NCBI RefSeq assembly: GCF_004217495.1 | Contig: NZ_SHLC01000001.1 | Span: 2,046,001-2,110,000 of the forward strand | Direction of reading: 5' to 3' | Length of the DNA stretch: 64,000 nt | From: Microterricola gilva | Lineage (GTDB): Bacteria; Actinomycetota; Actinomycetes; Actinomycetales; Microbacteriaceae | In this document: piece after piece, positions 1 to 64,000 of the stretch | Layout: the number at the start of each line of letters is the position of its first letter | How positions within the stretch are numbered: the stretch's first letter is position 1 | Made by a program: the position numbers and the translations under genes | The notes under the pieces: model-generated | What the model was told of the DNA's origin: nothing | What the model saw: only the letters and a program-made list of their open reading frames with translations | Database searches by the model: none

Positions 1-668
1 GGTTCGGTTGTGGTGAGCGCATCGGGGTGGGCGCGGAGCGCCTGGGTGAGGGCCTCGCGGGTGCCGGACCCCTGCTCGCGGACCACGAGCGGCGTCCTCG
101 CGAGTTCGCCCGCCGTGATCCCCCGCCGGCGCCGGGTCCATGGATGACCGGGGCGGACGACGACGACCAGTTCATCCGAGGCGACGGTGCGCGTCACGAG
201 ATCGTCCGGTGGCCCGGGCACCTCGACGAAGCCGAGGTCGGCGCTCCCGTTTCGGACGCGCTCGGCGACGGCCGCGCTGTTGACGGCGGTGAGCTCCACT
301 TCGACGGGTGCCTCGGCGCGCAGCCGGTGCAGCCACAGGGGCATGAGGTGCTCGGCGACCGTCAGGCTCGCGGCGATCCGAAGCGGGGCGGCGGCATCGC
401 GCGCGAGGGAGCGGACGGCCTCGTCGAAGCGATCGGCCGCGTCCACGACGTCGAGCGCCCAGCCCGCGATCACCGTTCCGGCCTCGGTGAGCCGGGACCC
501 CTGGGGTGAGCGGATGACGAGCGCGACGCCCAGCTGCGCCTCGAGGTTCCGCATCCGCGATGACACGGCCTGCTGGGTGGTTCCCAAGCGTCGCGCGGCC
601 GCGGACAGGCTCCCGGCCTCCGCCACCGCGACGAGCATCCGCAGCGCAGCGTTCTCGATTCCCGGCAT
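1..668 (-). CDS. LysR-family transcriptional regulator (3' end outside window)
   Basis: This frame reads leftwards from ATG 668-666 and stays open to the window edge, so about 222 residues are visible and the C-terminus is missing. Residues about 4-62 form a LysR winged helix-turn-helix (TTQQAVSSRMRNLE recognition segment, then a wing ending SRLTEAG). The rest looks like the LysR substrate-binding domain, with TVAEHLMPLWL and SADLGFVEVPG typical of its first lobe. It is divergent from the TDT transporter gene, 91 bp away, so it probably controls that transporter in response to the transported anion. The gap holds ACAAG-N5-CTTGT at 689-703, a T-N11-A-like LysR box. The family call is firm; the effector is unknown. 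Confidence 0.85.
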   Translation of the reverse strand, partial: MPGIENAALRMLVAVAEAGSLSAAARRLGTTQQAVSSRMRNLEAQLGVALVIRSPQGSRLTEAGTVIAGWALDVVDAADRFDEAVRSLARDAAAPLRIAASLTVAEHLMPLWLHRLRAEAPVEVELTAVNSAAVAERVRNGSADLGFVEVPGPPDDLVTRTVASDELVVVVRPGHPWTRRRRGITAGELARTPLVVREQGSGTREALTQALRAHPDALTTTE

Positions 669-688
669 CCGTTCCCCACCTTCCGGCC

Positions 689-703
689 ACAAGCCTGACT
701 TGT
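689..703. promoter_or_regulatory. Candidate LysR box between divergent LysR and TDT genes
   Basis: Arms ACAAG and CTTGT are separated by five bases between the two start codons. LysR proteins bind dyads of this size (T-N11-A class). Assignment to the neighbouring LysR gene is by position only. Confidence 0.4.
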
Positions 704-759
704 TTCGCCACAACAAGCATGCACTACCGGAGCCGTGTGCTCGCGGGGAGCCTTGATAC

Positions 760-1941
760 ATGTCCGTCACCGCGCCAGCTCCCACCCATGCACCATCCCG
801 AATCGCCGAGCACCCGAAGCCGGCTCCGCGGCGCCTCCTGCGGGAGCTGGAGCGCCCGGGGCTGATGTTCGCCAACATCACGCCGAACTGGTTCGCCTCG
901 GTGATGGGCACCGGAATCCTCGCGACCGCGGCGGCGAGCCTCCCCCTGCAGTTCTCCGGTTTGCACGTTGCCGCGACGATCGTGTGGGCACTGGCCAGCA
1001 CGCTGCTGATCGGGCTCCTCACGGCCACCGTCATCCATTGGATCCTCTTCCGCGACACCGCGCGCGGGCACCACCTGAATCCGGTGATGGCCCATTTCTA
1101 CGGCGCCCCGCCGATGGCCATGCTCACCGTCGGCGCCGGCACCCTGCTGCTGGGCACGGACATCATCGGAATCGATGCCGCACTCGCCATCGACGCGGTG
1201 CTGTGGTCGGTCGGAACGCTGCTCGGTCTTGCCAGCGCGATCACCGTGCCGTTCCTGTTGTTCACCCGCCATGCCGTCGATGACGACAGCGCGTTCGGTG
1301 GGTGGCTCATGCCCGTCGTTCCGCCGATGGTGTCCGCGGCAACGGGGAGCCTGCTGCTGCCTCACGTGCCGGACGGCCAGTTTCGGCTCACCATGATGCT
1401 CGCCTGCTACGCCATGTTCGGGATGAGCCTGATCGCCTCGCTCATCGTGATCACGCTGATCTGGGGCCGTCTCGCCCGGCACAAGCTCCCGGCGGCGGCG
1501 ATGGTGCCGACGCTCTGGATCGTGCTCGGCCCGCTCGGCCAGGCGATCACCGCCGCCAACCTGCTCGGTGCCAATGCGCAGTTCGTCGTTGCGGCACCCT
1601 GGTCGACGGCGCTCGAATTGTTCGGCGTGGTGATCGGCATTCCGGTGCTCGGCTTCGCGCTGATGTGGGCGGCCCTGGCGATTGCGGCGACCGTGCGCAC
1701 GGCCAGACGGAATCTGCCGTTCTCGCTCACCTGGTGGTCGTTCACCTTCCCCGTCGGCACCTGCGTGACGGGCGTCTCGGCGCTCGCCGTGAGCACGGGC
1801 GCGATCGCGCTGCTGGTCCTCGCCGTGGTGCTGTTCGCCGGGCTCGTCATCGCCTGGGTGATCGTCGCCGCGCGGACGTTCACCGGCAGCATCCTCCGCG
1901 GCACGCTGTTCCTGCGTCCCGGGACCTCAGCCAACCGCTAA
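760..1941 (+). CDS. TDT-family (TehA/SLAC1-like) transporter
   Basis: This 393-residue protein has a cytosolic N-terminus of about 35 residues followed by about ten hydrophobic segments. The block NWFASVMGTGILATAA just before the first membrane span is the characteristic opening of TDT-family proteins (TehA, Mae1, SLAC1, Ssu1). Members move mono- or dicarboxylates, sulfite or other anions across the plasma membrane. Length fits the actinobacterial branch, usually about 350-400 residues. The start is ATG 760, with a GGGGAG-like element about 10 bp upstream. The divergent LysR gene is its likely regulator. The substrate cannot be read from sequence; tellurite resistance should not be assumed from the TehA name. 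Confidence 0.85.
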   Translation: MSVTAPAPTHAPSRIAEHPKPAPRRLLRELERPGLMFANITPNWFASVMGTGILATAAASLPLQFSGLHVAATIVWALASTLLIGLLTATVIHWILFRDTARGHHLNPVMAHFYGAPPMAMLTVGAGTLLLGTDIIGIDAALAIDAVLWSVGTLLGLASAITVPFLLFTRHAVDDDSAFGGWLMPVVPPMVSAATGSLLLPHVPDGQFRLTMMLACYAMFGMSLIASLIVITLIWGRLARHKLPAAAMVPTLWIVLGPLGQAITAANLLGANAQFVVAAPWSTALELFGVVIGIPVLGFALMWAALAIAATVRTARRNLPFSLTWWSFTFPVGTCVTGVSALAVSTGAIALLVLAVVLFAGLVIAWVIVAARTFTGSILRGTLFLRPGTSANR

Positions 1942-1955
1942 CGTGACCACATGCG

Positions 1956-2414
1956 ATGGGGGCGAATCTACTTCGGGGCGCAGGCAGTCGCCAACAACGC
2001 TGGGAGGTGGCGTTGCCGTTCTCGCCGCTCGCGGCACCGGTCGGCGGTGTCATCCTGGTGGCGGCCAGCGCACTGGGGGTCTCCTCCGCCATCGTGATGT
2101 CGACGGCGGGGCGCGGGACCCCGCTGCCGACGGCGATGCCCACGCAACTGGTGATCGCCGGCCCCTACCGGTGGGTGCGCAACCCGATGGCGGTTTCCGG
2201 CATAGTGCAGGGCGTCGCGGTCGGACTCCTGCTGTCATCCTGGTTGGTGGTGGCCTACGCGATCGCCGGGTCCCTGCTCTGGAACTACGCCATCCGGCCA
2301 CACGAGGAGCGCGACCTCGAGCAGCGATTCGGCGACGAGTTTCGTCGGTACCGCGACGCGGTGCGCTGCTGGGTGCCCCGGATGCCGGCGGCCAGACGTC
2401 CCCTACCGCGCTGA
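1956..2414 (+). CDS. Isoprenylcysteine methyltransferase-like (ICMT/PEMT) membrane protein, probably truncated
   Basis: The frame holds the conserved C-terminal half of the bacterial ICMT/PEMT family: two or three membrane segments, the box AGPYRWVRNPMAVSG and the closing EERDLEQRFGDEFRRYRDAVRCWVPR. In related proteins these residues form the S-adenosylmethionine pocket of a membrane methyltransferase. Actinobacterial relatives as I recall them are about 250-300 residues and begin MRWGRxYFAVQAVAG. Here that opening (MRWGRIYFGAQAVA) is encoded at 1951-1992 in a different frame, directly behind a leaderless-type promoter TAACGT-N6-ATG. The gene therefore looks like an internally deleted, frameshifted copy. 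What remains could be expressed from 1956 or a downstream start, but is more likely decaying. Confidence 0.55.
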   Translation: MGANLLRGAGSRQQRWEVALPFSPLAAPVGGVILVAASALGVSSAIVMSTAGRGTPLPTAMPTQLVIAGPYRWVRNPMAVSGIVQGVAVGLLLSSWLVVAYAIAGSLLWNYAIRPHEERDLEQRFGDEFRRYRDAVRCWVPRMPAARRPLPR

Positions 2415-2418
2415 CGGC

Positions 2419-3141
2419 TCAGCGGGCGGCCACGTCCCTGGCAGCGCGCGGACGCCGCAGTCCCATCATGTACGGCAGGCCGAGGCCCGCAGCCGCGAAG
2501 GTCCGCCCGAGTCGCCCCGACCAGTTCGGTGCGGGCAGCGGCGGCAGCGAGCCGTCGAGGTCGCCGACGTCGAGGTAGTACGCGCGCACCGTCCCGATCC
2601 CCTCGAGCTCGTCCGAGATCTGCTCGACCGGGCCGGGCAGCGCGGCCGTGCCGGTGTCGTACAGCTCCTCCGAGAGCAGCACGTACTCGGGGATCATCAC
2701 CGAGTTCTTCAGCAGCCGATGCACCAGGATGACGTCGATCCCGACGAGCTTGTGCCTGTCGCGAATGGTCTGAGAGGCCACATCGCCGATGTGCGCCACG
2801 AACTTCAGCTTCAGGTTGCCCGCCTCCTTGCATCCGGCGCACGGGCAGAGGTTCGTCGCGACATTCTGCCGCTCCAGGTGGAAGGCCCGATGCATGGCGA
2901 CCGCGATCTGCAGGATCCCCGTGACCGTGGTGTCTGCTTCACGCCCATCGGCCTGCCGCGAGAGGAAGGCCGCGTCACCCTCGATCTCGATGAGCTCGTA
3001 TCCCGGCGCGGCGTCGATCATCTTGTCGAGCATCCGCGCGGTGTTCACCTCGGCGTGCGCGAGGCTCATCCGGTGGGAACTCATGTAGTCGGTGTACCCA
3101 CCGATGTCCGCAATCAACAGGACAGCTCGCCCAGATTCCAT
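2419..3141 (-). CDS. DUF2652 protein, class III nucleotidyl cyclase-like
   Basis: This 240-residue soluble protein opens LLIADIGGYTDYM (residues 8-20), matching the DIxGFT metal-binding strand of class III adenylate/guanylate cyclases, and has a second acidic site in IEGDAAFL (Asp56). These are the two metal-ligand positions of that fold. A CPCAGC cluster near the centre is usual in DUF2652. No member's activity is known to me, so catalysis is inferred from the motifs. The gene lies 44 bp downstream of an MFS gene that carries a cyclic-nucleotide-binding domain, on the same strand, suggesting a producer/sensor pair. The start ATG 3141 sits 6 bp after CATCCT, a near-match to the leaderless promoter pattern seen elsewhere here. 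Confidence 0.75.
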   Translation of the reverse strand: MESGRAVLLIADIGGYTDYMSSHRMSLAHAEVNTARMLDKMIDAAPGYELIEIEGDAAFLSRQADGREADTTVTGILQIAVAMHRAFHLERQNVATNLCPCAGCKEAGNLKLKFVAHIGDVASQTIRDRHKLVGIDVILVHRLLKNSVMIPEYVLLSEELYDTGTAALPGPVEQISDELEGIGTVRAYYLDVGDLDGSLPPLPAPNWSGRLGRTFAAAGLGLPYMMGLRRPRAARDVAAR

Positions 3142-3185
3142 GGCCCAAGGATGTCACCAGAGGAGCACGCACTCAACCGCTTGCG

Positions 3186-4880
3186 CTAACCGGGTGCCGC
3201 AGGCGGTTCTCCGCTCGGATCCTTCGGCTCATACCGGCTCAGCATGTCGTCGACGACGACGCTCGCCTGTCTGGCGCTCGGCGTGTAGCCGAGCACGACC
3301 GGGAGGAAACGGTCGGAGTCCAGGGACTGCAGGCGGAGCTCGCTCCTGGCCAAGACCGTGGCCGTTCGCCTGCTGCTGCGGAGCAGGGCGATCTCGCCGA
3401 AACCTTCACCAGGGCCGAGCGTCGCCACGTACTGCCCGTCACCGATCACCTCGGCCTCTCCGGATTCGATCAGGTAATAGCGATCACCCACGTCCCCCTG
3501 CCGAAACACCACGGCGCCCGCGGCCACCGTCACAGGCACCAGGCCGCGGGAGAGCTGCTCGACGGCCGGCAGCGGCAGAGTGGCGAACATGGGCACCCGT
3601 TGGAGCAGTGCCGCCTCCTCGTCCAGGACACCGACAGCGCGGTCGAGAGCGCGCAACCGCCGCCACGCGGCGGCGGCGAGCACCGGGCACAGCAGCCCGA
3701 TCACCACCAGCGTGATCTGAATGCCGAGCCACCCCACCATCACGGAGGCAACGACGGCGCCGATGCCGATGAACACCGTGACCAGGCTCTCCAGCACCCC
3801 GAACACGCGTGCCAGCACCTCATCCGGCGCCTTCCTCCCGATCAGGGTGAAACCGGCGACGTCGATCAGTGCGTTGCCGACCCCGACGAACGCGAGCATC
3901 CCGAGAGCCGCCGACTGCTGCGGGACGAGGCCGACAAGCGTCAGTGGCAGCCCCCACAAGCCGACACCGACCGCGAACCACGCCCCCAACCGACCGGAGC
4001 CGACGAGCAGGGACGCCGCGAGCGAGCCGAGCACGGCTCCGACGCCGACGGCCGCCATCAGTGCGCCGACCCCGGGCTCTCCCGTGCCCAGCAGCTCGAT
4101 CGCCACCACGACGGAGAGCACGGTGAGCGCGCCACGGGTGAGCGCCTGGGCGGCGGCCAGCCCGAGGATCAGGGTCAGATCACGATCGCGCGCGACCGCC
4201 CGAACGCCCTCAGCCGCCTCGCTGAGCAGCCGGGGGCGCGTCGGGGCGGCCGGGCGCGGGGCGGCTTCGTACCGGAGGCGCACGAGCAGGGCGGCGGCCC
4301 AGAAGGAGGCGGCCGCCGCGACCGCGAACACGACCGACACCCCGGTGAACTGCAGCAGAATCGCAGCGAGCAGCGGGCCGACGAGTGTCGCAGCCGAGTC
4401 GAGCAGACCGCGCACGACATTGGCGCTGGCGAGCTCGTAGCCGGAACGGCAGAGCGACGGCAGCAGCGCGGAGTGCGCCGGGCGGTAGAGCGTCGCTGCG
4501 ATCGTCGACAGAATGGCGAGCACATAGATGAGCATCGGGGGGCCGGCCACCGCGGCGACCAGGGCCGCGCAGGCGGTTGCGATCCCCCGGATGCACGACA
4601 CCAGGATGAGCACCCGTTCCCGTCGCCCCCGGTCGGCGATGGGAGACAGCAGAGGGGCAAGGATCGCGGACGGCACCATGCGCAGCAGCCCGACCAGACC
4701 GAGGGCGGCCGCGCCGCCATCCCGGTAGGCGACGATCCCGAGGGCGACCGTGAAGGCCCACTCCGCCGTCCAGGCGCCGAGGAAGCTGAGCTGGGCCCGC
4801 CGCAGGTTCGGGTTGCGCGCGTTGCTCGTGAAGGCGGCGACCGCCTGGCCGAGCCTGTTCCGGCGTCCGTCGCCTTCCAT
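3186..4880 (-). CDS. MFS transporter fused to a C-terminal cyclic nucleotide-binding domain
   Basis: Residues about 20-415 are a 12-span major facilitator of the MFS_3/MFS_1 type. Residues about 430-545 are a Crp/CNB domain. Its phosphate-binding cassette is intact: FGEIALLRSSRRTATV, with Glu496 and Arg505 nine residues apart, as in cAMP-binding proteins. At 564 residues it is about 150 longer than a plain MFS pump, which the extra domain explains. The fusion predicts an exporter gated by a cyclic nucleotide; the substrate is unknown. The cyclase-like DUF2652 gene follows 44 bp downstream. Start ATG 4880 is placed by the leaderless pattern TAGAAT (4892-4887) plus six bases. Confidence 0.85.
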   Translation of the reverse strand: MEGDGRRNRLGQAVAAFTSNARNPNLRRAQLSFLGAWTAEWAFTVALGIVAYRDGGAAALGLVGLLRMVPSAILAPLLSPIADRGRRERVLILVSCIRGIATACAALVAAVAGPPMLIYVLAILSTIAATLYRPAHSALLPSLCRSGYELASANVVRGLLDSAATLVGPLLAAILLQFTGVSVVFAVAAAASFWAAALLVRLRYEAAPRPAAPTRPRLLSEAAEGVRAVARDRDLTLILGLAAAQALTRGALTVLSVVVAIELLGTGEPGVGALMAAVGVGAVLGSLAASLLVGSGRLGAWFAVGVGLWGLPLTLVGLVPQQSAALGMLAFVGVGNALIDVAGFTLIGRKAPDEVLARVFGVLESLVTVFIGIGAVVASVMVGWLGIQITLVVIGLLCPVLAAAAWRRLRALDRAVGVLDEEAALLQRVPMFATLPLPAVEQLSRGLVPVTVAAGAVVFRQGDVGDRYYLIESGEAEVIGDGQYVATLGPGEGFGEIALLRSSRRTATVLARSELRLQSLDSDRFLPVVLGYTPSARQASVVVDDMLSRYEPKDPSGEPPAAPG

Positions 4881-4936
4881 GAGGGGATTCTAGGTGGCGG
4901 ATGCGACCGACGGACAGAGAGGCGTACTGTGGCGCC

Positions 4937-5359
4937 ATGGGCAACACGGGTCCAGGGTCAACCACTGGATCGAGAGCAAAGGCCAGGACACACATGCAGA
5001 TCCCCAGACCGACGGACGAGGTCAAGGAGTTCTTCCGTTCGGTCGTTCCCGAGGCGCCGGGCGTCGTGATCAAGCCGACGTTCGGCAATCTCGGCGCCTT
5101 CGTGAACGGCAACATGTTTGCAGGGCTGTTCGGGTCCTCGATCGGCGTCCGCCTCCCGGATGCGGCCGCGATGGCAGAGCTTCAGGCCGTTGAGGGCACG
5201 GGACCATACGGACCACCAGAGCGACCGATGGGCGGCTACATCGCGCTCCCCGAGGCGTGGGCATCGAGCCCGGAGCGTGTGACGGAGTGGATGCAGATCG
5301 CGCTGAGCCAGGTCGGCCGGCTCCCGCCCAAACAGCCCAAGCCACGGAAGAAGGAGTAG
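4937..5359 (+). CDS. TfoX/Sxy N-terminal domain protein
   Basis: The core from about 4994 (MQIPRPTDEVKEFF) through FGNLGAFVNGNMFAGLFGS and PPERPMGGYIALP is a stand-alone TfoX/Sxy N-terminal domain. Family members are small cytoplasmic proteins, some linked to competence regulation; in actinobacteria the role is unknown. Two starts are possible. ATG 4937 lies exactly six bases after TACTGT (4925-4930), the leaderless arrangement common in this window, and adds 19 poorly conserved residues. ATG 4994 fits the family alignment better but has only a weak Shine-Dalgarno sequence. The lysine-rich tail PPKQPKPRKKE is typical. A DUF2461 gene follows after 9 bp, so the two are probably co-transcribed. 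Confidence 0.75.
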   Translation: MGNTGPGSTTGSRAKARTHMQIPRPTDEVKEFFRSVVPEAPGVVIKPTFGNLGAFVNGNMFAGLFGSSIGVRLPDAAAMAELQAVEGTGPYGPPERPMGGYIALPEAWASSPERVTEWMQIALSQVGRLPPKQPKPRKKE

Positions 5360-5368
5360 CGAGCAGCC

Positions 5369-6016
5369 ATGTCGACATTCACCGGATGGCCAGAGGCGGC
5401 GGTGGCGTTCTACCGCGGCCTGGAAGCCGACAACTCGAAGGCCTACTGGACAGAGAACAAGCACGTCTACGAGGAGGCCGTGCTCGCACCGATGCAGGCA
5501 CTGCTCGGCGAGCTCGGCGACGAATTCGGTGAAGGCAAGATCTTCCGGCCGAATCGCGACATCCGCTTCAGCGCAGACAAGTCACCGTACAAGACGGCGA
5601 TTGGCGCGCTGCTCGACCGCGGCTACGTACAATTCTCCGCGGAAGGAATCGGCGTCGGCGCCGGCTGCCACACGATGGCGCCTGACCAGCTCGAGCGTTA
5701 CCGGATCGCCGTCGCCGATGACGCGCGCGGCGAGGAGCTGCTGCGCGTGATCGCCGGGCTTGCGGATGCCGGCATCGGGATCGCCACGCACGACCACCTG
5801 AAGAGCGCACCCCGCGGCTACTCCAAGGAGCACCCGAGGGTCGAGCTGCTCCGCAACAAGGATCTGGCCGCGTGGAAGCAGTGGCCGGCGACCGAGCCGT
5901 GGGTGCACAGCGCGGCAGCCAAGGAGCACATCGTCGGGGCCCTGCGCGGCTCGCAGCCGCTGGTCGCATGGCTCGACGCGAACGTGGGCGAGTCGACCTT
6001 GGAGCGGCGGCGCTGA
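5369..6016 (+). CDS. DUF2461 domain protein
   Basis: This 215-residue protein belongs to the DUF2461 (TIGR02453) family. Its start FTGWPEAAVAFYRGLEADNS, the central RPNRDIRFSADKSPYKT and the later APRGYSKEHPRVELLRNKDL are the family's three most conserved blocks. Function is unknown throughout the family; there are no signal peptide or membrane segments, so it should be cytoplasmic. Start ATG 5369 has GGAG about 10 bases upstream, inside the end of the TfoX-like gene, which indicates one operon. Length equals the family norm, and no residues of the conserved blocks are missing. Confidence 0.85.
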   Translation: MSTFTGWPEAAVAFYRGLEADNSKAYWTENKHVYEEAVLAPMQALLGELGDEFGEGKIFRPNRDIRFSADKSPYKTAIGALLDRGYVQFSAEGIGVGAGCHTMAPDQLERYRIAVADDARGEELLRVIAGLADAGIGIATHDHLKSAPRGYSKEHPRVELLRNKDLAAWKQWPATEPWVHSAAAKEHIVGALRGSQPLVAWLDANVGESTLERRR

Positions 6017-6108
6017 GCCCTGATCACCGGGCTGGGAATGAAGTGGGGGCGCAGGCAGTTCCCCGCTATCGTGCGATCTGTGAAGCGAGCGTCCGTGGGG
6101 CGAGAGAC

Positions 6109-6633
6109 ATGACACCCGACGATGGACGGCGTGCCACGCTGCAGCAGATGGTCGCAGCCGACCCGCAGCGTTTGCGGCGGCGCAGCCTGTCGCTCGGCGT
6201 GCCGTTCAGCGATGCCGACGACGTGGCGCAGAACGCGCTCCTGCGTGCGTGGCGGTCCATCGAGCAACTCGAGTCCCCCGAGCCGGGCCAGATGTGTTCG
6301 TGGCTGGATGTGATCGCCCGCAACGCCGCGTCCGACCTCGCTCGCCTCACCGTCAGACGTCCCGCCGACGAGCTGGATGGCGACATCCCCGATGTCTCGG
6401 ATGTCGCCGACGAGACGGTGACGCGGCAGCTCCTCGACGGCGCACTGCGCGCCATCCACGCGCTCCCCGTGAGCCTTCGAGACCCGCTGTTGCTGAGCGT
6501 TGTCGACGGGCTCTCCGCGATCGAGATCGCGCAGAGGCTCGACACCACTCCGGCCGCCGTTCGGCAGCGCATCGCCCGCGCCCGCAAGTCACTGGCTGCG
6601 TGCAAAGAGTCGGGCATGTCTGAGCACGCCTGA
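6109..6633 (+). CDS. ECF-type RNA polymerase sigma factor
   Basis: The 174-residue product has only sigma regions 2 and 4. Region 2.2 is seen in FSDADDVAQNALLRAWRSI (residues about 34-52), and the region 4 helix-turn-helix in LSAIEIAQRLDTTPAAVRQR near the C-terminus. This is the size and layout of extracytoplasmic-function sigma factors, which redirect RNA polymerase to stress or envelope genes. No anti-sigma gene is adjacent: downstream is the convergent end of the ABC1-kinase gene. Start ATG 6109 is preceded by GAGAGA; the frame is open much further upstream, but that stretch overlaps the DUF2461 gene and has no conserved content. The regulon is unknown. Confidence 0.8.
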   Translation: MTPDDGRRATLQQMVAADPQRLRRRSLSLGVPFSDADDVAQNALLRAWRSIEQLESPEPGQMCSWLDVIARNAASDLARLTVRRPADELDGDIPDVSDVADETVTRQLLDGALRAIHALPVSLRDPLLLSVVDGLSAIEIAQRLDTTPAAVRQRIARARKSLAACKESGMSEHA

Positions 6634-6664
6634 CGAGCCGGCCGGCAGGAGTGTCCGGCGCCCC

Positions 6665-8386
6665 TCAGCGGCCGCGGCCACCCGAGAACAGCGCGTGCAC
6701 GAGCGGCAGGACGGACCCGAGCATCAGCACCGTTCCGAGCACCTCATCGTCGGCCCTGAGCACGGCACCGGCGATGAGGAGCGCACCGAAGAGCAGGGCG
6801 GAGACCAGACGCCGCGCGATCCGCTCCAGCCGGCCGACCCGCCGCTCCAGCTCGGGGCTCCGCACCGCGATCTCGCCGTCCTCGAGCCGGGTGACGACGG
6901 CATCAACACGCTTCGGCAGGCGCCAGGCGACCGCGGCAACGTCGAGCGCCTCGCGCGCGACGTCCTGCACCGCGTTGCCGCCCTCCTCGCGCAACAGCTG
7001 CGCCGCGTAGGGTTCGATGGAGTCCCAGACGTTGAACTCGGGGTCGAGCGCACTGCAGACGCCGGAGGTGAGCGACATCGCTCGGATGACGAGCAGAAAG
7101 TTCTCCGGCAGCTGGAACGGCAGCGAACGCAGCACCTCACCGAACTGCACGGCGAAGTCGCGGAACTCGCGCGGGTCCACCTCGCGCAGCTCGGCGAAAC
7201 CCATGCCACCGAAGCGGGCGAACAGCTGTACCATCGCCCGTTCGAGCTCCTGGGTCTCGGCCGATGGCAGCAGCACGCCGATGTCGCGCATCGCGTCCAC
7301 GAGTCCCTTGCCGTCGCGGGAGGCCGCGGCGATGAGCAGCTTGCGCAGGCCGCTGCGCGTGCTGGTGGAGATCTCGCCCATCATGCCGAAATCGATGAAG
7401 GTCAGCCTCCACGCCCGCCCCCCTGGCTTGGTGACCGGGGTGACGAAGATGTTGCCAGGATGGGGATCGGCGTGGAAGAAGCCCCGCGTGAACAGCTGGT
7501 CGAACATGACCGCGGCGAAGACCGGAGCCACCTCGGTCGGGTCGATACCCGCCGCGCGGAGAGCGTCGACATCCGTGATCTTGATCGCCGTCACGTCTTC
7601 GAGTGTGAGCACGCGCCGCGTCGTGCGCTCCCACACGACGGCGGGCACCGCCACCCGCTCATCACCGGCGACGTCCTCCGCGAACCGCTCGGCGCTGGCG
7701 GCCTCGTGGAGGTAGTCGATCTCCTCCATGCTCGTGTGCGCGAACTCCTCGACGAGGGCGGGCATGTCGACCCGGTCAGACACCAGACGCACCCGGCTGA
7801 GCCAGCCGCCCACTTTGCGCAGTGCCGCCAGGTCGACATCGACGATCTCGTCGATGCCAGGCCGCTGCACCTTGACCACGACAGCGTGCAGACCGGTGTC
7901 TGCCGCGTCGAGCGGGGCGAGGGTGGCCTGGTGCGCCTGACCCAGCGATGCCGCAGCGACCGCCGACTCGTCGACGGTGGCGAACGCCCGCTCGAGTGGC
8001 ACGCCCAGCTCAGACTCGGCGAGAACTCGGATGGCCGCGAACGACACGGGCGGCACCTCGTCCTGCAACCCCGCGAGCTCTGTCGTGATCTCGGGCGGCA
8101 GCACGTCGAGCCGCGACGACATGAACTGACCGACCTTGATCATCAGCCCGCCGAGCTCAACGGCAAGCCGGTGGAAGCGCTGCGCGAACTGCAGCATCCG
8201 TTTCGACCGCGACCGGGCGGCGAGCCGGGCGAGTCCGATGCGCGGCAGGAACAGCTCAAACCACCACGTCACCGTGAGATGCCATGCGGCAAAACGCAGG
8301 ATGCGGCGGTAACGGGCTCGGGTGTCACCGGCGCCGGGCACCGACGATCGCCCGTCGCTTCCACGACGCTCCTCGGGCGACGTCAC
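6665..8386 (-). CDS. ABC1/AarF/UbiB-family atypical kinase with C-terminal membrane anchor
   Basis: A complete UbiB-type kinase-like domain is visible: KVGQFMSSRLDVLPPE (the family's KxGQ motif), ASLGQAHQA (Ala-rich nucleotide loop), VVKVQRPGI (ATP-binding Lys), FFHADPHPGNIF (catalytic loop) and FIDFGMMG (metal Asp). The last about 60 residues form two membrane helices. E. coli and yeast homologues (UbiB, Coq8) are ATPases supporting quinone biosynthesis; in actinobacteria the substrate is undefined. The start is probably GTG 8386, 5 bp after the end of the padR-type gene, although the frame is open further upstream within that gene. Co-transcription with the PadR gene implies PadR controls this kinase. 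Confidence 0.85.
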   Translation of the reverse strand: MTSPEERRGSDGRSSVPGAGDTRARYRRILRFAAWHLTVTWWFELFLPRIGLARLAARSRSKRMLQFAQRFHRLAVELGGLMIKVGQFMSSRLDVLPPEITTELAGLQDEVPPVSFAAIRVLAESELGVPLERAFATVDESAVAAASLGQAHQATLAPLDAADTGLHAVVVKVQRPGIDEIVDVDLAALRKVGGWLSRVRLVSDRVDMPALVEEFAHTSMEEIDYLHEAASAERFAEDVAGDERVAVPAVVWERTTRRVLTLEDVTAIKITDVDALRAAGIDPTEVAPVFAAVMFDQLFTRGFFHADPHPGNIFVTPVTKPGGRAWRLTFIDFGMMGEISTSTRSGLRKLLIAAASRDGKGLVDAMRDIGVLLPSAETQELERAMVQLFARFGGMGFAELREVDPREFRDFAVQFGEVLRSLPFQLPENFLLVIRAMSLTSGVCSALDPEFNVWDSIEPYAAQLLREEGGNAVQDVAREALDVAAVAWRLPKRVDAVVTRLEDGEIAVRSPELERRVGRLERIARRLVSALLFGALLIAGAVLRADDEVLGTVLMLGSVLPLVHALFSGGRGR

Positions 8387-8391
8387 CCTCG

Positions 8392-8937
8392 TCAGTCCTG
8401 GGCGAGGATCGAGTACAGCCGGCGACGCGCTTCGTCGAGCACGGTCGCGGCCCGCTGGACCTGCTCCGGCGTTCCCGTTCTGGCCACCTGCGCCGCCACC
8501 TGGGCGAGCTCGATGCCCGCCTTGGGCAGCGCGGTGAATGCGCTGCTCTCGCCCTGGCCGGCGGTCGACCACGGCGCCGATGCAGCCGCCCTGGCAGCCT
8601 CCTCGCGGCCGTCGTCGGTGAGGGCGTAGGTCTTGCGACCGTTCGATTCCTCCGCAGAGATGAGCCCCTCGTCGGCGAGCAGCTGCAGTGTCGGATAGAC
8701 CGATCCGGCGCTGGGCTTCCAGCTTCCGCCGCTGCGCTCCTCGATTTCGCGGATGATCTGGTAGCCGTGCATCGGCTGTTCCGCGAGCAGTGCGAGCACG
8801 GCTGCGCGCACATCACCGCGGCTCACGCGGCTACCGGCGCGCTTCTCGAACCCGGAGCGCAACTGCTCCATCATCTGCCACATGCCCTCGGCATGATTGC
8901 CGGCGCCGAACCCGCCAGCCGGAAATGAACCACCCAT
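8392..8937 (-). CDS. PadR-family transcriptional regulator
   Basis: The 181-residue protein has a glycine-rich N-terminus and then a PadR winged helix (residues about 40-115): LALLAEQPMHGYQIIREIEE, AGSVYPTLQLLADEGLI and GRKTYALTDDGRE are its standard blocks. The C-terminal about 60 residues form the helical dimerisation region. PadR proteins usually repress adjacent genes and release on binding small molecules. A true Shine-Dalgarno GGAGG sits 4-5 bp before ATG 8937. Upstream are overlapping palindromes that look like its operator, so it is probably autoregulated together with the downstream ABC1-kinase gene. Confidence 0.9.
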   Translation of the reverse strand: MGGSFPAGGFGAGNHAEGMWQMMEQLRSGFEKRAGSRVSRGDVRAAVLALLAEQPMHGYQIIREIEERSGGSWKPSAGSVYPTLQLLADEGLISAEESNGRKTYALTDDGREEAARAAASAPWSTAGQGESSAFTALPKAGIELAQVAAQVARTGTPEQVQRAATVLDEARRRLYSILAQD

Positions 8938-8950
8938 GATGACCTCCTCC

Positions 8951-8991
8951 GAACGATACTCAACGATATATCGCGATAGCCGCGAACGATA
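8951..8991. promoter_or_regulatory. Candidate PadR operator region
   Basis: Two overlapping perfect 10-bp palindromes, CGATATATCG (8964-8973) and TATCGCGATA (8969-8978), lie between direct copies of GAACGATA at 8951-8958 and 8984-8991. The cluster is AT-rich compared with its surroundings and sits just upstream of the padR-type gene's ribosome-binding site, where autoregulatory PadR sites are usually found. Confidence 0.55.
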
Positions 8992-9026
8992 GGGGCGTTC
9001 GCGAGAAATCCATCCTGCTCGGCACC

Positions 9027-9647
9027 CTAGAGCATGCCGGTCTCGCGGGCCAGCGTCACGGCCTTGGCGCGGCTCTCGACGTTGAGCTTGCTGAAGATGT
9101 GCACGAGGTGCGTCTTGACGGTGGCCTCGGTGACGACGAGTTCGCGGGCGATCTCGCGGTTCGAGGCCCCGGTGTCGAGCAGGCGCAGCACCTCCAGCTC
9201 GCGGTCGGTGAGCTTGGGACGGGGCTGGCGCATGCCGTCGACGACGCGCTGCGCCATCTCGGGGGCCAGCACCATGCCGCCCCGCGCCGCCTCCTTCAGC
9301 GACGAGACGATGGTCGCCGGCGAGACGTCCTTCAGCAGGTAGCCGGCCGCGCCAGCCTCGATGGCGCGCAAGATCTCGACGTCGCGGTCGAAGGTGGTGA
9401 GGATGATCACGGCCGGGGCCGGCTGCTGGGCGCGGAGCGCCGCCGTCGTCTCGACACCGTCGATGCCCCCGCCGAGCCGCAGATCGCAGAGCACGACATC
9501 CGGATGCAGGTGCTCGGCCAGCGCGATCGCCTCCTCACCCGAGGCGGCCTCCCCCACGACGAGAACGTCGTCGTTGCTGTCGAACAGTGCCCGCAGGCCG
9601 GTGCGCACGACCGGGTGGTCGTCCACCAGAAGCACGGTGATCGGCAT
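9027..9647 (-). CDS. NarL/LuxR-family response regulator
   Basis: Residues 1-120 form a receiver domain: DD at 9-10, phosphoacceptor Asp55 in DVVLCDLRL, Thr in ILTTFD, and Lys in YLLKDVSP. Residues about 145-206 are a LuxR-type helix-turn-helix ([20 protein letters not shown], then [13 protein letters not shown]). The 206-residue length is standard for NarL-type regulators. The gene starts 2 bp after the partner kinase gene ends, so it is the cognate regulator. Both lie downstream of an MMPL transporter gene in one operon and probably control it or related envelope functions. The signal is unknown. Confidence 0.92.
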
Positions 9648-9649
9648 GT

Positions 9650-10927
9650 CTAGTTGCCCTCTCTCAACTGTCGCGCGAGTGGAACGTGCGCCGACAGCGC
9701 GACGCCATCACCCGCTGCGCTCTCCACGTCGAGCCCGCCCCCGAGCTCGCGGAGTCTGGCTCGCATCGAATGCAGTCCGTAGCCGCCGCCGGCAGCCCCG
9801 AAACCCGCGTCCCACGCGCCGGCGTCGAAGCCGCTGCCGTTGTCGACGATGTCCAGCCGCACCGAGTCACCGGCATCCACCAGATTCACCACGACCCGGC
9901 TGGCCCCGGCGTGCTGCCGCACGTTCGCGAGCGCAGACTGCGCGGTGCGCAGCAGGGCGACCTCGACGGTCGTCGCGAGCGCCGGCAGGCTCTCATCGAC
10001 GCGGAACTCCGTGTCGATGCCGCTCTCCTCGGTCAGCCGTTCGAGCATGCGGCGGAGCGCTCCGGCGAGCGCCCCCTCCTCGAGCTCTGACGGTGCAAGG
10101 GCAGCAACGATCCGGCGCACGTCGACGAGGCTCTCCCTGGCCAGGGCATCGATCTGCTGCAGTGTGCGCGGCATCCGCTCGACCTGCCCGTGCTCAATGG
10201 CCGCCGTCGCGAGCAGCGAGATCGACGAGAAGCCCTGGGCGATGGTGTCGTGGATGTCGCGCGAGATCCGGGTGCGCTCCTCCTCTGCACCCGAGAGCCG
10301 CTGCGTGTTGGCGAGCTCGTCCTGCAGCTCGGCCATCTCGGCCTGGGTCTGCACGAGGGAGGCGACGAGGCGCTGGCGTTCCTGCAGATCGCGGACCAAT
10401 TGCACGTAGCCGCGCGCGATGCTGAGGGCGAATGCGCCACCGATCAGCGGGCCGATCACATTGGCGTAGCTCGTGGTGCCGTGCTGCATGATCGGGGCGG
10501 CGATGACCACCGCGAACACGGCGAGCGAGAACAACACCGCCCAGCGCAGCCGCAGAATGTAGCCGGCGAGCAGCCAGAGCGAGAAGGCGAGCCAGACGAA
10601 CTCTGCGGATGCCGCGACCGCCCCGACCCAGATCACGGCGAGCCCGGCCAGCCACCAGCCAGAGAGCTGACGGCTCTGCACGCGCCCGCTCAGGATCACC
10701 CCGCCGAGGTACCAGGCCGAGAAGACGACGGCGCTGCCGAGCACCAGCGCCGGCGGCACCTCGTCGATGATGGCGCGGGCCGCGGCGACCACGACGAGCG
10801 CCGCGGTGATGATGTGCAGCCCGATCTGCATCGAGCGGATGGTCGCGCTGAGGGTGCGCGGCGTGCGCCGCGCACCCTTGTCCCCCGCGCTAACCGGCGA
10901 GGACGGGGTCGGAGTGAGGCGCGTCAT
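9650..10927 (-). CDS. Sensor histidine kinase (HisKA_3 type)
   Basis: After a short cytosolic N-terminus come about six membrane helices (residues about 35-170), then a coiled-coil linker ([20 protein letters not shown]), the HisKA_3 dimerisation helix with phospho-acceptor His226 in [11 protein letters not shown], and an HATPase domain with IVDNGSGFD and [11 protein letters not shown]. Such kinases have integral membrane sensing without an extracytoplasmic domain. Start ATG 10927 lies inside the last 38 bp of the MMPL gene and has an AGGGGAG element about 12 bases upstream; an ATG 42 bp earlier would overlap more. The next gene, 2 bp downstream, is the NarL-type partner. Confidence 0.88.
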
Positions 10928-13028
10928 GCTCCGATTCTCTCCCCTGCCGACTGTCTTCGTGCGGCGCATCGCTGGGCGCCGGGGCCTTCGGTGCCTTCGA
11001 CGGCCACCAGATGCGGTCGCCGAGCAGGCTGAAGATCGCGGGAACGATCACCGTGCGCACGACGAGCGTGTCGACGATGACGCCGAGACCGACGATCAGA
11101 CCGAGCTGGCCAAGGGTCACGAGCGGCAGCATGCCGAGGGCGGCGAAGACCGCGGCCAACACGATGCCGGCACTCGTGATCACGCCACCGGTGTTGGCGA
11201 CGGCACGCACCATGCCCTGCCTCGTTCCGTGCGTTGCGGCCTCGCTCCTGGCGCGGTGCACCAGGAAGATCGTGTAGTCGATGCCGAGGGCGACGAGGAA
11301 CAGGAAGGAGAGCAGCGGCACCTGCAGGTCGAGCGCGTCCTGGCCGAACAGCACGCGGCTGAGCCACGAACCGGCGCCGATCGCGGCGACGGCGCTGACG
11401 ACGTTCACCACGAGCAGCAGGGCGGGAGCGACGAAGGAGCGCAGGAGCACAAGCAGCACGATGAAGCTCACGGACAGCACGAGCGGCACGATCAGCAGCA
11501 GATCCTGCACGTTGCCGGCACGGGCATCGAGATCTTCGGCGACGGCGCCGCCGACCAGAGCGTCCGCGTCGACGCCGTGCACGACGGTGCGGAGCTCCTC
11601 GACGAGGTCCAGGCTCTCCGGCGTTCCCGGGCCGGGCTCTCCGGTCACCATCAGCTTGCCGAGCTCGCCGTTCTCGGACTCGCCGAGCGGCGTTACCCGC
11701 ACGACACCGGGAACGTCCGCGGCCGCGGCGCTGACCTCGTCGACGGAGTCGCTGTCGGCGATGACGATCATGGGCTGCGATTCGCCAGCCGGGAAGTGCT
11801 CAGAGAGCGTCTCGAGGCCGGCAGCCGACTCGGAGGCGACGCGGAACTTCTCGGTCTGGGTCAGGCCGATCGAGGTTCCGAACAGGCCGAGGGCCATGAT
11901 CGCAAGCAGGGTGCCGCCTGCGACGAGCGCGACGACGGGGCGGCGCACGACGCGGCTGGCGACCGCGCCCCACACGCGTCGGTCACTGGTGGCCTGGCCG
12001 GGGCGGGGAACGAAGGGCCAGAAGATGCCGCGCCCGCACACCGCGAGAAGCGGGGGCAGGGCGAAGAGCACGGCGACGAGGGCGATGATCAGGCCGATGG
12101 CCGAGGAAATGCCGAGGCCGCGGGTGCCGGGGATGACGGCGAAGACGAGGGTCAGCAGCGAGAGCACGACGGTCACGTTCGAGGCGAGGATGGCCGGGGC
12201 CGTGCCACGCCACGCCGTCGACAGTGCCAGGCGGTGGTCCTCGGTCTTCAGCAGTTCCTCGCGGTAGCGCGAGATCAGCAGCAGCGCGTAGTTCGTGCCG
12301 GCGCCGAACACCAGCACGCTGATGATGCCGGCGTCGAACTGCAGGCCGAGCACGCCGCCGACCGCGTTCGTGGCGAGGCTGGCGAGACGGTCGGCGATGG
12401 CGACGACGGTGAGCGGGATGATCCAGAGGATCGGCGAGCGGTAGGTCAGGATCAGCAGCAGCGCGACGATGCCGATCGTCACCATGAGCAGGGTGAAGTC
12501 AGCGCCCTCGAAGGCGCCGGCGATGTCGGCGCCGAACGCCGAGCCGCCGGTGACGAGCACGGTCATTCCGTCGATCGGGTTCTCAGCCAGCGTGGAGCGG
12601 AGCGCCTTCACCTCCTCCGCGGTGGCCGTGTTGTCCTCGCCGAGCGCGATCGAGGTCTGAATGACGGCGGCCTGCTCGTCCTCGCTTGCAAATGGCTGCG
12701 AGGCGGTGTGGCCCGTCGTGGCGTCGATCTCTGGCACGAGCGCCGACACGGATGCCAGGTCGGCATCCGTCAGCTCTCCCCCGTCATCGCGGGTGGCGAT
12801 GATCAGCACCGAGCCCTCATCGCTGCCGGCGAACTCATCGGCAAGCGCCTTGACCTGGGCAGACTCGGAGGAGGGCGGCGCGATCGCGTTGCCCCCCGGC
12901 GCCTCTGCGGCGCGGAGCATGCCGAATGCGGCGACGATGGCGAGCAGGACGAGGAGCAGCGAAACCCAGGCGCCTCGACGCGAGGTCAGGCGCTCTGGCA
13001 GGGAGGGGCGGAGCCGAGAATCAGACAT
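10890..13028 (-). CDS. MMPL-family RND transporter
   Basis: The 712-residue protein has the MMPL layout: one N-terminal helix, a periplasmic loop (about 45-175), five or six helices (about 180-370), a second loop and a second helix bundle (about 525-670). Each half carries the family signature in its second helix group: GTNYALLLISRYREEL and GIDYTIFLVHRARSEA. MMPL pumps export lipids or hydrophobic compounds using the proton gradient. Its 3' end overlaps a histidine kinase gene and the response regulator follows, making a transporter/two-component operon. The C-terminal 40 residues are charged and His-rich. The substrate is unknown. Confidence 0.9.
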   Translation of the reverse strand: MSDSRLRPSLPERLTSRRGAWVSLLLVLLAIVAAFGMLRAAEAPGGNAIAPPSSESAQVKALADEFAGSDEGSVLIIATRDDGGELTDADLASVSALVPEIDATTGHTASQPFASEDEQAAVIQTSIALGEDNTATAEEVKALRSTLAENPIDGMTVLVTGGSAFGADIAGAFEGADFTLLMVTIGIVALLLILTYRSPILWIIPLTVVAIADRLASLATNAVGGVLGLQFDAGIISVLVFGAGTNYALLLISRYREELLKTEDHRLALSTAWRGTAPAILASNVTVVLSLLTLVFAVIPGTRGLGISSAIGLIIALVAVLFALPPLLAVCGRGIFWPFVPRPGQATSDRRVWGAVASRVVRRPVVALVAGGTLLAIMALGLFGTSIGLTQTEKFRVASESAAGLETLSEHFPAGESQPMIVIADSDSVDEVSAAAADVPGVVRVTPLGESENGELGKLMVTGEPGPGTPESLDLVEELRTVVHGVDADALVGGAVAEDLDARAGNVQDLLLIVPLVLSVSFIVLLVLLRSFVAPALLLVVNVVSAVAAIGAGSWLSRVLFGQDALDLQVPLLSFLFLVALGIDYTIFLVHRARSEAATHGTRQGMVRAVANTGGVITSAGIVLAAVFAALGMLPLVTLGQLGLIVGLGVIVDTLVVRTVIVPAIFSLLGDRIWWPSKAPKAPAPSDAPHEDSRQGRESEHDAPHSDPVLAG

Positions 13029-13224
13029 GATTCCACTTCAGCAGCGCGGCCCCGTCTGGGGATCGCGCGGGCGGTTGAACTTCAACTCAACCCTTTGGTT
13101 GAGGAGCGAGCGAGTTCGGACGAATCCTGCACAGAATCTGGTGCACTCCACCCGGCTGCCCCTATCTTCAGATGACGGGGGCATCGGCCGGATCCCCGAA
13201 CGTCGCTCGTAGTCAGGAGACAAC

Positions 13225-13254
13225 ATGTGGCAACGCAACGGTGACGCACTGTGA
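13225..13254 (+). CDS. Nine-codon leader ORF coupled to cardiolipin synthase gene
   Basis: ATG 13225 opens MWQRNGDAL and ends at TGA 13252-13254. It is preceded, five bases away, by AGGAG (13215-13219), the only good Shine-Dalgarno sequence in the region. The TGA overlaps the GTG start of the next gene (GTGA at 13251-13254), and that GTG has no ribosome-binding site of its own. The simplest reading is a translational coupler delivering ribosomes to the cardiolipin synthase start. The peptide itself may have no function. Confidence 0.55.
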   Translation: MWQRNGDAL

Positions 13255-14723
13255 GCGCCGAGCTGGCTGGCCTGATCGGGGTCATCGTGATCCTGGTGGA
13301 TCTGACGATCCGGATCGTGGCCCTCATCATCATCCCGCGGGAGCGGAAGCCCACCGCCGCGATGGCGTGGCTGCTCGCGATCTTCCTCATTCCCTTCGTC
13401 GGCATCCTGCTGTACCTGATCATCGGCAACGTGAAGCTGCCGAAGAAGCGGATGGAACGGCAGCGCGAGATCAACGGGATGATCGAACAGCGCGCGGCGA
13501 CCGTCGACCTCGGCACAGACACCGCGGCCTGGCCGAGCTGGTTCCGCACCCTCACCGAGCAGAACCGGGTGCTCGGCGCGCTGCCGGCCAGCGGCGGCAA
13601 CCGTGCCGAACTCATCGGTGACTACCAGTTGTCGATCGACCGGATCGCCGAGGACATCGACACGGCGCGCCACTTCGTGCACGTCGAGTACTTCATCGTC
13701 GCGTTCGACGAGACCACGCGCGGGTTCTTCGCCGCCATGGAACGGGCGGTGCAGCGCGGGGTCACGGTGCGCCTGCTCATGGACCACATCTCCTCTGCCA
13801 AGGTCCCGATCCACAAGGAGACCATCGCCGAGCTGGATCGGATCGGCGTCGCCTGGAACTACCTGCTGCCGGTGCAGCCGCTGAAGGGGCGGTATCAGCG
13901 CCCCGACCTCCGCAATCACCGGAAGCTCGTCGTGGTCGACGGACTCGTCGGCTACACCGGATCGCAGAACCTGATCCACCGCAGCTACGACTCGCCGAAG
14001 AACCTCAAGCGCGGCCTCATGTGGCAGGAGCTGGTGACCCGCGTGACCGGCTCCGCCGTCGCGGCGATCAACGCGGTCTTCCTCTCCGACTGGTACTCGG
14101 AGACCGACGAGAATCTCCTCACCGCAGAGCACCTGCCCGTCGCCGATGTTCCTCGGGACTCCTCTTCCGATGCCCTGGTGTGCCAGGTCGTGCCGAGCGG
14201 GCCGGCGTACGAGCTCGAGAACAATCTCCGGCTCTTCCTCGGCCTCGTGAACGCCGCGCAGGAGAAGGTGATCATCACCAGCCCGTACTTCGTGCCGGAC
14301 GAGGCGATGCTCTACGCCATCACATCCGCGCGCTTCCGCGGTCTGGACGTGCAGTTGTTCGTGTCCGAGATCGGCGACCAGGGCATGGTCTGGCACGCGC
14401 AGCGCTCCTACTACGGGCAGCTGCTTCGGGCGGGCGTGCGCATCTGGATGTACCCGGCGCCGTACATCCTGCACTCCAAGCACCTGTCGATCGACGACGA
14501 GGTCGCGGTGATCGGCTCGAGCAACATGGACATCCGCTCCTTCAACCTCAACTTCGAGATCTCGCTCCTGGTCTACGGCAAGACGTTCGTCGCGGCGATG
14601 CGGGAGGTCGAGGAGGCGTACCGCACGGCGGGTCGCGAGCTCACGCTCGAGGAATGGGAGCGCCAGCCGGCGTCCGCGACGTTCCTGGACGGCGTCGCCC
14701 GACTCACCTCGGCGCTCGAGTAG
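13251..14723 (+). CDS. cls: Cardiolipin synthase (phospholipase D family)
   Basis: The 490-residue protein begins with two membrane helices (residues about 1-60, containing the RKPTAAMAWLLAIFLIPF block typical of Cls). Two PLD catalytic motifs follow: NHRKLVVVDGLVGYTGSQN with His223 and HSKHLSIDDEVAVIGSSNMD with His408 (HxK-x4-D). The enzyme would make cardiolipin from phosphatidylglycerol in the plasma membrane. Start GTG 13251 overlaps the stop of a nine-codon leader ORF that holds the ribosome-binding site, so translation is probably coupled. Length and motif spacing match bacterial Cls. A GAP-family membrane protein gene follows after 15 bp. Confidence 0.93.
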   Translation: MSAELAGLIGVIVILVDLTIRIVALIIIPRERKPTAAMAWLLAIFLIPFVGILLYLIIGNVKLPKKRMERQREINGMIEQRAATVDLGTDTAAWPSWFRTLTEQNRVLGALPASGGNRAELIGDYQLSIDRIAEDIDTARHFVHVEYFIVAFDETTRGFFAAMERAVQRGVTVRLLMDHISSAKVPIHKETIAELDRIGVAWNYLLPVQPLKGRYQRPDLRNHRKLVVVDGLVGYTGSQNLIHRSYDSPKNLKRGLMWQELVTRVTGSAVAAINAVFLSDWYSETDENLLTAEHLPVADVPRDSSSDALVCQVVPSGPAYELENNLRLFLGLVNAAQEKVIITSPYFVPDEAMLYAITSARFRGLDVQLFVSEIGDQGMVWHAQRSYYGQLLRAGVRIWMYPAPYILHSKHLSIDDEVAVIGSSNMDIRSFNLNFEISLLVYGKTFVAAMREVEEAYRTAGRELTLEEWERQPASATFLDGVARLTSALE

Positions 14724-14738
14724 AAGGCGGGGCGACGG

Positions 14739-15407
14739 ATGCTGCAGGCGATCGGACACATCCTCCCCATCGCGCTCGCCGTCGCGATCAGCTCGGTGCC
14801 GATCCTGGCGACCGTCGTCATCCTGCTATCGCCCGAACGCTCCCGGACCGCGATCCCGTTCCTCATCGCCTGGGTGATCGGGATCATCGTCGTCGTGTCG
14901 GTCTGCACCATCGGCGCGCACCTCGTGCCGACGCCAACGGGACCACGCAAGCAGGACGACGCGGTCGGGGTGGCCGAGATCGTGGCAGGGCTGGCGCTCG
15001 GCGTGACGGCGGTCGTGTCCTGGCGGCGCAGCCGCAAGCACCCGGAGGCAGCGATGCCGAAGTGGCTGAACAAGGTCGAGTCACTCCACCCGCGGGCCGT
15101 GTTCGGTCTCGGAATGCTGATGAACGTCCGACCGAAGGCCATCCTGCTGGCGATCGCCGCCGGACTCGCGGTCGCGGCCGAGGATCTCTCCGTCGGGCAG
15201 TCCGCCCTGACCATCGGGGTCTACACCGCGATAGCCGCATCAACCGTTGTCGTGCCGATCGTCCTGACGTTGGCGGATCCCGCGCGGATGGAGCCCCGGC
15301 TCCGCGCCACGCAGACCTGGCTCATCGCAAACGGCAGTGCGGTGACAAGCCTGATCCTGCTCGTCGTCGCGTTCGCCGTGGTCGGCAGCGGCCTGGCACG
15401 GTTCTGA
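14739..15407 (+). CDS. GAP-family (SfLAP-like) membrane protein
   Basis: This 222-residue protein has six predicted membrane spans with a cytosolic loop in the middle (WRRSRKHPEAAMPKWLNKVE). The order of spans and the block FGLGMLMNVRPKAILLAIAAG are characteristic of the GAP family (Sap, sulfolipid-1-addressing protein). Mycobacterial members help export glycolipids or glycopeptidolipids; outside mycobacteria the role is open. It follows the cardiolipin synthase gene by 15 bp on the same strand, so a link to membrane lipid handling is reasonable but inferred. Start ATG 14739 has GGCGGGGCGACGG upstream. Confidence 0.8.
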   Translation: MLQAIGHILPIALAVAISSVPILATVVILLSPERSRTAIPFLIAWVIGIIVVVSVCTIGAHLVPTPTGPRKQDDAVGVAEIVAGLALGVTAVVSWRRSRKHPEAAMPKWLNKVESLHPRAVFGLGMLMNVRPKAILLAIAAGLAVAAEDLSVGQSALTIGVYTAIAASTVVVPIVLTLADPARMEPRLRATQTWLIANGSAVTSLILLVVAFAVVGSGLARF

Positions 15408-15416
15408 CGCGGGCAA

Positions 15417-15893
15417 TCAAGTCGCGCGAGATCCGCCACGTCGTCCGGCGAGGTACTCGGGCGGCATGCCCGGTCCGATGCGCACGGCGATCTCCTCGGC
15501 GGGCACGATGCCGCACGTCGTGCAGCTCGCGACCGCGTGCACCGCGCCCGCTCCGCAGACGGTGTGCCGGTAGAGAATCGGCGGCTCGATCGGGGACGCC
15601 CAGGCATCGCCCCACTCGGTGAGCGCGACGAGCGCCACCGCGAGCGCGTGCCCCTTCTCGCTGAGGCGATAGTCAGCGGAATCGTCGCGCTCCATGATGC
15701 CGCTGGCAACGAACGAATCCAGTCGGGAGCTGAGCACATTGCTCGCGATCCCGAGGTTGTGCTGGAAGTCGCCGAACCGCGTCACCCGAGCGAACAGGGC
15801 GTCCCGGAGGATGAGCAGACTCCACCGCTCGCCGACAAGCTCGAGCGACCGAGCGATCGAGCACACCTGCGTGTCATAGGCCTTTCCCAACAT
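15417..15893 (-). CDS. HxlR-family transcriptional regulator
   Basis: Residues about 10-100 form the HxlR winged helix: CSIARSLELVGERWSLLILR, FGDFQHNLGIASNVLSSRL and YRLSEKGHAL are its conserved blocks. The C-terminal 45 residues carry a CTTCG pair of cysteines and another Cys at the VCGAGAVH segment, a possible redox or metal site. The start ATG 15893 is exactly six bases after TAGGGT (15905-15900), so the mRNA is probably leaderless. A perfect dyad sits just upstream and a divergent SRPBCC gene begins at 15996. Regulation of that gene and of itself is the likely role. Confidence 0.88.
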   Translation of the reverse strand: MLGKAYDTQVCSIARSLELVGERWSLLILRDALFARVTRFGDFQHNLGIASNVLSSRLDSFVASGIMERDDSADYRLSEKGHALAVALVALTEWGDAWASPIEPPILYRHTVCGAGAVHAVASCTTCGIVPAEEIAVRIGPGMPPEYLAGRRGGSRAT

Positions 15894-15905
15894 GGATTGA
15901 CCCTA

Positions 15906-15958
15906 CCACTTGCATGATGCAAGCGCGCGGTCTACGCTCACCCTCATCACGCAAGTGG
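15906..15958. promoter_or_regulatory. Candidate HxlR operators in divergent promoter region
   Basis: CTTGCAT and ATGCAAG flank a single G at 15909-15923, a perfect 7-bp dyad next to the HxlR -10 box. A second, wider inverted repeat pairs CCACTTGC (15906-15913) with GCAAGTGG (15951-15958). Both share the half-site CACTTGC, as expected if one dimeric repressor occupies two places. Confidence 0.5.
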
Positions 15959-15995
15959 AGAAGTCTCCCGCGGGAGGCGTGCAAAGGAGCAGACA

Positions 15996-16520
15996 ATGAC
16001 CGAGAACTTCACCACGACGATCACGGTGGATGCCACCCCGCAGCGGGCGTTCGATGCGATCAACGACGTTCCCGGCTGGTGGGGGCGCATCACCGGCTCG
16101 ACCACCGCCGTCGGCGATGAGTTCGTCTACGTCGTCCCCGGCTTGCACTACAGCGGATTCCGGGTCGCCGCCGTCGAGCCGGCACGGCGCATCGCCTGGC
16201 TCGTGACGGGCAGCTACCTCGACTTCGTTGCCGACAAGCAGGAGTGGACGGGCACGACCGTCCGATTCGATATCGAGCGAGCCGGCGACCAGACCCGGAT
16301 CACGTTCACCCACGAGGGGCTCGCACCGGAGGACGAGTGCTACGAGGTGTGCTCGAATGCGTGGGGCATGTTCGTGAACGGGAGTCTCAGGCGCTTCATC
16401 GAGACGGGTCACGGTGAGCCGTATCGCTTCGGTGGAGACGAAGAGCTCAGCGCCGCCGACCATTCCCGCCTGCACGAGCAGGTTGCCCAGGCGGCCGGGC
16501 GTGCAGGCGACGCCGGCTGA
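15996..16520 (+). CDS. SRPBCC (START-like/AHSA1) domain protein
   Basis: The 174-residue protein starts FTTTITVDATPQRAFDAIND, the first strand and helix of the SRPBCC fold. It continues with WWGRITGST, a YVVPGLHYSGFRV strand pair and GTTVRFDIE/TRITFTHEGL, ending in the long C-terminal helix region. These cytoplasmic proteins bind hydrophobic ligands; no catalytic residues can be assigned. It has AAAGGAG about 6-7 bp before ATG 15996. Its divergent neighbour is an HxlR regulator, a combination often found where the SRPBCC protein answers a small-molecule signal. Exact function unknown. Confidence 0.82.
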   Translation: MTENFTTTITVDATPQRAFDAINDVPGWWGRITGSTTAVGDEFVYVVPGLHYSGFRVAAVEPARRIAWLVTGSYLDFVADKQEWTGTTVRFDIERAGDQTRITFTHEGLAPEDECYEVCSNAWGMFVNGSLRRFIETGHGEPYRFGGDEELSAADHSRLHEQVAQAAGRAGDAG

Positions 16521-16589
16521 CCGCCCGGGGCGTGAACCGCGGGGCGCCGGCCGCAGCGGCATCCGCAACGGCTCCCAGCCTTTCCCTGA

Positions 16590-16607
16590 TATCTTGATAT
16601 CGAGATA
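16590..16607. promoter_or_regulatory. Palindrome in the icd promoter region
   Basis: TATCT and AGATA arms enclose a GATATC core with one mismatched pair, giving an 18-bp near-palindrome 35 bp before the icd start codon. Its place and symmetry suggest an operator for a dimeric regulator; the protein is not identifiable from this window. Confidence 0.4.
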
Positions 16608-16642
16608 GGTTCGCCATACGCAACGCCAAGGAGCTGCCCACG

Positions 16643-18853
<2,211 letters not shown>

Positions 18854-18861
18854 CGCGACAC

Positions 18862-18902
18862 GCAGAGGGTCCCGGACGGCACTGCCGTGCGGGACCCTCT
18901 GC
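18862..18902 (+). terminator. Intrinsic-type terminator after icd
   Basis: GCAGAGGGTCCCG (18862-18874) pairs perfectly with CGGGACCCTCTGC (18890-18902). The loop contains a further ACGGC/GCCGT stem. TTTCC follows. This is a very stable hairpin with only a short T run, as is usual in high-GC actinobacteria. Confidence 0.8.
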
Positions 18903-18939
18903 TTTCCCATGCTCCCGAGCCTGCTGCTACCCTGTGCCC

Positions 18940-19329
18940 ATGGTGGGGAACGACTGGATCGAACACCGACGCGGCGATGGCGAGCTTGTGGGATGGATCA
19001 TCCCACGTGGTGACGATTTCGTCGTCGTCGACCTGCTCGGCCGCGAGCGCGGAGTCCCGGTCGACTGGCTCAGCGCCGAGGACGCTCTCGAAGAGCTCGG
19101 CATCGGCTACCTCGCGGACATCTACCTGCTCACCCTGGAGAGCGGCACCGAGCTCCGGGTCCGCATCGCCGAGGTGAGCTCGGCCGGTATCACCGTGAAG
19201 AAGGACGACTTCGGCGACATCGGCGCGCCGCAGCGTTGCTTCTCGCTGCCGTTTCCCGCTCCGACGTCGCTGCGAGTGATGAGGGCGGCGGATGCCGGCG
19301 TGCTTCCGCTGGAGTTCTTCGACGCCTGA
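18940..19329 (+). CDS. Conserved hypothetical protein, 129 residues
   Basis: I do not recognise a named family. The product is soluble and acidic, with alternating beta-rich blocks (GWIIPRGDDFVVVDLLGR, then LYLLTLESG-like and LRVRIAEVSSAGITVKKDD) ending LPLEFFDA. It has no signal peptide or membrane span. Start ATG 18940 is exactly six bases downstream of TACCCT (18928-18933), the leaderless promoter pattern, which argues that it is really expressed. It stands alone after the icd terminator; the next genes are on the other strand. Codon use matches the neighbours. Confidence 0.65.
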   Translation: MVGNDWIEHRRGDGELVGWIIPRGDDFVVVDLLGRERGVPVDWLSAEDALEELGIGYLADIYLLTLESGTELRVRIAEVSSAGITVKKDDFGDIGAPQRCFSLPFPAPTSLRVMRAADAGVLPLEFFDA

Positions 19330-19397
19330 GATCGGGCGACCGTGCCGTCGGCGGGGTCCACGTCGCTGGCGAGCGCCGCGGACCCACAACGCGGCGG

Positions 19398-19634
19398 TCA
19401 GGCCGTACTGGCTGCGTACCTGGCGGGGTCCGCGTCAAAGGCCGGCCCACATCCCGCACAGCAGAAGTGGTACCGCTCGCCCTCATAGTCACGATAGAGA
19501 CCGACCGCTTCAGCGGCCGTCTTGTTGACCGGGCTGCCGGCCATGACCGGGCAGGTGGTCATATCGGCGCTCGTGCCGGCGCTGTGTGCGCCGGAGCTGC
19601 ATGAGTTGACGGGTGCCTCACAGTCGTTGGTCAT
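19398..19634 (-). CDS. YHS domain protein (metal-locus associated)
   Basis: The 78-residue protein contains one YHS domain: TCPVMAGSPVNKTAAEAVGL, then YHFCCAGCGPAFDADPARYA. Cysteines in CPV and CCAGC are those used by YHS/TRASH domains to hold metal ions. Such domains occur in copper and mercury handling proteins and in P-type ATPases. The N-terminus adds three more cysteines and a Ser/Gly-rich stretch. It has an AAGGAA-like ribosome-binding site before ATG 19634. It lies 62 bp downstream of the membrane-anchored His-rich protein gene on the same strand, within what appears to be a copper-responsive operon. Confidence 0.85.
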   Translation of the reverse strand: MTNDCEAPVNSCSSGAHSAGTSADMTTCPVMAGSPVNKTAAEAVGLYRDYEGERYHFCCAGCGPAFDADPARYAASTA

Positions 19635-19696
19635 GTCAGGTGATTCCTTTCGTTGGTTCTCGTGGGTTGGTTCTCATGGGTGGTGCGAACTGACGC

Positions 19697-20650
19697 TCAG
19701 TGCCCGGAGCGTGGTGCATTCCCGGCATCCGCCGGCACCGCGCTGCTGGCCGCGTCGAGCACGAACTCGGCGGTGTGAACTGCCCCGTCGACTTTGAAGT
19801 CCAGGTACAGGAGGTATCGGCCTGCCGTTGGCGCATCCGCGGCGAACACGATCGTCGGACCGGCCGTCTCATCGACCGCTGGGTCATCGCCATCGGCGTG
19901 CACGTGCAAGAAGGCGAGGTCACCCTCGCGCAACGCGACCAGGTGCCCGAAGGCCCCCAGGTAGGGCTCCAGCTGACGGACCGGTTCTCCGTCCCGGGCG
20001 ACGGAGATCGTGAGCTCGCTCGACGAGCCCGCCATCAGCTCGCCGGCGACGGAGACCGTGAAGCCGTCGACGAGGTGGGTCCGCGTCGGCTGCGGCGTCA
20101 TGGCGGTGAACGGCCCCGACACGTGCACAGTACTCGTGAGCGTGAGCGCGGATGCATCGGCGCCAGCCGGCGTGAAGTCTGTGAAGACGCGGTAGCTCCC
20201 GGCATCCGCCCATTCCCATGGGATGGACCAGGTTCCGGTGGAGCTCTCGAGCACCGGGTGGACGTGACGGAACTGGCTTCCATCCGCCCGCACGACAATG
20301 AGGTGCAGGTCACGCTCGTGTGAGTTCGTGTACTCGGTCACGGGAGCTCCATGCGAATCGTAGATCTGGAAGCTCAGTATCCCGGACTCACCAACGGAGC
20401 GTGGCGCCGATACCGGCGACAGCAGATACCCGCCACTCTCCGAGGCGAGGCCCCTCACTGCGCTCGCCGCCGCGGTCGCCGGAGCGGTGCCAGCGGAGCT
20501 GTGGCCCTCATCATGACCGTTCATCTCTGTTCCTTTCTCCCACCCCGCTACTGCGCCGTCGGGCACGATTGCCCCAGCGATGCCGAACGCGCCGCCGAAG
20601 ACGACCACGAGCCCGAGCCCATAGAGGGCAAGCCGTGCGCCGGTGTTCAT
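19697..20650 (-). CDS. Membrane-anchored extracytoplasmic His-rich protein of a copper-type locus
   Basis: From ATG 20650 the product is 317 residues. One N-terminal membrane helix (ALYGLGLVVVFGGAFGIAGA) is followed by a large extracytoplasmic part of two beta-sandwich-like regions rich in His and Asp pairs (RDLHLIVVRADGSQFRHVHP and LAFLHVHADGDDPAVDE). The pattern recalls proteins found beside copper ATPases and YHS genes in actinobacteria; metal binding is inferred from His content and context. Start 20650 overlaps the stop of a 27-codon upstream ORF (ATGA). The frame is open to ATG 20773, but that would run through operator DNA. CsoR-like operators lie upstream. Confidence 0.65.
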   Translation of the reverse strand: MNTGARLALYGLGLVVVFGGAFGIAGAIVPDGAVAGWEKGTEMNGHDEGHSSAGTAPATAAASAVRGLASESGGYLLSPVSAPRSVGESGILSFQIYDSHGAPVTEYTNSHERDLHLIVVRADGSQFRHVHPVLESSTGTWSIPWEWADAGSYRVFTDFTPAGADASALTLTSTVHVSGPFTAMTPQPTRTHLVDGFTVSVAGELMAGSSSELTISVARDGEPVRQLEPYLGAFGHLVALREGDLAFLHVHADGDDPAVDETAGPTIVFAADAPTAGRYLLYLDFKVDGAVHTAEFVLDAASSAVPADAGNAPRSGH

Positions 20651-20730
20651 GCCGCCCACGCCGCAGGGCGCGGCGCTCCCGCGCATGGCTCGCAGGTCGT
20701 CCCAGTCAACAGATTCTCGTCCGCGTTCAT
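20647..20730 (-). CDS. 27-residue CxxC mini-ORF upstream of metal-locus gene
   Basis: ATG 20730 is preceded by GGAAGG about 8 bp away, the best Shine-Dalgarno sequence in this leader. The ORF encodes 27 residues with Cys13-Glu-Pro-Cys16 followed by an Ala/Pro-rich tail. Its TGA (20649-20647) overlaps the ATG of the His-rich protein gene (ATGA). It lies between a CsoR-type promoter/operator and the structural genes. A cysteine pair in a coupled leader suggests copper- or thiol-dependent control of translation, comparable in principle to copper-responsive upstream ORFs known in other bacteria. Function is inferred; it may simply be a coupler. Confidence 0.5.
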   Translation of the reverse strand: MNADENLLTGTTCEPCAGAPRPAAWAA

Positions 20731-20752
20731 CGCCAACACCTTCCACCGATGA

Positions 20753-20769
20753 ATACCCCCTGTGGGTAT
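20753..20769. promoter_or_regulatory. CsoR-like operator, site 1
   Basis: ATACCCC and a degenerate GGGTAT arm form an imperfect version of the CsoR-type site GTATACCCC-N3-GGGGTATAC. It lies downstream of the predicted minus-strand promoter and upstream of the CxxC mini-ORF, so it would affect only the YHS/His-rich protein operon. Confidence 0.5.
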
Positions 20770-20781
20770 CCAAGCGATTTC

Positions 20782-20810
20782 ACGGTATACCCCACTGGGG
20801 TATACCGCAA
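20782..20810 (-). promoter_or_regulatory. Minus-strand promoter with perfect CsoR-like operator (site 2)
   Basis: On the minus strand TTGCGG (-35, 20810-20805) and TACCGT (-10, 20787-20782) are 17 bp apart. GGTATACCCC and GGGGTATACC, separated by ACT (20784-20806), form a perfect 10-3-10 palindrome filling the spacer and touching both boxes. This is the geometry of a repressor that blocks RNA polymerase directly and matches known copper-sensing CsoR sites. Confidence 0.75.
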
Positions 20811-20860
20811 GTTTGCCGAAAGTCGCGTGGCCCTCGCCGGCCGAGCGGCGGATGTCACGT

Positions 20861-20889
20861 TTGACAGCAATACCCCCCAGGGGTATACG
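20861..20889 (+). promoter_or_regulatory. Plus-strand promoter of the DHA2 gene with CsoR-like operator (site 3)
   Basis: TTGACA (20861-20866) and TATACG (20884-20889) are 17 bp apart. The spacer holds ATACCCC-CCA-GGGGTAT (20870-20886), overlapping the -10 box. The downstream MFS gene should therefore respond to the same metal signal as the divergent YHS/His-rich protein operon. Confidence 0.75.
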
Positions 20890-20937
20890 CTGAGCCCCGC
20901 CCGGGTATCTCCGGCTGCGTTCTCAGGAGGAAATCAC

Positions 20938-22368
20938 ATGTCTATCCATCCGCCACTCTCGCCCGCGAAGCGGTGGCTCGGCCTAGCGCTGATCGCTACG
21001 GCACAGTTCGTCGTCATCATGGACACCTCGATCATCGGCGTTGCCCTCCCCGACATCCAGCGCGATCTCGGCTTCACGCCTGAGTCGCTCTCGTGGGTGT
21101 TCAACGCTTACGTTGTCGCCTTCGGCGGTCTGCTCCTGCTGGGTGGGCGGTTGTCGGACGCGTTCGGCGCCCGCAAGATCTTCGCGCTGGGCTGGATCAT
21201 CCTGATCGCCGGATCACTGTTGGCCGGAGCCGCGGACAGCGTCGGCCTCGAGCTCACCGGGCGCGCGGTTCAAGGCGCAGGTTCCGCGCTGATCGCTCCG
21301 GCGGCGCTGACCCTGCTGATGTTGATGTTCGGAGGCACATCCGACCTCCCCAAGGCCTTCGCCGTCTACGGCGCGGCCGCCCCCATCGGCGGAACGGCCG
21401 GGGTGTTCCTGGGCGGTGTGCTGACCGAGTACGCGAGTTGGCCGTGGGTGTTCTACGTGACCATTCCGATCGCCGTGATCGTGCTCGCCTTCACGGCGAC
21501 AGCGCTCCCCCGGACCGTCCGCAACGCGTCCGGCTCGATCGACATCGGCGGTGCCGTCACGGTGACCGTCGGGCTCGCCGCCATCGTCTACGGGGTCGTC
21601 AACGCTCCAGAGGTCGGATGGCTCACGATGCAGACGCTCAGCGTGCTGGCCGCCGGAATCGTTCTGCTTGGGCTCTTCTTCCTCATCCAGGCACGGAGCC
21701 GCAACCCCCTGCTGCGCCTCGGCATGCTGCGGGAACCGCAGCTCGGAGCCGCCAACGGCGCGCAGCTCCTGCTCGGCGGTGCCTGGGTGTCGATGTGGTT
21801 CTTCCTGAACCTCTACCTGCAGCAGGTGCTCGGCGCGAGCGCCTTTGCCGCCGGCGCCGCGCTCCTCCCGATGACCGGTCTCGTGGTTCTCGTCATGATC
21901 GCACTGGCGCCGCGGCTGCAGGCGAGATTCGGCGCGAAGTCGCTGATCGTCTCCGGCCTGCTCGTGCTGTCGGCCGGGCTCGGCTGGCTGTCTCTCATTC
22001 GCCCCGACGGCAGCTACCTGGTCGACGTGCTGCCCGCATCGCTCCTGGCTGCGCTCGGGATGTCGCTCGCCTTCGTCCCCTCTCTCGGCACCGCCATCAA
22101 CGCGGCGCCGCCCGCCGAGACCGGAGTCGCCTCTGGGCTCGTGAGCACCAGCTACCAGATCGGATCCGCTCTCGGCCTCGCGCTGCTCACGGCAATCGTC
22201 TACGGCATCTCCGGCGCCGATGCGTCGCCCGTCGAGCTGACCGCCGGGTACTCCGCGGCGTTCGTCGGCGCGGCAATCCTCGCCCTGGCCGGTGCGCTGA
22301 TCACGGCCGTCGCAATGACGAAACCACCGGTGCCGGCAACCACACCGCAGGAGTCGATCTCGGCGTAG
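20938..22368 (+). CDS. DHA2-family (14-span) MFS efflux transporter
   Basis: The 476-residue protein has 14 predicted spans and the DHA2 signatures: VVIMDTSIIGVALPDIQRDL in helix 1 (motif D1), GGRLSDAFGARKIF after helix 2 (motif A), GRAVQGAGSALIAPAALTL (motif B) and PIGGTAGVFLGGVL (motif C). DHA2 pumps export cationic dyes, antibiotics or other toxic compounds by proton antiport. Start ATG 20938 has AGGAGG seven bases upstream. Its promoter contains a CsoR-like palindrome in the spacer, so a link to copper stress is likely and unusual for this family. The pumped compound is unknown; it could be a metal complex or metallophore. Confidence 0.88.
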   Translation: MSIHPPLSPAKRWLGLALIATAQFVVIMDTSIIGVALPDIQRDLGFTPESLSWVFNAYVVAFGGLLLLGGRLSDAFGARKIFALGWIILIAGSLLAGAADSVGLELTGRAVQGAGSALIAPAALTLLMLMFGGTSDLPKAFAVYGAAAPIGGTAGVFLGGVLTEYASWPWVFYVTIPIAVIVLAFTATALPRTVRNASGSIDIGGAVTVTVGLAAIVYGVVNAPEVGWLTMQTLSVLAAGIVLLGLFFLIQARSRNPLLRLGMLREPQLGAANGAQLLLGGAWVSMWFFLNLYLQQVLGASAFAAGAALLPMTGLVVLVMIALAPRLQARFGAKSLIVSGLLVLSAGLGWLSLIRPDGSYLVDVLPASLLAALGMSLAFVPSLGTAINAAPPAETGVASGLVSTSYQIGSALGLALLTAIVYGISGADASPVELTAGYSAAFVGAAILALAGALITAVAMTKPPVPATTPQESISA

Positions 22369-22500
22369 CCGGCTGCACGGTCGATGAATCGGCGAGCCGC
22401 ACGGCCGCCGGCTCATCGACCGCCACCGCTCATGCGCCGCCGTCGGGCTCAGCGGCGCCGGCCGAGTGACATCCGGAGCACGGCGGCGCATACTGGCCGC

Positions 22501-23037
22501 ATGGGCACAGTCACGATCTCGTTCGAAATGACGCTCGACGGGGTGTTCGACCACATGGAGCAGTGGTTCGACCCGGACGATCCGGGCGTGCAGCGCGCCT
22601 CCGATGAACTCGTGTTCGGCGCGGACGCCGTGCTCCTCGGCCGGGAGAGTTACGAGTTCTTCCGCGAGTACTGGCCGGCGCAGAGCGACGACCGGGGGTT
22701 CGCCGCACACTACAACGCCCTCCCCAAGTACGTCGCATCCCGCACGCTGTCCGGTCCGCTCGATTGGAATGCGACGCTGATCGAGGGAGACGTTGCGGAG
22801 GCTGTGCGGGGGCTCCGCGACCGCCACGACTCGATCATCTCGCACGGCTACGGTGAGCTGGCCGCCGCGCTCATGGACGCCGGCCTGGTCGATGCGATCC
22901 ACGTCGGCATCCACCCGTTCATGGTCGGCGACGCCGAGATCCGGCTGCGCACACCGCATCTCGTCGGCCTCCACCTCCTCGGCGTGCAGAGATATGAGTC
23001 GGGCGTGATCGCGGCCAGATACGCGCCGATCCGATGA
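22501..23037 (+). CDS. RibD C-terminal/DHFR-like family protein
   Basis: This 178-residue protein belongs to the RibD_C (dihydrofolate reductase-like) family of stand-alone NADPH-binding proteins. It has an N-terminal strand (VTISFEMTLDGVFD), LLGRESYEFFREYWP in the nucleotide-binding region and the closing DAIHVGIHPFMVGDAEIRL. Some family members reduce pteridine-like substrates, but most are uncharacterised; it is not a classical FolA and should not be read as trimethoprim resistance. Start ATG 22501 lies six bases after CATACT, close to the leaderless pattern. The arr gene follows after 49 bp on the same strand. Confidence 0.8.
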   Translation: MGTVTISFEMTLDGVFDHMEQWFDPDDPGVQRASDELVFGADAVLLGRESYEFFREYWPAQSDDRGFAAHYNALPKYVASRTLSGPLDWNATLIEGDVAEAVRGLRDRHDSIISHGYGELAAALMDAGLVDAIHVGIHPFMVGDAEIRLRTPHLVGLHLLGVQRYESGVIAARYAPIR

Positions 23038-23086
23038 TCGGCGGCGACGGCATCCGGCCGCACGATGGCGCGGGCAGGGGGCATGG

Positions 23087-23509
23087 ATGAGGCCCATCCC
23101 GTTCGAGGCCCACGAATCCGGTGCCCTCCTCCACGGCACCAAGGCGGTGCTGCACAGCGGCGACATGCTGGAGCCCGGCCGGCGATCGAACTACGGGGAG
23201 GGCCGCACCGCCAACCACATCTATGTGACGAAGACGCTCGATGCGGCGGCGTGGGGCGCCGAACTCGCCGCAGGCGATGGGCGCGGCCACATCTACCTGG
23301 TCGAGCCGACCGGTCCGATCGAAGACGATCCCAACGTCACCGACAAGCGGTTCTCCGGAAACCCGACCATGTCATATCGGACCGGGCATCCCGTACGGGT
23401 CGTTGGCGAGCTGCTTGAGTGGGAGGGTCACTCGGCCGAACAGATCCAGGCCATGCGGCACTCTCTGGACGAGCTCGCACGGCAGGGGCTCGACGTCATC
23501 GACGACTGA
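23087..23509 (+). CDS. arr: Rifampin ADP-ribosyltransferase (Arr)
   Basis: The 140-residue protein matches Arr throughout: FEAHESGALLHGTKAVLHSGD, GRTANHIYVTKTLDAAAWGA, GHIYLVEPTGPIEDDPNVTD and NPTMSYRTGHPVRVVGE. The enzyme transfers ADP-ribose from NAD to the C23 hydroxyl of rifamycins, inactivating them. The usual length is about 140-150, so it is complete. It is a chromosomal copy with host-like base composition, no attC site and no integrase nearby, resembling intrinsic actinobacterial arr rather than the integron cassette. AGGGGG lies about 7 bp before ATG 23087. Its last 14 bp overlap the end of the convergent LysR gene. Confidence 0.93.
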   Translation: MRPIPFEAHESGALLHGTKAVLHSGDMLEPGRRSNYGEGRTANHIYVTKTLDAAAWGAELAAGDGRGHIYLVEPTGPIEDDPNVTDKRFSGNPTMSYRTGHPVRVVGELLEWEGHSAEQIQAMRHSLDELARQGLDVIDD

Positions 23510-24434
23510 TGAGGCTGTCCGTTCCGACATTCACGGATGACAGGATGTCTGCCGTCTCGATGATCAGGCTCTGCATGGCGTGGGCGGCGCGCGTCAGTGC
23601 GACGTCGTTGCGATGGGCGAGACTGATGGAGCGGGCGAGCCGCGGCGCGGTGAGCCGGACCGAGCGGAGCCCCGGGCGGTCCACCATCACCATGGCCGGC
23701 ACGACGGCGACCCCCAGCCCGCGCTCGACGCAGCGCAGCACCGCATCCATCTCGGCACCCTCGAGCACGATGTGTGGGACGAGCCCGGCGGCCTGGAACG
23801 CCTGCATGGTCGTTGCCCGCAGCTCGTAGCTCTCATGGAAGGTGAGCTGGGGCAGCTCGGCCAGCTGGGCGAGCGAGAGCGACTCGACACCGTCGAGGAG
23901 ATCGCTCGAGGCTGAGGCGACGACAACGAGCTCCTCGCTGAGCAGCGGGACTCTCCTGAGGCTGGCCGTCGGCGCCGCTCCGTCCTCAGCGGTCGTGATC
24001 AACGCGAGGTCGAGCGTTCCGCCAGCCAACTCGTCCAACAGCCCACGCGAACCGCTCTCGGTGAGGTGCAACTCGATTCCGGGGTGAGCGGCGTGGAACG
24101 CCGTCAGGACCTCTGCAACCAGGCTGATGCAGAGCGTCGGCGTCGCGCCGAGACGGACTCTCCCCGTGCGCAGGCCCGCCAGCTCCTGCATCTCGAACCG
24201 CACGGTCTCGGCGTCCGCGAGCATGCGCATGGCGAGCGGCAGCAGTGACTCTCCGGCAGCGGTGAGGGTGATGTTGCCCCGCGCGCGGTGGAACAGCGTG
24301 GCGCCGAGATCGGATTCGAGAGCCGAGATCTGCCGGCTGAGGGACGGCTGCGCCAAATGCAACTGCGCGGCTGCGCGCGTGAAGTGGCCGCTTCGGGCGA
24401 CCTCGACGAAACTGCGGAGCTGTTCCAGATTCAT
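23496..24434 (-). CDS. LysR-family transcriptional regulator
   Basis: The 312-residue protein is a standard LysR regulator. The helix-turn-helix lies at residues 1-60 (LRSFVEVARSGHFTRAAAQL and LAQPSLSRQISALESDLGA). A two-lobed substrate domain follows, from RLGATPTLCISLVAEVLTAF onward, resembling the CynR/GltC group. Start ATG 24434 is six bases after TACGCT (24446-24441), a leaderless arrangement. It is divergent from the FAD-dependent reductase gene, whose own -10 box is 53 bp away, so it probably controls that enzyme. The co-inducer is unknown, likely a dicarboxylate or the reductase's substrate. Confidence 0.9.
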   Translation of the reverse strand: MNLEQLRSFVEVARSGHFTRAAAQLHLAQPSLSRQISALESDLGATLFHRARGNITLTAAGESLLPLAMRMLADAETVRFEMQELAGLRTGRVRLGATPTLCISLVAEVLTAFHAAHPGIELHLTESGSRGLLDELAGGTLDLALITTAEDGAAPTASLRRVPLLSEELVVVASASSDLLDGVESLSLAQLAELPQLTFHESYELRATTMQAFQAAGLVPHIVLEGAEMDAVLRCVERGLGVAVVPAMVMVDRPGLRSVRLTAPRLARSISLAHRNDVALTRAAHAMQSLIIETADILSSVNVGTDSLISRR

Positions 24435-24510
24435 ATCTATAGCGTAGGCGCATCGACATCACTCGGATGATGCATTGGACTAATCGTGGAGCTGTTCCTA
24501 GCGTGGAGGA
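24435..24510. promoter_or_regulatory. Divergent promoter region of LysR and flavoprotein genes
   Basis: Both genes have a -10 hexamer exactly six bases before ATG: TACGCT (24446-24441) for the LysR gene and TAGCGT (24499-24504) for the flavoprotein gene. Between them GCATC (24450-24454) and GATGC (24469-24473) form an inverted repeat suited to LysR binding. Confidence 0.55.
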
Positions 24511-26250
24511 ATGAGCACTTCGCGAGCACTTGAGAAGCAGATTTCCACGACCGTCCTCGTCATCGGCACCGGTGGCTCAGGGTTGCGGGCAGCCATCGAA
24601 CTCTCCGAGATGGGCGTCGATGTGCTCGCGGTGGGAAAGAGACCGCGCAACGACGCACACACCTCCCTCGCCGCGGGCGGCATCAACGCGGCGCTGGGAA
24701 CCATGGACGAGCGCGACAGTTGGCAGCAGCACGCGGCCGACACGATCAAGGAGAGTTACTTCCTGGCCAATCCCCACACCGTGGAGATCGTCGCCCGCGG
24801 TGCGGCCCAGGGCATCCACGATCTCGAACGCTACGGAATGGACTTCGCCCGCGAGGCGGACGGGCGCATCTCACAGCGCTTCTTCGGCGCACACACCTTT
24901 CGCCGCACCGCATTCGCCGGCGACTACACCGGTCTGGAGATCCAGCGGAGCCTGGTCGGGCGTGCCAGGCAGCTGAACGTGCCGATCCTCGACGAGGTTT
25001 ACATCACCCGCCTGCTGGTGAAGGACAACCAGGTCTTCGGCGCGTACGGCTTCGACCTCAACAGCGGAACCCGGTACCTGATTCATGCGGATGCCGTTGT
25101 GCTGGCGGCCGGCGGCCACAACCGCATCTGGCGGCGCACCTCGTCCCGTCGCGACGAGAACACGGGAGACTCCTTCCGCCTGGCCGTGGACGCCGGTGCC
25201 CGCCTGCGCGACCCCGAGCTCGTGCAGTTCCACCCGTCCGGCATCATCGAGCCGGAGAACGCCGCCGGCACCCTCATCTCCGAGGCCGCGCGCGGCGAGG
25301 GCGGGGTGCTGCGCAACAACCTCGGTGAGCGCTTCATGGAGCGCTACGACCCGGTGCGCAAGGAGCTCTCCACGCGCGACCGGGTGGCGCTCGCCGCGTA
25401 CACCGAGATCAAGGAAGGTCGCGGCACCCCGAACGGCGGCATCTGGCTCGACGTCTCGCACCTGCCGCGCGAGGTCATCATGGATCGGCTGCCGCGCGTC
25501 TACCAGACCATGATGGAGGCGCAGATGCTCGACATCACCACCGAGCCGATCGAGATCGCGCCGACCGCGCACTACTCGATGGGCGGCGTCTGGGTGCGTC
25601 CAGACGATCACAGCACGGATGTCGATGGCCTCTACGCCATCGGCGAGGCATCCAGCGGACTGCACGGCGCCAATCGCCTCGGCGGCAACTCGCTGATCGA
25701 GCTGATGGTGTTCGGCCGCATCGTTGCCCACGCGGCGGCCGCGTACTCGGCATCGCTCGATGCGCAGCCGCGTTCGGCGGAAGCGCTGGAGCACGCGCGG
25801 GCGGAGATCGACGAGCTCCTCGCCGCCGACGGTCACGAGAATGTGCGCGCGCTGCAGCGCGCCATCCGCAACATGATGACCGAGCATGCCGGAGTCGTGC
25901 GCGACGAAGACGGGCTGATGGCCGGCCTGGCGAAGCTCGACGCGATCGAGGAGCGGATGCTCCACGTCGGCATCCACCCCGACATCGCCGGCTACCACGA
26001 CCTCGCCCATGCCTTCGATCTCAAGGCCTCGGCCCTGGCCGCCCGCGCAACGCTGGAGACGGCCGTCGAACGCCGCGAGACGCGCGGATGCCACAACCGC
26101 AGCGACTTCCCCGAGCTCGATCCGGCGCTCCAGGTGAACCTCGTCTGGTCACCGAGCGCCGGCATTGTTCGCGAACAGATCCCCGAGATCCCGGAGGAGA
26201 TCGCCGAGCTGATCACCGAGGTGTCCTCGCTCGGCAAGCTCGTCGAGTAG
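24511..26250 (+). CDS. FAD-dependent fumarate reductase/succinate dehydrogenase-like flavoprotein
   Basis: The 579-residue protein has the SdhA/FrdA/NadB layout. The FAD-binding Rossmann motif is at residues 16-30 (VIGTGGSGLRAAIE), with HTSLAAGGINAALG, ELVQFHPSG, the catalytic-region EAARGEGGVLRNNLGERFM and TAHYSMGGV. A C-terminal helical domain ends ETRGCHNRSDFPELDP. Such enzymes reduce fumarate or a related enoate, or oxidise succinate or aspartate. No iron-sulfur or membrane-anchor subunit gene is adjacent, so it is an orphan flavoprotein subunit or a soluble reductase. Start ATG 24511 fits the leaderless pattern, and the divergent LysR is the likely regulator. Confidence 0.85.
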   Translation: MSTSRALEKQISTTVLVIGTGGSGLRAAIELSEMGVDVLAVGKRPRNDAHTSLAAGGINAALGTMDERDSWQQHAADTIKESYFLANPHTVEIVARGAAQGIHDLERYGMDFAREADGRISQRFFGAHTFRRTAFAGDYTGLEIQRSLVGRARQLNVPILDEVYITRLLVKDNQVFGAYGFDLNSGTRYLIHADAVVLAAGGHNRIWRRTSSRRDENTGDSFRLAVDAGARLRDPELVQFHPSGIIEPENAAGTLISEAARGEGGVLRNNLGERFMERYDPVRKELSTRDRVALAAYTEIKEGRGTPNGGIWLDVSHLPREVIMDRLPRVYQTMMEAQMLDITTEPIEIAPTAHYSMGGVWVRPDDHSTDVDGLYAIGEASSGLHGANRLGGNSLIELMVFGRIVAHAAAAYSASLDAQPRSAEALEHARAEIDELLAADGHENVRALQRAIRNMMTEHAGVVRDEDGLMAGLAKLDAIEERMLHVGIHPDIAGYHDLAHAFDLKASALAARATLETAVERRETRGCHNRSDFPELDPALQVNLVWSPSAGIVREQIPEIPEEIAELITEVSSLGKLVE

Positions 26251-26292
26251 TCGCGCCGGCGGCACCCCGGTCGGCGCGGTCCCGGCACGGCC

Positions 26293-26340
26293 AACCACGA
26301 GCGCGCCGCCCGGCTCAGGGCGGCGCGCTCGCCGGTGGTT
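26293..26340. terminator. Bidirectional hairpin between convergent genes
   Basis: GAGCGCGCCGCCC (26299-26311) pairs perfectly with GGGCGGCGCGCTC (26318-26330) around a six-base loop. AACCAC and GTGGTT extend the dyad at the edges. It sits exactly where the flavoprotein and antiporter transcripts converge and can serve both strands; T runs are absent. Confidence 0.7.
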
Positions 26341-27796
26341 ACTGCGTCACGAAGCCGACGATCAGGTACAGCACGAACGACAGGCCGGCTGCGATGCCCG
26401 CGTACGGCAGAATCGCGCTCATCAACGTGAGCGGCTTGATGCCCGTTGAGCGCGACGCCAGGATGATGCCGTCACCGTAGAGGCAGGTCGTGGAGCCGAG
26501 CGCCGCCCCGGAGAACACCGCGGCAGCGGCGATGATCGGGTCGACGTCCATCGCGAAGGCGAGCGGGATGACGATCGGTGTGATCACGGCGGCCAGATCC
26601 CAGAACGAGCCCGTCGCGTAGGCGTAGATGCCGCAGACGAGGAACACGACGGCGGGGAGCAGCGCACCGCTCATGTAGGGCTGCGTCGAGGCGATCACGA
26701 AATCGGCCAGCGTGAGGTCGATGTTCATGTGCTGCACCATGAAGGCGAGCGCGGTGAGCACGATGACGAACATCATGCTCCCCACCCCGGCGAATGCGGC
26801 GTCGAAGACATCGCGGACGCGCATCCGTCGCTGCGCGACGTACAGGATGATCGCGACGATCAGCGCGGCCACGGTGCCCTTGAGCACATCGACCTCGGTG
26901 AGAATCGTGACCGCGATCATGACGAGGATCGGCACGAGGAAGTTGTACGGACGCGGCTTGGCGATGCTCGGCGCGCGCGTCGCCACGGCCACCGGGGAGG
27001 CCACGGCGAGCGTGCCACCATCACCCTGGATGCCGATCTCGGCAACCTCGATCTGCGCCGGCAGGCCGCCCTCGGCCTCACGCTCCTCATCCGTCGTGCC
27101 GAGCGGGAACACGTCGCCGGTCTCGTCGGCGCGCCGGATGTCCTTCTTCAGCGAGCCGAGCTTCGGGAAGACACCGAGGGAGAGCAGGATCGCGATGGCG
27201 AGCGCGATCCAGCCGAAGAAGATGTACGGGATGGCCTGCAGGTAGGCACCGAAGCCCGAACCGTCGACGGTCACACCCTGCGCCTCGAGGAGGCCGGAGA
27301 AGAACAGCGCCCAGGTCGAGAACGGCACGATGACGGCGATCGGGGCCGCGGTGAGCTTCATGATCGTGCCGAGCTGGCTGCGCGGAACCCGGTAGCGGTC
27401 GGTCACGCCCTTCATCGAGGTGCCGACGGTGAGCACGTTCAGGTAGTCGTCGACGAACAGCACGACCGAGAGCACGAAGGAGAGCACCAGCGACTTGCGC
27501 CGGGAGTTCACGAATCGCTCGGTCCAGGCCGCGAACTCACTGACCGCGCCAGAGCGCTCGAACAGCGTGATCAGGATGCCGAAGAGCACGACGACCAGCA
27601 CGAGCCACTGCAGCGTCGCATCGGCCATCGCCGTGCCAAGGTATTCGACCCACGAATCGAAGAAGGCCCAGCCGCCCAGCAGCACGGCACCGACGATGGT
27701 TCCGCAGAGCATGGCGAACAGGGTGCGGCGCGTCGCGACGGCGACGACCAGGATTGTGACGACGGGAAGGAGCGCCCAAGCGCCTACGTCTTGCAT
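26339..27796 (-). CDS. NhaC-superfamily Na+/H+ antiporter-like transporter
   Basis: The 485-residue protein has about 11-12 membrane spans and the NhaC-superfamily block FVDDYLNVLTVGTSMKGVTD around residue 130. A second half follows with AYATGSFWDLAAVITPIVIP and STTCLYGDGIILASRSTG. A charged cytosolic loop of about 70 residues (KKDIRRADETGDVFPLGTTD onwards) separates the halves. NhaC relatives exchange Na+ for H+ or for organic acids such as malate/lactate, so the true substrate is uncertain. The gene is 72 bp downstream of an amidohydrolase gene on the same strand, and possibly imports that enzyme's substrate or exports its product. Start ATG 27796 has CTGAGGACA upstream. Confidence 0.83.
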   Translation of the reverse strand: MQDVGAWALLPVVTILVVAVATRRTLFAMLCGTIVGAVLLGGWAFFDSWVEYLGTAMADATLQWLVLVVVLFGILITLFERSGAVSEFAAWTERFVNSRRKSLVLSFVLSVVLFVDDYLNVLTVGTSMKGVTDRYRVPRSQLGTIMKLTAAPIAVIVPFSTWALFFSGLLEAQGVTVDGSGFGAYLQAIPYIFFGWIALAIAILLSLGVFPKLGSLKKDIRRADETGDVFPLGTTDEEREAEGGLPAQIEVAEIGIQGDGGTLAVASPVAVATRAPSIAKPRPYNFLVPILVMIAVTILTEVDVLKGTVAALIVAIILYVAQRRMRVRDVFDAAFAGVGSMMFVIVLTALAFMVQHMNIDLTLADFVIASTQPYMSGALLPAVVFLVCGIYAYATGSFWDLAAVITPIVIPLAFAMDVDPIIAAAAVFSGAALGSTTCLYGDGIILASRSTGIKPLTLMSAILPYAGIAAGLSFVLYLIVGFVTQ

Positions 27797-27868
27797 GTTG
27801 TCCTCAGGGGATGAAGGGGAATCCCGGCCCGACGGGCGCGGAAGGTTCGCGTGCGCGGCGCTCCGGGG

Positions 27869-29503
27869 TCAGGAGTTCGCAGCCTCGTACACGGGATTTC
27901 CGTCCATGACCGTCGTGCGGATGGGCAGGTGGAGCAGTTCGTCGGCCCCGACGTCGAGAGGGTTGTCCTCCCAGACGACGAAGTCGGCGCGGAAACCGGG
28001 GGCGATGACCCCGAGATCGCGGTCGCCCTGGGCCTCGGCGGCCCAGCGCGTGTATCCGAGCAGGGCCTCGAGGGGGGTGAGAACCTGGCCGGGATCGAAG
28101 ACGGGGGCATCGGGGTTGCCCGGTTCGCGCCGCAGACGCGCCCAGGCCATGCCGATGCGGGAGTCGAGTTGCGCGACCGGCCAGTCGGAGCCGAGCGCGA
28201 TCGGGGCGGCGGCGTCGATCATGTCGCGCACCCGCCAGCCGCGTGACGCGCGTTCCGGCCCGAGTCGGGCCGCCCAGAAGTCGCTGGCGTCGGCCTTGCG
28301 CCACTGCAGGTGCACGGGCTGCACGGATGCCGTGATGCCCGCCTCGCCCAGCCTGGCGACGTCGCGGTCCGTGACGAGCTCCAGATGCTCGATGCGGTGC
28401 GGGGCACCGCGCCGCGAGTGCACGCCCGCCTTGACGTACGCGTCGATGGTGGTGCCGACCGCCCGGTCGCCGATCGCATGGGTGGCGATCTGGAAGCCGG
28501 CGGCGCTGTAGCGCTGCACGACCCGTTCGAACTCGTCGGCATCCTGCCAGAACGAGACCAGGCCGTCGCCCTGCAGATCGGGCTCGTACAGCCAGCCGGT
28601 TCCGGTGTCGATGACGCCGTCGTTGAAGAGCTTGATGAGATCGCCGCGCCACCGTCTGCCGTGCCGTCCCAGCTGGGCGAGGTAGGACTGCGTGATCTCC
28701 TCGTCGAAGCCGGGGTTGTGGGCGAGGGCCGACACGATGCGCACCGGAAGCCCGTCCCGCGTGGCGTCGATCTCGTCGAGGAGGTCGAGTGAGGCGAGCT
28801 TGCCGTCCATGATGCAACCGCCGGTGATGCCGGTGGCCGCGAGGCCGCCGAGAATGCGCTGCACCTCGGCGACCGTCTGGGCGGTGGTGAGCTGGGGCGC
28901 AGTCTTCAGCACGATGTCGAAGGCGGAGTCCTCGCGGAGCTCGCCCGTCGGGCGGCCGGAGCCGTCGACGATGATCTCGGAGGTGTCGGTGAAGCGGCGC
29001 GCGCCGGTGATGCCGGCACGGGCGAGGGCGGCGGTGCTGGCGAGGGCGGTGTGACCGTCGAAGAACATCAGGAAGGCGGGGAGCCCGCCGACGGCGTCAT
29101 CGATGGCCGCCGCCGTCATCGGCAGCGTGGTGAACACGTCGTAGTCGATGTTCCAGACCCGCACCCAGTCGCTGGACTCCTCGGAGCGGACCCGCGCGGC
29201 CTCGGCGCGCAGGAGCGCGAGGAACGCCTCCGGAGCCGTCACTCCCCCGGCATCCACGCCGACGGCGAGTTCTGTGCCCTGAATCGGGTGCATGTGGGCG
29301 TCGATGATGCCGGGGGTCGCGGTTCCGCCCCGGGCATCGAGGATGCGCGTCGATGCACCGCGGTACTCCGTCAGTGAGGACGCGTCTCCGACAGCGATGA
29401 TCCGGCCGCCACGGACGGCGATGGCTTCGGCGAACGGCTGGCGTGGGTTGAGCGTGATGACGCGCGCATTGAAGAGAATGGTGTCGGCGAATACGCGATC
29501 CAT
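27869..29503 (-). CDS. YtcJ-like metal-dependent amidohydrolase
   Basis: From ATG 29503 the product is 544 residues. It is an Amidohydro_3 protein: IIDAHMHPIQG holds the metal-binding HxH, later HAIGDRAVG and HRIEHLELV give the next histidines, and ALGSDWPVA the catalytic Asp. N- and C-terminal beta-sandwich strands are present. Members hydrolyse amide, formamide or carbamate bonds; the substrate is unknown. AAAGGT lies about 10-11 bases before the start; an ATG 30 bp further upstream overlaps the operator and is less likely. A 21-bp palindrome and a divergent TetR gene lie upstream, so expression is probably substrate-induced. The NhaC-like transporter follows. Confidence 0.85.
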   Translation of the reverse strand: MDRVFADTILFNARVITLNPRQPFAEAIAVRGGRIIAVGDASSLTEYRGASTRILDARGGTATPGIIDAHMHPIQGTELAVGVDAGGVTAPEAFLALLRAEAARVRSEESSDWVRVWNIDYDVFTTLPMTAAAIDDAVGGLPAFLMFFDGHTALASTAALARAGITGARRFTDTSEIIVDGSGRPTGELREDSAFDIVLKTAPQLTTAQTVAEVQRILGGLAATGITGGCIMDGKLASLDLLDEIDATRDGLPVRIVSALAHNPGFDEEITQSYLAQLGRHGRRWRGDLIKLFNDGVIDTGTGWLYEPDLQGDGLVSFWQDADEFERVVQRYSAAGFQIATHAIGDRAVGTTIDAYVKAGVHSRRGAPHRIEHLELVTDRDVARLGEAGITASVQPVHLQWRKADASDFWAARLGPERASRGWRVRDMIDAAAPIALGSDWPVAQLDSRIGMAWARLRREPGNPDAPVFDPGQVLTPLEALLGYTRWAAEAQGDRDLGVIAPGFRADFVVWEDNPLDVGADELLHLPIRTTVMDGNPVYEAANS

Positions 29504-29533
29504 ACGCGGTGACCTTTCGGGATGGAACGGCAT

Positions 29534-29554
29534 TTATTTAATGCCATTAAATAA
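29534..29554. promoter_or_regulatory. Perfect palindromic operator for the divergent TetR regulator
   Basis: TTATTTAATG and CATTAAATAA flank one central C: ten of ten pairs match. The site is strongly AT-rich in a GC-rich region and lies between the amidohydrolase and TetR genes, the normal place for a TetR operator controlling both. Confidence 0.75.
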
Positions 29555-29607
29555 GCTGGGCCTAAGCTACACCCGAGACGAATCGTGCACAATCCCGAGA
29601 GGCGAAC

Positions 29608-30291
29608 ATGGTGAGTTCCCCCCGCAGCGCCGGACGACCGCGCATCAGCGTACTGAGCGCGGAGCAGATCATCGACGCAGCCTTCGACCTGGTGCGAACC
29701 GCCGGTCCAAGCGGCTTCACGATGGCCGGCCTCGCGAGGGCGCTCTCCGTGCAGCCGCCTGCCCTGTACCACTACTTCGCCGGCAAGGACGAGGTCGTGC
29801 GTGCGATGCGCGGACGAATCGCAGACATGATCGACGTCAGCGGATTCACCGCCGGGCCGGCCGAGCGTTCCCCCGGTGCATTCAGCGACGCCGTGCTCCG
29901 ATGGGCGCACTCCTACCGAGAGGCATTCCTCTCCTACCCGGCCGGCATCGCACTGCTCGCGACGACGGCGATCGACGGCCAGGAGCGGTCAGTGGCGAAC
30001 TACGAGGCGATGACCGTCGCCTTCCTCGGGGACGGGTGGCCGGAGGCGATGATCGTCGACGCCATCGTGGTCATGGAGTCATACATCCTGGGCTCGGCCC
30101 TCGACGCGCTGGCCCCCGAGGACATCATGTCCCCCGGGGCCAGCGCAGCCGGTGCGCCGCACTTCGCGCGGGCGGAAGGTCTCCGCACCCGCAATGCCGC
30201 GGAGCGCGGCATCCGCACGAGCGACCAGGCCTTCTCGCTCGGAATCGGCGCGTTGCTGACCGGCCTTCGTTCAACGGCCGGACTGGCGTAG
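29608..30291 (+). CDS. TetR-family transcriptional regulator
   Basis: The 227-residue protein has an N-terminal TetR helix-turn-helix: LSAEQIIDAAFDLVRTAG, FTMAGLARALSVQPPALYHY and FAGKDEVVRAM. The C-terminal domain resembles TetR_C_1 (ALLATTAIDGQERSVANYEA region), as in tetracycline-repressor-like proteins. Start ATG 29608 has GAGAGG about 6-7 bp upstream. It is divergent from the amidohydrolase gene with a perfect 21-bp palindrome between them, so it should repress that gene, the linked NhaC-like transporter and itself. The inducer is unknown, plausibly the amidohydrolase substrate. Confidence 0.9.
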   Translation: MVSSPRSAGRPRISVLSAEQIIDAAFDLVRTAGPSGFTMAGLARALSVQPPALYHYFAGKDEVVRAMRGRIADMIDVSGFTAGPAERSPGAFSDAVLRWAHSYREAFLSYPAGIALLATTAIDGQERSVANYEAMTVAFLGDGWPEAMIVDAIVVMESYILGSALDALAPEDIMSPGASAAGAPHFARAEGLRTRNAAERGIRTSDQAFSLGIGALLTGLRSTAGLA

Positions 30292-30300
30292 GGCCGACCG

Positions 30301-31923
30301 TCAGGACACGGCGGTCGGCGGTGCTCCGGGTGGGACGGCCGGCGTTCCGGCGTCCGTCTGCGGGTTCACCAGCACGTCGTCGAACGTCGCCTTCTCCTCC
30401 GCCGTGCGCTGGTCCCATGCTGGCCGGCGCAACGCATAGAAGATGAGCGGCGGCACGCCGAGCACGATCACCACGCCCCCGACCAGCACCGGGTACACCC
30501 AGCCCGGTGCACCTCCGCCGAAGCCGTCGGGCGGGATGAATCCCAGGCCGAACGCGGCGAGGCAGGCGAGGAACCCGATGCCAGCGATCAGGCTCATCGC
30601 CGGGACCCGGTAGGAGCGCACCACGTGGGGCTGTTTCGCACGGAGCCTGATGGCCGCGGCGAACATCATCATGTACATGACCAGGTAGAGCGCTGCGGCC
30701 ATGTCGACGAGCAGGATGAACGCCGTGTTGATGTTCGGCACGAAGAGGAACAACGACGCGAGCAGCGTCACCACGATGCCCTGCACGGTGAGGATGCCGA
30801 CCTGCACGCCCGCCTTGTTCCTCCGCTGCAGGAACACCGGCAGATATCCGCTGCGCGCGGCGGCGAGGAGCCCGCGTGACGGGCCGGCGATCCAGGTCAC
30901 GACCGAGGCGAAGGCTCCGAGTGCGATGAGCAGCGACAGGACGGGCGTCAGCCAGGACACACCGAAGGCATCGAAATACGCCTTGAACGCGAGATTGATG
31001 CCGGTGGTGAGCCCGAGTTGATCGGACGGGACGACGAGTCCGATCGCAATCGTGGGCACGATGAAGATGCCGAGAATCAGGATCGACGCGATGAGGATGG
31101 TCTTCGGGTATTGCTTCCCCGGATTCTTCAGATCGTTGGCGTGCACCGCGTTGACCTCCATGCCCGCGTACGCGAGCACGTTGGACACGATGAGCACGAT
31201 CGACGCCAGCCCCGTGAACGGCGGGATGACCGATGCGGCGGTGAGCGGGATCTGGCTCGGCTGACCGCTCGCGACCCAGAAGATGCCGAAGATGATCAGC
31301 AGCAGGCCGGGGAAGATCGTGCCAGCGAGGCCGCTCCAGGATCCCACCTTGGCGAACAGATTGCCGCCCTTCAGCGTGATGAAGGTCGAGAACCAGTACA
31401 GCACGAGGATGATGACCGCCGTGTAGAGGCCGGAGTTCGCCAGATTCGGGTCGAGGAACACGAAGGCGAGCGATGCGGCGATGAAGGCGATCTGCGTCGG
31501 GTACCAGACGACGTTCTGCACCCACTGCAGCCAGATCGCCTGGAATCCCCACCGTTCGCCGAAGGCCTCGCGCACCCAGGTGAAGACGCCGCCCTTCCAT
31601 CCGGTGGCGAGTTCGGCCGCGACGAGTGCCGTCGGCACGAGAAACAGGATCGCGGGAATGATGAACAGCGTGATCGCGCCGAGGCCGAAGCCGGCCATGG
31701 CCGGCAGGCTGCGGAGCGATGCGACGGCGACGACGGTGAGGATCGCCAGCTGTGTGAGACTCATGAACTTGTTGGCCGTCGTGCCCGGCGATCCGATCGC
31801 CGGTTTGTGCGGCACCGCGCCGAACGGGTGTGGCTTCACGTGTTCCGGTGCCGGTGCGAGGGTTCCGTCAGCCCGCTTCGGAGCGGATGCCGAGGCTGCC
31901 GCCTTGTCATCGATGGAGGTCAT
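30301..31923 (-). CDS. APC-family amino acid antiporter, GadC-like (glutamate/GABA)
   Basis: The 540-residue product has a cytosolic N-terminus of about 55 residues and then 12 spans of the APC superfamily. FVFLDPNLANSG, LAYAGMEVNAVHANDLKNPGKQ and AGPSRGLLAAARSGYLPVFL are typical of the glutamate:GABA antiporter branch. Its C-terminal tail (TFDDVLVNPQTD) could form the plug seen in GadC. It would import glutamate and export GABA made by the adjacent decarboxylase. Start ATG 31923 follows GAGGAGGG by five bases; a 33-codon upstream extension would lie inside the decarboxylase gene. It lies 10 bp downstream of the decarboxylase gene, so the two are one operon. Confidence 0.85.
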   Translation of the reverse strand: MTSIDDKAAASASAPKRADGTLAPAPEHVKPHPFGAVPHKPAIGSPGTTANKFMSLTQLAILTVVAVASLRSLPAMAGFGLGAITLFIIPAILFLVPTALVAAELATGWKGGVFTWVREAFGERWGFQAIWLQWVQNVVWYPTQIAFIAASLAFVFLDPNLANSGLYTAVIILVLYWFSTFITLKGGNLFAKVGSWSGLAGTIFPGLLLIIFGIFWVASGQPSQIPLTAASVIPPFTGLASIVLIVSNVLAYAGMEVNAVHANDLKNPGKQYPKTILIASILILGIFIVPTIAIGLVVPSDQLGLTTGINLAFKAYFDAFGVSWLTPVLSLLIALGAFASVVTWIAGPSRGLLAAARSGYLPVFLQRRNKAGVQVGILTVQGIVVTLLASLFLFVPNINTAFILLVDMAAALYLVMYMMMFAAAIRLRAKQPHVVRSYRVPAMSLIAGIGFLACLAAFGLGFIPPDGFGGGAPGWVYPVLVGGVVIVLGVPPLIFYALRRPAWDQRTAEEKATFDDVLVNPQTDAGTPAVPPGAPPTAVS

Positions 31924-31933
31924 CGCGCCCTCC

Positions 31934-33367
31934 TCAGTGCGTGAAGGAGGCCTTGAGGCCCTCGGTGGGCATCGGAGACTCGAGGCGGTCCAGGTACTCG
32001 ACGGCCTCCTTGATGTCCTCAATCAGCGACTCCGCGAGGTTGCGGCTGAGCCCGTTGCGCACGACGACCCGCTGCACGGTGATGTTCGAGAGGTTGTCTG
32101 GCATCGGGTAGGCGGGCACGAGCCAGCCCTTGAGGCGCAGCCGCTCGGAGAGGTGGTACAGGTTCCATTTGTCGGTGTGACCCGGTTTCAGTTGCCAGGC
32201 GAACACCGGGATGTCCGTCCCGTCGTTCCACAGCTCGAATGCCGGCATCTTGGCGATCTCACTCGAGAGGAAGACCGCGACATCCTGCGAGGTCTTCTGG
32301 ACCTTGTAGTAGCCGTCCCACCCGAGGCGGAGGAAGAGGTAGTACTGCAGGAGCACCTGCGCGCCCGGGCGGGAGAAGTTGAGGGCGAACGTCGGCATGT
32401 GGCCGCCGAGGTAGGTGACGTCGAAGACGAGGTCACTCGGCAGGTCGCCGACCGTGCGCCAGACAACCCAGCCGAGACCCGGGTAGACGAGACCGTACTT
32501 GTGGGCCGAGGTGCTGATCGAGACGACGCGTTCGACACGGAAGTCCCAGTCCAGATCGGGCTGCAGGAACGGGGCGATCATGCCGCCGGAGGCGCCGTCG
32601 ACGTGGATCTTGACGTCGAGGCCGGTGTCGGCCTCGATCTTGTCGAGCGCGGCGGCGATCTGCGCGACCGGCTCATACATGCCCGTGTAGGTCACACCCA
32701 TGATCGCGACGACACCGATCGTGTTCTCGTCGACGTACTTCTCCAGCTCGAAGCCGTCGAGCACCTTGTGGTCGTCGCTGATCGGAACGTAGCGCGCCTC
32801 GACATCCCAGTAGTTGCAGAACTTCTCCCAGCACACCTGCACTGCACTGGAGAGCACGAGGTTCGGTTTGTCCGTCGACTTGCCCGCGGCCTTGCGTGCG
32901 AGCTGCCAGCGCCGCTTCAGCGCGAGACCGCCGAGCATGCAGGCCTCGGAGGAACCGATCGTCGATGTGCCGATGGCCTTCTTTGCGTCCGGGGCGTTCC
33001 AGAGGCTGGCCAGCATGACCCAGCACCGCGTCTCGATCGCCGCGGTCTGCGGGTACTCGTCCTTGTCGATCATGTTCTTGTCGGCGGTCTCGGAGTAGAG
33101 CTTCGCGGCGTGCGGGTCCATCCACGTGCTCACGAATGTCGCCAGGTTCAGCCGGGCGTTGCCGTCGAGCATCGCCTCGTCGTGCACGATCTGATACGCG
33201 GTCTCGGCGAGGGACTCTTGGTCCGGCATCCGGTCCATCGGGAAGTCCGTTGCCTCCCCTGCTCTGGCGAAGATCGGATTGAGTTGATTCCGGTCACTTG
33301 TCCCTGTGAATGCATTCGGCGATTCGCCGGGCTTGATCTTCTTCATCTTCGGCTGCGAAACGGTCAT
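31934..33367 (-). CDS. gad: Glutamate decarboxylase
   Basis: The 477-residue protein is a PLP-dependent glutamate decarboxylase, converting glutamate to GABA with consumption of a proton. Typical blocks are TFVSTWMDPHA, DEYPQTAAIETRCW, GTSTIGSSEACMLGGLALKR, HVDGASGGMIAPF and the cofactor-binding Lys290 in STSAHKYGLVYPG. Length equals bacterial GadA/GadB. The start has GGAG about nine bases upstream. Together with the antiporter gene 10 bp downstream it forms a standard acid-resistance pair, and the ClC gene lies just upstream on the same strand. The enzyme is cytoplasmic and probably active at low pH. Confidence 0.95.
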   Translation of the reverse strand: MTVSQPKMKKIKPGESPNAFTGTSDRNQLNPIFARAGEATDFPMDRMPDQESLAETAYQIVHDEAMLDGNARLNLATFVSTWMDPHAAKLYSETADKNMIDKDEYPQTAAIETRCWVMLASLWNAPDAKKAIGTSTIGSSEACMLGGLALKRRWQLARKAAGKSTDKPNLVLSSAVQVCWEKFCNYWDVEARYVPISDDHKVLDGFELEKYVDENTIGVVAIMGVTYTGMYEPVAQIAAALDKIEADTGLDVKIHVDGASGGMIAPFLQPDLDWDFRVERVVSISTSAHKYGLVYPGLGWVVWRTVGDLPSDLVFDVTYLGGHMPTFALNFSRPGAQVLLQYYLFLRLGWDGYYKVQKTSQDVAVFLSSEIAKMPAFELWNDGTDIPVFAWQLKPGHTDKWNLYHLSERLRLKGWLVPAYPMPDNLSNITVQRVVVRNGLSRNLAESLIEDIKEAVEYLDRLESPMPTEGLKASFTH

Positions 33368-33555
33368 CGGTCCTGCTCCTACCCCTGATTAAGCACTGGA
33401 GTGCACGAAGCGGAATGAGTGAAGCCGAGAAATTCCAGTCATCGGGCACGTCAACGAGTCCAGTGTGTCCCCCCTTGCGGGGTGGTGGCAAGTGAAATCG
33501 GAGAAGCCGTGGATAGCGTCCACAATCCGTCAGCTCCGATTGTGCTGCCGAGGGG

Positions 33556-34866
33556 CTACCGAGACGTCCCATCGGGAGTGCTCGCGGGCGAGGCGAGTTC
33601 CGCCTCGCCGGTGGGCGGAATGATGCGGAATTCCGGGACCCTCGAGACGAGCAGCCAGGCCGGGAGGATGATCAGGCAGAGCATCGGGAGCAGCGTGACG
33701 TCGGCCGGGACGGCGACCGCGACGAAGATGGCGAGCCATCCGTCGCGCCCGATGACCAGCACAACGCCGAGGATGCCGCATGCCACGGCGAGTCCGAGCG
33801 GCAGACTCGGGATCAACACGTGCCCGAGCATGCCCAGGGCAACACCGATGAACGCGGCCGGGAAGATGCGACCTCCGCGGAAGAGGGCACTGGCCGCCAC
33901 GAGGAGCGCCAGGATCTTGATGCCCGCGATCCCGGCGAGCTGCGCGGCGTCGTAGCCGCTCGGGTCCTGCAGCAGTTCGCCAATCTGCTCCAGCCCCTTG
34001 AACATCGTGATCGGGCCGCCGATGAGGCCGAGGATGCCGAGCAGGAATCCACCGGTGAGCGCGATGAGGATCGGGTTTCGCAGCGCATGCAGTGTGCGCC
34101 AGAGAACGGGGAATGCGACGAGCGCGATGAGGCTGATGGCCACGGCGCCGCAGGCGACGAGCGAACCGGTGAGCAGATCGATCGCCTGCGGACTGCCGTA
34201 GGTCGGCAGGTTGAAGTCCATCGACGGCGCCCCCAGCAGGCGCATCGTGATCGCGCCGGAGCCCGCGGCGGCGATCGGGAGGAAGAGGCGGTCCCACAGC
34301 GAACCGCCGCCCTTCGCGGCAGCGAGGATTCCGGTGAAGAGCAGGGCGGCGGCGACCGGGGTGCCGAACAGCGCGCCCACCGTCGCTGCGCCGGCGATCA
34401 GAACAGCGATCTGCGGTGAGATGTTCGGGAGCAGGCGCGCGAACAGGGCGACCGCGATGCCGACGTTGATCGCGATGATCGGGTTCTCGGGGCCGAGACT
34501 GACGCCGCCAGCGAGGCTGAACACCGTCACCGCGGCCAGGCCGGGGAGTGTTCGCAGAGGCAGTGGCGGGGAGATCAGCTCGGTGGTCGCCGAATCGGGC
34601 CCGCCATGGCCGGGGAAGTAGCGGAGGCCAAGGCCAACCGCGAGCCCCGTCAGGGTGAGGATCAGCACGATCCACCACCCGTCGGGGTCGACCCCGAGCG
34701 CGCCGGGGAGCGTGTCCCAGAGCACGCCGCTCAGCAGATCGGCCAGCTCCTCGACGGCCCAGAGCAGCAGCGCGGCGAAGGCGCCGAGCAGGATCGCGGG
34801 AATCGCGAGGAGCAACATCTGGCGGGGTGACGCCTGGCCGTCGGTCGGCGTTCGCGCAAGACTCAT
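33556..34866 (-). CDS. ClC-family chloride channel/antiporter-like protein
   Basis: The 436-residue protein has the ClC arrangement of membrane helices. The anion-pathway motif appears as GGVSLGPENPIIAINVG, in the place of the usual GREGP sequence, with the Glu retained but context altered as in the YfeO-type branch. FRGGRIFPAAFIGVALGMLG is the second signature, and the gating GSGIP motif is not obvious. ClC antiporters supply counter-ions during amino-acid-decarboxylase acid resistance in E. coli. The gene sits 188 bp upstream of the glutamate decarboxylase gene on the same strand, which supports that role here. GGAGGAG precedes ATG 34866. Confidence 0.83.
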   Translation of the reverse strand: MSLARTPTDGQASPRQMLLLAIPAILLGAFAALLLWAVEELADLLSGVLWDTLPGALGVDPDGWWIVLILTLTGLAVGLGLRYFPGHGGPDSATTELISPPLPLRTLPGLAAVTVFSLAGGVSLGPENPIIAINVGIAVALFARLLPNISPQIAVLIAGAATVGALFGTPVAAALLFTGILAAAKGGGSLWDRLFLPIAAAGSGAITMRLLGAPSMDFNLPTYGSPQAIDLLTGSLVACGAVAISLIALVAFPVLWRTLHALRNPILIALTGGFLLGILGLIGGPITMFKGLEQIGELLQDPSGYDAAQLAGIAGIKILALLVAASALFRGGRIFPAAFIGVALGMLGHVLIPSLPLGLAVACGILGVVLVIGRDGWLAIFVAVAVPADVTLLPMLCLIILPAWLLVSRVPEFRIIPPTGEAELASPASTPDGTSR

Positions 34867-34983
34867 CGTGGGCTCCTCCCGGAGGCGAAGCAGTGCGCCC
34901 GTGGGGCCCCGGTCCGCCCGTCATCCTCGATGATCGTATCGCCTGAGCTCAGCCCCAGACCAGTGCGGCGGCAGCGCGATTCG

Positions 34984-35760
34984 CTACGGCGTCGGCGGCG
35001 CCTGCCCGATGCTGAGCCAGCCGCTTGAGGAATCGCCCGGCCCGCCGGTACCGGAACCGTCGGTCCCATCCGACTTCATCGCCTGCAGCTGGCGCTCGAT
35101 GTCGGCCCGTGATGCCAACTCGGCCAGCTGGCGCTCGATGTCGGCGTCCGGTGCTGCAGTCAGGTCCTGGAGGGCGCCGCTGGACAGCAGTTCGTCGGTG
35201 GCCTGCGCGCGCGCCTGCATCTGGGCGACACGATCACGCGCCCGGTCGAGGCTGACGCCGATATCGTTCATGTTCGCGCCGATCCCGGCAACGGCCTCAT
35301 TCGCCCGAACCTGCGCCTCGGAGGCACTGTAGGTGGCCTTCATCGTCTCCTTCTCGATGCGGAAGGCGGCAATCTGCTCGGCCAGTCGACGCTCCCGCTC
35401 CTGCAGCTGCGACATCTGCTTCTGCAGTGAGTCGTGCTGCGCCTGCAGCTTCCCCACCTGGCTCTCCAGCGCGGCGCGGCGCTCGAGCGCGGCGCGAGCG
35501 AGATCCTCGCGCCCCTGCTCCATCGCTTCGCGGGCCTGGGCTCCCAGGCGCGCATAGCGCGCGCCCATCTCCTCGCCCTGCAGCTCGATGCGCTTCTTCG
35601 CCGTTGCGACCTCGGCGACGGCGTCACGCACCTGGTGGAGCAGCTTCACCTGCTGCTCGTAACTGTCGTCGAGGGCGTCGCGCGGGTCCTCCATGCGATT
35701 GAGCGCCTTGGACGTCTTGGTGCGGAAGATGGTGCGGATTCGTGCGGTGTTGTCGCTCAT
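34984..35760 (-). CDS. pspA: PspA/IM30-family membrane-stress protein
   Basis: The 258-residue protein is mostly coiled coil (residues about 20-220), with the PspA/IM30 opening RTIFRTKTSKALNRMEDPRDALDDSYEQ cut here to its key blocks: KALNRMEDP and DDSYEQQV. The Gly/Ser/Pro-rich tail after residue 235 is not conserved. PspA proteins assemble on damaged membrane to limit proton leakage. The gene's ATG overlaps the stop of the preceding membrane-protein gene (ATGA at 35757-35760), so the two are translated together. Location beside acid-resistance genes fits envelope protection. No PspBC-type genes are present. Confidence 0.85.
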   Translation of the reverse strand: MSDNTARIRTIFRTKTSKALNRMEDPRDALDDSYEQQVKLLHQVRDAVAEVATAKKRIELQGEEMGARYARLGAQAREAMEQGREDLARAALERRAALESQVGKLQAQHDSLQKQMSQLQERERRLAEQIAAFRIEKETMKATYSASEAQVRANEAVAGIGANMNDIGVSLDRARDRVAQMQARAQATDELLSSGALQDLTAAPDADIERQLAELASRADIERQLQAMKSDGTDGSGTGGPGDSSSGWLSIGQAPPTP

Positions 35761-36377
35761 GACTGGACTCCTCTGCTCGGGAAGCGATCATCTGACTCGT
35801 ATCGGGTTGTGGTCACGCCCCGGCGGTCGCCGCCATTCAGCTGCGCCAGTTCCACCAGTCCCGCGTGAAGGGCCGCCACCTCCAGATCGACCTCGGCACG
35901 GAGGGACGAGAGCGCTGCCCCGGTGGGGTCACCGAGCCCGGCGGCGACGGATGCCCGCATGTCGCGGACCATGTCGGAGATCTGGTCGACCGCCAGGCCG
36001 GCCGCCGGCAGTGCATCGCTCAGCGCGCCGGAATCCGTCTCGCTCTCCATCAGGTGCAACTGCGCGCGCAGGACGGTCGCCTCCGACTCGATGCGGCGGA
36101 ACAACCGCGGAAGGTCGCCGCGGCGGCCGTTGCTGCGGATGGCGAGCTCGATCGCGGCCCGTCCGCTGTCGATCGCCTCGTCGAGTTGCGCCTGCAGCGC
36201 GAAGACCTGGCGTCGTGGCCCCCGGCTCAACTGGGCGCGACTCTTCAGAACCGCCCCGTTCACGGTGCGGCTGCGCCGGATGCGGCGGTACAGCATCCTC
36301 ACGATCAGGAAGAACGTGATCACCGAGAGGGCGGCGATGGCGGCGAGTGAGATCAGCACCCCGAACAGGATGTCCAT
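35757..36377 (-). CDS. Membrane-anchored protein, PspA partner
   Basis: From ATG 36377 the product is 206 residues: one N-terminal helix (LFGVLISLAAIAALSVITFFL-type, residues 3-24), a basic stop-transfer segment (RMLYRRIRRSRTVNG), then a soluble alpha-helical region ending in a polar tail. I do not recognise a named family, but a gene of this shape commonly precedes pspA in Microbacteriaceae. Start 36377 has GGAGGTGG about six bases upstream; the frame is open further upstream without conserved content. It overlaps pspA by four bases. A role in recruiting PspA to the membrane is inferred from coupling and topology only. Confidence 0.68.
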   Translation of the reverse strand: MDILFGVLISLAAIAALSVITFFLIVRMLYRRIRRSRTVNGAVLKSRAQLSRGPRRQVFALQAQLDEAIDSGRAAIELAIRSNGRRGDLPRLFRRIESEATVLRAQLHLMESETDSGALSDALPAAGLAVDQISDMVRDMRASVAAGLGDPTGAALSSLRAEVDLEVAALHAGLVELAQLNGGDRRGVTTTRYESDDRFPSRGVQS

Positions 36378-36719
36378 GTCTGCCACCTCCTGCACCTCGT
36401 CGTGAGCGTCGAATCCATGAGCTGCACCTCCGTGATGTCTCCGCCGCGGCACCAGCGCCGCAAACGCGATATAACTCAAGTTACGCTCGCATGCGCGCCA
36501 AGGAAAGAAGTCTCGACAGATCCTCAGCGACGGTTGATCATGTCCCCCACAGAAACCGGCCATGAAACCGGCGGTGTTTGCGGGTCAGAGGGCGTTCTCC
36601 GCGCTAGCCTGAGCTACCGGCACGCCCAGCATGCGCAGCCGCAGAGAAGCGGCCGCGATCGGTGACAGTCACGGTGCGTCGCCTGTGAAGCGTGCCCCTA
36701 ACTGGAGGAAAGATAGAGC
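36378..36719. other. Intergenic region between the pspA operon and the aldehyde dehydrogenase gene
   Basis: These 342 bp separate divergent transcription units and hold no convincing gene. A TAACT/AGTTA dyad around CA lies at 36472-36483 in an AT-rich patch, about 95 bp before the membrane-protein gene, and is the best candidate for a psp promoter element. Near the other end GGAGGAAAG serves as ribosome-binding site for the dehydrogenase gene. No terminator or repeat was seen. Confidence 0.5.
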
Positions 36720-38096
36720 ATGTCCAAGTACCGGGTGCAGAATCCTGCCACGGGCGAAGTTCTCGAAACGTTCGAGAACGCGACCGATGCGCAGATCGAA
36801 GAGGCGCTCTCCAGCGCCAACGCCGTGTACCTAGAGTGGCGCGAGCGCAGCGTGCAGGAGCGCGCCGCCGTCGTCAAACGAGTTGCCGAGCTCTTCGAGG
36901 AACGCAAGGAAGAACTTGCGCGTCTCATCGCGCTCGAGATGGGCAAGTCCATCACCGAGTCGATCGACGAGGTCGAGTTCGCGACATCCATCATCGACTA
37001 CTACGCAGTGCACGGCCCGAGCCTGATCACCGACTACGAAATCCCGAGCACCATCCCGGGCAAGGCCTACATCGAACACCGCCCGGTCGGCGCGCTGCTC
37101 GGCGTCATGCCATGGAACTTCCCGTACTACCAGGTCGCCCGCTTCGCGGCGCCGAACCTCGTGCTCGGCAACACGATCCTGCTCAAGCACGCAGACATCT
37201 GCGCAGGCTCCGCCCTCGCCATCCAGGCGATCATGGAGGAGGCAGGAGTACCCGTCGGTGGGTACCAGAACGTCTTCGCGTCGCACGATCAGATCGCCAC
37301 GATCATCGCGGACCCGCGCGTGCAGGGCGTCTCGCTCACCGGCTCCGAGCGTGCCGGTGCGATCATCGGCGCGCAGGCCGGCCGCAACCTCAAGAAGTGC
37401 GTACTCGAACTCGGCGGTATCGACCCGATGGTGGTACTCGACTCCGACGACATCGCTGCGGTGGCCAAGCAGGCATGGGACTTCCGCGTCTACAACGTCG
37501 GCCAGGTGTGCAACTCGAACAAGCGCCTGATCGTGATGGACGACATCTACGACGAGTTCGTCGCTGAGCTGAAGAAGCTCGCGACCGGCCTGGTGCCTGG
37601 CGACCAGTTCAACCTCGCAGAGGGCGAGTTCGTGGCCCTGTCGTCGCGTGCCGCGGCAGAGACCGTTCACGCTCAGGTGCAGAAGGCTGTGTCGGAGGGA
37701 GCGACGCTCGTGGCCGGCGGTGTTCTGTCCGACGGACCGAGCGCGTACTACTCGCCTGCCGTGCTGACCGACGTGCCCCGCGACTCTGAGTCGTACGGCG
37801 TGGAGATCTTCGGGCCGGTTGCGACCGTCTACAAGGTGTCGAGTGACGAGGAGGCCCTGGAGCTCGCGAACGACTGTGCGCTGGGCCTTGGCGGTTCCGT
37901 CTTCTCGACCGATGAGGCGCGCGCGGCGCGCGTTGCGTCGCAGCTGGAGGTCGGCATGTCGCACGTGAACACCATCGCAGCGGAGTCGGCCGAGCTGCCG
38001 TTCGGCGGCGTGAAGCAGTCCGGCTTCGGTCGTGAGATGGGGCCGATCGGCATCGGCGAGTTCGCTAACAAGCGACTGTTCTTCGTCTCCGCGTAA
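36720..38096 (+). CDS. NAD(P)-dependent succinate-semialdehyde dehydrogenase-like enzyme
   Basis: The 458-residue protein is an aldehyde dehydrogenase: PWNFPYYQVARFAAPNL (cofactor entry), SLTGSERAGAIIG, catalytic Glu230 in VLELGGIDP, Cys264 in GQVCNSNKR, and EIFGPVATVYK. The short N-terminus (YRVQNPATGEVLETF) and Asn/Ser after the Cys match the succinate-semialdehyde group (GabD/Sad type). It would oxidise the semialdehyde derived from GABA, completing a GABA shunt with the decarboxylase at 31.9-33.4 kb. No GABA transaminase gene is in the window, so this link is inferred. GGAGGAAAG precedes ATG 36720; a strong terminator follows. Confidence 0.88.
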   Translation: MSKYRVQNPATGEVLETFENATDAQIEEALSSANAVYLEWRERSVQERAAVVKRVAELFEERKEELARLIALEMGKSITESIDEVEFATSIIDYYAVHGPSLITDYEIPSTIPGKAYIEHRPVGALLGVMPWNFPYYQVARFAAPNLVLGNTILLKHADICAGSALAIQAIMEEAGVPVGGYQNVFASHDQIATIIADPRVQGVSLTGSERAGAIIGAQAGRNLKKCVLELGGIDPMVVLDSDDIAAVAKQAWDFRVYNVGQVCNSNKRLIVMDDIYDEFVAELKKLATGLVPGDQFNLAEGEFVALSSRAAAETVHAQVQKAVSEGATLVAGGVLSDGPSAYYSPAVLTDVPRDSESYGVEIFGPVATVYKVSSDEEALELANDCALGLGGSVFSTDEARAARVASQLEVGMSHVNTIAAESAELPFGGVKQSGFGREMGPIGIGEFANKRLFFVSA

Positions 38097-38116
38097 ACCC
38101 GGAAGACAAGGACGCT

Positions 38117-38146
38117 CGAGGGCCGCAGGATTTCCTGCGGCCCTCG
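38117..38146 (+). terminator. Hairpin terminator after aldehyde dehydrogenase gene
   Basis: CGAGGGCCGCAGG (38117-38129) pairs with CCTGCGGCCCTCG (38134-38146) around ATTT, followed by TTCGATTCTT. A perfect 13-bp stem 20 bp after the stop codon. Confidence 0.8.
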
Positions 38147-38208
38147 TTCGATTCTTCGCCCCGTCGTCGTGGTCGCTCGCCGCAACCGACAATAAGAATC
38201 GACCCCGA

Positions 38209-39021
38209 TCACGCCTCGAGGGCGGGCACCAGACGGTCGAGGGCGTGAGCGACGCCCTCCTCGGCACACGAGAGCACAACGTCGTGGGCGATCGCACGAA
38301 CGCTCTCGTGCGCGTTCGCCACCGCGTACGCCGTGCCCGCCCAGCCGAGCATCGCAATATCGTTCGGCATGTCGCCGAAAGCGATGACGTCGCGTGCAGG
38401 GATGCCGAGACGCTCGCAGAGCCGAGCCAGCGCCGAGGCCTTGGTGACTCCCGCCGCGCTGATCTCGGCGAGCCCTGGAACCGACCACGTCACCGTCGCC
38501 CTATCGCCGACAACGGCCGCTACCTGCGCCTGAAAGTCGTCGGAGTCCAACGCGGAGTGGCGAACGAGCAGCTTCGCCGCCGGCTGATCCCAGATCTCGG
38601 CCAGCGCCCCGCGCCGCACACTCGCACGTGCTGCGCCGAGCTCCGGATAGTCCGGGTCGAAGCGGATGCCGTCGGCGCACTCGATCGCGAAGGTCGCACC
38701 GGGGATCGCCGCCGCGATGGAGCGGCTGAGCTCCAGCCCGGGCTCCGCGTCGATCCCCGCGATCGAGATCACCCGTTGGGCGTGCGCGTCGAAGGTGATG
38801 GCGCCGTTCGAGACGATGGCGAGGCCGTGCTTGCCGATGTGCGGCCAGAACGGGCTCATCCAGCGCAGCGGCCGGCCGGTGACGAAGACCACCGGAACTC
38901 CGGCGTCATCCAACCGCCTCAACACCCGCGCGGTGAACTCCGGCACACTCATGCTCGCGTTGGGCACCAGCGTGCCGTCCAGGTCGGTCGCGACCAACAC
39001 GGGCGCCACGAGCTTCGTCAC
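38209..39021 (-). CDS. HAD-superfamily IIB (Cof-type) phosphatase
   Basis: The 270-residue protein shows the HAD motifs: DLDGTLVPN (residues about 13-21, nucleophile Asp), FVTGRP (Thr), a Lys near AAKLLVRH and FGDMPNDIAML (motif IV acidic pair). The cap is type IIB, as in Cof/YidA phosphatases acting on sugar phosphates or flavin-related phosphates. Start GTG 39021 follows AGGAG by about 10 bases. It ends the minus-strand run that begins with the flavin reductase and riboflavin kinase genes, only 14 bp after the latter. A role as FMN or riboflavin-intermediate phosphatase in that pathway is possible but unproven. Confidence 0.83.
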   Translation of the reverse strand: MTKLVAPVLVATDLDGTLVPNASMSVPEFTARVLRRLDDAGVPVVFVTGRPLRWMSPFWPHIGKHGLAIVSNGAITFDAHAQRVISIAGIDAEPGLELSRSIAAAIPGATFAIECADGIRFDPDYPELGAARASVRRGALAEIWDQPAAKLLVRHSALDSDDFQAQVAAVVGDRATVTWSVPGLAEISAAGVTKASALARLCERLGIPARDVIAFGDMPNDIAMLGWAGTAYAVANAHESVRAIAHDVVLSCAEEGVAHALDRLVPALEA

Positions 39022-39035
39022 GGGTTGATCACTCC

Positions 39036-39485
39036 TCAGTTCACAGAGTCGCTGACTGTTGTGGCACGGTGTGCGCGCGATCCGCGGTGGTCAGGGGGTG
39101 CGACCGTTGCGAGCAGGCGCTCGGCGACGATCAGATCGTCCGCCGTCCGCGAGATCAGCGTATCGACATCGTCGAAGGCGGTCATCCCGCGAATCAAAGC
39201 CACGAGCTGCAGCTCCACTCGCATCCCGTACAGGTCGCCGGAGAAGTCGTGGATGTGGGCCTCGACCCTGGTCTCCGTGACATCACCGAAGGTCGGGTTG
39301 TCACCGATGCTGGTGGTCGCCTGCCGCCACCGCGGCTCATCTCCGATGCGGGCCCACGCCGCGTACACGCCGTCTGCGCAGCCACTCGCGGGCACGTCGA
39401 GGTTCGCCGTCGGAAACCCGAGCGCGTTGCCGCGCCCGTCTCCGTGAATGACGATCCCGGACAGCCACGCGATGTGCGTTGTCAT
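39036..39485 (-). CDS. rcaA: Stand-alone riboflavin kinase (RcaA-like)
   Basis: The 149-residue protein is a riboflavin-kinase domain only: GRGNALGFPTANL (ATP/Mg-binding motif), SIGDNPTFGD, VEAHIHDFSGDLYG and a C-terminal helix ending ISRTADDLIVAE. Housekeeping RibF proteins are bifunctional and about 310 residues; here the FAD-synthetase half is absent. It should phosphorylate riboflavin to FMN. The start overlaps the stop of the flavin reductase gene (ATGA, 39482-39485). With flavin reductase, ribokinase and the RcaE-like monooxygenase it matches the rca riboflavin-catabolism enzyme set described in Microbacterium maritypicum; assignment is by enzyme set and context. Confidence 0.82.
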   Translation of the reverse strand: MTTHIAWLSGIVIHGDGRGNALGFPTANLDVPASGCADGVYAAWARIGDEPRWRQATTSIGDNPTFGDVTETRVEAHIHDFSGDLYGMRVELQLVALIRGMTAFDDVDTLISRTADDLIVAERLLATVAPPDHRGSRAHRATTVSDSVN

Positions 39486-39985
39486 GCGCTGATTGAGCGG
39501 TAGCGGCTCTGGTGGAAGACGAGCGGCTCGACGTCGTCGAAGTGCGTCAGATCATCGATCGCCAGAATCACGATCGTGTGGTCGCCGGCCTCGATGGTCT
39601 GCTCGAGGTGGCAGCTGAGCCAGAGCGCCGCGCCGTCGAGGTGGATCGCACCGCCCTCCTCCGCTGCCCAGGACAGTGCACCGAAGCGGTCGCCGTCCCG
39701 CGCGGACAGCGAGCGGCTCACCTGTTCGTGGCCACTTCCGAGAACGCTCAGCCCCAGCGATGCCGACCGAGAGAGACCCGGCCAGGTGCGCGAGGTGTTC
39801 GCGACACTGATTGCCACGAGTGCGGGCTCCAGCGAGATCGAGGTGAAGGAGTTCACCGCCATTCCAATGGGTGTGACGCCATCGGAATCCAGTGCGCACA
39901 CGGCCACCACGCCGGTTGGGAAGGTAGAGAACGCGCGCCGCAGGCGCACGTCCATTGCGATTTCAATCGAGTCGTTCCGGATCAT
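39482..39985 (-). CDS. rcaB: Flavin reductase (RcaB-like)
   Basis: From ATG 39985 the product is 167 residues of the flavin_reduct/HpaC family. FSTFPTGVVAVCALDSDGVT, GMAVNSFTSISLEPALVAIS and ALWLSCHLEQTIEAGDHTIV are its conserved blocks, and FHQSRYRSI closes the domain. It would reduce riboflavin or FMN with NAD(P)H and hand the reduced flavin to the RcaE-like monooxygenase. AAGGGGG lies about six bases before 39985; an ATG 27 bp upstream is possible but falls next to the -10 box. An operator-like motif shared with the importer promoter lies just upstream. It is coupled to the riboflavin kinase gene. Confidence 0.82.
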   Translation of the reverse strand: MIRNDSIEIAMDVRLRRAFSTFPTGVVAVCALDSDGVTPIGMAVNSFTSISLEPALVAISVANTSRTWPGLSRSASLGLSVLGSGHEQVSRSLSARDGDRFGALSWAAEEGGAIHLDGAALWLSCHLEQTIEAGDHTIVILAIDDLTHFDDVEPLVFHQSRYRSISA

Positions 39986-40005
39986 CGTCGATCCCCCTTC
40001 GAGAT

Positions 40006-40023
40006 TAGTCAAATTTGTCTAGA
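40006..40023 (-). promoter_or_regulatory. Operator-like motif at the rcaBA promoter
   Basis: On the minus strand CAAATTTGACTA runs directly into TAATCT, the likely -10 box (TAATCT ends near 40003). AGACAAATTTGACT is an imperfect dyad centred on AATT. Nearly the same sequence occurs at the importer promoter (45804-45820), pointing to one shared regulator, probably the PadR protein. Confidence 0.6.
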
Positions 40024-40089
40024 TGAAAACTAACACGCCGCGAACTGGTTCATCAACAGATAGTGCCGCGAATTCCATAGCATGGAGCC

Positions 40090-40710
40090 ATGCGCACATA
40101 TACGACGTTGATGGTCCTCGGCGCGGTCAAGCAGTTCGAGCCCGTTCACGGCTACTTCCTGCGCCGCGAGCTTGCGACCTGGCATGCGGACGAGTGGGCC
40201 AACACGCGCCCCGGTTCGATCTACAACGCCCTGAAGTCGCTCGTCCGCGATGGCTACATCACCGAGGTCGACACCGAATCCGACGGCAGCTATCCGGCGC
40301 GCACCCGGTACAGCATCTCGGCAACGGGCGAGGTGGAGTTGCTCAGGATGCTGCGTGACACGCTCTGGGAGGTCGAGACCTTCGACACCAGGGCCGCCCT
40401 CGCCCTCACCTCGTTCATGTTCTTCCTCAGCAGGGAAGAGGTGGTTGCCGGCCTGGCGCATCGAATCAGCAAGATCGATGCGCTCGTCACTAGCAACAGC
40501 TTCCACATTGAGGACACGATGCGCTCGGAGACGACCCCGAAGTACGTGCGCGAGGTCTTCGAGCTGGCCTCGGCGAGGCTCCGCGCTGAGCAGCTCTGGG
40601 CCCAGCAGCTGGTCTCGCGGGTCAAGGCCGGCGAGTACGCGTTCGCCGGCGAGGCTGGCGCCGGCGGGAATGCCGGCGCCAGAGACGCGGAGACCCCGGC
40701 TACGCGCTGA
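40090..40710 (+). CDS. PadR-family regulator of the riboflavin-catabolism locus
   Basis: The 206-residue protein has the PadR winged helix (LMVLGAVKQFEPVHGYFLRR, GSIYNALKSLVRDGYITEVD, RTRYSISATGEVELLRML) and a long helical C-terminal domain of the Vir_act_alpha_C type. Start ATG 40090 is exactly six bases after TAGCAT (40078-40083), so the mRNA is probably leaderless. It lies between the two arms of the rca cluster: divergent from rcaBA and convergent with, and overlapping by 11 bp, the ribokinase gene. A riboflavin-responsive repressor is the natural inference; ligand binding is not evident from sequence. Confidence 0.85.
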   Translation: MRTYTTLMVLGAVKQFEPVHGYFLRRELATWHADEWANTRPGSIYNALKSLVRDGYITEVDTESDGSYPARTRYSISATGEVELLRMLRDTLWEVETFDTRAALALTSFMFFLSREEVVAGLAHRISKIDALVTSNSFHIEDTMRSETTPKYVREVFELASARLRAEQLWAQQLVSRVKAGEYAFAGEAGAGGNAGARDAETPATR

Positions 40711-41581
40711 CCGGCTGGTCCACCAGCCGACGCACGGCCTCGTGGCTGAGCGCGGATGTCTGCGCGCCGCGGTGCTCGGCAACAACCGCCCCGGCGGCCG
40801 CCCCCTCGCGTGCGGCGGCCTCGAGGCTCGCGCCACGGGCCACCGCCGCCACGAAGCCACCGCAGAAGGCATCGCCCGCCCCCGTCGTATCGACCGGATC
40901 GATCGCGAATGCTGGCACCTCGATCACTCCCCCGCCACGCTCATAGACGGTCACGCCATCAGCACCGCGCGTGTACACGACCGTCACATGTGGCCGGAGT
41001 GCGTCCAGCCCTCCCAACGACGCCGCCTCGGTCTCGTTGACGATCAGGATGTCAACGTCTGGAAGCATCTCCCACGTGGCCGGGTGGGCGGGTGCCGCGT
41101 TCAGCACCGTGATGGCGCTGTACTGTCTCGCCTCACGGAGCGCGGTCGCCGCGATGTCCAGATTGATCTCGAGCTGGGTCAACACGACGCTCGCCCCGCG
41201 CACCGCCGAGGCGACATCCGAGGCGGCCAGCTGTGCGTTCGCTCCCTGAGCCACCACGATGCTGTTCTCGCCGCCCGGCAGTGAGAACACATAGGCGGCG
41301 CCGCTCGGACCTTCGGCGGTCGCGACATACTCGCCACTGATCTCGACGCTGGCAAGGGCGTCGCGCAAGAACTCCGCCTCAATGTCGGAGCCAACGGCTC
41401 CGCAGAAGCGCACGCTGGCACCGCATCGCGCCGCAGCAACCGCCTGGTTGAGCCCCTTGCCGCCCGGGTACAGGCCCAGGTTCGAGCCGAGCATGGTCTC
41501 GCCCGGTTGAGGTACGCGGGCGAGACCGAGGTAGCGGTCCGCGTTCAGGCTGCCGACGACGCAGACGGTTGCCGTAGTCAT
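40700..41581 (-). CDS. rcaD: Ribokinase (RcaD-like)
   Basis: The 293-residue protein is a PfkB-family ribokinase: VVGSLNADRYLGLARVPQPG, the sugar-binding GLYPGGKGLNQAVAAARCGA, LNAAPAHP, LIVNETEAA and the catalytic DTTGAGDAFCGGF with its Asp base. It would phosphorylate ribose released from riboflavin to ribose 5-phosphate for central metabolism. Its ATG overlaps the RcaE-like gene's TAA by one base (TAATG), so translation is coupled. It is the last gene of the importer-monooxygenase operon; its end overlaps the convergent padR-type gene by 11 bp. No other ribose-utilisation genes are nearby. Confidence 0.87.
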   Translation of the reverse strand: MTTATVCVVGSLNADRYLGLARVPQPGETMLGSNLGLYPGGKGLNQAVAAARCGASVRFCGAVGSDIEAEFLRDALASVEISGEYVATAEGPSGAAYVFSLPGGENSIVVAQGANAQLAASDVASAVRGASVVLTQLEINLDIAATALREARQYSAITVLNAAPAHPATWEMLPDVDILIVNETEAASLGGLDALRPHVTVVYTRGADGVTVYERGGGVIEVPAFAIDPVDTTGAGDAFCGGFVAAVARGASLEAAAREGAAAGAVVAEHRGAQTSALSHEAVRRLVDQPVSA

Positions 41582-42936
41582 TACGCGACGGCCACCGTTG
41601 CCCGGTAGCGTGCAGCCGGGTGGTTGTCTGGCAGCGTTGGACGATCAGAGCCGACGAGCCGCTCCCGCAACGAGGCGCCGTTGCTCTCACCGACAACCCC
41701 GCGTTCGCGCAGAATGGGCAGGACCCGCTCGACGAAGTCGATCGTCGACCCCGGCTGGATCACCGGTGCGAGCAGGAAGCCGTCGAGGTCGGCGCCCTCG
41801 GCAAGCTCGATGATCCGGTCGGCGATCTCCTCCGGGCTGCCGACGAAGGCCTTCGATCCGGCGCCGTGCTCGTGCCAGTCCTTCAGCACATCGCCGACGG
41901 TCTTGCCGGCAAAGCGCGACACCTGCGACTGCGAGAGCTCGGTGTGCAGATCCGTCATCGGGGTCTGCGGGTCGTAGGACGAGAGGTCTAGACCGGTGAA
42001 CCAGGCGTAGGACGCGACCGTCACGTCGGGAGTCTGCGAGTCGAGCACCCGCTGATAGAGGCGCTGAGCGTCCTCCTTCGTCTCGCCGACAACGCAACGG
42101 AACTCGGCCATCACCTTCACGGAGTCCGCGGTTCGACCGGCGTCGACGGCGGCGGCACGGATGGCGCGGCTGTGCTCGGCGAGCTGTTCGACCGAGCCAC
42201 CACCGACGAACATGCACTCGCCGTGACGACCACCGAAGGTTCGCCCGGCGGGAGATGCCCCGGCCTGGAACAGCACGGGTGTGCCCTGGGGCGAGTACGC
42301 GGAGTTTCCGTAGCCCTCGCTCCTGAAGTAGGGGCCGTCATGCGAGATGGCGTGCACCTTTGCCGGGTCGGCGAAGTTGCCGTTCTTGTCCTTCGTCAGG
42401 GCGTCCGGTTCCCAGGCGCCCTCCCACAGCTTGTACACGAGCTCGACGAAGTCGTCGGCCATCGCATAGCGCTCGTCGTGCGCGACCATGGGGACTCCGA
42501 AGGCCTTGACGGCGGTGTCCGCCGTGCCCGTCGTCACGATGTTCCAACCGATTCGGCCGCCCGAGAGCTGGTCGAGGGTTGCCATGCGCCGTGCGAACGC
42601 GTACGGCTGCTCGAGGAGGGTCGAGCCGGTCATGACCACGCCGAGCGAGCTCGTGCGCGCCAGGATCGCGGAGGCGACGATGAACGGATCGAGGCGCGGC
42701 AGATCGAGTCCCTCGATCGAGGCCACGTCCGGCCGGACGCCGTCAACTTCGGCCCATCCCCAAGCGTCCGCGAGGAACAGAAAGTCCAGCCCGCCGTTCT
42801 CGCAGACCTCGGCGATCTTGGTCCAGTACTCGAGCGTGTCGTAGTTGACGCGTTCGTTGTCGGGGTGGCGCCAGGTTGCCCTGCCGGTGTCGTTGGCCTG
42901 TGCGTTCTCGAACAGTCCGAAGTGAAGCTGCTTCAC
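41581..42936 (-). CDS. rcaE: FMN-dependent luciferase-like monooxygenase (RcaE-like riboflavin lyase)
   Basis: The 451-residue protein belongs to the NtaA/SnaA/DszA branch of bacterial-luciferase-like two-component monooxygenases. FLADAWGW, RTSSLGVVMTGSTLLEQPYA, SGGRIGWNIVTT, GTPVLFQAGASPAGRTFGG and AFVGSPEEIADRI are branch signatures. Such enzymes need reduced FMN from a separate reductase, which the locus supplies. The published RcaE of Microbacterium splits riboflavin into lumichrome and ribose. Identity here is inferred from family, size and the presence of kinase, reductase and ribokinase partners. AAAGGA lies 8-9 bp before the start; the gene is between the permease and ribokinase genes. 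Confidence 0.8.
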   Translation of the reverse strand: MKQLHFGLFENAQANDTGRATWRHPDNERVNYDTLEYWTKIAEVCENGGLDFLFLADAWGWAEVDGVRPDVASIEGLDLPRLDPFIVASAILARTSSLGVVMTGSTLLEQPYAFARRMATLDQLSGGRIGWNIVTTGTADTAVKAFGVPMVAHDERYAMADDFVELVYKLWEGAWEPDALTKDKNGNFADPAKVHAISHDGPYFRSEGYGNSAYSPQGTPVLFQAGASPAGRTFGGRHGECMFVGGGSVEQLAEHSRAIRAAAVDAGRTADSVKVMAEFRCVVGETKEDAQRLYQRVLDSQTPDVTVASYAWFTGLDLSSYDPQTPMTDLHTELSQSQVSRFAGKTVGDVLKDWHEHGAGSKAFVGSPEEIADRIIELAEGADLDGFLLAPVIQPGSTIDFVERVLPILRERGVVGESNGASLRERLVGSDRPTLPDNHPAARYRATVAVA

Positions 42937-42994
42937 GGTGTTTTCCTTTCTCTGGCCCCCTTCCCGAGGGCCGCACTACTTTGTTGGCCGCGCG

Positions 42995-43840
42995 CTATCG
43001 CGCGGTGACTTCTCCGTCGCTCCACCACAGGACGCGCTTGCGCACGATCGCGAGGACGACGATCAGCAGGATTCCCATCAGGCAGAGCATGAAGATGGCT
43101 GCCCAGGTGACCGGCAGGTTGGCTTGCGCCGCGGAGGTGGTCACGAGCGATCCGAGACCGGCCGCCGTGCCCGCGGCAACGAACTCGGCGACGGCCGCGC
43201 CGACGACGGCGAGCGGCAGGCTGATGCGCAATCCGGCGAAGAAGTACGGCATCGAGCTGGAGAATCGCAGATTGCGGAAGATCTCCCACCGGGTGGCGTG
43301 CAGCGTGCGGAACACGTCCATCGCCCGCGGGTCGACGCTGCGGAGCCCGGCGAGCGAGTTCACCAGCACCGGGAAGAACACCACGATTCCGGTCACGATG
43401 TACTTCGGCATCATGCCGAAGCCGAAGGCGACGACAAGCGCGGGGGCGATGGCGATGACCGGCGTGACCATGATGAGAATGATCAACGGCATGATTGCCC
43501 GCTCAACGATCTCGAACTCACTCATGATCACCGCGAGCAGGTAGCCGAGCAGAATCGCTGCTCCAGCTCCGACCACAACCTCCTGCAAGGTAATCAGGAA
43601 GTTCTGCCAGTACATGTCCGGATCCTCGAGCAGGCTTCCAGCCACCTCCCCGAGGGACGGCAGGATGTACGGGTTGGTGAAGGCGATGATCTGCCAGAGC
43701 ACCGCCACGATCACGAACACGACCGCGGTCGGCCCCCACACGCGCGGGTTCAGCCAACGGGCGACGTTTCGCTGCGGCGCGCTCGCCCGAGCCTGCTGGG
43801 TGGCGATCGCCCGCGTTGCTGATACTTCGGTGCTAGACAT
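42995..43840 (-). CDS. ABC transporter permease (SsuC/ThiX/RibX-like)
   Basis: From ATG 43840 the product is 281 residues with six membrane spans and the BPD_transp_1 coupling loop (GLRSVDPRAMDVFRTLHATRWEIFRN). The type is that of nitrate/sulfonate/taurine and NMT1-dependent vitamin importers. Its start overlaps the end of the ATPase gene by eight bases. The same operon encodes ATPase, lipoprotein, RcaE-like enzyme and ribokinase, so the importer most likely takes up riboflavin or a related flavin, similar in architecture to the proposed RibXY system. Substrate assignment is contextual. Confidence 0.85.
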   Translation of the reverse strand: MSSTEVSATRAIATQQARASAPQRNVARWLNPRVWGPTAVVFVIVAVLWQIIAFTNPYILPSLGEVAGSLLEDPDMYWQNFLITLQEVVVGAGAAILLGYLLAVIMSEFEIVERAIMPLIILIMVTPVIAIAPALVVAFGFGMMPKYIVTGIVVFFPVLVNSLAGLRSVDPRAMDVFRTLHATRWEIFRNLRFSSSMPYFFAGLRISLPLAVVGAAVAEFVAAGTAAGLGSLVTTSAAQANLPVTWAAIFMLCLMGILLIVVLAIVRKRVLWWSDGEVTAR

Positions 43841-44654
43841 GTGCTGCCTCCTGCATGACATCGGCGAGCCGGCTTCGCACATAGCCCTCGAGCTCGCGGA
43901 AGGCGTCACTCGCGTAGGCGTCTTCCGTGCGGGGACGGGGAAGGTTGACGTCGATGATCTCGGCGATCCGCCCTGGGCGCGCCGCCATCAGCACGATGCG
44001 GTCAGAGAGCACGATCGCTTCGGGCACCGAGTGCGTGACGAACATGACCGATTTGCGGTGGGTCTGCCAGAAGTCGAGCAGCCCGAGGCGCTGCTGGTCG
44101 CGGTTGATCTCGTCGAGCGCGGAGAACGGTTCGTCCATCAACAGCAGTGCCGGATCGAACGCGAACGCACGCGCGATCGCGACCCGCTGCTGCATGCCTC
44201 CTGAGAGCTGCTTGGGGAATTTCTCCAGAGCGTGACCGAGGCCGAACGAGGTCAAGAGCTCATCCGGGTCGCGCAGTGTTCGCCCGGCATTTGCGGCCGG
44301 GTTGATCTGCAGGGGCAGCTTGACGTTGTCGCGAACCGAACGCCACGGCAGGAGCGCGGGTGCCTGCGGCACCAGCCCGATGAGCTTGCGCTTCGTCGCC
44401 TCCAGGACGGAGTCCGTCCCGATCGTGACGGAGCCACCGTCTGCCTCCAGGAGGCCGGCGACCACCTTCAGCAGAGTCGATTTCCCGCACCCACTTGGGC
44501 CGATGACCGAGACGAACTCTCCAGGTGCAACGGTCAGGTTGACGTCATCCAGGGCGAGCATCTCCTGCCCGGGCCGGCCGAACTTCTTCACGAGATGGGA
44601 GATCTCGACGCCGTGCCCGTTCGCGGTCACGTTCTCGGCGACGATCGCGGTCAC
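43833..44654 (-). CDS. ABC transporter ATP-binding protein (SsuB/TauB-like)
   Basis: The 273-residue ATPase is complete: Walker A GPSGCGKST (residues 52-60), Q-loop in GLVPQAPALLPW, signature LSGGMQQRVAIARA, Walker B LLLMDEP and the switch His in FVTHSVPEAI. A closing VNLPRPRTED segment is usual for the nitrate/sulfonate/NMT1 importer class. Its start overlaps the stop of the substrate-binding protein gene (ATGA, 44651-44654) and its end overlaps the permease gene. It powers the presumed flavin importer. Confidence 0.92.
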   Translation of the reverse strand: MTAIVAENVTANGHGVEISHLVKKFGRPGQEMLALDDVNLTVAPGEFVSVIGPSGCGKSTLLKVVAGLLEADGGSVTIGTDSVLEATKRKLIGLVPQAPALLPWRSVRDNVKLPLQINPAANAGRTLRDPDELLTSFGLGHALEKFPKQLSGGMQQRVAIARAFAFDPALLLMDEPFSALDEINRDQQRLGLLDFWQTHRKSVMFVTHSVPEAIVLSDRIVLMAARPGRIAEIIDVNLPRPRTEDAYASDAFRELEGYVRSRLADVMQEAAHV

Positions 44655-45766
44655 TTGGCGTCTCCGGGCCAGATCAGCTCACCGTCCGTGCCGTAGAGGT
44701 CCGCGACGATGTCGATGTCGATGATGTCCTCGACCGGAGGAATCTCCGTGACGGTTCCGAACTGCTTCACGATGTCGGAAGCGCCCTGCCACTGCGCAAC
44801 TGTCTGCACGCCTGGAGCACCCGCCTGGCTGTCGCGCACCCACTGCGATTCGATCGCCCAGGTGCGTGCCTGCTGCTCACGCGGGAATGCCTTGCCCTGG
44901 CCACCCTCCTCGGCGAGCCTGGTGATGATGTCCACGCAGTCGTCCTCGTCGGCGAGGCAGTGCTCGAGCGCCTTGAGACTTGCACGCATGAAGCTGGATG
45001 CCGCTTCCGGGTGGTCCTTCAAAAACTGAGTGTTGGTCTCCATGACGTTGTAGGTGCCCGTCACGCCCAGGTCAGCCGGCAGGAACTGGGAGAACTCCTC
45101 CCCCATCGCCTCGAGGGTCGCGCACTGGTTGGATGCGTAGCCGACGACGGCGTCGACCTGGCCACGGAGCACGACGGTCGGGTCGTAGTTGGTCATCTTG
45201 ATCAACTCGATCTGGTCGACGTCTGCGCCGGCGGCATCGAGCATCGCACCCGCGGTCGGCGTCAGGTTGATGAAGTAGCCGAGGGTCCCGCCTTCGAGGT
45301 CCTTCAGGCTCTTGATGTCCTTATTCGCGAAGATGCAGAACGGCGATGTGGTTCCGTACGTGGCGACGGCCGTCAGGTTCTTGCTGTTTGCTGCCGCCAT
45401 GAGCACGTCCTCAGCGGAGCCGAGTTCCGTGAACTGCCCCTTGCCGGACGACACGAGCTGCTGGCCGTTGCCGCCTGCTGCGTTGATCTCCACGTCGAGG
45501 CAGAGGTCATCGAAGTAGCCGAGCTCGTCCGCGATGAACACGTCGAGCTGGCCGGCACTGGCCGAGTAGCCGTACCCGGAAATGTAGGTGATGGGACCGG
45601 CCTCAGCGTTGCGGTCACAGGCCGCCTTGCTGATCGCTGCCTCGTCATAGTCGGGTGTCGATCCTACGGTTGCACCACTGCAGCCGGCCAGTACGGTCAC
45701 TCCAACGAGAACACTGACGAGGGCCGCAGCGCGACGCCCTCCCGATTTCGGATTGATCAAAATCAT
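44651..45766 (-). CDS. ABC transporter substrate-binding lipoprotein (NMT1/THI5-like), presumed flavin importer
   Basis: From ATG 45766 the product is 371 residues. A lipoprotein signal peptide ends at Cys29 in VTVLAGCSG. The rest is an NMT1/THI5-like periplasmic-binding fold: GYSASAGQLDVFIADELGYF, the GGNGQQLVSSGKGQF helix start, LKDLEGGTLGYFI and GQVDAVVGYASNQC. Six or more cysteines in the mature part may form disulfides. Family members bind pyrimidine-like and vitamin ligands, consistent with an isoalloxazine substrate. GAAAGG is about seven bases before the start. A promoter with the operator-like motif shared with rcaBA lies upstream. First gene of the five-gene operon. Confidence 0.83.
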   Translation of the reverse strand: MILINPKSGGRRAAALVSVLVGVTVLAGCSGATVGSTPDYDEAAISKAACDRNAEAGPITYISGYGYSASAGQLDVFIADELGYFDDLCLDVEINAAGGNGQQLVSSGKGQFTELGSAEDVLMAAANSKNLTAVATYGTTSPFCIFANKDIKSLKDLEGGTLGYFINLTPTAGAMLDAAGADVDQIELIKMTNYDPTVVLRGQVDAVVGYASNQCATLEAMGEEFSQFLPADLGVTGTYNVMETNTQFLKDHPEAASSFMRASLKALEHCLADEDDCVDIITRLAEEGGQGKAFPREQQARTWAIESQWVRDSQAGAPGVQTVAQWQGASDIVKQFGTVTEIPPVEDIIDIDIVADLYGTDGELIWPGDAK

Positions 45767-45798
45767 TCGCCTTTCGTCATTGATGGCTTGGTTTTCAC

Positions 45799-45827
45799 GA
45801 TAGTAGTCAAGTTTGATTGATTGCACA
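45799..45827 (-). promoter_or_regulatory. Promoter and operator-like motif of the importer-rcaED operon
   Basis: On the minus strand TTGTGC (-35) and TACTAT (-10) are 17 bp apart. Between them and overlapping the -10 box lies CAAACTTGACTA, which differs by one base from CAAATTTGACTA at the rcaBA promoter. In both cases the motif abuts the -10 hexamer, as expected for a repressor. Confidence 0.65.
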
Positions 45828-45922
45828 ACGACTAGTCCAAGAGTCTGTGATTTCTCGGTGGCGATCAGGTCGTCGCGATCCACTACCCCATCTGCGCTTG
45901 CAGGCGGCACGCGGATGCTACG

Positions 45923-45954
45923 AAAAAGGGAGGCAAGCCAATGGCTCACCTCCC
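45923..45954 (-). terminator. Rho-independent terminator after the GH29-like gene
   Basis: On the minus strand GGGAGG pairs with CCTCCC, with an inner AGCC/GGCT stem, followed directly by TTTTTCG. It stops the giant secreted-protein transcript before the importer operon's promoter. Confidence 0.8.
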
Positions 45955-45970
45955 TCCTTCCTGCTGGTGA

Positions 45971-48900
45971 CTACTGCACCGTCACCACCACGCGCGCGTT
46001 GACATCCGTGCCGGCGATGGAACCGGTGAAGGTGAACCATCCGGGCTTCGCGAGCTTGTCGGCCGGAACACTCTCCCAGTCGACGCCCACCGAGCCGGTC
46101 GAGCCGTCGCTGTACACCGCGTCAAGCTCGGCTGGCAGCTCAGGCTGCTGCCCGACGGCGGTGGTCACCGGCGGGGCGGAGGCCTCGACGATGCTCTTCA
46201 CGCCCGCCGGTCCGAATGCGCTGAACTCCGCAAGCCCGACCTCCCCCTTCAGCGCCTGGTTATCGAAGGTGTTGTTCGGGTCGAGGGTGAACTTCAGCCA
46301 CGATGTGGTCACGGGAGCATCCAGCTTGATGATGTTGTCAGGCTGGCCGTTCCACGCGATACCCGTGACGAGCTTGCTGCCGCCCTCCCACTCCAACAGT
46401 CCTTCCGCAATCTGATTGACCTCATGCCCACGATCGACCAGGTTGACCCGATCGATCTGCACCGGGCCGGAGAATTCCAGCTTGATCCACGGCGCGACAT
46501 CCGTCTGCTTCGACGCCCAGGAGCTCGCCTTGTCGCTGTCGACGGCCTTGGATCCGACGTAGCGCGCGTCCTGATTGTCGCCGTTGGGGACACCGTTCGC
46601 GTCGCGCACCGACGAGACGGTCACGGTCGCCGAGCTCGCGATGTTCTCCCCGGTCGCGGTGAGCTGAACCGGATCCGAGGTGATCGTCTGGCCGCCGTAG
46701 GTGACGGAGACCCGCACGGTCGACTGGACGGCGCCTGTCACCGGTTCGGTCAACACGATGGTGTTGCTGCTTCCCACCTGCGCCAGCCTCGGGTCGCTGA
46801 ACTCGAACGTCGTGGTCGTCTCTGCGGGATTCGCCGCGGCTCCTGTGTTGAGAGTCGTCTCCACCGTTGCCACGACTGGTTCACCCACTCGGATGACGCC
46901 GCCACTCAGCGAGAGCTGCACGCTCTGTGCGTAGCCAGGCAACGACAGGCGCCCGTCCGCATCCACTTCCACGTAGAAGAAGTCCATCGCACGGTAACCA
47001 TCGAGGTTCGCGTTGACCGTGATCTTCGCCTGCCCCTTCGCGGCGCCGGTGATCAGCCCGTCGGCCGAGACCGACGCGACATCCACATTGTCGCTGAGGA
47101 TGGAGACCGCGCTTTGCGGCACCGAGACCGCATCGCCCTGGAAGGACCGTCCGGCGATGTCCACCGTGGCGGTGCGCGCGTCGTCGCCGAGTTGCGGAGC
47201 CGCCTCGATGCCGGCCAGCCCGGTCATCTCGTGCGCGGCCTGGATTCGCACCTCGAGCAGGTCCACGGCCGCACCGGCCGAGCCGTCGGGGAACGCGACC
47301 CGCACGTGCTGGGCGACCCCGGTCAGCGGGTAGGAATTGAACGCGCCCCAGAACACGGAGCCGCTGGGTCCCGACGCGGAGTGCGCGTCGGTCCAGGTCT
47401 CGCCGTCGACGCTCGTCTGGATGACGATCGTCCTGGGCGTGTTCACATACTGCTGGCCGCCCTCGTTGAAAGCCAGATCGACGCTGGAGAGCTCGGTCGG
47501 GGCGGCGAGGTCGAACTGCGCCCAGGACGCACCATCGGCCGCCGCACTCCATCCGGAGCCCCGCGGGTGCCCGGCGTCGATGATGATGCCGTCGCTCAAC
47601 GTCGTAGCAGCATCGGATGCGTCGCTGGTCGTGATCGTCGCGGAGGGTGCGACGTCACGGGTCGGCAGGAGATCGAAGAACACACGGTTGGTGGTGACGG
47701 TCTTCCCATCGAGCGCGGCTTCACCCCAGACAACCATGCGCGTCGCTTCAGTGACCTGTGGCGTGCTGAGCTTCCCCTTGGCGAAGCCGAAGCTGTTCAC
47801 CTCGGTGATCGCGATCGGCTCGGTCTTCGTTCCACCGTCGAGGTCGACGACGCCCGCGTGCCACGTGACGTCGGCCGCATCCAGTCGGATCGACTGCCCC
47901 TTCGCCGAGCGGCCGTCGACTGTGTAGCCCAGATCGACGCCCTGCGTGAAGGTGCCGAACGTTTCCTTGCCCTCGATCCGCAGCACGGCGCTGCTCAGCT
48001 CTTCGCCGATGTAGGCGATGCCGTTGAGAACCGACACCGTGACCGTGGTGCTCTTCTTGACGCCCTCAGCCTTGACCGAGACCGTGACCTCGGCTGAGCC
48101 ATCGGCACCGGGGGCGATCAGGCCGTCCTTGCCCACGGCAACGACCTTCTTGTCCGAGCTCTTGTATTTCACCTGGTCGAGCTCCGCCGGCAGCGCAGGG
48201 TAGGTCATGTAGCCACCGACCTCGAGCTGAAGCCGACCCTCGTCCAGAGCGTGCGCGTCGACGGTGACATCCGTCAGTGCGTACGTCCGCGCCTTGTTCC
48301 TGGTCTCGATCTTGATGATCGTGTCGACCGGGTCGACGCTCACATCCGAGAGGTCGAGCGCGAGTTCTTCGCCGTTCTGCGTGCTGCTGATCTTCGAGCC
48401 GTCGTTGAGCAGGGTGACGGAGGTCACCTTGTCGGTGATCCCGCCGACCGTCAGCTGCCCGTCCTGGATGGCGTCAAAGCCCTTCTTGCCGTCGGGACCC
48501 GCGATGATGTGCAGGTAGATGTTGTTGTCACGGTGCGTGGCGTAGCCCCACTGCGGGCCGGTGCTCGCGGTAGGGAATGCGAACTTCTCGGCGTTACCTA
48601 GACCGTCATCCTCATATCCATAGCCGGGGAGGAAGAACGGCGTCGTTCCTGAGACCGATTCGAGCAGGTTGATTCCCGGAGCCGGCGCGTACCAGTCTGC
48701 CAACTCGTCACGGATCTCGATGAACTCCTGGGCGCCCTTCGGATAGCGTGTCGCCATCTCCGTCGGTGAGTGCCAGTTCGGTCCGCGGCCGTCGTTCACG
48801 GTCTGGTCGTTGTTGTCGACGTATCCGCGACCCGCGTTCATGATCGTCTCTTGCGCCACGAGTCGGAAGTCGTCACGCTGCGGATAGTACGGCGAATCCT

Positions 48901-51073
48901 GGTTCCGGGTGCCGAGGATCTTCCATGGCTCCATCGGAGTCCGCTTCACAAGGTGGTTGGTCGCCGTGTTGGCGTAGATGTGGGATGCCTCGTCGGTGCG
49001 GATGTCGGGATCCCCGTATTCCTCGCCCCAGGCGTTGGAGTCGATCACCACGTCGGCGCTACGGTTGCGCACCGCGCTGTACATCACGTCGTAGTTCCCG
49101 CCCGGCATCGTCTGCGGGCCGTCGAAGTAGAGGTAACTGGGGTCGTATCGGTCAAGCAGGTCCTCGACGTTCTGCACGAACACGTCCGTGGAGAAGTGCT
49201 GAAGGCCGCCGCCCTCGGTGGCGTAGTACATGCCGACGTCCATACCGTAGCGGCGAATGGCGTCGACCATCGGCTTCAGGCCGTCGACAACGTTGCCGTC
49301 CTCTGCCTTGGGCAGGTACTTCTGGCGCTCGCCGGCTGGATCCGAGAACTTCGATGGCCAGTGGTAATTCTGTTGCAGTGCCTCGAGCGACACCATTGCA
49401 AGCCCTTGGGCCTTGGCACGCGCCGCCCACTGGTCGACGGAGTAGTTGGGGTCGACGAAGTAGTTGTAGATCGGCGCAGAGTGCGTGAGCGCGCTGACCC
49501 GCCCTTCCTCGAACTTTCGGTTCGGGCGATCCTGCACCGTGAGCGTGAACTGCTTCTTCGCCGTCGCGCCGGCACCGTCGGTCACCCGGAGGGTGAAGGT
49601 GTAGTCGCCGATGCGGGCGTCGGGGCTGATGATCCCCTTCGTGCTGGACAGGTCGACTGCGCCATCGACGAGCCCGTCTGCGATGGTGCCGTCCGGGTTC
49701 AGCTCGAGGCCCTTCGGGAGTTCTCCGTCGATCAGCTCCCAGGTGTAGCCGGGCTTTCCACCGCTCGCGAGGAACTGGAACGGCGATGCGGAGACGCCAT
49801 AGCTATTGCCTGTGGTCGACTTGTTCCAGACATATGGCCACTCGAGGTAGCCGGTAGGCAGCGCGCCCTTCGGCAACGCACCCTTGTCGGCACCCTTGCT
49901 ACTCAGGGGCTGAGTGTCGATGCGCAGTTTCTTGGATGGTCCGGCCACCGAGGTGAGGATGCCATCGACCCGGTTGCCGCTCGCGTCGCTGATGCGGCCG
50001 TAGAAGCCGAGATAGGCGACGTTCTGGTCCTTCGCGACCGGTACGCCGTTCGCGTTGAGGTCCTCGGTGTAGGTGTGCTCGATCTGCAGGAGAACCTTGT
50101 TCCATCCCGCCTTCAGCTGCACCTCTTGCCGGGTCAGGTCCTTCTGGACCTCGACCGGAGTGCTGGGGGCGGTGACACAGTTGTCGTTCACATACAGGCG
50201 GTACGAGCCGCTGGCACCGACGTTGACGAAGGCCTTCTTGGCTTCCGGGCTGTAGACGTAGCTGTGTGCGTAGACGAACTTGTTGCGCGTGTCCTCGCCC
50301 CTCTTCACCTCGAAGTAGCCGGACAGGTCCTGGTAGTCGTCGTAGTTGCGGTTGTATACCCGGTCGTCGAAGTACTCCCACGTGCTGGACTCGGCGGCGT
50401 CGCCGAGCGCACCGCCGACGACCGGCGTGATGGCTTCGCTGCCTTCCGCCGGCTCGGCACGCTGATAGACCTCGATCTCGGACAGCCCAGTGATGGCGGG
50501 GTACGGGGAGAGACCGGGATCGATGTCGATGGACATTGCCACGACATCGCGCAGGGTGCTCTCGTGTATGTAGGTGGTGGGCGAACTCGGAGCAGCGGAG
50601 GTGCTGGTCACACGCGGGGAGGTGACGACAGAGCCGTCTGCGAGCGTGAAGGTGATCTCGTAGTACTCGTTCACGTGCCGCGAATCGCCCCACTGCGCCA
50701 GCCGGACCTCGTTGAGCGCGATCGGCGACGCCCAGGTGAGCGTGACCCGCGGTGCCGAATCGTTCTCGGTGACCCACTGCTTGCGGAGGTTGCCATCGAC
50801 GAGCTGTGCAGGTGGGTTCACGGTCATGGACGACGAAGCCGTCACCGTCGAGGTCGGCGCGAGGTTCTTGACCTCAGCAACCTCGCAGCCATAGATTCCA
50901 TCGGCGACTGCCGAGTCGAACGGTCCGGACACCAGCCACGAGTTGATGAACGGGGCGGTGCCAGTGGCCTGCTGCGCAAGCGCAGGGCTGACGGATGCTC
51001 CGAAGACCATCGTGGTCGAGACCAGCGCGGCCGCGCCGAGGACCGCTAGTGGTTTATCGCGCAATAACTTCAT
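45971..51073 (-). CDS. Large secreted multidomain GH29-like glycoside hydrolase (alpha-L-fucosidase family)
   Basis: The 1700-residue product has a signal peptide (residues 1-33, ending PALAQ). A discoidin (F5/8C)-like domain lies about 65-215, a beta-sandwich about 255-370 and a putative-Ig (He_PIG) domain about 430-525. A TIM-barrel of GH29 type follows, about 530-850 (GMYYATEGGG, then YDPSYLYFDG with candidate nucleophile Asp651). Downstream are Big_2 repeats, two further F5/8C-like modules (SDASDAATTLSDGIIIDAGH and DNQDARYVGSKAVDSDKASS) and a C-terminal Big_4-like domain. No LPXTG or other sorting signal is seen. It should release fucose or a related sugar outside the cell. AAGGAG precedes ATG 51073; the LacI gene is upstream. 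Confidence 0.8.
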   Translation of the reverse strand: MKLLRDKPLAVLGAAALVSTTMVFGASVSPALAQQATGTAPFINSWLVSGPFDSAVADGIYGCEVAEVKNLAPTSTVTASSSMTVNPPAQLVDGNLRKQWVTENDSAPRVTLTWASPIALNEVRLAQWGDSRHVNEYYEITFTLADGSVVTSPRVTSTSAAPSSPTTYIHESTLRDVVAMSIDIDPGLSPYPAITGLSEIEVYQRAEPAEGSEAITPVVGGALGDAAESSTWEYFDDRVYNRNYDDYQDLSGYFEVKRGEDTRNKFVYAHSYVYSPEAKKAFVNVGASGSYRLYVNDNCVTAPSTPVEVQKDLTRQEVQLKAGWNKVLLQIEHTYTEDLNANGVPVAKDQNVAYLGFYGRISDASGNRVDGILTSVAGPSKKLRIDTQPLSSKGADKGALPKGALPTGYLEWPYVWNKSTTGNSYGVSASPFQFLASGGKPGYTWELIDGELPKGLELNPDGTIADGLVDGAVDLSSTKGIISPDARIGDYTFTLRVTDGAGATAKKQFTLTVQDRPNRKFEEGRVSALTHSAPIYNYFVDPNYSVDQWAARAKAQGLAMVSLEALQQNYHWPSKFSDPAGERQKYLPKAEDGNVVDGLKPMVDAIRRYGMDVGMYYATEGGGLQHFSTDVFVQNVEDLLDRYDPSYLYFDGPQTMPGGNYDVMYSAVRNRSADVVIDSNAWGEEYGDPDIRTDEASHIYANTATNHLVKRTPMEPWKILGTRNQDSPYYPQRDDFRLVAQETIMNAGRGYVDNNDQTVNDGRGPNWHSPTEMATRYPKGAQEFIEIRDELADWYAPAPGINLLESVSGTTPFFLPGYGYEDDGLGNAEKFAFPTASTGPQWGYATHRDNNIYLHIIAGPDGKKGFDAIQDGQLTVGGITDKVTSVTLLNDGSKISSTQNGEELALDLSDVSVDPVDTIIKIETRNKARTYALTDVTVDAHALDEGRLQLEVGGYMTYPALPAELDQVKYKSSDKKVVAVGKDGLIAPGADGSAEVTVSVKAEGVKKSTTVTVSVLNGIAYIGEELSSAVLRIEGKETFGTFTQGVDLGYTVDGRSAKGQSIRLDAADVTWHAGVVDLDGGTKTEPIAITEVNSFGFAKGKLSTPQVTEATRMVVWGEAALDGKTVTTNRVFFDLLPTRDVAPSATITTSDASDAATTLSDGIIIDAGHPRGSGWSAAADGASWAQFDLAAPTELSSVDLAFNEGGQQYVNTPRTIVIQTSVDGETWTDAHSASGPSGSVFWGAFNSYPLTGVAQHVRVAFPDGSAGAAVDLLEVRIQAAHEMTGLAGIEAAPQLGDDARTATVDIAGRSFQGDAVSVPQSAVSILSDNVDVASVSADGLITGAAKGQAKITVNANLDGYRAMDFFYVEVDADGRLSLPGYAQSVQLSLSGGVIRVGEPVVATVETTLNTGAAANPAETTTTFEFSDPRLAQVGSSNTIVLTEPVTGAVQSTVRVSVTYGGQTITSDPVQLTATGENIASSATVTVSSVRDANGVPNGDNQDARYVGSKAVDSDKASSWASKQTDVAPWIKLEFSGPVQIDRVNLVDRGHEVNQIAEGLLEWEGGSKLVTGIAWNGQPDNIIKLDAPVTTSWLKFTLDPNNTFDNQALKGEVGLAEFSAFGPAGVKSIVEASAPPVTTAVGQQPELPAELDAVYSDGSTGSVGVDWESVPADKLAKPGWFTFTGSIAGTDVNARVVVTVQ

Positions 51074-51228
51074 TGTTGCTCCTTTGCGGTGTCGGTTCTT
51101 CAGCGAACCAACGAGGGGGTCGGAGTGTTCTGTGGGGGAAAACTCGATCGCTGCGGTGCGCTTTCCACTCGGTTGCGTCAGCGCGACAGCGTCCGATCCC
51201 ACGATGAACACGGGACGTGCTTAAACGA

Positions 51229-51236
51229 TTAGCTAA
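51229..51236. promoter_or_regulatory. Candidate LacI operator upstream of the GH29-like gene
   Basis: TTAGCTAA is a perfect palindrome in an AT-rich patch between the LacI gene and the secreted hydrolase gene. LacI sites usually have such a central dyad. The patch is the only AT-rich interval in this 198-bp gap. Confidence 0.4.
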
Positions 51237-51271
51237 CTAAAGCAAACGAGCATCACTCTCGTCAAGCATCG

Positions 51272-52282
51272 CTACGACGAGGTCGAACCCCTGACGAAGA
51301 TCACGGGTTCCAGCTCGAGGAGCCTGTCCGGCTCGGTCGTCTCATTCAAGGCACGCGCCAGAACGAAATCGATGATGCGCGTGCGCATGTCGATCGCACC
51401 GACCGAGCTGATGCCCGCCCTCTCCGCTTGCCGCGAGTCGCCGATGCCGATGACAGCGACATCCTCCGGCACGCGTAGGCCCAGTTCTCGGGCGGTGTGC
51501 ACGGCAGCAAAGGCGGCGAAATCGGCCTCTGCGAAGATCGCACTCGGGCGATCCGGCCTGTTGAGTAGCAGCCTCGCCGCACGATACGGGTCGAGGAGGT
51601 CCTTCTCGTATTCGGCGATGTATCCGTCGGGCACATCGAGTCCGGCCCGCTTGAGAGTCTCGACATACACCTGCCGTCTCGGGCTTCCCGATGCCGACTC
51701 GTCCGTCGCCGACAGGCAGGCGACGGCCCGGTGACGTTCAAGCAGGTGCTCCACCGCCATCTGTGCCGCGAGGCGCTCATCGAATCGGATCACGTCAAAG
51801 CCGTCCGGCTCAAGTTCAGCGGAGTAGACCACGACCTTCCGCGCGAGCGGCCCAAGCGCCTTCCGCCATTGAGCGCTCTGCGTCACGCCCGCGGCAGCGA
51901 CGAAGGCAGCGTCGAACTCGCTGCGAGCAAGTGCCGCCGCGAAATCCGAGTCCAGGGCGATCAGTGTGGTCAGGCCATGTCTGGGAGCTTGATCTGTGAA
52001 CTCCTCTGCAATGCTCAGCGTCCACGGGTCGCCGAGCATGTGCAGGACGAGTTGCACGACGCCGGTGCGCCCGGTGCGAACCGACCGTGCCATGCGGTTC
52101 GGGTGGTACTGCAGCTCTGCAGCCGCTTCCCGCACTCGCACCGCGGTCTCTTCCGAGTACCGCGCTCCGCTCTTGTCGGTGCCGGTGAGCACGTAGGACG
52201 CCGTCGCCACAGACACGCCGGCGCGCTCCGCGACCTCCCGAAGCGTCACACGCTTCGCGTTGCCCTTCACCTGCTGAGTCAT
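51272..52282 (-). CDS. LacI-family transcriptional regulator
   Basis: The 336-residue protein has a LacI helix-turn-helix and hinge at residues 12-70 (TLREVAERAGVSVATASYVL, then YHPNRMARSVRTGRTG). A periplasmic-binding-like sugar domain follows, with DGFDVIRFDERLAAQMAVEH and PEDVAVIGIGDSRQAERAGI. It lies directly upstream of the GH29-like gene on the same strand, 198 bp apart, and most likely represses it until the released sugar or a fragment binds. The start follows a TAGGCT -10-like box by eight bases. Confidence 0.9.
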   Translation of the reverse strand: MTQQVKGNAKRVTLREVAERAGVSVATASYVLTGTDKSGARYSEETAVRVREAAAELQYHPNRMARSVRTGRTGVVQLVLHMLGDPWTLSIAEEFTDQAPRHGLTTLIALDSDFAAALARSEFDAAFVAAAGVTQSAQWRKALGPLARKVVVYSAELEPDGFDVIRFDERLAAQMAVEHLLERHRAVACLSATDESASGSPRRQVYVETLKRAGLDVPDGYIAEYEKDLLDPYRAARLLLNRPDRPSAIFAEADFAAFAAVHTARELGLRVPEDVAVIGIGDSRQAERAGISSVGAIDMRTRIIDFVLARALNETTEPDRLLELEPVIFVRGSTSS

Positions 52283-52448
52283 CGCGTCAGAGCCTAGTGG
52301 ATCGACTGGCGGGGCCAGGGGGTCACTGAAGGGTCACGCAGAGAATCTCCAGCGAACACGGTGAAGAGCGCCCACGCAGCAACTCGCTGCCTCCCCCAGA
52401 GCACCTCTCTCCGCCCTCCACATGGAACCGGAACACCAGGCCGACGTA

Positions 52449-54107
52449 CTACTCGCGGTGCTCGGCGTCGTGCAGGGCGGATTGCTCGGGCCGTTCGTCG
52501 GCCTGCCCGCGGCGCGGCCAGCGCGACATCGCCCGCTCGGCGAGCGCGGTGATCGTGAGCGAGGGGTTCACGCCCGGATTGGCCGGCACCGCCGCGCCGT
52601 CGACGACGTGCAGGCCCGGGTGGCCCCACACCCGGTGAAACGGGTCGACGACACCGTGTTCTGGCGCATCCGAGACGACCGCCCCGCCGAGGAAGTGTGC
52701 GGTCATCGGGATGCCGAACACCTCGGGCCACGAGCCGCGCGCCGCCGCCGGAACGACGCCGTCACGCTCGACCCGTGCGGCGATCGCCTGCGCCGCGCGG
52801 TGCGCACCAGGCAGGTGGCTCGGGTTCGGCTCTCCGTGCCCCTGCGCGCTCGTGAGCACGCGGCGGCCGAAGCGCCGCTTCAGCGAGATCGTGAGCGAGT
52901 TGTCGGCGGTCTGCATGACGAGAGCGATGATGCCCCGCTCGCTCCAGCGGCGGAGCGAGCCGAGGCGCAGGGCCGTGACGGGTGCCCTGAGGAACCCGCC
53001 GACGAGGGCGGCCAGTCGCGCGCCGAGTGAGGCCCCGCCAGGCACGAGCCCGGTCGCGAGCCCGCCCATGAGGTTCGAGCCGGGCCCGTAGCGCACATTC
53101 TCGACGTGCGTCGTCTCGTCGACGTGGAACGAGGTGGTGATCGCGATCCCTCTCGCGAGCTCGAGCCCTTCGGGCACTGCGACGGCGACCGCACCGTCGA
53201 GCGCTTCGGAGTTCGTGCGAGTCAGCCGGCCGAGCGAGTCGGGGAGCCCGGGCAGGGCGCCGGAGTCCTTCATGCGGTGCAGCAGCTGTTGCGTGCCCCA
53301 GGTTCCCGCGGCGAAGACCACCTGCTCGGCCGTGACCGAGCGCCGGTCGCGGCGCAGCCACGCGCCAGAGCGTTCGGTCGTGACCTGGTATCCGCCTTCG
53401 GCGAGCGCGCGCACCTCTGTCACGGTGCGGAGCGGCTCGATGACCGCGCCGAGGCGCTCGGCGAGCGCGAGGTAGTTCTTCACGAGCGTGTTTTTCGCCC
53501 CGACCCGGCAGCCGACCATGCAGTTGCCGCACAGCGTGCACCCGGTGCGCTCTGGTCCGTCGCCGCCGAAGAACGGGTCGGGTACGGTCTCCCCCGGCAC
53601 GCCGAACCAGACACCGACCGGGGCACGCCGGAAGGTGTGGCCGACGCCGAGGTCGTCGGCCGCGCCCGCCATGATGCGCTCCACGGGACCCTCGTGCGGG
53701 TACTGCTCGACGACGCCGAGCATGCGCTTCGCGGTCGCGTAGTGCGGCGCGAGCTCGGCCCGCCAGTCGGCGATGTGCGCCCACTGCCGGTCGGCGAAGA
53801 ACACCTCCCCCGGCACGTAGAGCGTGTTTGCGTAGTTCAGCGAGCCACCGCCGACGCCGGCTCCCGCGAGCACGAGGACGTGCGGCAGCTTGTGGACGCG
53901 CTGCACCCCGAAGCATCCGAGCGCTGGGGCCCAGAGGTAGCGCCGCAGATCCCACGAGGTCTTCGCGAAGTCCTCGTCGGCGAATCGGCGGCCGGCCTCG
54001 TACACGTGCACGCCGTAGCCCTTGGCGCGCAGCCGAAGCGCGGCGACCGAGCCGCCGAATCCCGAGCCGATGACCACGACGTCGTGGTCGAAGCGTCCCT
54101 GGCTCAT
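52449..54107 (-). CDS. GMC-family oxidoreductase with ferredoxin-like Cys motif
   Basis: The 552-residue protein opens with an FAD-binding motif (VVVIGSGFGGSVAALRLRAK) and has the GMC C-terminal segment (ITALAERAMSRW after NPGVNPSL). It belongs to the cholesterol-oxidase/ChoD-like branch. A CTLCGNCMVGC cluster near residue 190 (CxxCxxCxxxC) is typical of that branch and resembles an iron-sulfur ligand set. Substrates could be sterols or long-chain alcohols. Its start overlaps the DGK-like gene's stop by four bases (ATGA), with GGGAGG upstream. Being last in an operon with an alkylglycerone-phosphate-synthase-like gene, fatty-alcohol oxidation is one plausible role. Confidence 0.85.
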   Translation of the reverse strand: MSQGRFDHDVVVIGSGFGGSVAALRLRAKGYGVHVYEAGRRFADEDFAKTSWDLRRYLWAPALGCFGVQRVHKLPHVLVLAGAGVGGGSLNYANTLYVPGEVFFADRQWAHIADWRAELAPHYATAKRMLGVVEQYPHEGPVERIMAGAADDLGVGHTFRRAPVGVWFGVPGETVPDPFFGGDGPERTGCTLCGNCMVGCRVGAKNTLVKNYLALAERLGAVIEPLRTVTEVRALAEGGYQVTTERSGAWLRRDRRSVTAEQVVFAAGTWGTQQLLHRMKDSGALPGLPDSLGRLTRTNSEALDGAVAVAVPEGLELARGIAITTSFHVDETTHVENVRYGPGSNLMGGLATGLVPGGASLGARLAALVGGFLRAPVTALRLGSLRRWSERGIIALVMQTADNSLTISLKRRFGRRVLTSAQGHGEPNPSHLPGAHRAAQAIAARVERDGVVPAAARGSWPEVFGIPMTAHFLGGAVVSDAPEHGVVDPFHRVWGHPGLHVVDGAAVPANPGVNPSLTITALAERAMSRWPRRGQADERPEQSALHDAEHRE

Positions 54108-55057
54108 GCCTGCCTCCCTGGGGTCATCGTGGTGTCGGGCACGAGCACGGTGAGTGCACCGGGCCGCAACGAGATTCGCACAGCACCGTCGCCGAGGCGC
54201 TCGCCGTCGGCGTAGACGACGAGACCGGGTGAGACGACCTCGATCGCGCTGGCCGTGGACGACGTCACCTCGCTGCGATCAACGTGACGGCCGCCCAGCA
54301 GCAGGGGGAACAGACGAATGAGCTTGGCCCGGCCGAGCGGTGCGACGTGCGTGATCTGGAGCAGCCCGTCGCTCGGGTCGGCGGCGGGGCAGACGGGCAT
54401 GCCGCCGCCGTAGCTCGCCGTGTTGCCGATGGCGACAAGGGTGCCCGGTCGGTGCTGTCTGGGTGCACCGTCGACGCCGATCGAGAACAACACCGGATGC
54501 AGGCGCGCGAGTTCCACGAGCAGGGCGAAGTAGTAGCGCACTCTGCCGCGCGGCCAGCGCAGGCGATTGGTGCGCTCGCTCACCCTGGCGTCGAAGCCGA
54601 GCGCGGCGACCGTGAGGAAGTGGCGGGCCCCGCCGTCCGTCTCGACGACTCCGACGTCGATGCGACGCGGCACCCCGCTGAGCGCGAGCTCGGCAGCGCC
54701 AGCGACGGCGGAGGCCTCGTACGGGAGCCCGAGTGCGCGGGCGAGGTCGTTGCCGGTACCCGCGGGCACGAGCGCGATGGGGATGCCGGCGTCGACGACT
54801 TCGTCGAGCACCGACGACAGGGTGCCGTCGCCGCCGACCACGACGAGGGCGCGGGGGCGGTCGGCGACCGCCTGGGCGGCGAGGCGCCGCGTGTCCGCGA
54901 CGGATGTGCCGGCGAATGCGTGCACCTCGGCGCCGAGCTCACGGAGTCTGGCGACCGCGGCGGCGGCAGCGGCGCTTCCCCGACCGCGACCCGAGGTCGG
55001 ATTCGCGAGCACCACGATGTGCTCGGCCACCTCAGCGACCCCGGGTTTCAGCGGCAT
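54104..55057 (-). CDS. Diacylglycerol kinase/YegS-like lipid kinase
   Basis: The 317-residue protein is a DAGK_cat lipid kinase: VVLANPTSGRGRGS at the start, the nucleotide-binding VVGGDGTLSSVLDEVV and LVPAGTGNDLARALGLP, then a beta-rich C-terminal domain (YADGERLGDGAVRISLRPGA). It would phosphorylate diacylglycerol or a related lipid alcohol, such as an alkylglycerol, at the membrane. Start ATG 55057 overlaps the preceding FAD-enzyme gene by 26 bp; GTG 55030, just after that gene's stop, is an alternative. It overlaps the GMC gene by four bases, so the three genes are one operon. Confidence 0.88.
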   Translation of the reverse strand: MPLKPGVAEVAEHIVVLANPTSGRGRGSAAAAAAVARLRELGAEVHAFAGTSVADTRRLAAQAVADRPRALVVVGGDGTLSSVLDEVVDAGIPIALVPAGTGNDLARALGLPYEASAVAGAAELALSGVPRRIDVGVVETDGGARHFLTVAALGFDARVSERTNRLRWPRGRVRYYFALLVELARLHPVLFSIGVDGAPRQHRPGTLVAIGNTASYGGGMPVCPAADPSDGLLQITHVAPLGRAKLIRLFPLLLGGRHVDRSEVTSSTASAIEVVSPGLVVYADGERLGDGAVRISLRPGALTVLVPDTTMTPGRQA

Positions 55058-56699
55058 CCGCCGCCAGCAGCACGCCCGGGTTGAGGATGCCGGCCGGGTC
55101 GAGCTCGGCCTTCACGGCACCGAGCACGCGCATGCCGAGCTCGCCGATCTCGCGCTCGAGCCAGGGCGCGTGGTCGCGGCCAACGGCGTGATGGTGGCTG
55201 ATCGTGCCGGCGCCGGCCATGATCGCGTCGTTCACGCCCGACTTTACCTTGCCCCAGACCTCGAGGGCGTCGCCCTTCACGCCCGCGATGATCGTGAAGT
55301 AGAGCGCAGCGCCCGTGGGGTAGATGTGCGAGACGTGGCAGAGCACGAGCGACTTCGCGCGGTGCGCGGAGAACCCGCGGGTGATCGCCTCGGTGACGTC
55401 GCGCTTCAGCCGCTCAAGGTTCGACCAGGTCGTGGCGGTCTCGAGGGTCTCGCAGAACACGCCGTGATCGAGCAGCGCGTCGCGCAGGTACGGCGCGTTG
55501 AACCTACCGTGCACCCACTCCTCGGCCGGCCGCTCGCCGGTGTGCGTCCCGCCCGCCGCCGTGAGCACGGCGGCTGTGCGCGCTCGCCGCTCGGCGGTGA
55601 TGGCGGCCTCGCCCTCGAAGACCGTGATGACGCTGCACCCCTTCGAGAGCGCCTTGCCGATGCGGCCGACCTGCGCGAGCCCCACCCCGGTCTCGGCCTC
55701 GTCGGAGAGGCGGATGACGGTCGGCCCAGTGCCGAGCTGCGCGACCTGTCGCAGCGCGTTCGCGCCGGCGCTGAAGTCGCGGAAGGTCCACGCGTCGTGC
55801 AGACGTACCTCGGGCACCGGGTGCACGCGCAGCCGCACCTCGGTGATGACGCCGAAGGCGCCCTCGGAGCCGAGGAAGAGCTGCACGAGGTCGGGGCCGG
55901 CGGCCGAACCTGGGGCGCGCCCGAGATCGAGGTCGCCGCTCGGGGTCACGACGCGCAGGCCGGTGACCATCGCGTCGAAGCGGCCGTACCCCGAGGAGTT
56001 CTGGCCAGAGGAGCGGGTGGCGGCGAAGCCGCCGATCGTCGCGTAGCGGAAGCTCTGCGGGTAGTGCCCGAGTTCGAAGCCGCGGGCCGCGAGCAGCGCC
56101 TCGGCCTCCGGCGCGGTTGTTCCCGCCCGAAGGGTCGCCTCGCCGCTCAGCTCGTCGAGGGCGACGAGCCCGGAGAGGCGGTGCAGCTCGAGGCTGATGA
56201 CGGCGCGACGACGACCGCCGTCGGCACGGTCGATCCCGCCCTCTGGGTCGAGCCCGCCGACGACAGACGTGCCCCCGCCGAACGGCACAACGGCGATTCC
56301 GCGCTCGCTCGCGAGCCGCAGCACCGCGGCGATCTCGCGATCGTCGGCCGGGTCGACGACGGCGTCGGGCGCGTGCTGCTGCACCGCGCGGCGCCGCAGC
56401 AGATCGAGCGTCGACTTGCCGCCGGAGTGCCGGATGCGCGCCTCACGGTCGGTGCGCACATGCTCGGCGCCGACGATGGCTGCGAGCGCGTGCCGGTCGG
56501 CCTCGTCGAGTGCGGATGCCGCGAGTTCGACCTCATCGAAGGAGGCGGCCGGCGCCGGGCGCGGGATGCGACCGAGCACGACGGGCAGCAGCGCTCGTAC
56601 CGCGCTGGGCAGCTCTCGTGCCTTGGCAGGGTCGCCCCAGCCGTTCCAGCGCATCGGTCCTGGGGCTGCGCCGTCGGCGGCTGCGTCATCATCGAACAT
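55032..56699 (-). CDS. FAD-dependent alkylglycerone-phosphate synthase-like enzyme
   Basis: The 555-residue protein has the VAO/PCMH FAD fold (VVPFGGGTSVVGG and SSGQNSSGYGRFD). It has the alkyl-DHAP synthase features PTGAALYFTIIAG and the His run GTISHHHAVGRDHAPWL, followed by ELDPAGILNPGVLL. The N-terminal extension MRWNGWGDP is characteristic of bacterial AGPS-like proteins. The eukaryotic enzyme swaps the acyl group of acyl-DHAP for a fatty alcohol, the committed step to ether lipids. Here that reaction is inferred. It is the first gene of the operon with the lipid kinase and GMC oxidoreductase, only 20 bp from a divergent TetR gene. Confidence 0.85.
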   Translation of the reverse strand: MFDDDAAADGAAPGPMRWNGWGDPAKARELPSAVRALLPVVLGRIPRPAPAASFDEVELAASALDEADRHALAAIVGAEHVRTDREARIRHSGGKSTLDLLRRRAVQQHAPDAVVDPADDREIAAVLRLASERGIAVVPFGGGTSVVGGLDPEGGIDRADGGRRRAVISLELHRLSGLVALDELSGEATLRAGTTAPEAEALLAARGFELGHYPQSFRYATIGGFAATRSSGQNSSGYGRFDAMVTGLRVVTPSGDLDLGRAPGSAAGPDLVQLFLGSEGAFGVITEVRLRVHPVPEVRLHDAWTFRDFSAGANALRQVAQLGTGPTVIRLSDEAETGVGLAQVGRIGKALSKGCSVITVFEGEAAITAERRARTAAVLTAAGGTHTGERPAEEWVHGRFNAPYLRDALLDHGVFCETLETATTWSNLERLKRDVTEAITRGFSAHRAKSLVLCHVSHIYPTGAALYFTIIAGVKGDALEVWGKVKSGVNDAIMAGAGTISHHHAVGRDHAPWLEREIGELGMRVLGAVKAELDPAGILNPGVLLAADAAETRGR

Positions 56700-56702
56700 G
56701 CG

Positions 56703-56717
56703 TTACAGTGTGACACA
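56703..56717. promoter_or_regulatory. Candidate TetR operator between divergent lipid operons
   Basis: The 20-bp gap between the two start codons contains TTACAGTGTGA (56703-56713), a near-perfect TnACA-G-TGTnA dyad, and TGTGACACA (56709-56717), a perfect 4-bp dyad around A. The gap is so small that any repressor bound here covers both start sites. Confidence 0.5.
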
Positions 56718-56719
56718 TC

Positions 56720-57352
56720 ATGGAAGATCGTCAAGTAGCGACGGATGCCACGGCCGACCCCGGTTCGGTCTGGCAGGCCGTCGAGCGGCCCGTCTGGGAC
56801 GAGACAGAGCAGCGCATGCTCGATGCCGCCGCCGAGCTCATCGCGACGCGGGGCGTGCACGGCGTCACCGTCGCCGAGGTCGCCCGCAATGCGGCCGTGA
56901 GCCGCCCGACCGTCTACCGCCGCTGGGCGAGCGCCGACGACATCGTGCGCGCCGCCCTGCTGCGTGGCGCCGTCGGCATCCTCGACGACTTCGGCACCCT
57001 CGCGACGACGCGAGCGGAGCTCGTGCGCGATGTGCTGCGCTTCTCTGAGCTCTTCCGCAACGATGCGCTCTACGGCCGCCTGCTCGAGCGCGAACCCGAA
57101 GTGTTCACCCGCTACACGCTGCAGCGCATCGGCACGAGTCAGCGCATCATCCTGCACTGGCTCGCCGCATCGGTCGAGATCGCCCAGCGCGGCGGCACCG
57201 TGCGCGCCGGCAACGCCGGCGACATCTCGGTCATGCTCCTGCTCATCGCGCAGTCCGCGATCCTCTCGCACAACACCGTCTCCGCCCTCATCGACGAGTC
57301 ACATTGGAGCACAGAACTATGGCACGCACTCGACGGGCACCTTCGCCCATGA
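56720..57352 (+). CDS. TetR-family regulator of the ether-lipid-type locus
   Basis: The 210-residue protein has a TetR helix-turn-helix at about 25-75: MLDAAAELIATRGVHGVTVA, EVARNAAVSRPTVYRRW and a following SADDIVRAALL. The C-terminal domain is unclassified. Start ATG 56720 is 20 bp from the divergent AGPS-like gene start, and its stop overlaps the GlpD-like gene's ATG. Both operons should therefore respond to it. Fatty acyl-CoA or fatty-alcohol derivatives are common ligands for regulators with TNACAGTGTNA-type sites, but no ligand can be assigned. Confidence 0.87.
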   Translation: MEDRQVATDATADPGSVWQAVERPVWDETEQRMLDAAAELIATRGVHGVTVAEVARNAAVSRPTVYRRWASADDIVRAALLRGAVGILDDFGTLATTRAELVRDVLRFSELFRNDALYGRLLEREPEVFTRYTLQRIGTSQRIILHWLAASVEIAQRGGTVRAGNAGDISVMLLLIAQSAILSHNTVSALIDESHWSTELWHALDGHLRP

Positions 57353-58938
57353 GCCACCTCGCGCCCGGCTCCGCCGCCCTCAATGCGGCACGCCGGGCGC
57401 GCGAGCTCGACGCACTCGGCGCGAGCGATCGCCCCGTCGACGTGCTCGTGATCGGCGGCGGCGTCACGGGCGCCGGCGTCGCGCTCGACGCGGCCGCGCG
57501 CGGGCTCTCGGTCGTGCTCATCGAGGCGCACGACCTCGCGTTCGGCACCAGCCGCTGGAGCTCGAAGCTCGTGCACGGGGGTCTCCGCTACCTCGCGACG
57601 GGCGACGTCGGCGTCGCCCGCGAGAGTGCCGTCGAACGACACATCCTGATGACCAGCACGGCCCCGCATCTCGTGCGCACGCTCCCCCAGCTCGTACCGC
57701 TCGTGCCCGCCGTGACGACCCGTCAGCGGGTCTTCGGCGGCATCGGGCTCGGCCTCGGCGACGGCCTGCGCCTGCTCGCAGGCACTCCAGGCGCGGTGCT
57801 CCCCCGCCCGCGGCGCATCGGCCGCGACGAGACCCTGCGCCTGGCTCCCGCCACCCGACGCGACGGCCTGCGCGGCGGTCTGCTCTCGCACGACGGGCAA
57901 CTCGTCGACGACGCCCGGCTCGTCGTCGCCATCGCCCGCACCGCGGCGGCGCTCGGCGCGACCGTGATCACGCGGATGCGGGCCACGTCGGTGACGGCCG
58001 ACGGCGCCGTGCTCCAGGATGCGCTCGGCGGCGGCTCGCTGCGCGTGCGAGCCAGGGTCGTCGTGAACGCGAGCGGGGTCTGGGCGGGCGACATCGACTC
58101 GAGCATCCGGCTGCGCCCGAGCCGCGGCACGCACATCGTGCTCGACGCGGCGGCCATGGGGCACCCGCTCGCCGCACTCACCGTGCCGCACCCTGGCTCG
58201 ATCAGCCGTTACGTCTTCGCCCTGCCGCAGCAGCTCGGGCGGGTGGTCGTGGGCCTCACCGACGAGGATGCCCCGGGCCCTGCACCCGACGTGCCCACGC
58301 CGAGCGACGGCGAGATCGACTTCCTGCTCGCAACGCTCTCGACCGCGCTCGAGCGCGAGCTGGGGCGCGCCGACGTGCTCGGCGCCTTCGCGGGTCTGCG
58401 CCCGCTCGTCGACTCGGGCGAGGGCGCGACGGCCGACCTCTCGCGGCGCCACCACGTGGCGGTGTCGCCCCGCGGCATCGTGAACGTGCTCGGCGGCAAA
58501 CTCACGACCTACCGGGCGATGGCCGAAGACGCCGTGGACCTGGCCATGCGGCACGGCGGACTCGACGGCGGCGAGTGCCGCACGCGCGCGCTGCCGCTCG
58601 TCGGCGCACCCGGGTCACCGGTCCCGGTGACGGGGCAGGGTACGGCTGGCGGGTCCACGACCACCGCGCTCCCGCCCTCGCTCCTGGCGCGGTTCGGCGC
58701 CGAGGCGCCCACCGTGCTCGCCCAGGCGCGCTCCGCCGACCCGACCGCGCTGGTCGCACTCGGCATCGATGTGACACGCGCCGAGATCGAGTTCGCGGTG
58801 CTCGCCGAGGGTGCGCTCTGCGCCGACGACGTGCTCGACCGGCGCACCCGCATCGGCCTCGTCAGCGCCGACCGTGCAAGCGCGCACGCAGCGGTCGAGT
58901 CGCTCGTCGGCGAGGCGAGCGAACGGAGTGCCCGATGA
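57349..58938 (+). CDS. glpD: FAD-dependent glycerol-3-phosphate dehydrogenase
   Basis: The 529-residue protein is a GlpD-type enzyme: FAD motif VLVIGGGVTGAGVALDAA, then the signature FGTSRWSSKLVHGGLRYLA, GVWAGDIDSS, LRPSRGTHIVLD and the C-terminal LGIDVTRAEIEFAV helical domain. It interconverts glycerol 3-phosphate and dihydroxyacetone phosphate, passing electrons to the membrane quinone pool. Start ATG 57349 overlaps the TetR stop (ATGA). In this setting it could feed DHAP to the alkylglycerone-phosphate pathway rather than serve glycerol growth, since no glpK or glpF is nearby. The gene ends in another ATGA overlap with a BNR-repeat gene. Confidence 0.9.
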   Translation: MSHLAPGSAALNAARRARELDALGASDRPVDVLVIGGGVTGAGVALDAAARGLSVVLIEAHDLAFGTSRWSSKLVHGGLRYLATGDVGVARESAVERHILMTSTAPHLVRTLPQLVPLVPAVTTRQRVFGGIGLGLGDGLRLLAGTPGAVLPRPRRIGRDETLRLAPATRRDGLRGGLLSHDGQLVDDARLVVAIARTAAALGATVITRMRATSVTADGAVLQDALGGGSLRVRARVVVNASGVWAGDIDSSIRLRPSRGTHIVLDAAAMGHPLAALTVPHPGSISRYVFALPQQLGRVVVGLTDEDAPGPAPDVPTPSDGEIDFLLATLSTALERELGRADVLGAFAGLRPLVDSGEGATADLSRRHHVAVSPRGIVNVLGGKLTTYRAMAEDAVDLAMRHGGLDGGECRTRALPLVGAPGSPVPVTGQGTAGGSTTTALPPSLLARFGAEAPTVLAQARSADPTALVALGIDVTRAEIEFAVLAEGALCADDVLDRRTRIGLVSADRASAHAAVESLVGEASERSAR

Positions 58939-59930
58939 CTGGGACGCTGCGCCCTGCCTGGCGCTCCATCGACACAGGCACAACCGACCGGTACCGCGGA
59001 CTCTGCGTAGTCGATTCGAACACGGTGTGGTTGGGCGGATGCGACGGCACCGTCATCCGCACCGCCGATGGAGGCCACAGCTGGGTCGACGTGTCTCCGC
59101 CCAACACTGCGGAACTGCAGTTTCGAAGCATCGTCGGGCTCGACGATCTCACCGCGCACGCCATGGCGTGCGGCCCGGGCGAGGGCGCCCGGATCTATCG
59201 CACCGACGACGGCGGAACCAGCTGGCACATGAGCTTTCAGGCAACCGACCCCGAGCTCTTTCTCAACACCGTCGCGTTCCTCGACCCCGACACCGGGCTC
59301 GCCGTCGGCGACCCCATCGACGGCGCCTTCGCGATTGTGCGAACGTTGGATGGCGGACGAACGTGGAGCCTCACCGGTGGCGCCTCTGCGCCGACGGCAC
59401 TCCCCGGGGACGGCCTGTTCGCGGCGAGCGGCAGCTGCCTCGTTGCCGTGGACGGCGCTCTCTGGATCGGCACGGGCGGTGCCGAGCACGCGCGCGTTCT
59501 GCGCTCGACCGACGGAGGCTCGTCGTGGCAATCGCACGAGACCGGGCTTCCATCCGGCGTCATGACCGGTATCTTCGGTCTCGCGTTTGCGGACGAGGAG
59601 CGAGGAATCGCCGTCGGGGGCAACCACAACGACCAGGGCGCCTCACGCTCCGCGGTGGCGTTGACAACGACGGGCGGCCAGGAGTGGACGATCCCGACCC
59701 GAGACGAGTCGAGAGGATTGCCGTGCGGATTCCGTTCCGCGGCGGCGTTCAGCCCGATCGATCCGGAGACGATTGTCGTCGTCGGCCCCGGCGGCAGCGA
59801 GTACACCACCGATGGCGGGGCAAGCTGGCACGCTCTCGGCGACGGCTTCGATGCCGTTGAGGTCGCCCCGGACGGCAGCTTCTGGGCCTCGGGCGAGCAC
59901 GGGCGGGTCGCCCGCCTCGAGCTACTCTGA
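58935..59930 (+). CDS. BNR/Ycf48-like beta-propeller protein
   Basis: The 331-residue protein consists of repeated Asp-box (BNR) motifs: TADGGHSW, TDDGGTSW, TLDGGRTW, STDGGSSW and TTDGGASW, spaced as in six- or seven-bladed propellers of the Ycf48/sialidase-like group. No signal peptide is evident, so it is probably cytoplasmic. Enzymatic activity is unlikely because sialidase catalytic residues are not obvious. Its ATG overlaps the GlpD stop (ATGA at 58935-58938), an unexpected coupling that implies a shared function or stoichiometry. Codon use is slightly less GC-rich than glpD. Its last 9 bp overlap the end of a convergent gene. Confidence 0.8.
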   Translation: MTGTLRPAWRSIDTGTTDRYRGLCVVDSNTVWLGGCDGTVIRTADGGHSWVDVSPPNTAELQFRSIVGLDDLTAHAMACGPGEGARIYRTDDGGTSWHMSFQATDPELFLNTVAFLDPDTGLAVGDPIDGAFAIVRTLDGGRTWSLTGGASAPTALPGDGLFAASGSCLVAVDGALWIGTGGAEHARVLRSTDGGSSWQSHETGLPSGVMTGIFGLAFADEERGIAVGGNHNDQGASRSAVALTTTGGQEWTIPTRDESRGLPCGFRSAAAFSPIDPETIVVVGPGGSEYTTDGGASWHALGDGFDAVEVAPDGSFWASGEHGRVARLELL

Positions 59931-60149
59931 CCGAACAGTCTCCGCATCGGGATAGATGCCGCGGGTTTCGGTGCGCCGGTTTCGCCTGCGGATCCAGTCC
60001 GACGGGTAGATCTTCGGCAGCATCTTGGCGACCGACAGCGCCGCGTACATCAGGGTGTTGATCGCGACGAAGGTCGCCCAGACGGCGAACCAGTCACTGT
60101 ATAGCACCGCCTCCGGCAGGAGGATGCCACTGGGCAGGGAAGCACTCAA
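59922..60149 (-). CDS. Small membrane protein coupled to the GT2 gene
   Basis: The 75-residue protein has one clear membrane helix (WFAVWATFVAINTLMYAAL) and a basic C-terminal half (DWIRRRNRRTETRG). I recognise no family. Its start overlaps the glycosyltransferase stop by four bases (ATGA, 60146-60149), so it is translated with that enzyme and is probably a membrane partner or assembly factor for polymer synthesis or export. Small accessory proteins of this kind accompany processive GT2 enzymes such as PgaC (with PgaD); similarity to PgaD is in size and topology only. Confidence 0.62.
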   Translation of the reverse strand: MSASLPSGILLPEAVLYSDWFAVWATFVAINTLMYAALSVAKMLPKIYPSDWIRRRNRRTETRGIYPDAETVRSE

Positions 60150-61588
60150 CGTCCGACCTCTTCCACGTCAGGTTGTACTTCGTGTTGCAGGTGTGTCCAC
60201 GCTGCGCGACGACCGACGGCGCTGTCGAAAATGCCCTTGAGATACACAAAGTCCAAGAACATGTCGAAGCACAGTTCGGGGATGAGTAGCACGGCCAGCC
60301 CTCTGGCTCGCCATCCGCCTCTCCAGACCGTGACGACGCGCTCGAGTGTGAACACCGCCCCGATCCCCAGCCAGAACGGGAACCACACCCAGCTGTCCAA
60401 AGACAGGGCCATGACGAGCAGCAGCGACAGGTAACCGAACAGCGCGATGACGCCGTAGCCGATGCCCAACTGCTGCGCCCAATAACGCACGGTCTGCGGC
60501 TTGACACCGTAGGCCCCGAGGTTCTCCAGAGCGCCGCGTTGCCAGCGCAGGCGCTGGTTCCACAGGGTTCGCCACGTCGGCATCAACTCCGTCACCACGG
60601 TGCACTCCGACGGTGAGGTGACCAATGCACCGAGCGATTTCAAGGCGATCGTCAGCTCGTTGTCCTCGGTCAGTGCAGCGGTGTCATACACGTCTCCGTG
60701 GATTCCCGGCAACGCCCCACCCCTCGCGGCGGCCACGGCGCGAAGCCCGGCCGCGCGGAACAACGACGCGGTCCCGGTGAGAACAAAGACCCGGCCGCGC
60801 CGGCGCTTCAGTTCGCGCGAGTACCGAATGTACTCATTGCGTTGGAACTGCCCGATCAGCCCATGGCCCGGCTCGCCATAGAACAGGCCGCCTACGGCCA
60901 TCAGTGCCCGGTCGTTCGCGAATCGTGAAGCCGCTGCAGCCAGGAAGCCGTCGTCGAGCTGCGTGTCGGCATCCATGATCATCACAACGTCGTTGTCGCC
61001 CTGGCCGGGAAGGAGCATCGCCAAGGCCTGGTTCAATGCTCCGGCCTTCTTGTTGACGTTTTCAACGGATCTGAAGACTTCCACCCCACGGGCGGCAGCG
61101 ATGTGTTCCGTGCCGTCGGTGCAGTTGTCTGCCACGACGATCACCCGGTCCGGTGGTTGCGACTGCGAGAGCAACGAATCCAGCGTGTCTGGGAGCGATG
61201 CCTCCTCATTGTGTGCGGGAATCAGCACCGTGATGGTGATGGGACCGGCGAAGACGCCACGAGTGGCAGCCATGATGATCTTGGGCGCCAGAGGGGTCGA
61301 CGTCTTATCAGTTGAGCGCCGATAGCGGGCGGTGATGCGCCGCTCGATGATGGCGATACCGGCCGCAAGCAACAAGGCCAACGCGACGGCCGCGAGCATC
61401 GCGCTCAGGCTGGGGGCCTGAGTGTCGTAGAGCACACTCCAGAGGCCCAGAAGCAGCCCCTCGGACGTCGTCGCCCCGCCACCGTCCTGCACCTTGGCTG
61501 CCACAGCGAACCAGAGCAGGCCCCCAGCCAGGCTCACTATCGCGGCGATGCTGAGGCCGGCCCAGCGACTAAAGTCCCACTTCTTCAC
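60146..61588 (-). CDS. Processive GT2-family glycosyltransferase (PgaC/NodC/BcsA-like)
   Basis: The 480-residue protein has two N-terminal membrane helices, a GT2 domain (residues about 120-350) and three or four C-terminal helices. Catalytic motifs are complete: ITVLIPAHNEEASL, VVADNCTDGT, MIMDADTQL (DxD), TEDNELTI and QRLRWQRG (Q/RxxRW), the last marking processive polymer synthases. It would build a beta-linked polysaccharide on the cytosolic face and extrude it. The product sugar is unknown: N-acetylglucosamine, hyaluronan-type or glucan are all possible. A coupled 75-residue membrane protein follows. No cyclic-di-GMP (PilZ) domain is seen. Confidence 0.88.
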   Translation of the reverse strand: MKKWDFSRWAGLSIAAIVSLAGGLLWFAVAAKVQDGGGATTSEGLLLGLWSVLYDTQAPSLSAMLAAVALALLLAAGIAIIERRITARYRRSTDKTSTPLAPKIIMAATRGVFAGPITITVLIPAHNEEASLPDTLDSLLSQSQPPDRVIVVADNCTDGTEHIAAARGVEVFRSVENVNKKAGALNQALAMLLPGQGDNDVVMIMDADTQLDDGFLAAAASRFANDRALMAVGGLFYGEPGHGLIGQFQRNEYIRYSRELKRRRGRVFVLTGTASLFRAAGLRAVAAARGGALPGIHGDVYDTAALTEDNELTIALKSLGALVTSPSECTVVTELMPTWRTLWNQRLRWQRGALENLGAYGVKPQTVRYWAQQLGIGYGVIALFGYLSLLLVMALSLDSWVWFPFWLGIGAVFTLERVVTVWRGGWRARGLAVLLIPELCFDMFLDFVYLKGIFDSAVGRRAAWTHLQHEVQPDVEEVGR

Positions 61589-61814
61589 AATTGAACCCTC
61601 AACAGATCGTGATCGGGTTCACGTGGCGTGTTGTCATCTTCGGCCAGTATTTCCTCGCATCAGATCGAGAAAGCTGGCTTGTCCGCTAGGTGCAATCCAT
61701 TCTGCATCGCACCTCAGTAGCCTAGCGGCCCCTGCCGGCCAGCGTGTCGCCGCACGCGCACGCGTGGCCAGCCGGAGGCACCGAGTTCCTTCGCCTTCGA
61801 TCGGCGTCGGCGCG

Positions 61815-62288
61815 CTACTCCCTCGAAGTCTCCGCCCGCGGCGTGAGCCGGATGACAGGGATCACGCGATCCGTGGTCTTCTCGTATCGGGCGTAGCCGT
61901 GGGCCTTGGCGGTGATCTCCTTCCAGGCCGCATCCCGTTCCGGGCCATGGAGTTGTTCGGCGGTCACCTCGATCCGCTGGCCAGCGAACTCAATCCGGGC
62001 TTGGTCGGGGTGCGCGGCCAGGTTGAAGTACCACGATGGGTTCCGCGCGGCACCCGACGCCGACGCCACGATGAGTGTGCTGCCGTCCGGACGGGGGAAC
62101 CGCCTCACTGGGTTTGCCCGTTCGGCGCCGGTCTTGCTGCCGACGGTGACCAGCACCACGACCTTCGCGCGCTCGGGGCTGCCGTTCCGGCGGATGCGAT
62201 TGACCTGCCCCTTATTGCCCCAGCGCTCAATCCGGCTGTGCCCGGGTTGGCGTGCTCCCCTACTGCCGTTCGGAGTATCGAATGACAT
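61815..62288 (-). CDS. Deazaflavin (F420)-dependent nitroreductase-family protein
   Basis: From ATG 62288 the product is 157 residues of the Ddn/TIGR00026 family: VVLVTVGSKTGAERANPVR, TLIVASASGAARNPSWYFNL, ARIEFAGQRIEVTA and RVIPVIRLTP. These split-beta-barrel proteins bind F420H2 and reduce quinones or nitroaromatic compounds. GAGG lies just before the start; the frame is open another 94 codons upstream but without conserved content. It stands alone, 226 bp downstream of the GT2 start region on the same strand. The physiological substrate is unknown, and the F420 requirement is inferred from the family. Confidence 0.83.
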   Translation of the reverse strand: MSFDTPNGSRGARQPGHSRIERWGNKGQVNRIRRNGSPERAKVVVLVTVGSKTGAERANPVRRFPRPDGSTLIVASASGAARNPSWYFNLAAHPDQARIEFAGQRIEVTAEQLHGPERDAAWKEITAKAHGYARYEKTTDRVIPVIRLTPRAETSRE

Positions 62289-63159
62289 CGCCTCATTCCT
62301 CTCAGGCTCGTCCGTTCCCCCGTTTTCATCCCTAACATCCGCCCGTTCCCCTGTCTGCGGCCAGGGCTTTCGTGGATCGGATTGTCTTGCCCTCCCAGAA
62401 TCCTCCCGCCTCGCCGTGCACGCAATCCCGGAGGCAGGCATTCGTGTGGGCAAAGCCGGGTACTCGTCGGGCCGAGCGGCGAACAATCCTGACGCTGTCT
62501 GATCCTCGGCTTCGGTGGGCACAGCAGAGCTCGTCACCCCAGCTGCGGCATCGATCGCTGAAGTTCGCACGGCCAGTTACTCACCAAAACGACTGACAAC
62601 CGCAGGGCACAGTTCCTCATCGGTGAGCATCGACTCTGCGGCGGCGATCGGGCGAAGCACCCTGCCAGCGGACAGCGGCTAGATGAACGAACGTGCCGAG
62701 CGCATCGCGGGCCCATTCGTCAAAGCCTGGGCCCGCACTGGCCGCCGCCAAGAGCGCGACGCGACGCCCGCGCTGACTCGGTTTGCCCCCCCCCTACTCA
62801 TGCAGGCCGGGGATCAAGGGTGGGCGTCACGGCGACCGGGCCGGATCCCGGATCTCCGTGGTGGCCCCGATTTCCTACTGAGAGCGATGGCGCCAAGCTC
62901 CTCTAATGGCCCTTCAATCGTGTGGGGCCGGCGAAGCAGCTCTCCACCTGGATTTCAGTTCGCTCTGCACCACGATCCGATGGGCACTCGCCACGAATCG
63001 CCGGCTGGTCCGCTGCCCTGCAAAACACCGCAACGCAGTTCATTTGACAAGGACTCGCACCACGTATCTCAGACAACCTGCCGATGATTTGCACTTAGCG
63101 GGCTGAGGGCTGGTTCCCTTTGGAATCGCATTTGCACTTAGGCGAACGGACAATGTGCG
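62289..63159. other. About 870 bp without a convincing gene
   Basis: Several short open frames occur here, for example 62683-63087 on the plus strand, but none has a ribosome-binding site together with recognisable protein content, and composition is patchier than in the neighbours. The last 75 bp hold a duplicated ATTTGCACTTAG element upstream of the IclR gene. It may be decayed sequence or a regulatory/RNA region; no tRNA-like fold, terminator or transposon end was recognised. Confidence 0.5.
63087..63141. promoter_or_regulatory. Direct repeats upstream of the IclR gene
   Basis: ATTTGCACTTAG occurs twice, at 63087-63098 and 63130-63141, 43 bp apart start to start, or about four helical turns. 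The spacing places both copies on one DNA face, suitable for a tetrameric IclR regulator controlling its own promoter. Confidence 0.5.
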
Positions 63160-63954
63160 TTGACAGACGACAAGTCGATGGTGAGCCGCATCCTCGCGGT
63201 CCTCGATCGATGCTTGGATTCTGCTCAGCCTCTCTCGTTGGCTAGTCTCTCGCTAAATAGCGGTCTACCGAAGCCCACGGCGTGGAGAATCGCGGAGAGT
63301 CTGGTCGAGCGGGGCCTTCTCGCGCGGACGAACGACGGGTACAGCGCTGGAGCGGGGCTACTCGATCGAGGGGACCGGGCAATGCACCAGGCTGCTCTCA
63401 GGGCATTCGTGGTGCCGGAGCTTGTGGAACTCCAACGCCAAACAGCTGCGGCGGTATGGGCGGTGGATGTCAGTCGGGAACGCGATTGGGTTGTCATCGC
63501 ACAGATTTACGACCGCACAGCGGTGCAAAATCACTACTCAGACCAGTGGCAGCACGACCCGACAGATCCCGCCATTCTGGCTACGTCCCTCGGCCAGGTC
63601 GGTCTCGCCAGCAGACCTGAGATCATCGACGGTCTTCTGCTCCGCGGAGTACCCAGGCTCACTCTCCACACCGAAGTTGAGCCGAAACGGGTTCTGGCCT
63701 CTGTTCAGCAGGCGCGCGACGAACTCCAGCTCATCGAACATGGTCACGTCTGGCTCGGATGGTCTTGCCTGACGATCCCAATCCTTGACTTCACCCGCCA
63801 ACGCACGATGGCTGTGCTTGGAATCGTAGATCGAACCCCGCGGTTCGTCGACAACCGGTTCGCGCGCGCCGCCCGCCGCACGGCGGACCGGTTACAACTC
63901 CAGTGGCCATTACCGCAACCACCGCGTCAATCCCCACGGGGTTCCGGGCAGTGA
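63160..63954 (+). CDS. IclR-family transcriptional regulator
   Basis: The 264-residue protein has an N-terminal winged helix (MVSRILAVLDRCLDSAQPLS, then LNSGLPKPTAWRIAESLVER and GLLARTNDGYSAG) and an IclR-type C-terminal effector domain (ALRAFVVPELVELQRQTAAA to LGIVDRTPRFVDN). The effector domain is divergent from catabolic IclR proteins, so the inducer is unclear. Start TTG 63160 is the earliest plausible codon; ATG 63178 is an alternative that would trim six residues. A twelve-base direct repeat lies upstream. Target genes probably lie beyond the right edge of the window. Confidence 0.82.
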   Translation: MTDDKSMVSRILAVLDRCLDSAQPLSLASLSLNSGLPKPTAWRIAESLVERGLLARTNDGYSAGAGLLDRGDRAMHQAALRAFVVPELVELQRQTAAAVWAVDVSRERDWVVIAQIYDRTAVQNHYSDQWQHDPTDPAILATSLGQVGLASRPEIIDGLLLRGVPRLTLHTEVEPKRVLASVQQARDELQLIEHGHVWLGWSCLTIPILDFTRQRTMAVLGIVDRTPRFVDNRFARAARRTADRLQLQWPLPQPPRQSPRGSGQ

Positions 63955-64000
63955 CCTCAACCTCTCCGGGGTGCGTGAGAACTCTGTCGCCGCTCGCTCC

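Follow-up and report, generated by a model that had tools for sequence, protein, structure and literature searches.

A riboflavin-catabolic rca locus equipped with its own riboflavin uptake system and repressed by a PadR protein accounts as one explanation, at a probability of roughly 80%, for the genes and regulatory sites found together in the window, the 64,000-nucleotide stretch of Microterricola gilva DNA that was analysed. The lipoprotein would bind external riboflavin, and the ABC transporter would import it. By the chemistry published for relatives, RcaA would convert part of the riboflavin to FMN, RcaB would reduce this FMN using NAD(P)H, and RcaE, with reduced flavin and oxygen, would cleave riboflavin to lumichrome and ribose, of which the latter would be phosphorylated by RcaD for growth. 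The PadR protein (probably RcaC) is predicted to repress both divergent units via 16-bp palindromes before rcaB/padR and the lipoprotein gene, until riboflavin or a product releases it; lumichrome would probably remain as the end product. The locus itself adds another example to the known rca clusters, and the new elements are the importer linkage, its clade-specific replacement and the palindrome. The comparison suggests that the importer and the shared switch are regular parts of the rca set.

Gene content and identity of the enzymes

All the named genes are open frames in the order given by the sequence-only reading, and profile matches to Pfam and NCBIfam place rcaA, rcaB, rcaD and rcaE each in the family proposed there. 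On the minus strand, rcaA (39036..39485) encodes a stand-alone riboflavin kinase of 149 aa, which contains PF01687 alone (111 bits, residues 8-124) and lacks the FAD-synthetase half; a bifunctional RibF (FAD_syn and Flavokinase) is encoded elsewhere in the same genome. It overlaps by 4 bases the flavin reductase gene rcaB (39482..39985, minus; PF01613, 118 bits), the longest ORF of which extends to 40012. The ATG at 39985 is the likely start of rcaB rather than the TTG at 40012 chosen by the ORF caller, because the ribosome-binding-like AAGGGGG lies just 5' of the ATG and the TTG falls within an operator. The regulator gene padR (40090..40710, plus; 206 aa; PF03551, 40.6 bits against a cut-off of 27) diverges from rcaB and meets rcaD tail to tail, the 3' ends overlapping by 11 bases. 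The minus strand continues with rcaD (40700..41581), which overlaps rcaE (41581..42936) by 1 base, and a gap of 58 bases separates rcaE from the permease gene (42995..43840; PF00528, 92 bits; longest ORF to 43909). Provided that the permease begins at the ATG at 43840, its likely start, it overlaps by 8 bases the ATPase gene (43833..44654, minus; PF00005, 113 bits), and this in turn overlaps by 4 bases the gene of an NMT1/THI5-type substrate-binding lipoprotein of 371 aa with a LAGC lipobox (44651..45766, minus; PF09084, 125 bits). The lipoprotein starts at the ATG at 45766, in keeping with the end coordinate of the sequence-only reading, and its longest ORF opens 61 codons earlier. The overlaps of 1-8 bases and the 58-bp gap described before agree with these coordinates. 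The HAD phosphatase described as following rcaA is also present, as a HAD-IIB (Cof-type) gene (38209..39021, minus; PF08282, 159 bits), but it lies outside the locus boundaries then drawn (39036-45766) and, of the 59 importer-type relatives, 3 have it next to rca; it is a lineage-restricted accessory. The source of the window is a soil-type actinobacterium.

The best phmmer match of RcaE, a predicted FMN-dependent riboflavin monooxygenase, is the solved riboflavin lyase (5w48/5w4y/5w4z), with 764 bits to 5w48 and residues 1-447 of 451 aligned; other matches are dimethyl-sulfide monooxygenase (318 bits), nitrilotriacetate monooxygenase (219 bits) and DszA (215 bits). The refuting condition set by the sequence-only reading, that RcaE would group with nitrilotriacetate or dibenzothiophene enzymes, was checked and did not hold, and the assignment to the riboflavin lyase type stands. 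In the tree, RcaE is placed inside a well-separated RcaE group of 65-97% identity, to which the proteins of Microbacterium maritypicum and Devosia riboflavina also belong; 71 named rcaE loci reach at least 65% identity, and the next locus stands at 42%. An NtaA-, DszA- or sulfur-type function was rejected on the gap between 764 and 318 bits. It is also most improbable that RcaE has shifted to a sulfur compound, a nitrilotriacetate-like compound or another N-substituted heterocycle and that the riboflavin kinase just supplies FMN, as RibR reportedly does in the B. subtilis ytm operon. RcaE does fall in the broad NtaA/DmoA subfamily (TIGR03860, 411 bits), and riboflavin kinase domains are found in other monooxygenase loci too (L148, L150), but the score difference, the single, well-separated group that RcaE forms with the M. 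maritypicum and D. riboflavina enzymes, and the ribokinase-like gene alongside all argue for riboflavin lyase. RcaD is a PfkB kinase assigned to ribokinase at the family level only, since the best NCBIfam model, ribokinase, gives 219 bits, below its equivalog cut-off of 299.65. Onward breakdown of lumichrome by the same cell via a LumA-type Rieske dioxygenase was rejected, as Ring_hydroxyl_A had 0 matches in its genome.

The proposal that the set is of the M. maritypicum Rca type is borne out by strain MF109 (L061), which has the same gene order including importer and PadR, and whose rcaE shares 69% identity with the window gene. RcaE, RcaB and RcaA of the window are orthologous to those of the M. 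maritypicum / D. riboflavina cluster. In L061, padR stands where "rcaC" would fall; from gene order, padR is probably the already named rcaC. The window differs from both clusters in the HAD gene after rcaA, whereas in D. riboflavina (L070) a ribokinase-like gene follows rcaA. The rca cluster is given as confined to Actinomycetota and Devosia in the available part of PMC12934955.

Linkage of the importer to rcaE and its probable cargo

The comparison set comprised 75 rcaE loci, namely the 71 named ones and 4 unnamed ones. Genes for lipoprotein, ATPase and permease adjoin rcaE in 59 of the 75; the 16 loci without them form one clade in the tree (Streptomyces/Kitasatospora/Catenulispora), and every locus outside this clade has the importer. 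Chance co-occurrence is no explanation, because importer genes directly before rcaE recur in 59 other loci from two phyla, among which other genes vary. PadR and RcaB homologues are present in 57/59 importer-type loci, the remaining two being cut contigs; RcaA scores above cut-off in 50/59 and RcaD in 40/59, some of the misses again being cut contigs. Among 398 same-family genomes, the own genome included, RcaE occurs in 14, and lipoprotein orthologues (at least 62% identity) occur in 15, which are those 14 and G345, where PadR and importer are kept and the rca enzymes are absent. A phylum-wide lipoprotein search for RibY-type proteins, at E 1e-15, gave matches in 10 of 396 genomes (own included). 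The divergence of importer, PadR and RcaB tracks that of RcaE (Mantel r 0.88-0.94), which would also be expected from mere common descent of neighbours or species. The rca genes may have spread by plasmids; among 358 plasmid records matched, those with at least 60% identity number 2, one being a 175-kb Maritalea myrionectae plasmid (66%) and the other a Streptomyces replicon of 1.5 Mb (71%). A phage origin was discarded, no relative being found among viral_contigs.

The streptomycete-type loci carry neither importer nor PadR (0/16 each). A PnuC/RibM-family permease is found in 14 of the 16, as compared to 0/59 of the others at E 1e-8, and a LacI regulator in 15. Further copies of this permease family exist in 4 of 5 streptomycete-type genomes searched, and in 4/4 such genomes the nearest copy is grouped with ribE, ribBA and ribH downstream of an FMN riboswitch, the same setting as that of the riboflavin permease RibM/PnuX. 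The RibM/PnuX family is unrelated to the ABC importer and absent from the window. No riboswitch was detected with Rfam in the six streptomycete-type loci scanned. The suggestion that the importer takes up riboflavin gains support from the 59/75 linkage and from its replacement, in the one excepted clade, by a permease whose nearest relative belongs to a rib operon. Riboflavin import under PadR repression is the best reading, with binding, transport and repression all predicted from sequence comparison.

The lipoprotein fold by itself does not point to riboflavin, because of its nearest solved relatives one binds a thiamin pyrimidine and another thiamin, and because its nearest non-rca relatives adjoin other monooxygenases, which in each of three loci tested are RutA-like (pyrimidine-type). 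Foldseek with the predicted model gave ThiY (3ix1) and the thiamin-bound 4nmy as best matches. Both observations would suit true rca enzymes beside an importer of FMN, FAD, roseoflavin-like analogues or a pyrimidine/thiamin-type vitamin, with riboflavin entering otherwise. This alternative is considered unlikely in view of the importer's presence in every compared rcaE locus outside one clade, the rib-operon-like permease of that clade, the operator common to importer and rcaB, and the absence of any Rfam thiamin riboswitch match in the window.

Riboflavin importers of the NMT1 protein class are already known from the accessible portion of PMC4418817, where riboflavin transport by RibXY of Chloroflexus aurantiacus was demonstrated by complementation. 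The RibXY described there resembles the window importer in having an NMT1/ThiY-class binding protein and a BPD-type permease (PF09084 and PF00528 in the window). It has an FMN riboswitch, whereas the window importer has none, and the latter differs further in its own ATPase gene and in catabolic rather than biosynthetic neighbours, the comparison being one by published description.

The PadR regulator and the putative palindromic operators

In the scan, which covered loci of the PadR type, a 16-bp palindrome with the consensus TAGTCAA-N2-TTGACTA was found ahead of both units in most loci. In the window, operator 1 (TAGTCAAATTTGTCTA, 40006..40021, 1 mismatch) lies in the rcaB/padR gap and operator 2 (TAGTCAAGTTTGATTG, 45804..45819, 2 mismatches) lies 5' of the importer-rcaE-rcaD operon, as compared to perfect operators before both units in L061. 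With at most 2 mismatches, 48 of 59 loci have the palindrome 5' of the lipoprotein gene, whereas each of 300 permuted palindromes was found in at most 1 locus; a further 10/59 have 3 mismatches, and none was found in L095. It also lies 5' of padR in 53/59 loci, and with up to 2 mismatches was not found there in L032, L094, L077, L091, L093 and the remnant L141. The conserved palindrome common to both units lends support to the PadR control suggested by the sequence-only reading. At the same tolerance, the genome of the strain itself has only two sites, one at each rca promoter. Two genomic sites are not many, since reading the pattern backwards gives 4 matches in this genome; what counts is where they lie.

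That PadR is a local autoregulator, with the palindromes being promoter elements or another regulator's sites, has a small probability. PadR binding to the palindrome is predicted from sequence, G345 has padR and importer yet 0 sites in the scanned promoter regions, and L032 and L094, whose rcaA/rcaB stand on the importer's other side, are without a site before padR; these points weigh less than the presence of the palindrome ahead of each unit in most loci, across two phyla, and its single match in 1.146 Mb of remaining sequence, which falls in the remnant L141. Riboswitch control of the rca locus was rejected, as neither an FMN riboswitch nor any other Rfam element was found in the window at gathering threshold; the one FMN riboswitch found in the genome lies outside the window.

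The predicted PadR model has B. subtilis PadR, M. tuberculosis Rv1176c and VanR as its best Foldseek matches by E-value, with low TM-scores (about 0.4 to B. subtilis PadR; best 0.58, to Rv1176c). It shares the PadR domain and a related fold with LmrR, B. subtilis PadR and VanR, but unlike these is a long form (206 aa). According to the accessible part of PMC4534193, the PadR-family repressor LmrR holds riboflavin between two tryptophans and then binds DNA less tightly. W93 of the window PadR, a putative counterpart of LmrR W96, is invariant in 29/29 aligned sequences.

Possible interchangeable editions of riboflavin catabolism and their significance

With somewhat better than even confidence, riboflavin catabolism may be viewed generally as import, attack and a switch that senses the vitamin, assembled in two editions that can replace each other. 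One would combine the ABC importer, with its own branch of binding proteins, and a PadR repressor (RcaC) sensing riboflavin or lumichrome at TAGTCAA-N2-TTGACTA, and the other would pair a LacI repressor with a RibM-type permease. The importer would share its ancestry with those beside RutA-like monooxygenases, and uptake of the uracil-like edge of the flavin may have arisen from pyrimidine uptake.

The entry of riboflavin into riboflavin-eating cells and the induction of the pathway are little treated in the literature examined. The terms "transporter" and "PadR" have 0 occurrences in the main text of PMC12746152, as have "transport" and "uptake" in PMC12752717. With the founding rca descriptions outside the scope, searches found no literature that brings ABC transporter, Microbacterium and lumichrome together with the catabolism of riboflavin, or PadR with riboflavin hydrolase. 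The comparison makes importer and switch directly testable through one lipoprotein, one operator and an exchange of importer families that has arisen in nature. Since lumichrome acts on plants, its producers are of interest. The presence of rcaE with an ABC importer or a RibM-type permease, plus the operator, provides a marker set for likely riboflavin degraders and lumichrome producers.

Identity and layout of the rca locus

The window locus comprises genes on the minus strand for a lipoprotein (44651-45766), an ATPase (43833-44654), a permease (42995-43840), rcaE (41581-42936) and rcaD (40700-41581), followed by padR on the plus strand (40090-40710), and rcaB (39482-39985), rcaA (39036-39485) and a HAD phosphatase (38209-39021), again on the minus strand; the names and functions given for rcaA to rcaE follow the known rca set. 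The families assigned to these genes by the sequence-only reading agree with the profile matches. For rcaB, the permease and the lipoprotein the ORF list has longer frames; the shorter starts used here agree with ribosome-binding-like sequence, with the gene overlaps reported and with where the operators lie.

RcaE of the window is, on sequence comparison, a riboflavin lyase orthologue. In a search against all PDB chains it scored 764 bits to 'Riboflavin Lyase' 5w48 and at most 318 to other monooxygenases, with 219 bits for nitrilotriacetate monooxygenase and 215 for DszA. According to PMC12746152, a five-gene set including RcaE converts riboflavin to ribose and lumichrome; the window adds one more locus to this already known kind.

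Of the 76 loci recovered in a pattern-based genome scan for RcaE, 71 have ≥65% identity, the best of the others reaching 42%, and several of the 71 are strains of one species. Their hosts are actinobacterial (Microbacteriaceae, Demequina, Nocardioides, Streptomyces, Kitasatospora and Catenulispora) and alphaproteobacterial (Devosia, Maritalea and Pelagibacterium), and M. maritypicum MF109 (L061) and D. riboflavina (L070) are among them. RcaE occurs in 14 of 398 genomes of the window's own family, the own genome counted, and its distribution is therefore patchy. Relatives of rcaE on the plasmid records NZ_CP021331.1 (Maritalea myrionectae, 175 kb, 66% identity) and NZ_CP108854.1 (Streptomyces sp. 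NBC_00841, 1.5 Mb, 71% identity) indicate that the pathway can be plasmid-borne.

The importer, PadR and a candidate operator

The linkage of the importer to rcaE was examined in 75 RcaE loci at ≥65% identity (the 71 plus L020, L026, L028 and L029), nine further stretches being excluded as duplicates of included loci. Lipoprotein, ATPase and permease genes stand directly before rcaE in 59 loci, and the remaining 16, from Streptomyces, Kitasatospora and Catenulispora, form a single clade of the RcaE tree (support 100/100). Among the 59 importer-type loci, PadR and RcaB exceeded the cut-off in 57 each, RcaA in 50, RcaD in 40 and the HAD phosphatase in 3; the importer thus accompanies rcaE more regularly than the riboflavin kinase or the ribokinase does. 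The loci without PadR and RcaB (L097 and L105) are contig ends. Gene order differs in L032 and L094, with rcaA/rcaB on the importer's other side, and in L063, L070, L083, L087 and L088, with the ribokinase-like gene after rcaA. Divergence of importer, PadR and RcaB tracks that of RcaE (Mantel r 0.88 to 0.94, p 0.001, 58 loci), a pattern which common descent alone would also yield. A lipoprotein orthologue (≥62%) is present in 15 of 398 family genomes, namely the 14 with RcaE and G345. The locus of the latter (L141, G345:C3) keeps padR and the importer, lacks rcaA, B, D and E, and showed no operator in its scanned promoters; it is perhaps a decaying remnant, or a case of importer-only use.

The palindrome TAGTCAA-N2-TTGACTA, seen in the padR-rcaB gap of relatives, is the candidate operator. 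Sites with ≤2 mismatches precede padR in 53 of 59 loci and the lipoprotein gene in 48 of 60; the remnant L141, which has a site in neither position, is counted in both, and since the loci are related, these are not independent events. The rest of the sequence, 1.146 Mb, gave one match. At this threshold the padR-side site was not found in L032, L094, L077, L091, L093 and L141, and on the lipoprotein side the site carries 3 mismatches in ten loci and was not found in L095 and L141. The consensus was derived from the padR side, which makes its recurrence before the lipoprotein gene a partly independent check: there, each of 300 permuted palindromes matched at most 1 of 59 loci (mean 0.03) as compared to 48 for the real one. 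The only matches with ≤2 mismatches in the own genome are at window 40006-40021 and 45804-45819; the reversed pattern matches four times, hence the position of the operator, rather than the number, is telling.

By E-value the PadR model (pLDDT 82) has B. subtilis PadR and VanR as its closest hits, though at low TM-scores (about 0.3-0.4); of the leading hits, Rv1176c gives the highest TM-score, 0.58. By analogy, a precedent for flavin sensing is LmrR, a short PadR protein with a Kd of 0.26 μM for riboflavin, which holds DNA 2- to 4-fold less well when riboflavin-bound (PMC4534193). Trp93 is invariant in 29/29 aligned rca PadRs and may correspond to Trp96 of LmrR.

The closest structures to the lipoprotein model (pLDDT 87) are ThiY, a thiamin-bound binding protein and Thi5, with sulfonate and taurine binders ranking below them; the predicted fold would fit a vitamin-like heterocycle as ligand, without naming which. 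RibXY is a riboflavin ABC transporter with a binding protein of this class, its transport having been demonstrated by complementation (PMC4418817). RibXY has an FMN riboswitch, which the window importer lacks, and the importer is not classed as RibXY.

These observations argue, with a probability of about 0.80, for an rca locus with its own riboflavin importer under PadR repression. The estimate is no higher because the importer was found in 59 of 75 loci, with one clade lacking it, rather than in all 59 loci of a set chosen independently. New relative to known rca are import and PadR control as apparently regular components, the candidate operator, and the second edition with its RibM-like permease and LacI; no mention of these features was found in a limited literature search covering PMC5399262 and parts of PMC12746152, PMC12934955, PMC12752717 and PMC4418817.

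The streptomycete-type edition

Comparison with the window genes detected neither importer nor PadR in any of the 16 streptomycete-type loci. A permease gene adjoins rcaA or rcaB in 14 of them (exceptions, L055 and the cut contig L050), and a LacI-family regulator gene precedes rcaD in 15 (L054 is cut). This permease has no match in any of the 59 other loci at E 1e-8, and both copies checked display an NMN_transporter/PnuC domain. Further copies, sought in 5 of the 16 genomes, are present in four and absent from one. In 4/4 genomes the nearest copy (40-50%) sits in a cluster of ribE, ribBA and ribH that follows an FMN riboswitch, surroundings in which the riboflavin permease RibM is found; the rib names derive from how the riboswitch-headed operon of the own genome was read. 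Third copies (28-36%) have no rib genes or riboswitch within the stretches taken. PMC4418817 describes RibM as transporting riboflavin in Actinobacteria and as hard to separate from PnuC by sequence. From the sequences, the swap between importer and permease looks like a single event, the direction of which hinges on the root of the RcaE tree, itself uncertain.

Role in the cell, neighbouring genes and sister importers

The own genome contains one FMN riboswitch, before genes reading as ribD, ribE, ribBA and ribH, and a separate bifunctional RibF; the host therefore probably makes its own riboflavin, the rca locus serving the use of external riboflavin. Lumichrome is probably released, since no Rieske dioxygenase alpha subunit was found in the own genome.

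The importer operon is immediately preceded, on its own strand, by the gene of a probably secreted 1746-aa protein (45971-51211) with F5/8 type C, DUF7402, Big_4 and He_PIG domains and no catalytic domain among its Pfam matches. An aldehyde dehydrogenase (36720-38096; nearest models, succinate-semialdehyde) adjoins the locus; L018, a near relative, has it too, but at a distance of ∼3.4 kb from the HAD gene. Genes for a FAD-binding fumarate-reductase-like protein, a Na+/H+ antiporter-family protein, an amidohydrolase and a PLP-dependent decarboxylase cluster at 24511-33367, possibly as another small catabolic set.

Paralogous importers occur in other Microbacteriaceae (L143-L154, e.g. L149:2417-9608 and L150:1-8964), with a lipoprotein 32-40% identical to that of rca and found in 30 of 398 genomes at E 1e-30, only one of which (G195) also has rca. 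At least two luciferase-type monooxygenases lie near the sister importer in 10 of 12 loci examined (not L146 and L153). A RutA-like monooxygenase is present in all three loci checked (L143, L149 and L150; 218-259 bits, below the cut-off of 498), and L149 additionally has an isochorismatase-fold hydrolase and a flavin reductase; these loci may be a pyrimidine-type ring-opening system. Adjoining the sister importer in L148 and L150 is an MFS transporter fused in one frame to a riboflavin kinase domain (PF07690 and PF01687; L150:814-2730, 638 aa; L148:844-2601, 585 aa), which suggests transport coupled to flavin phosphorylation, or a local FMN supply.
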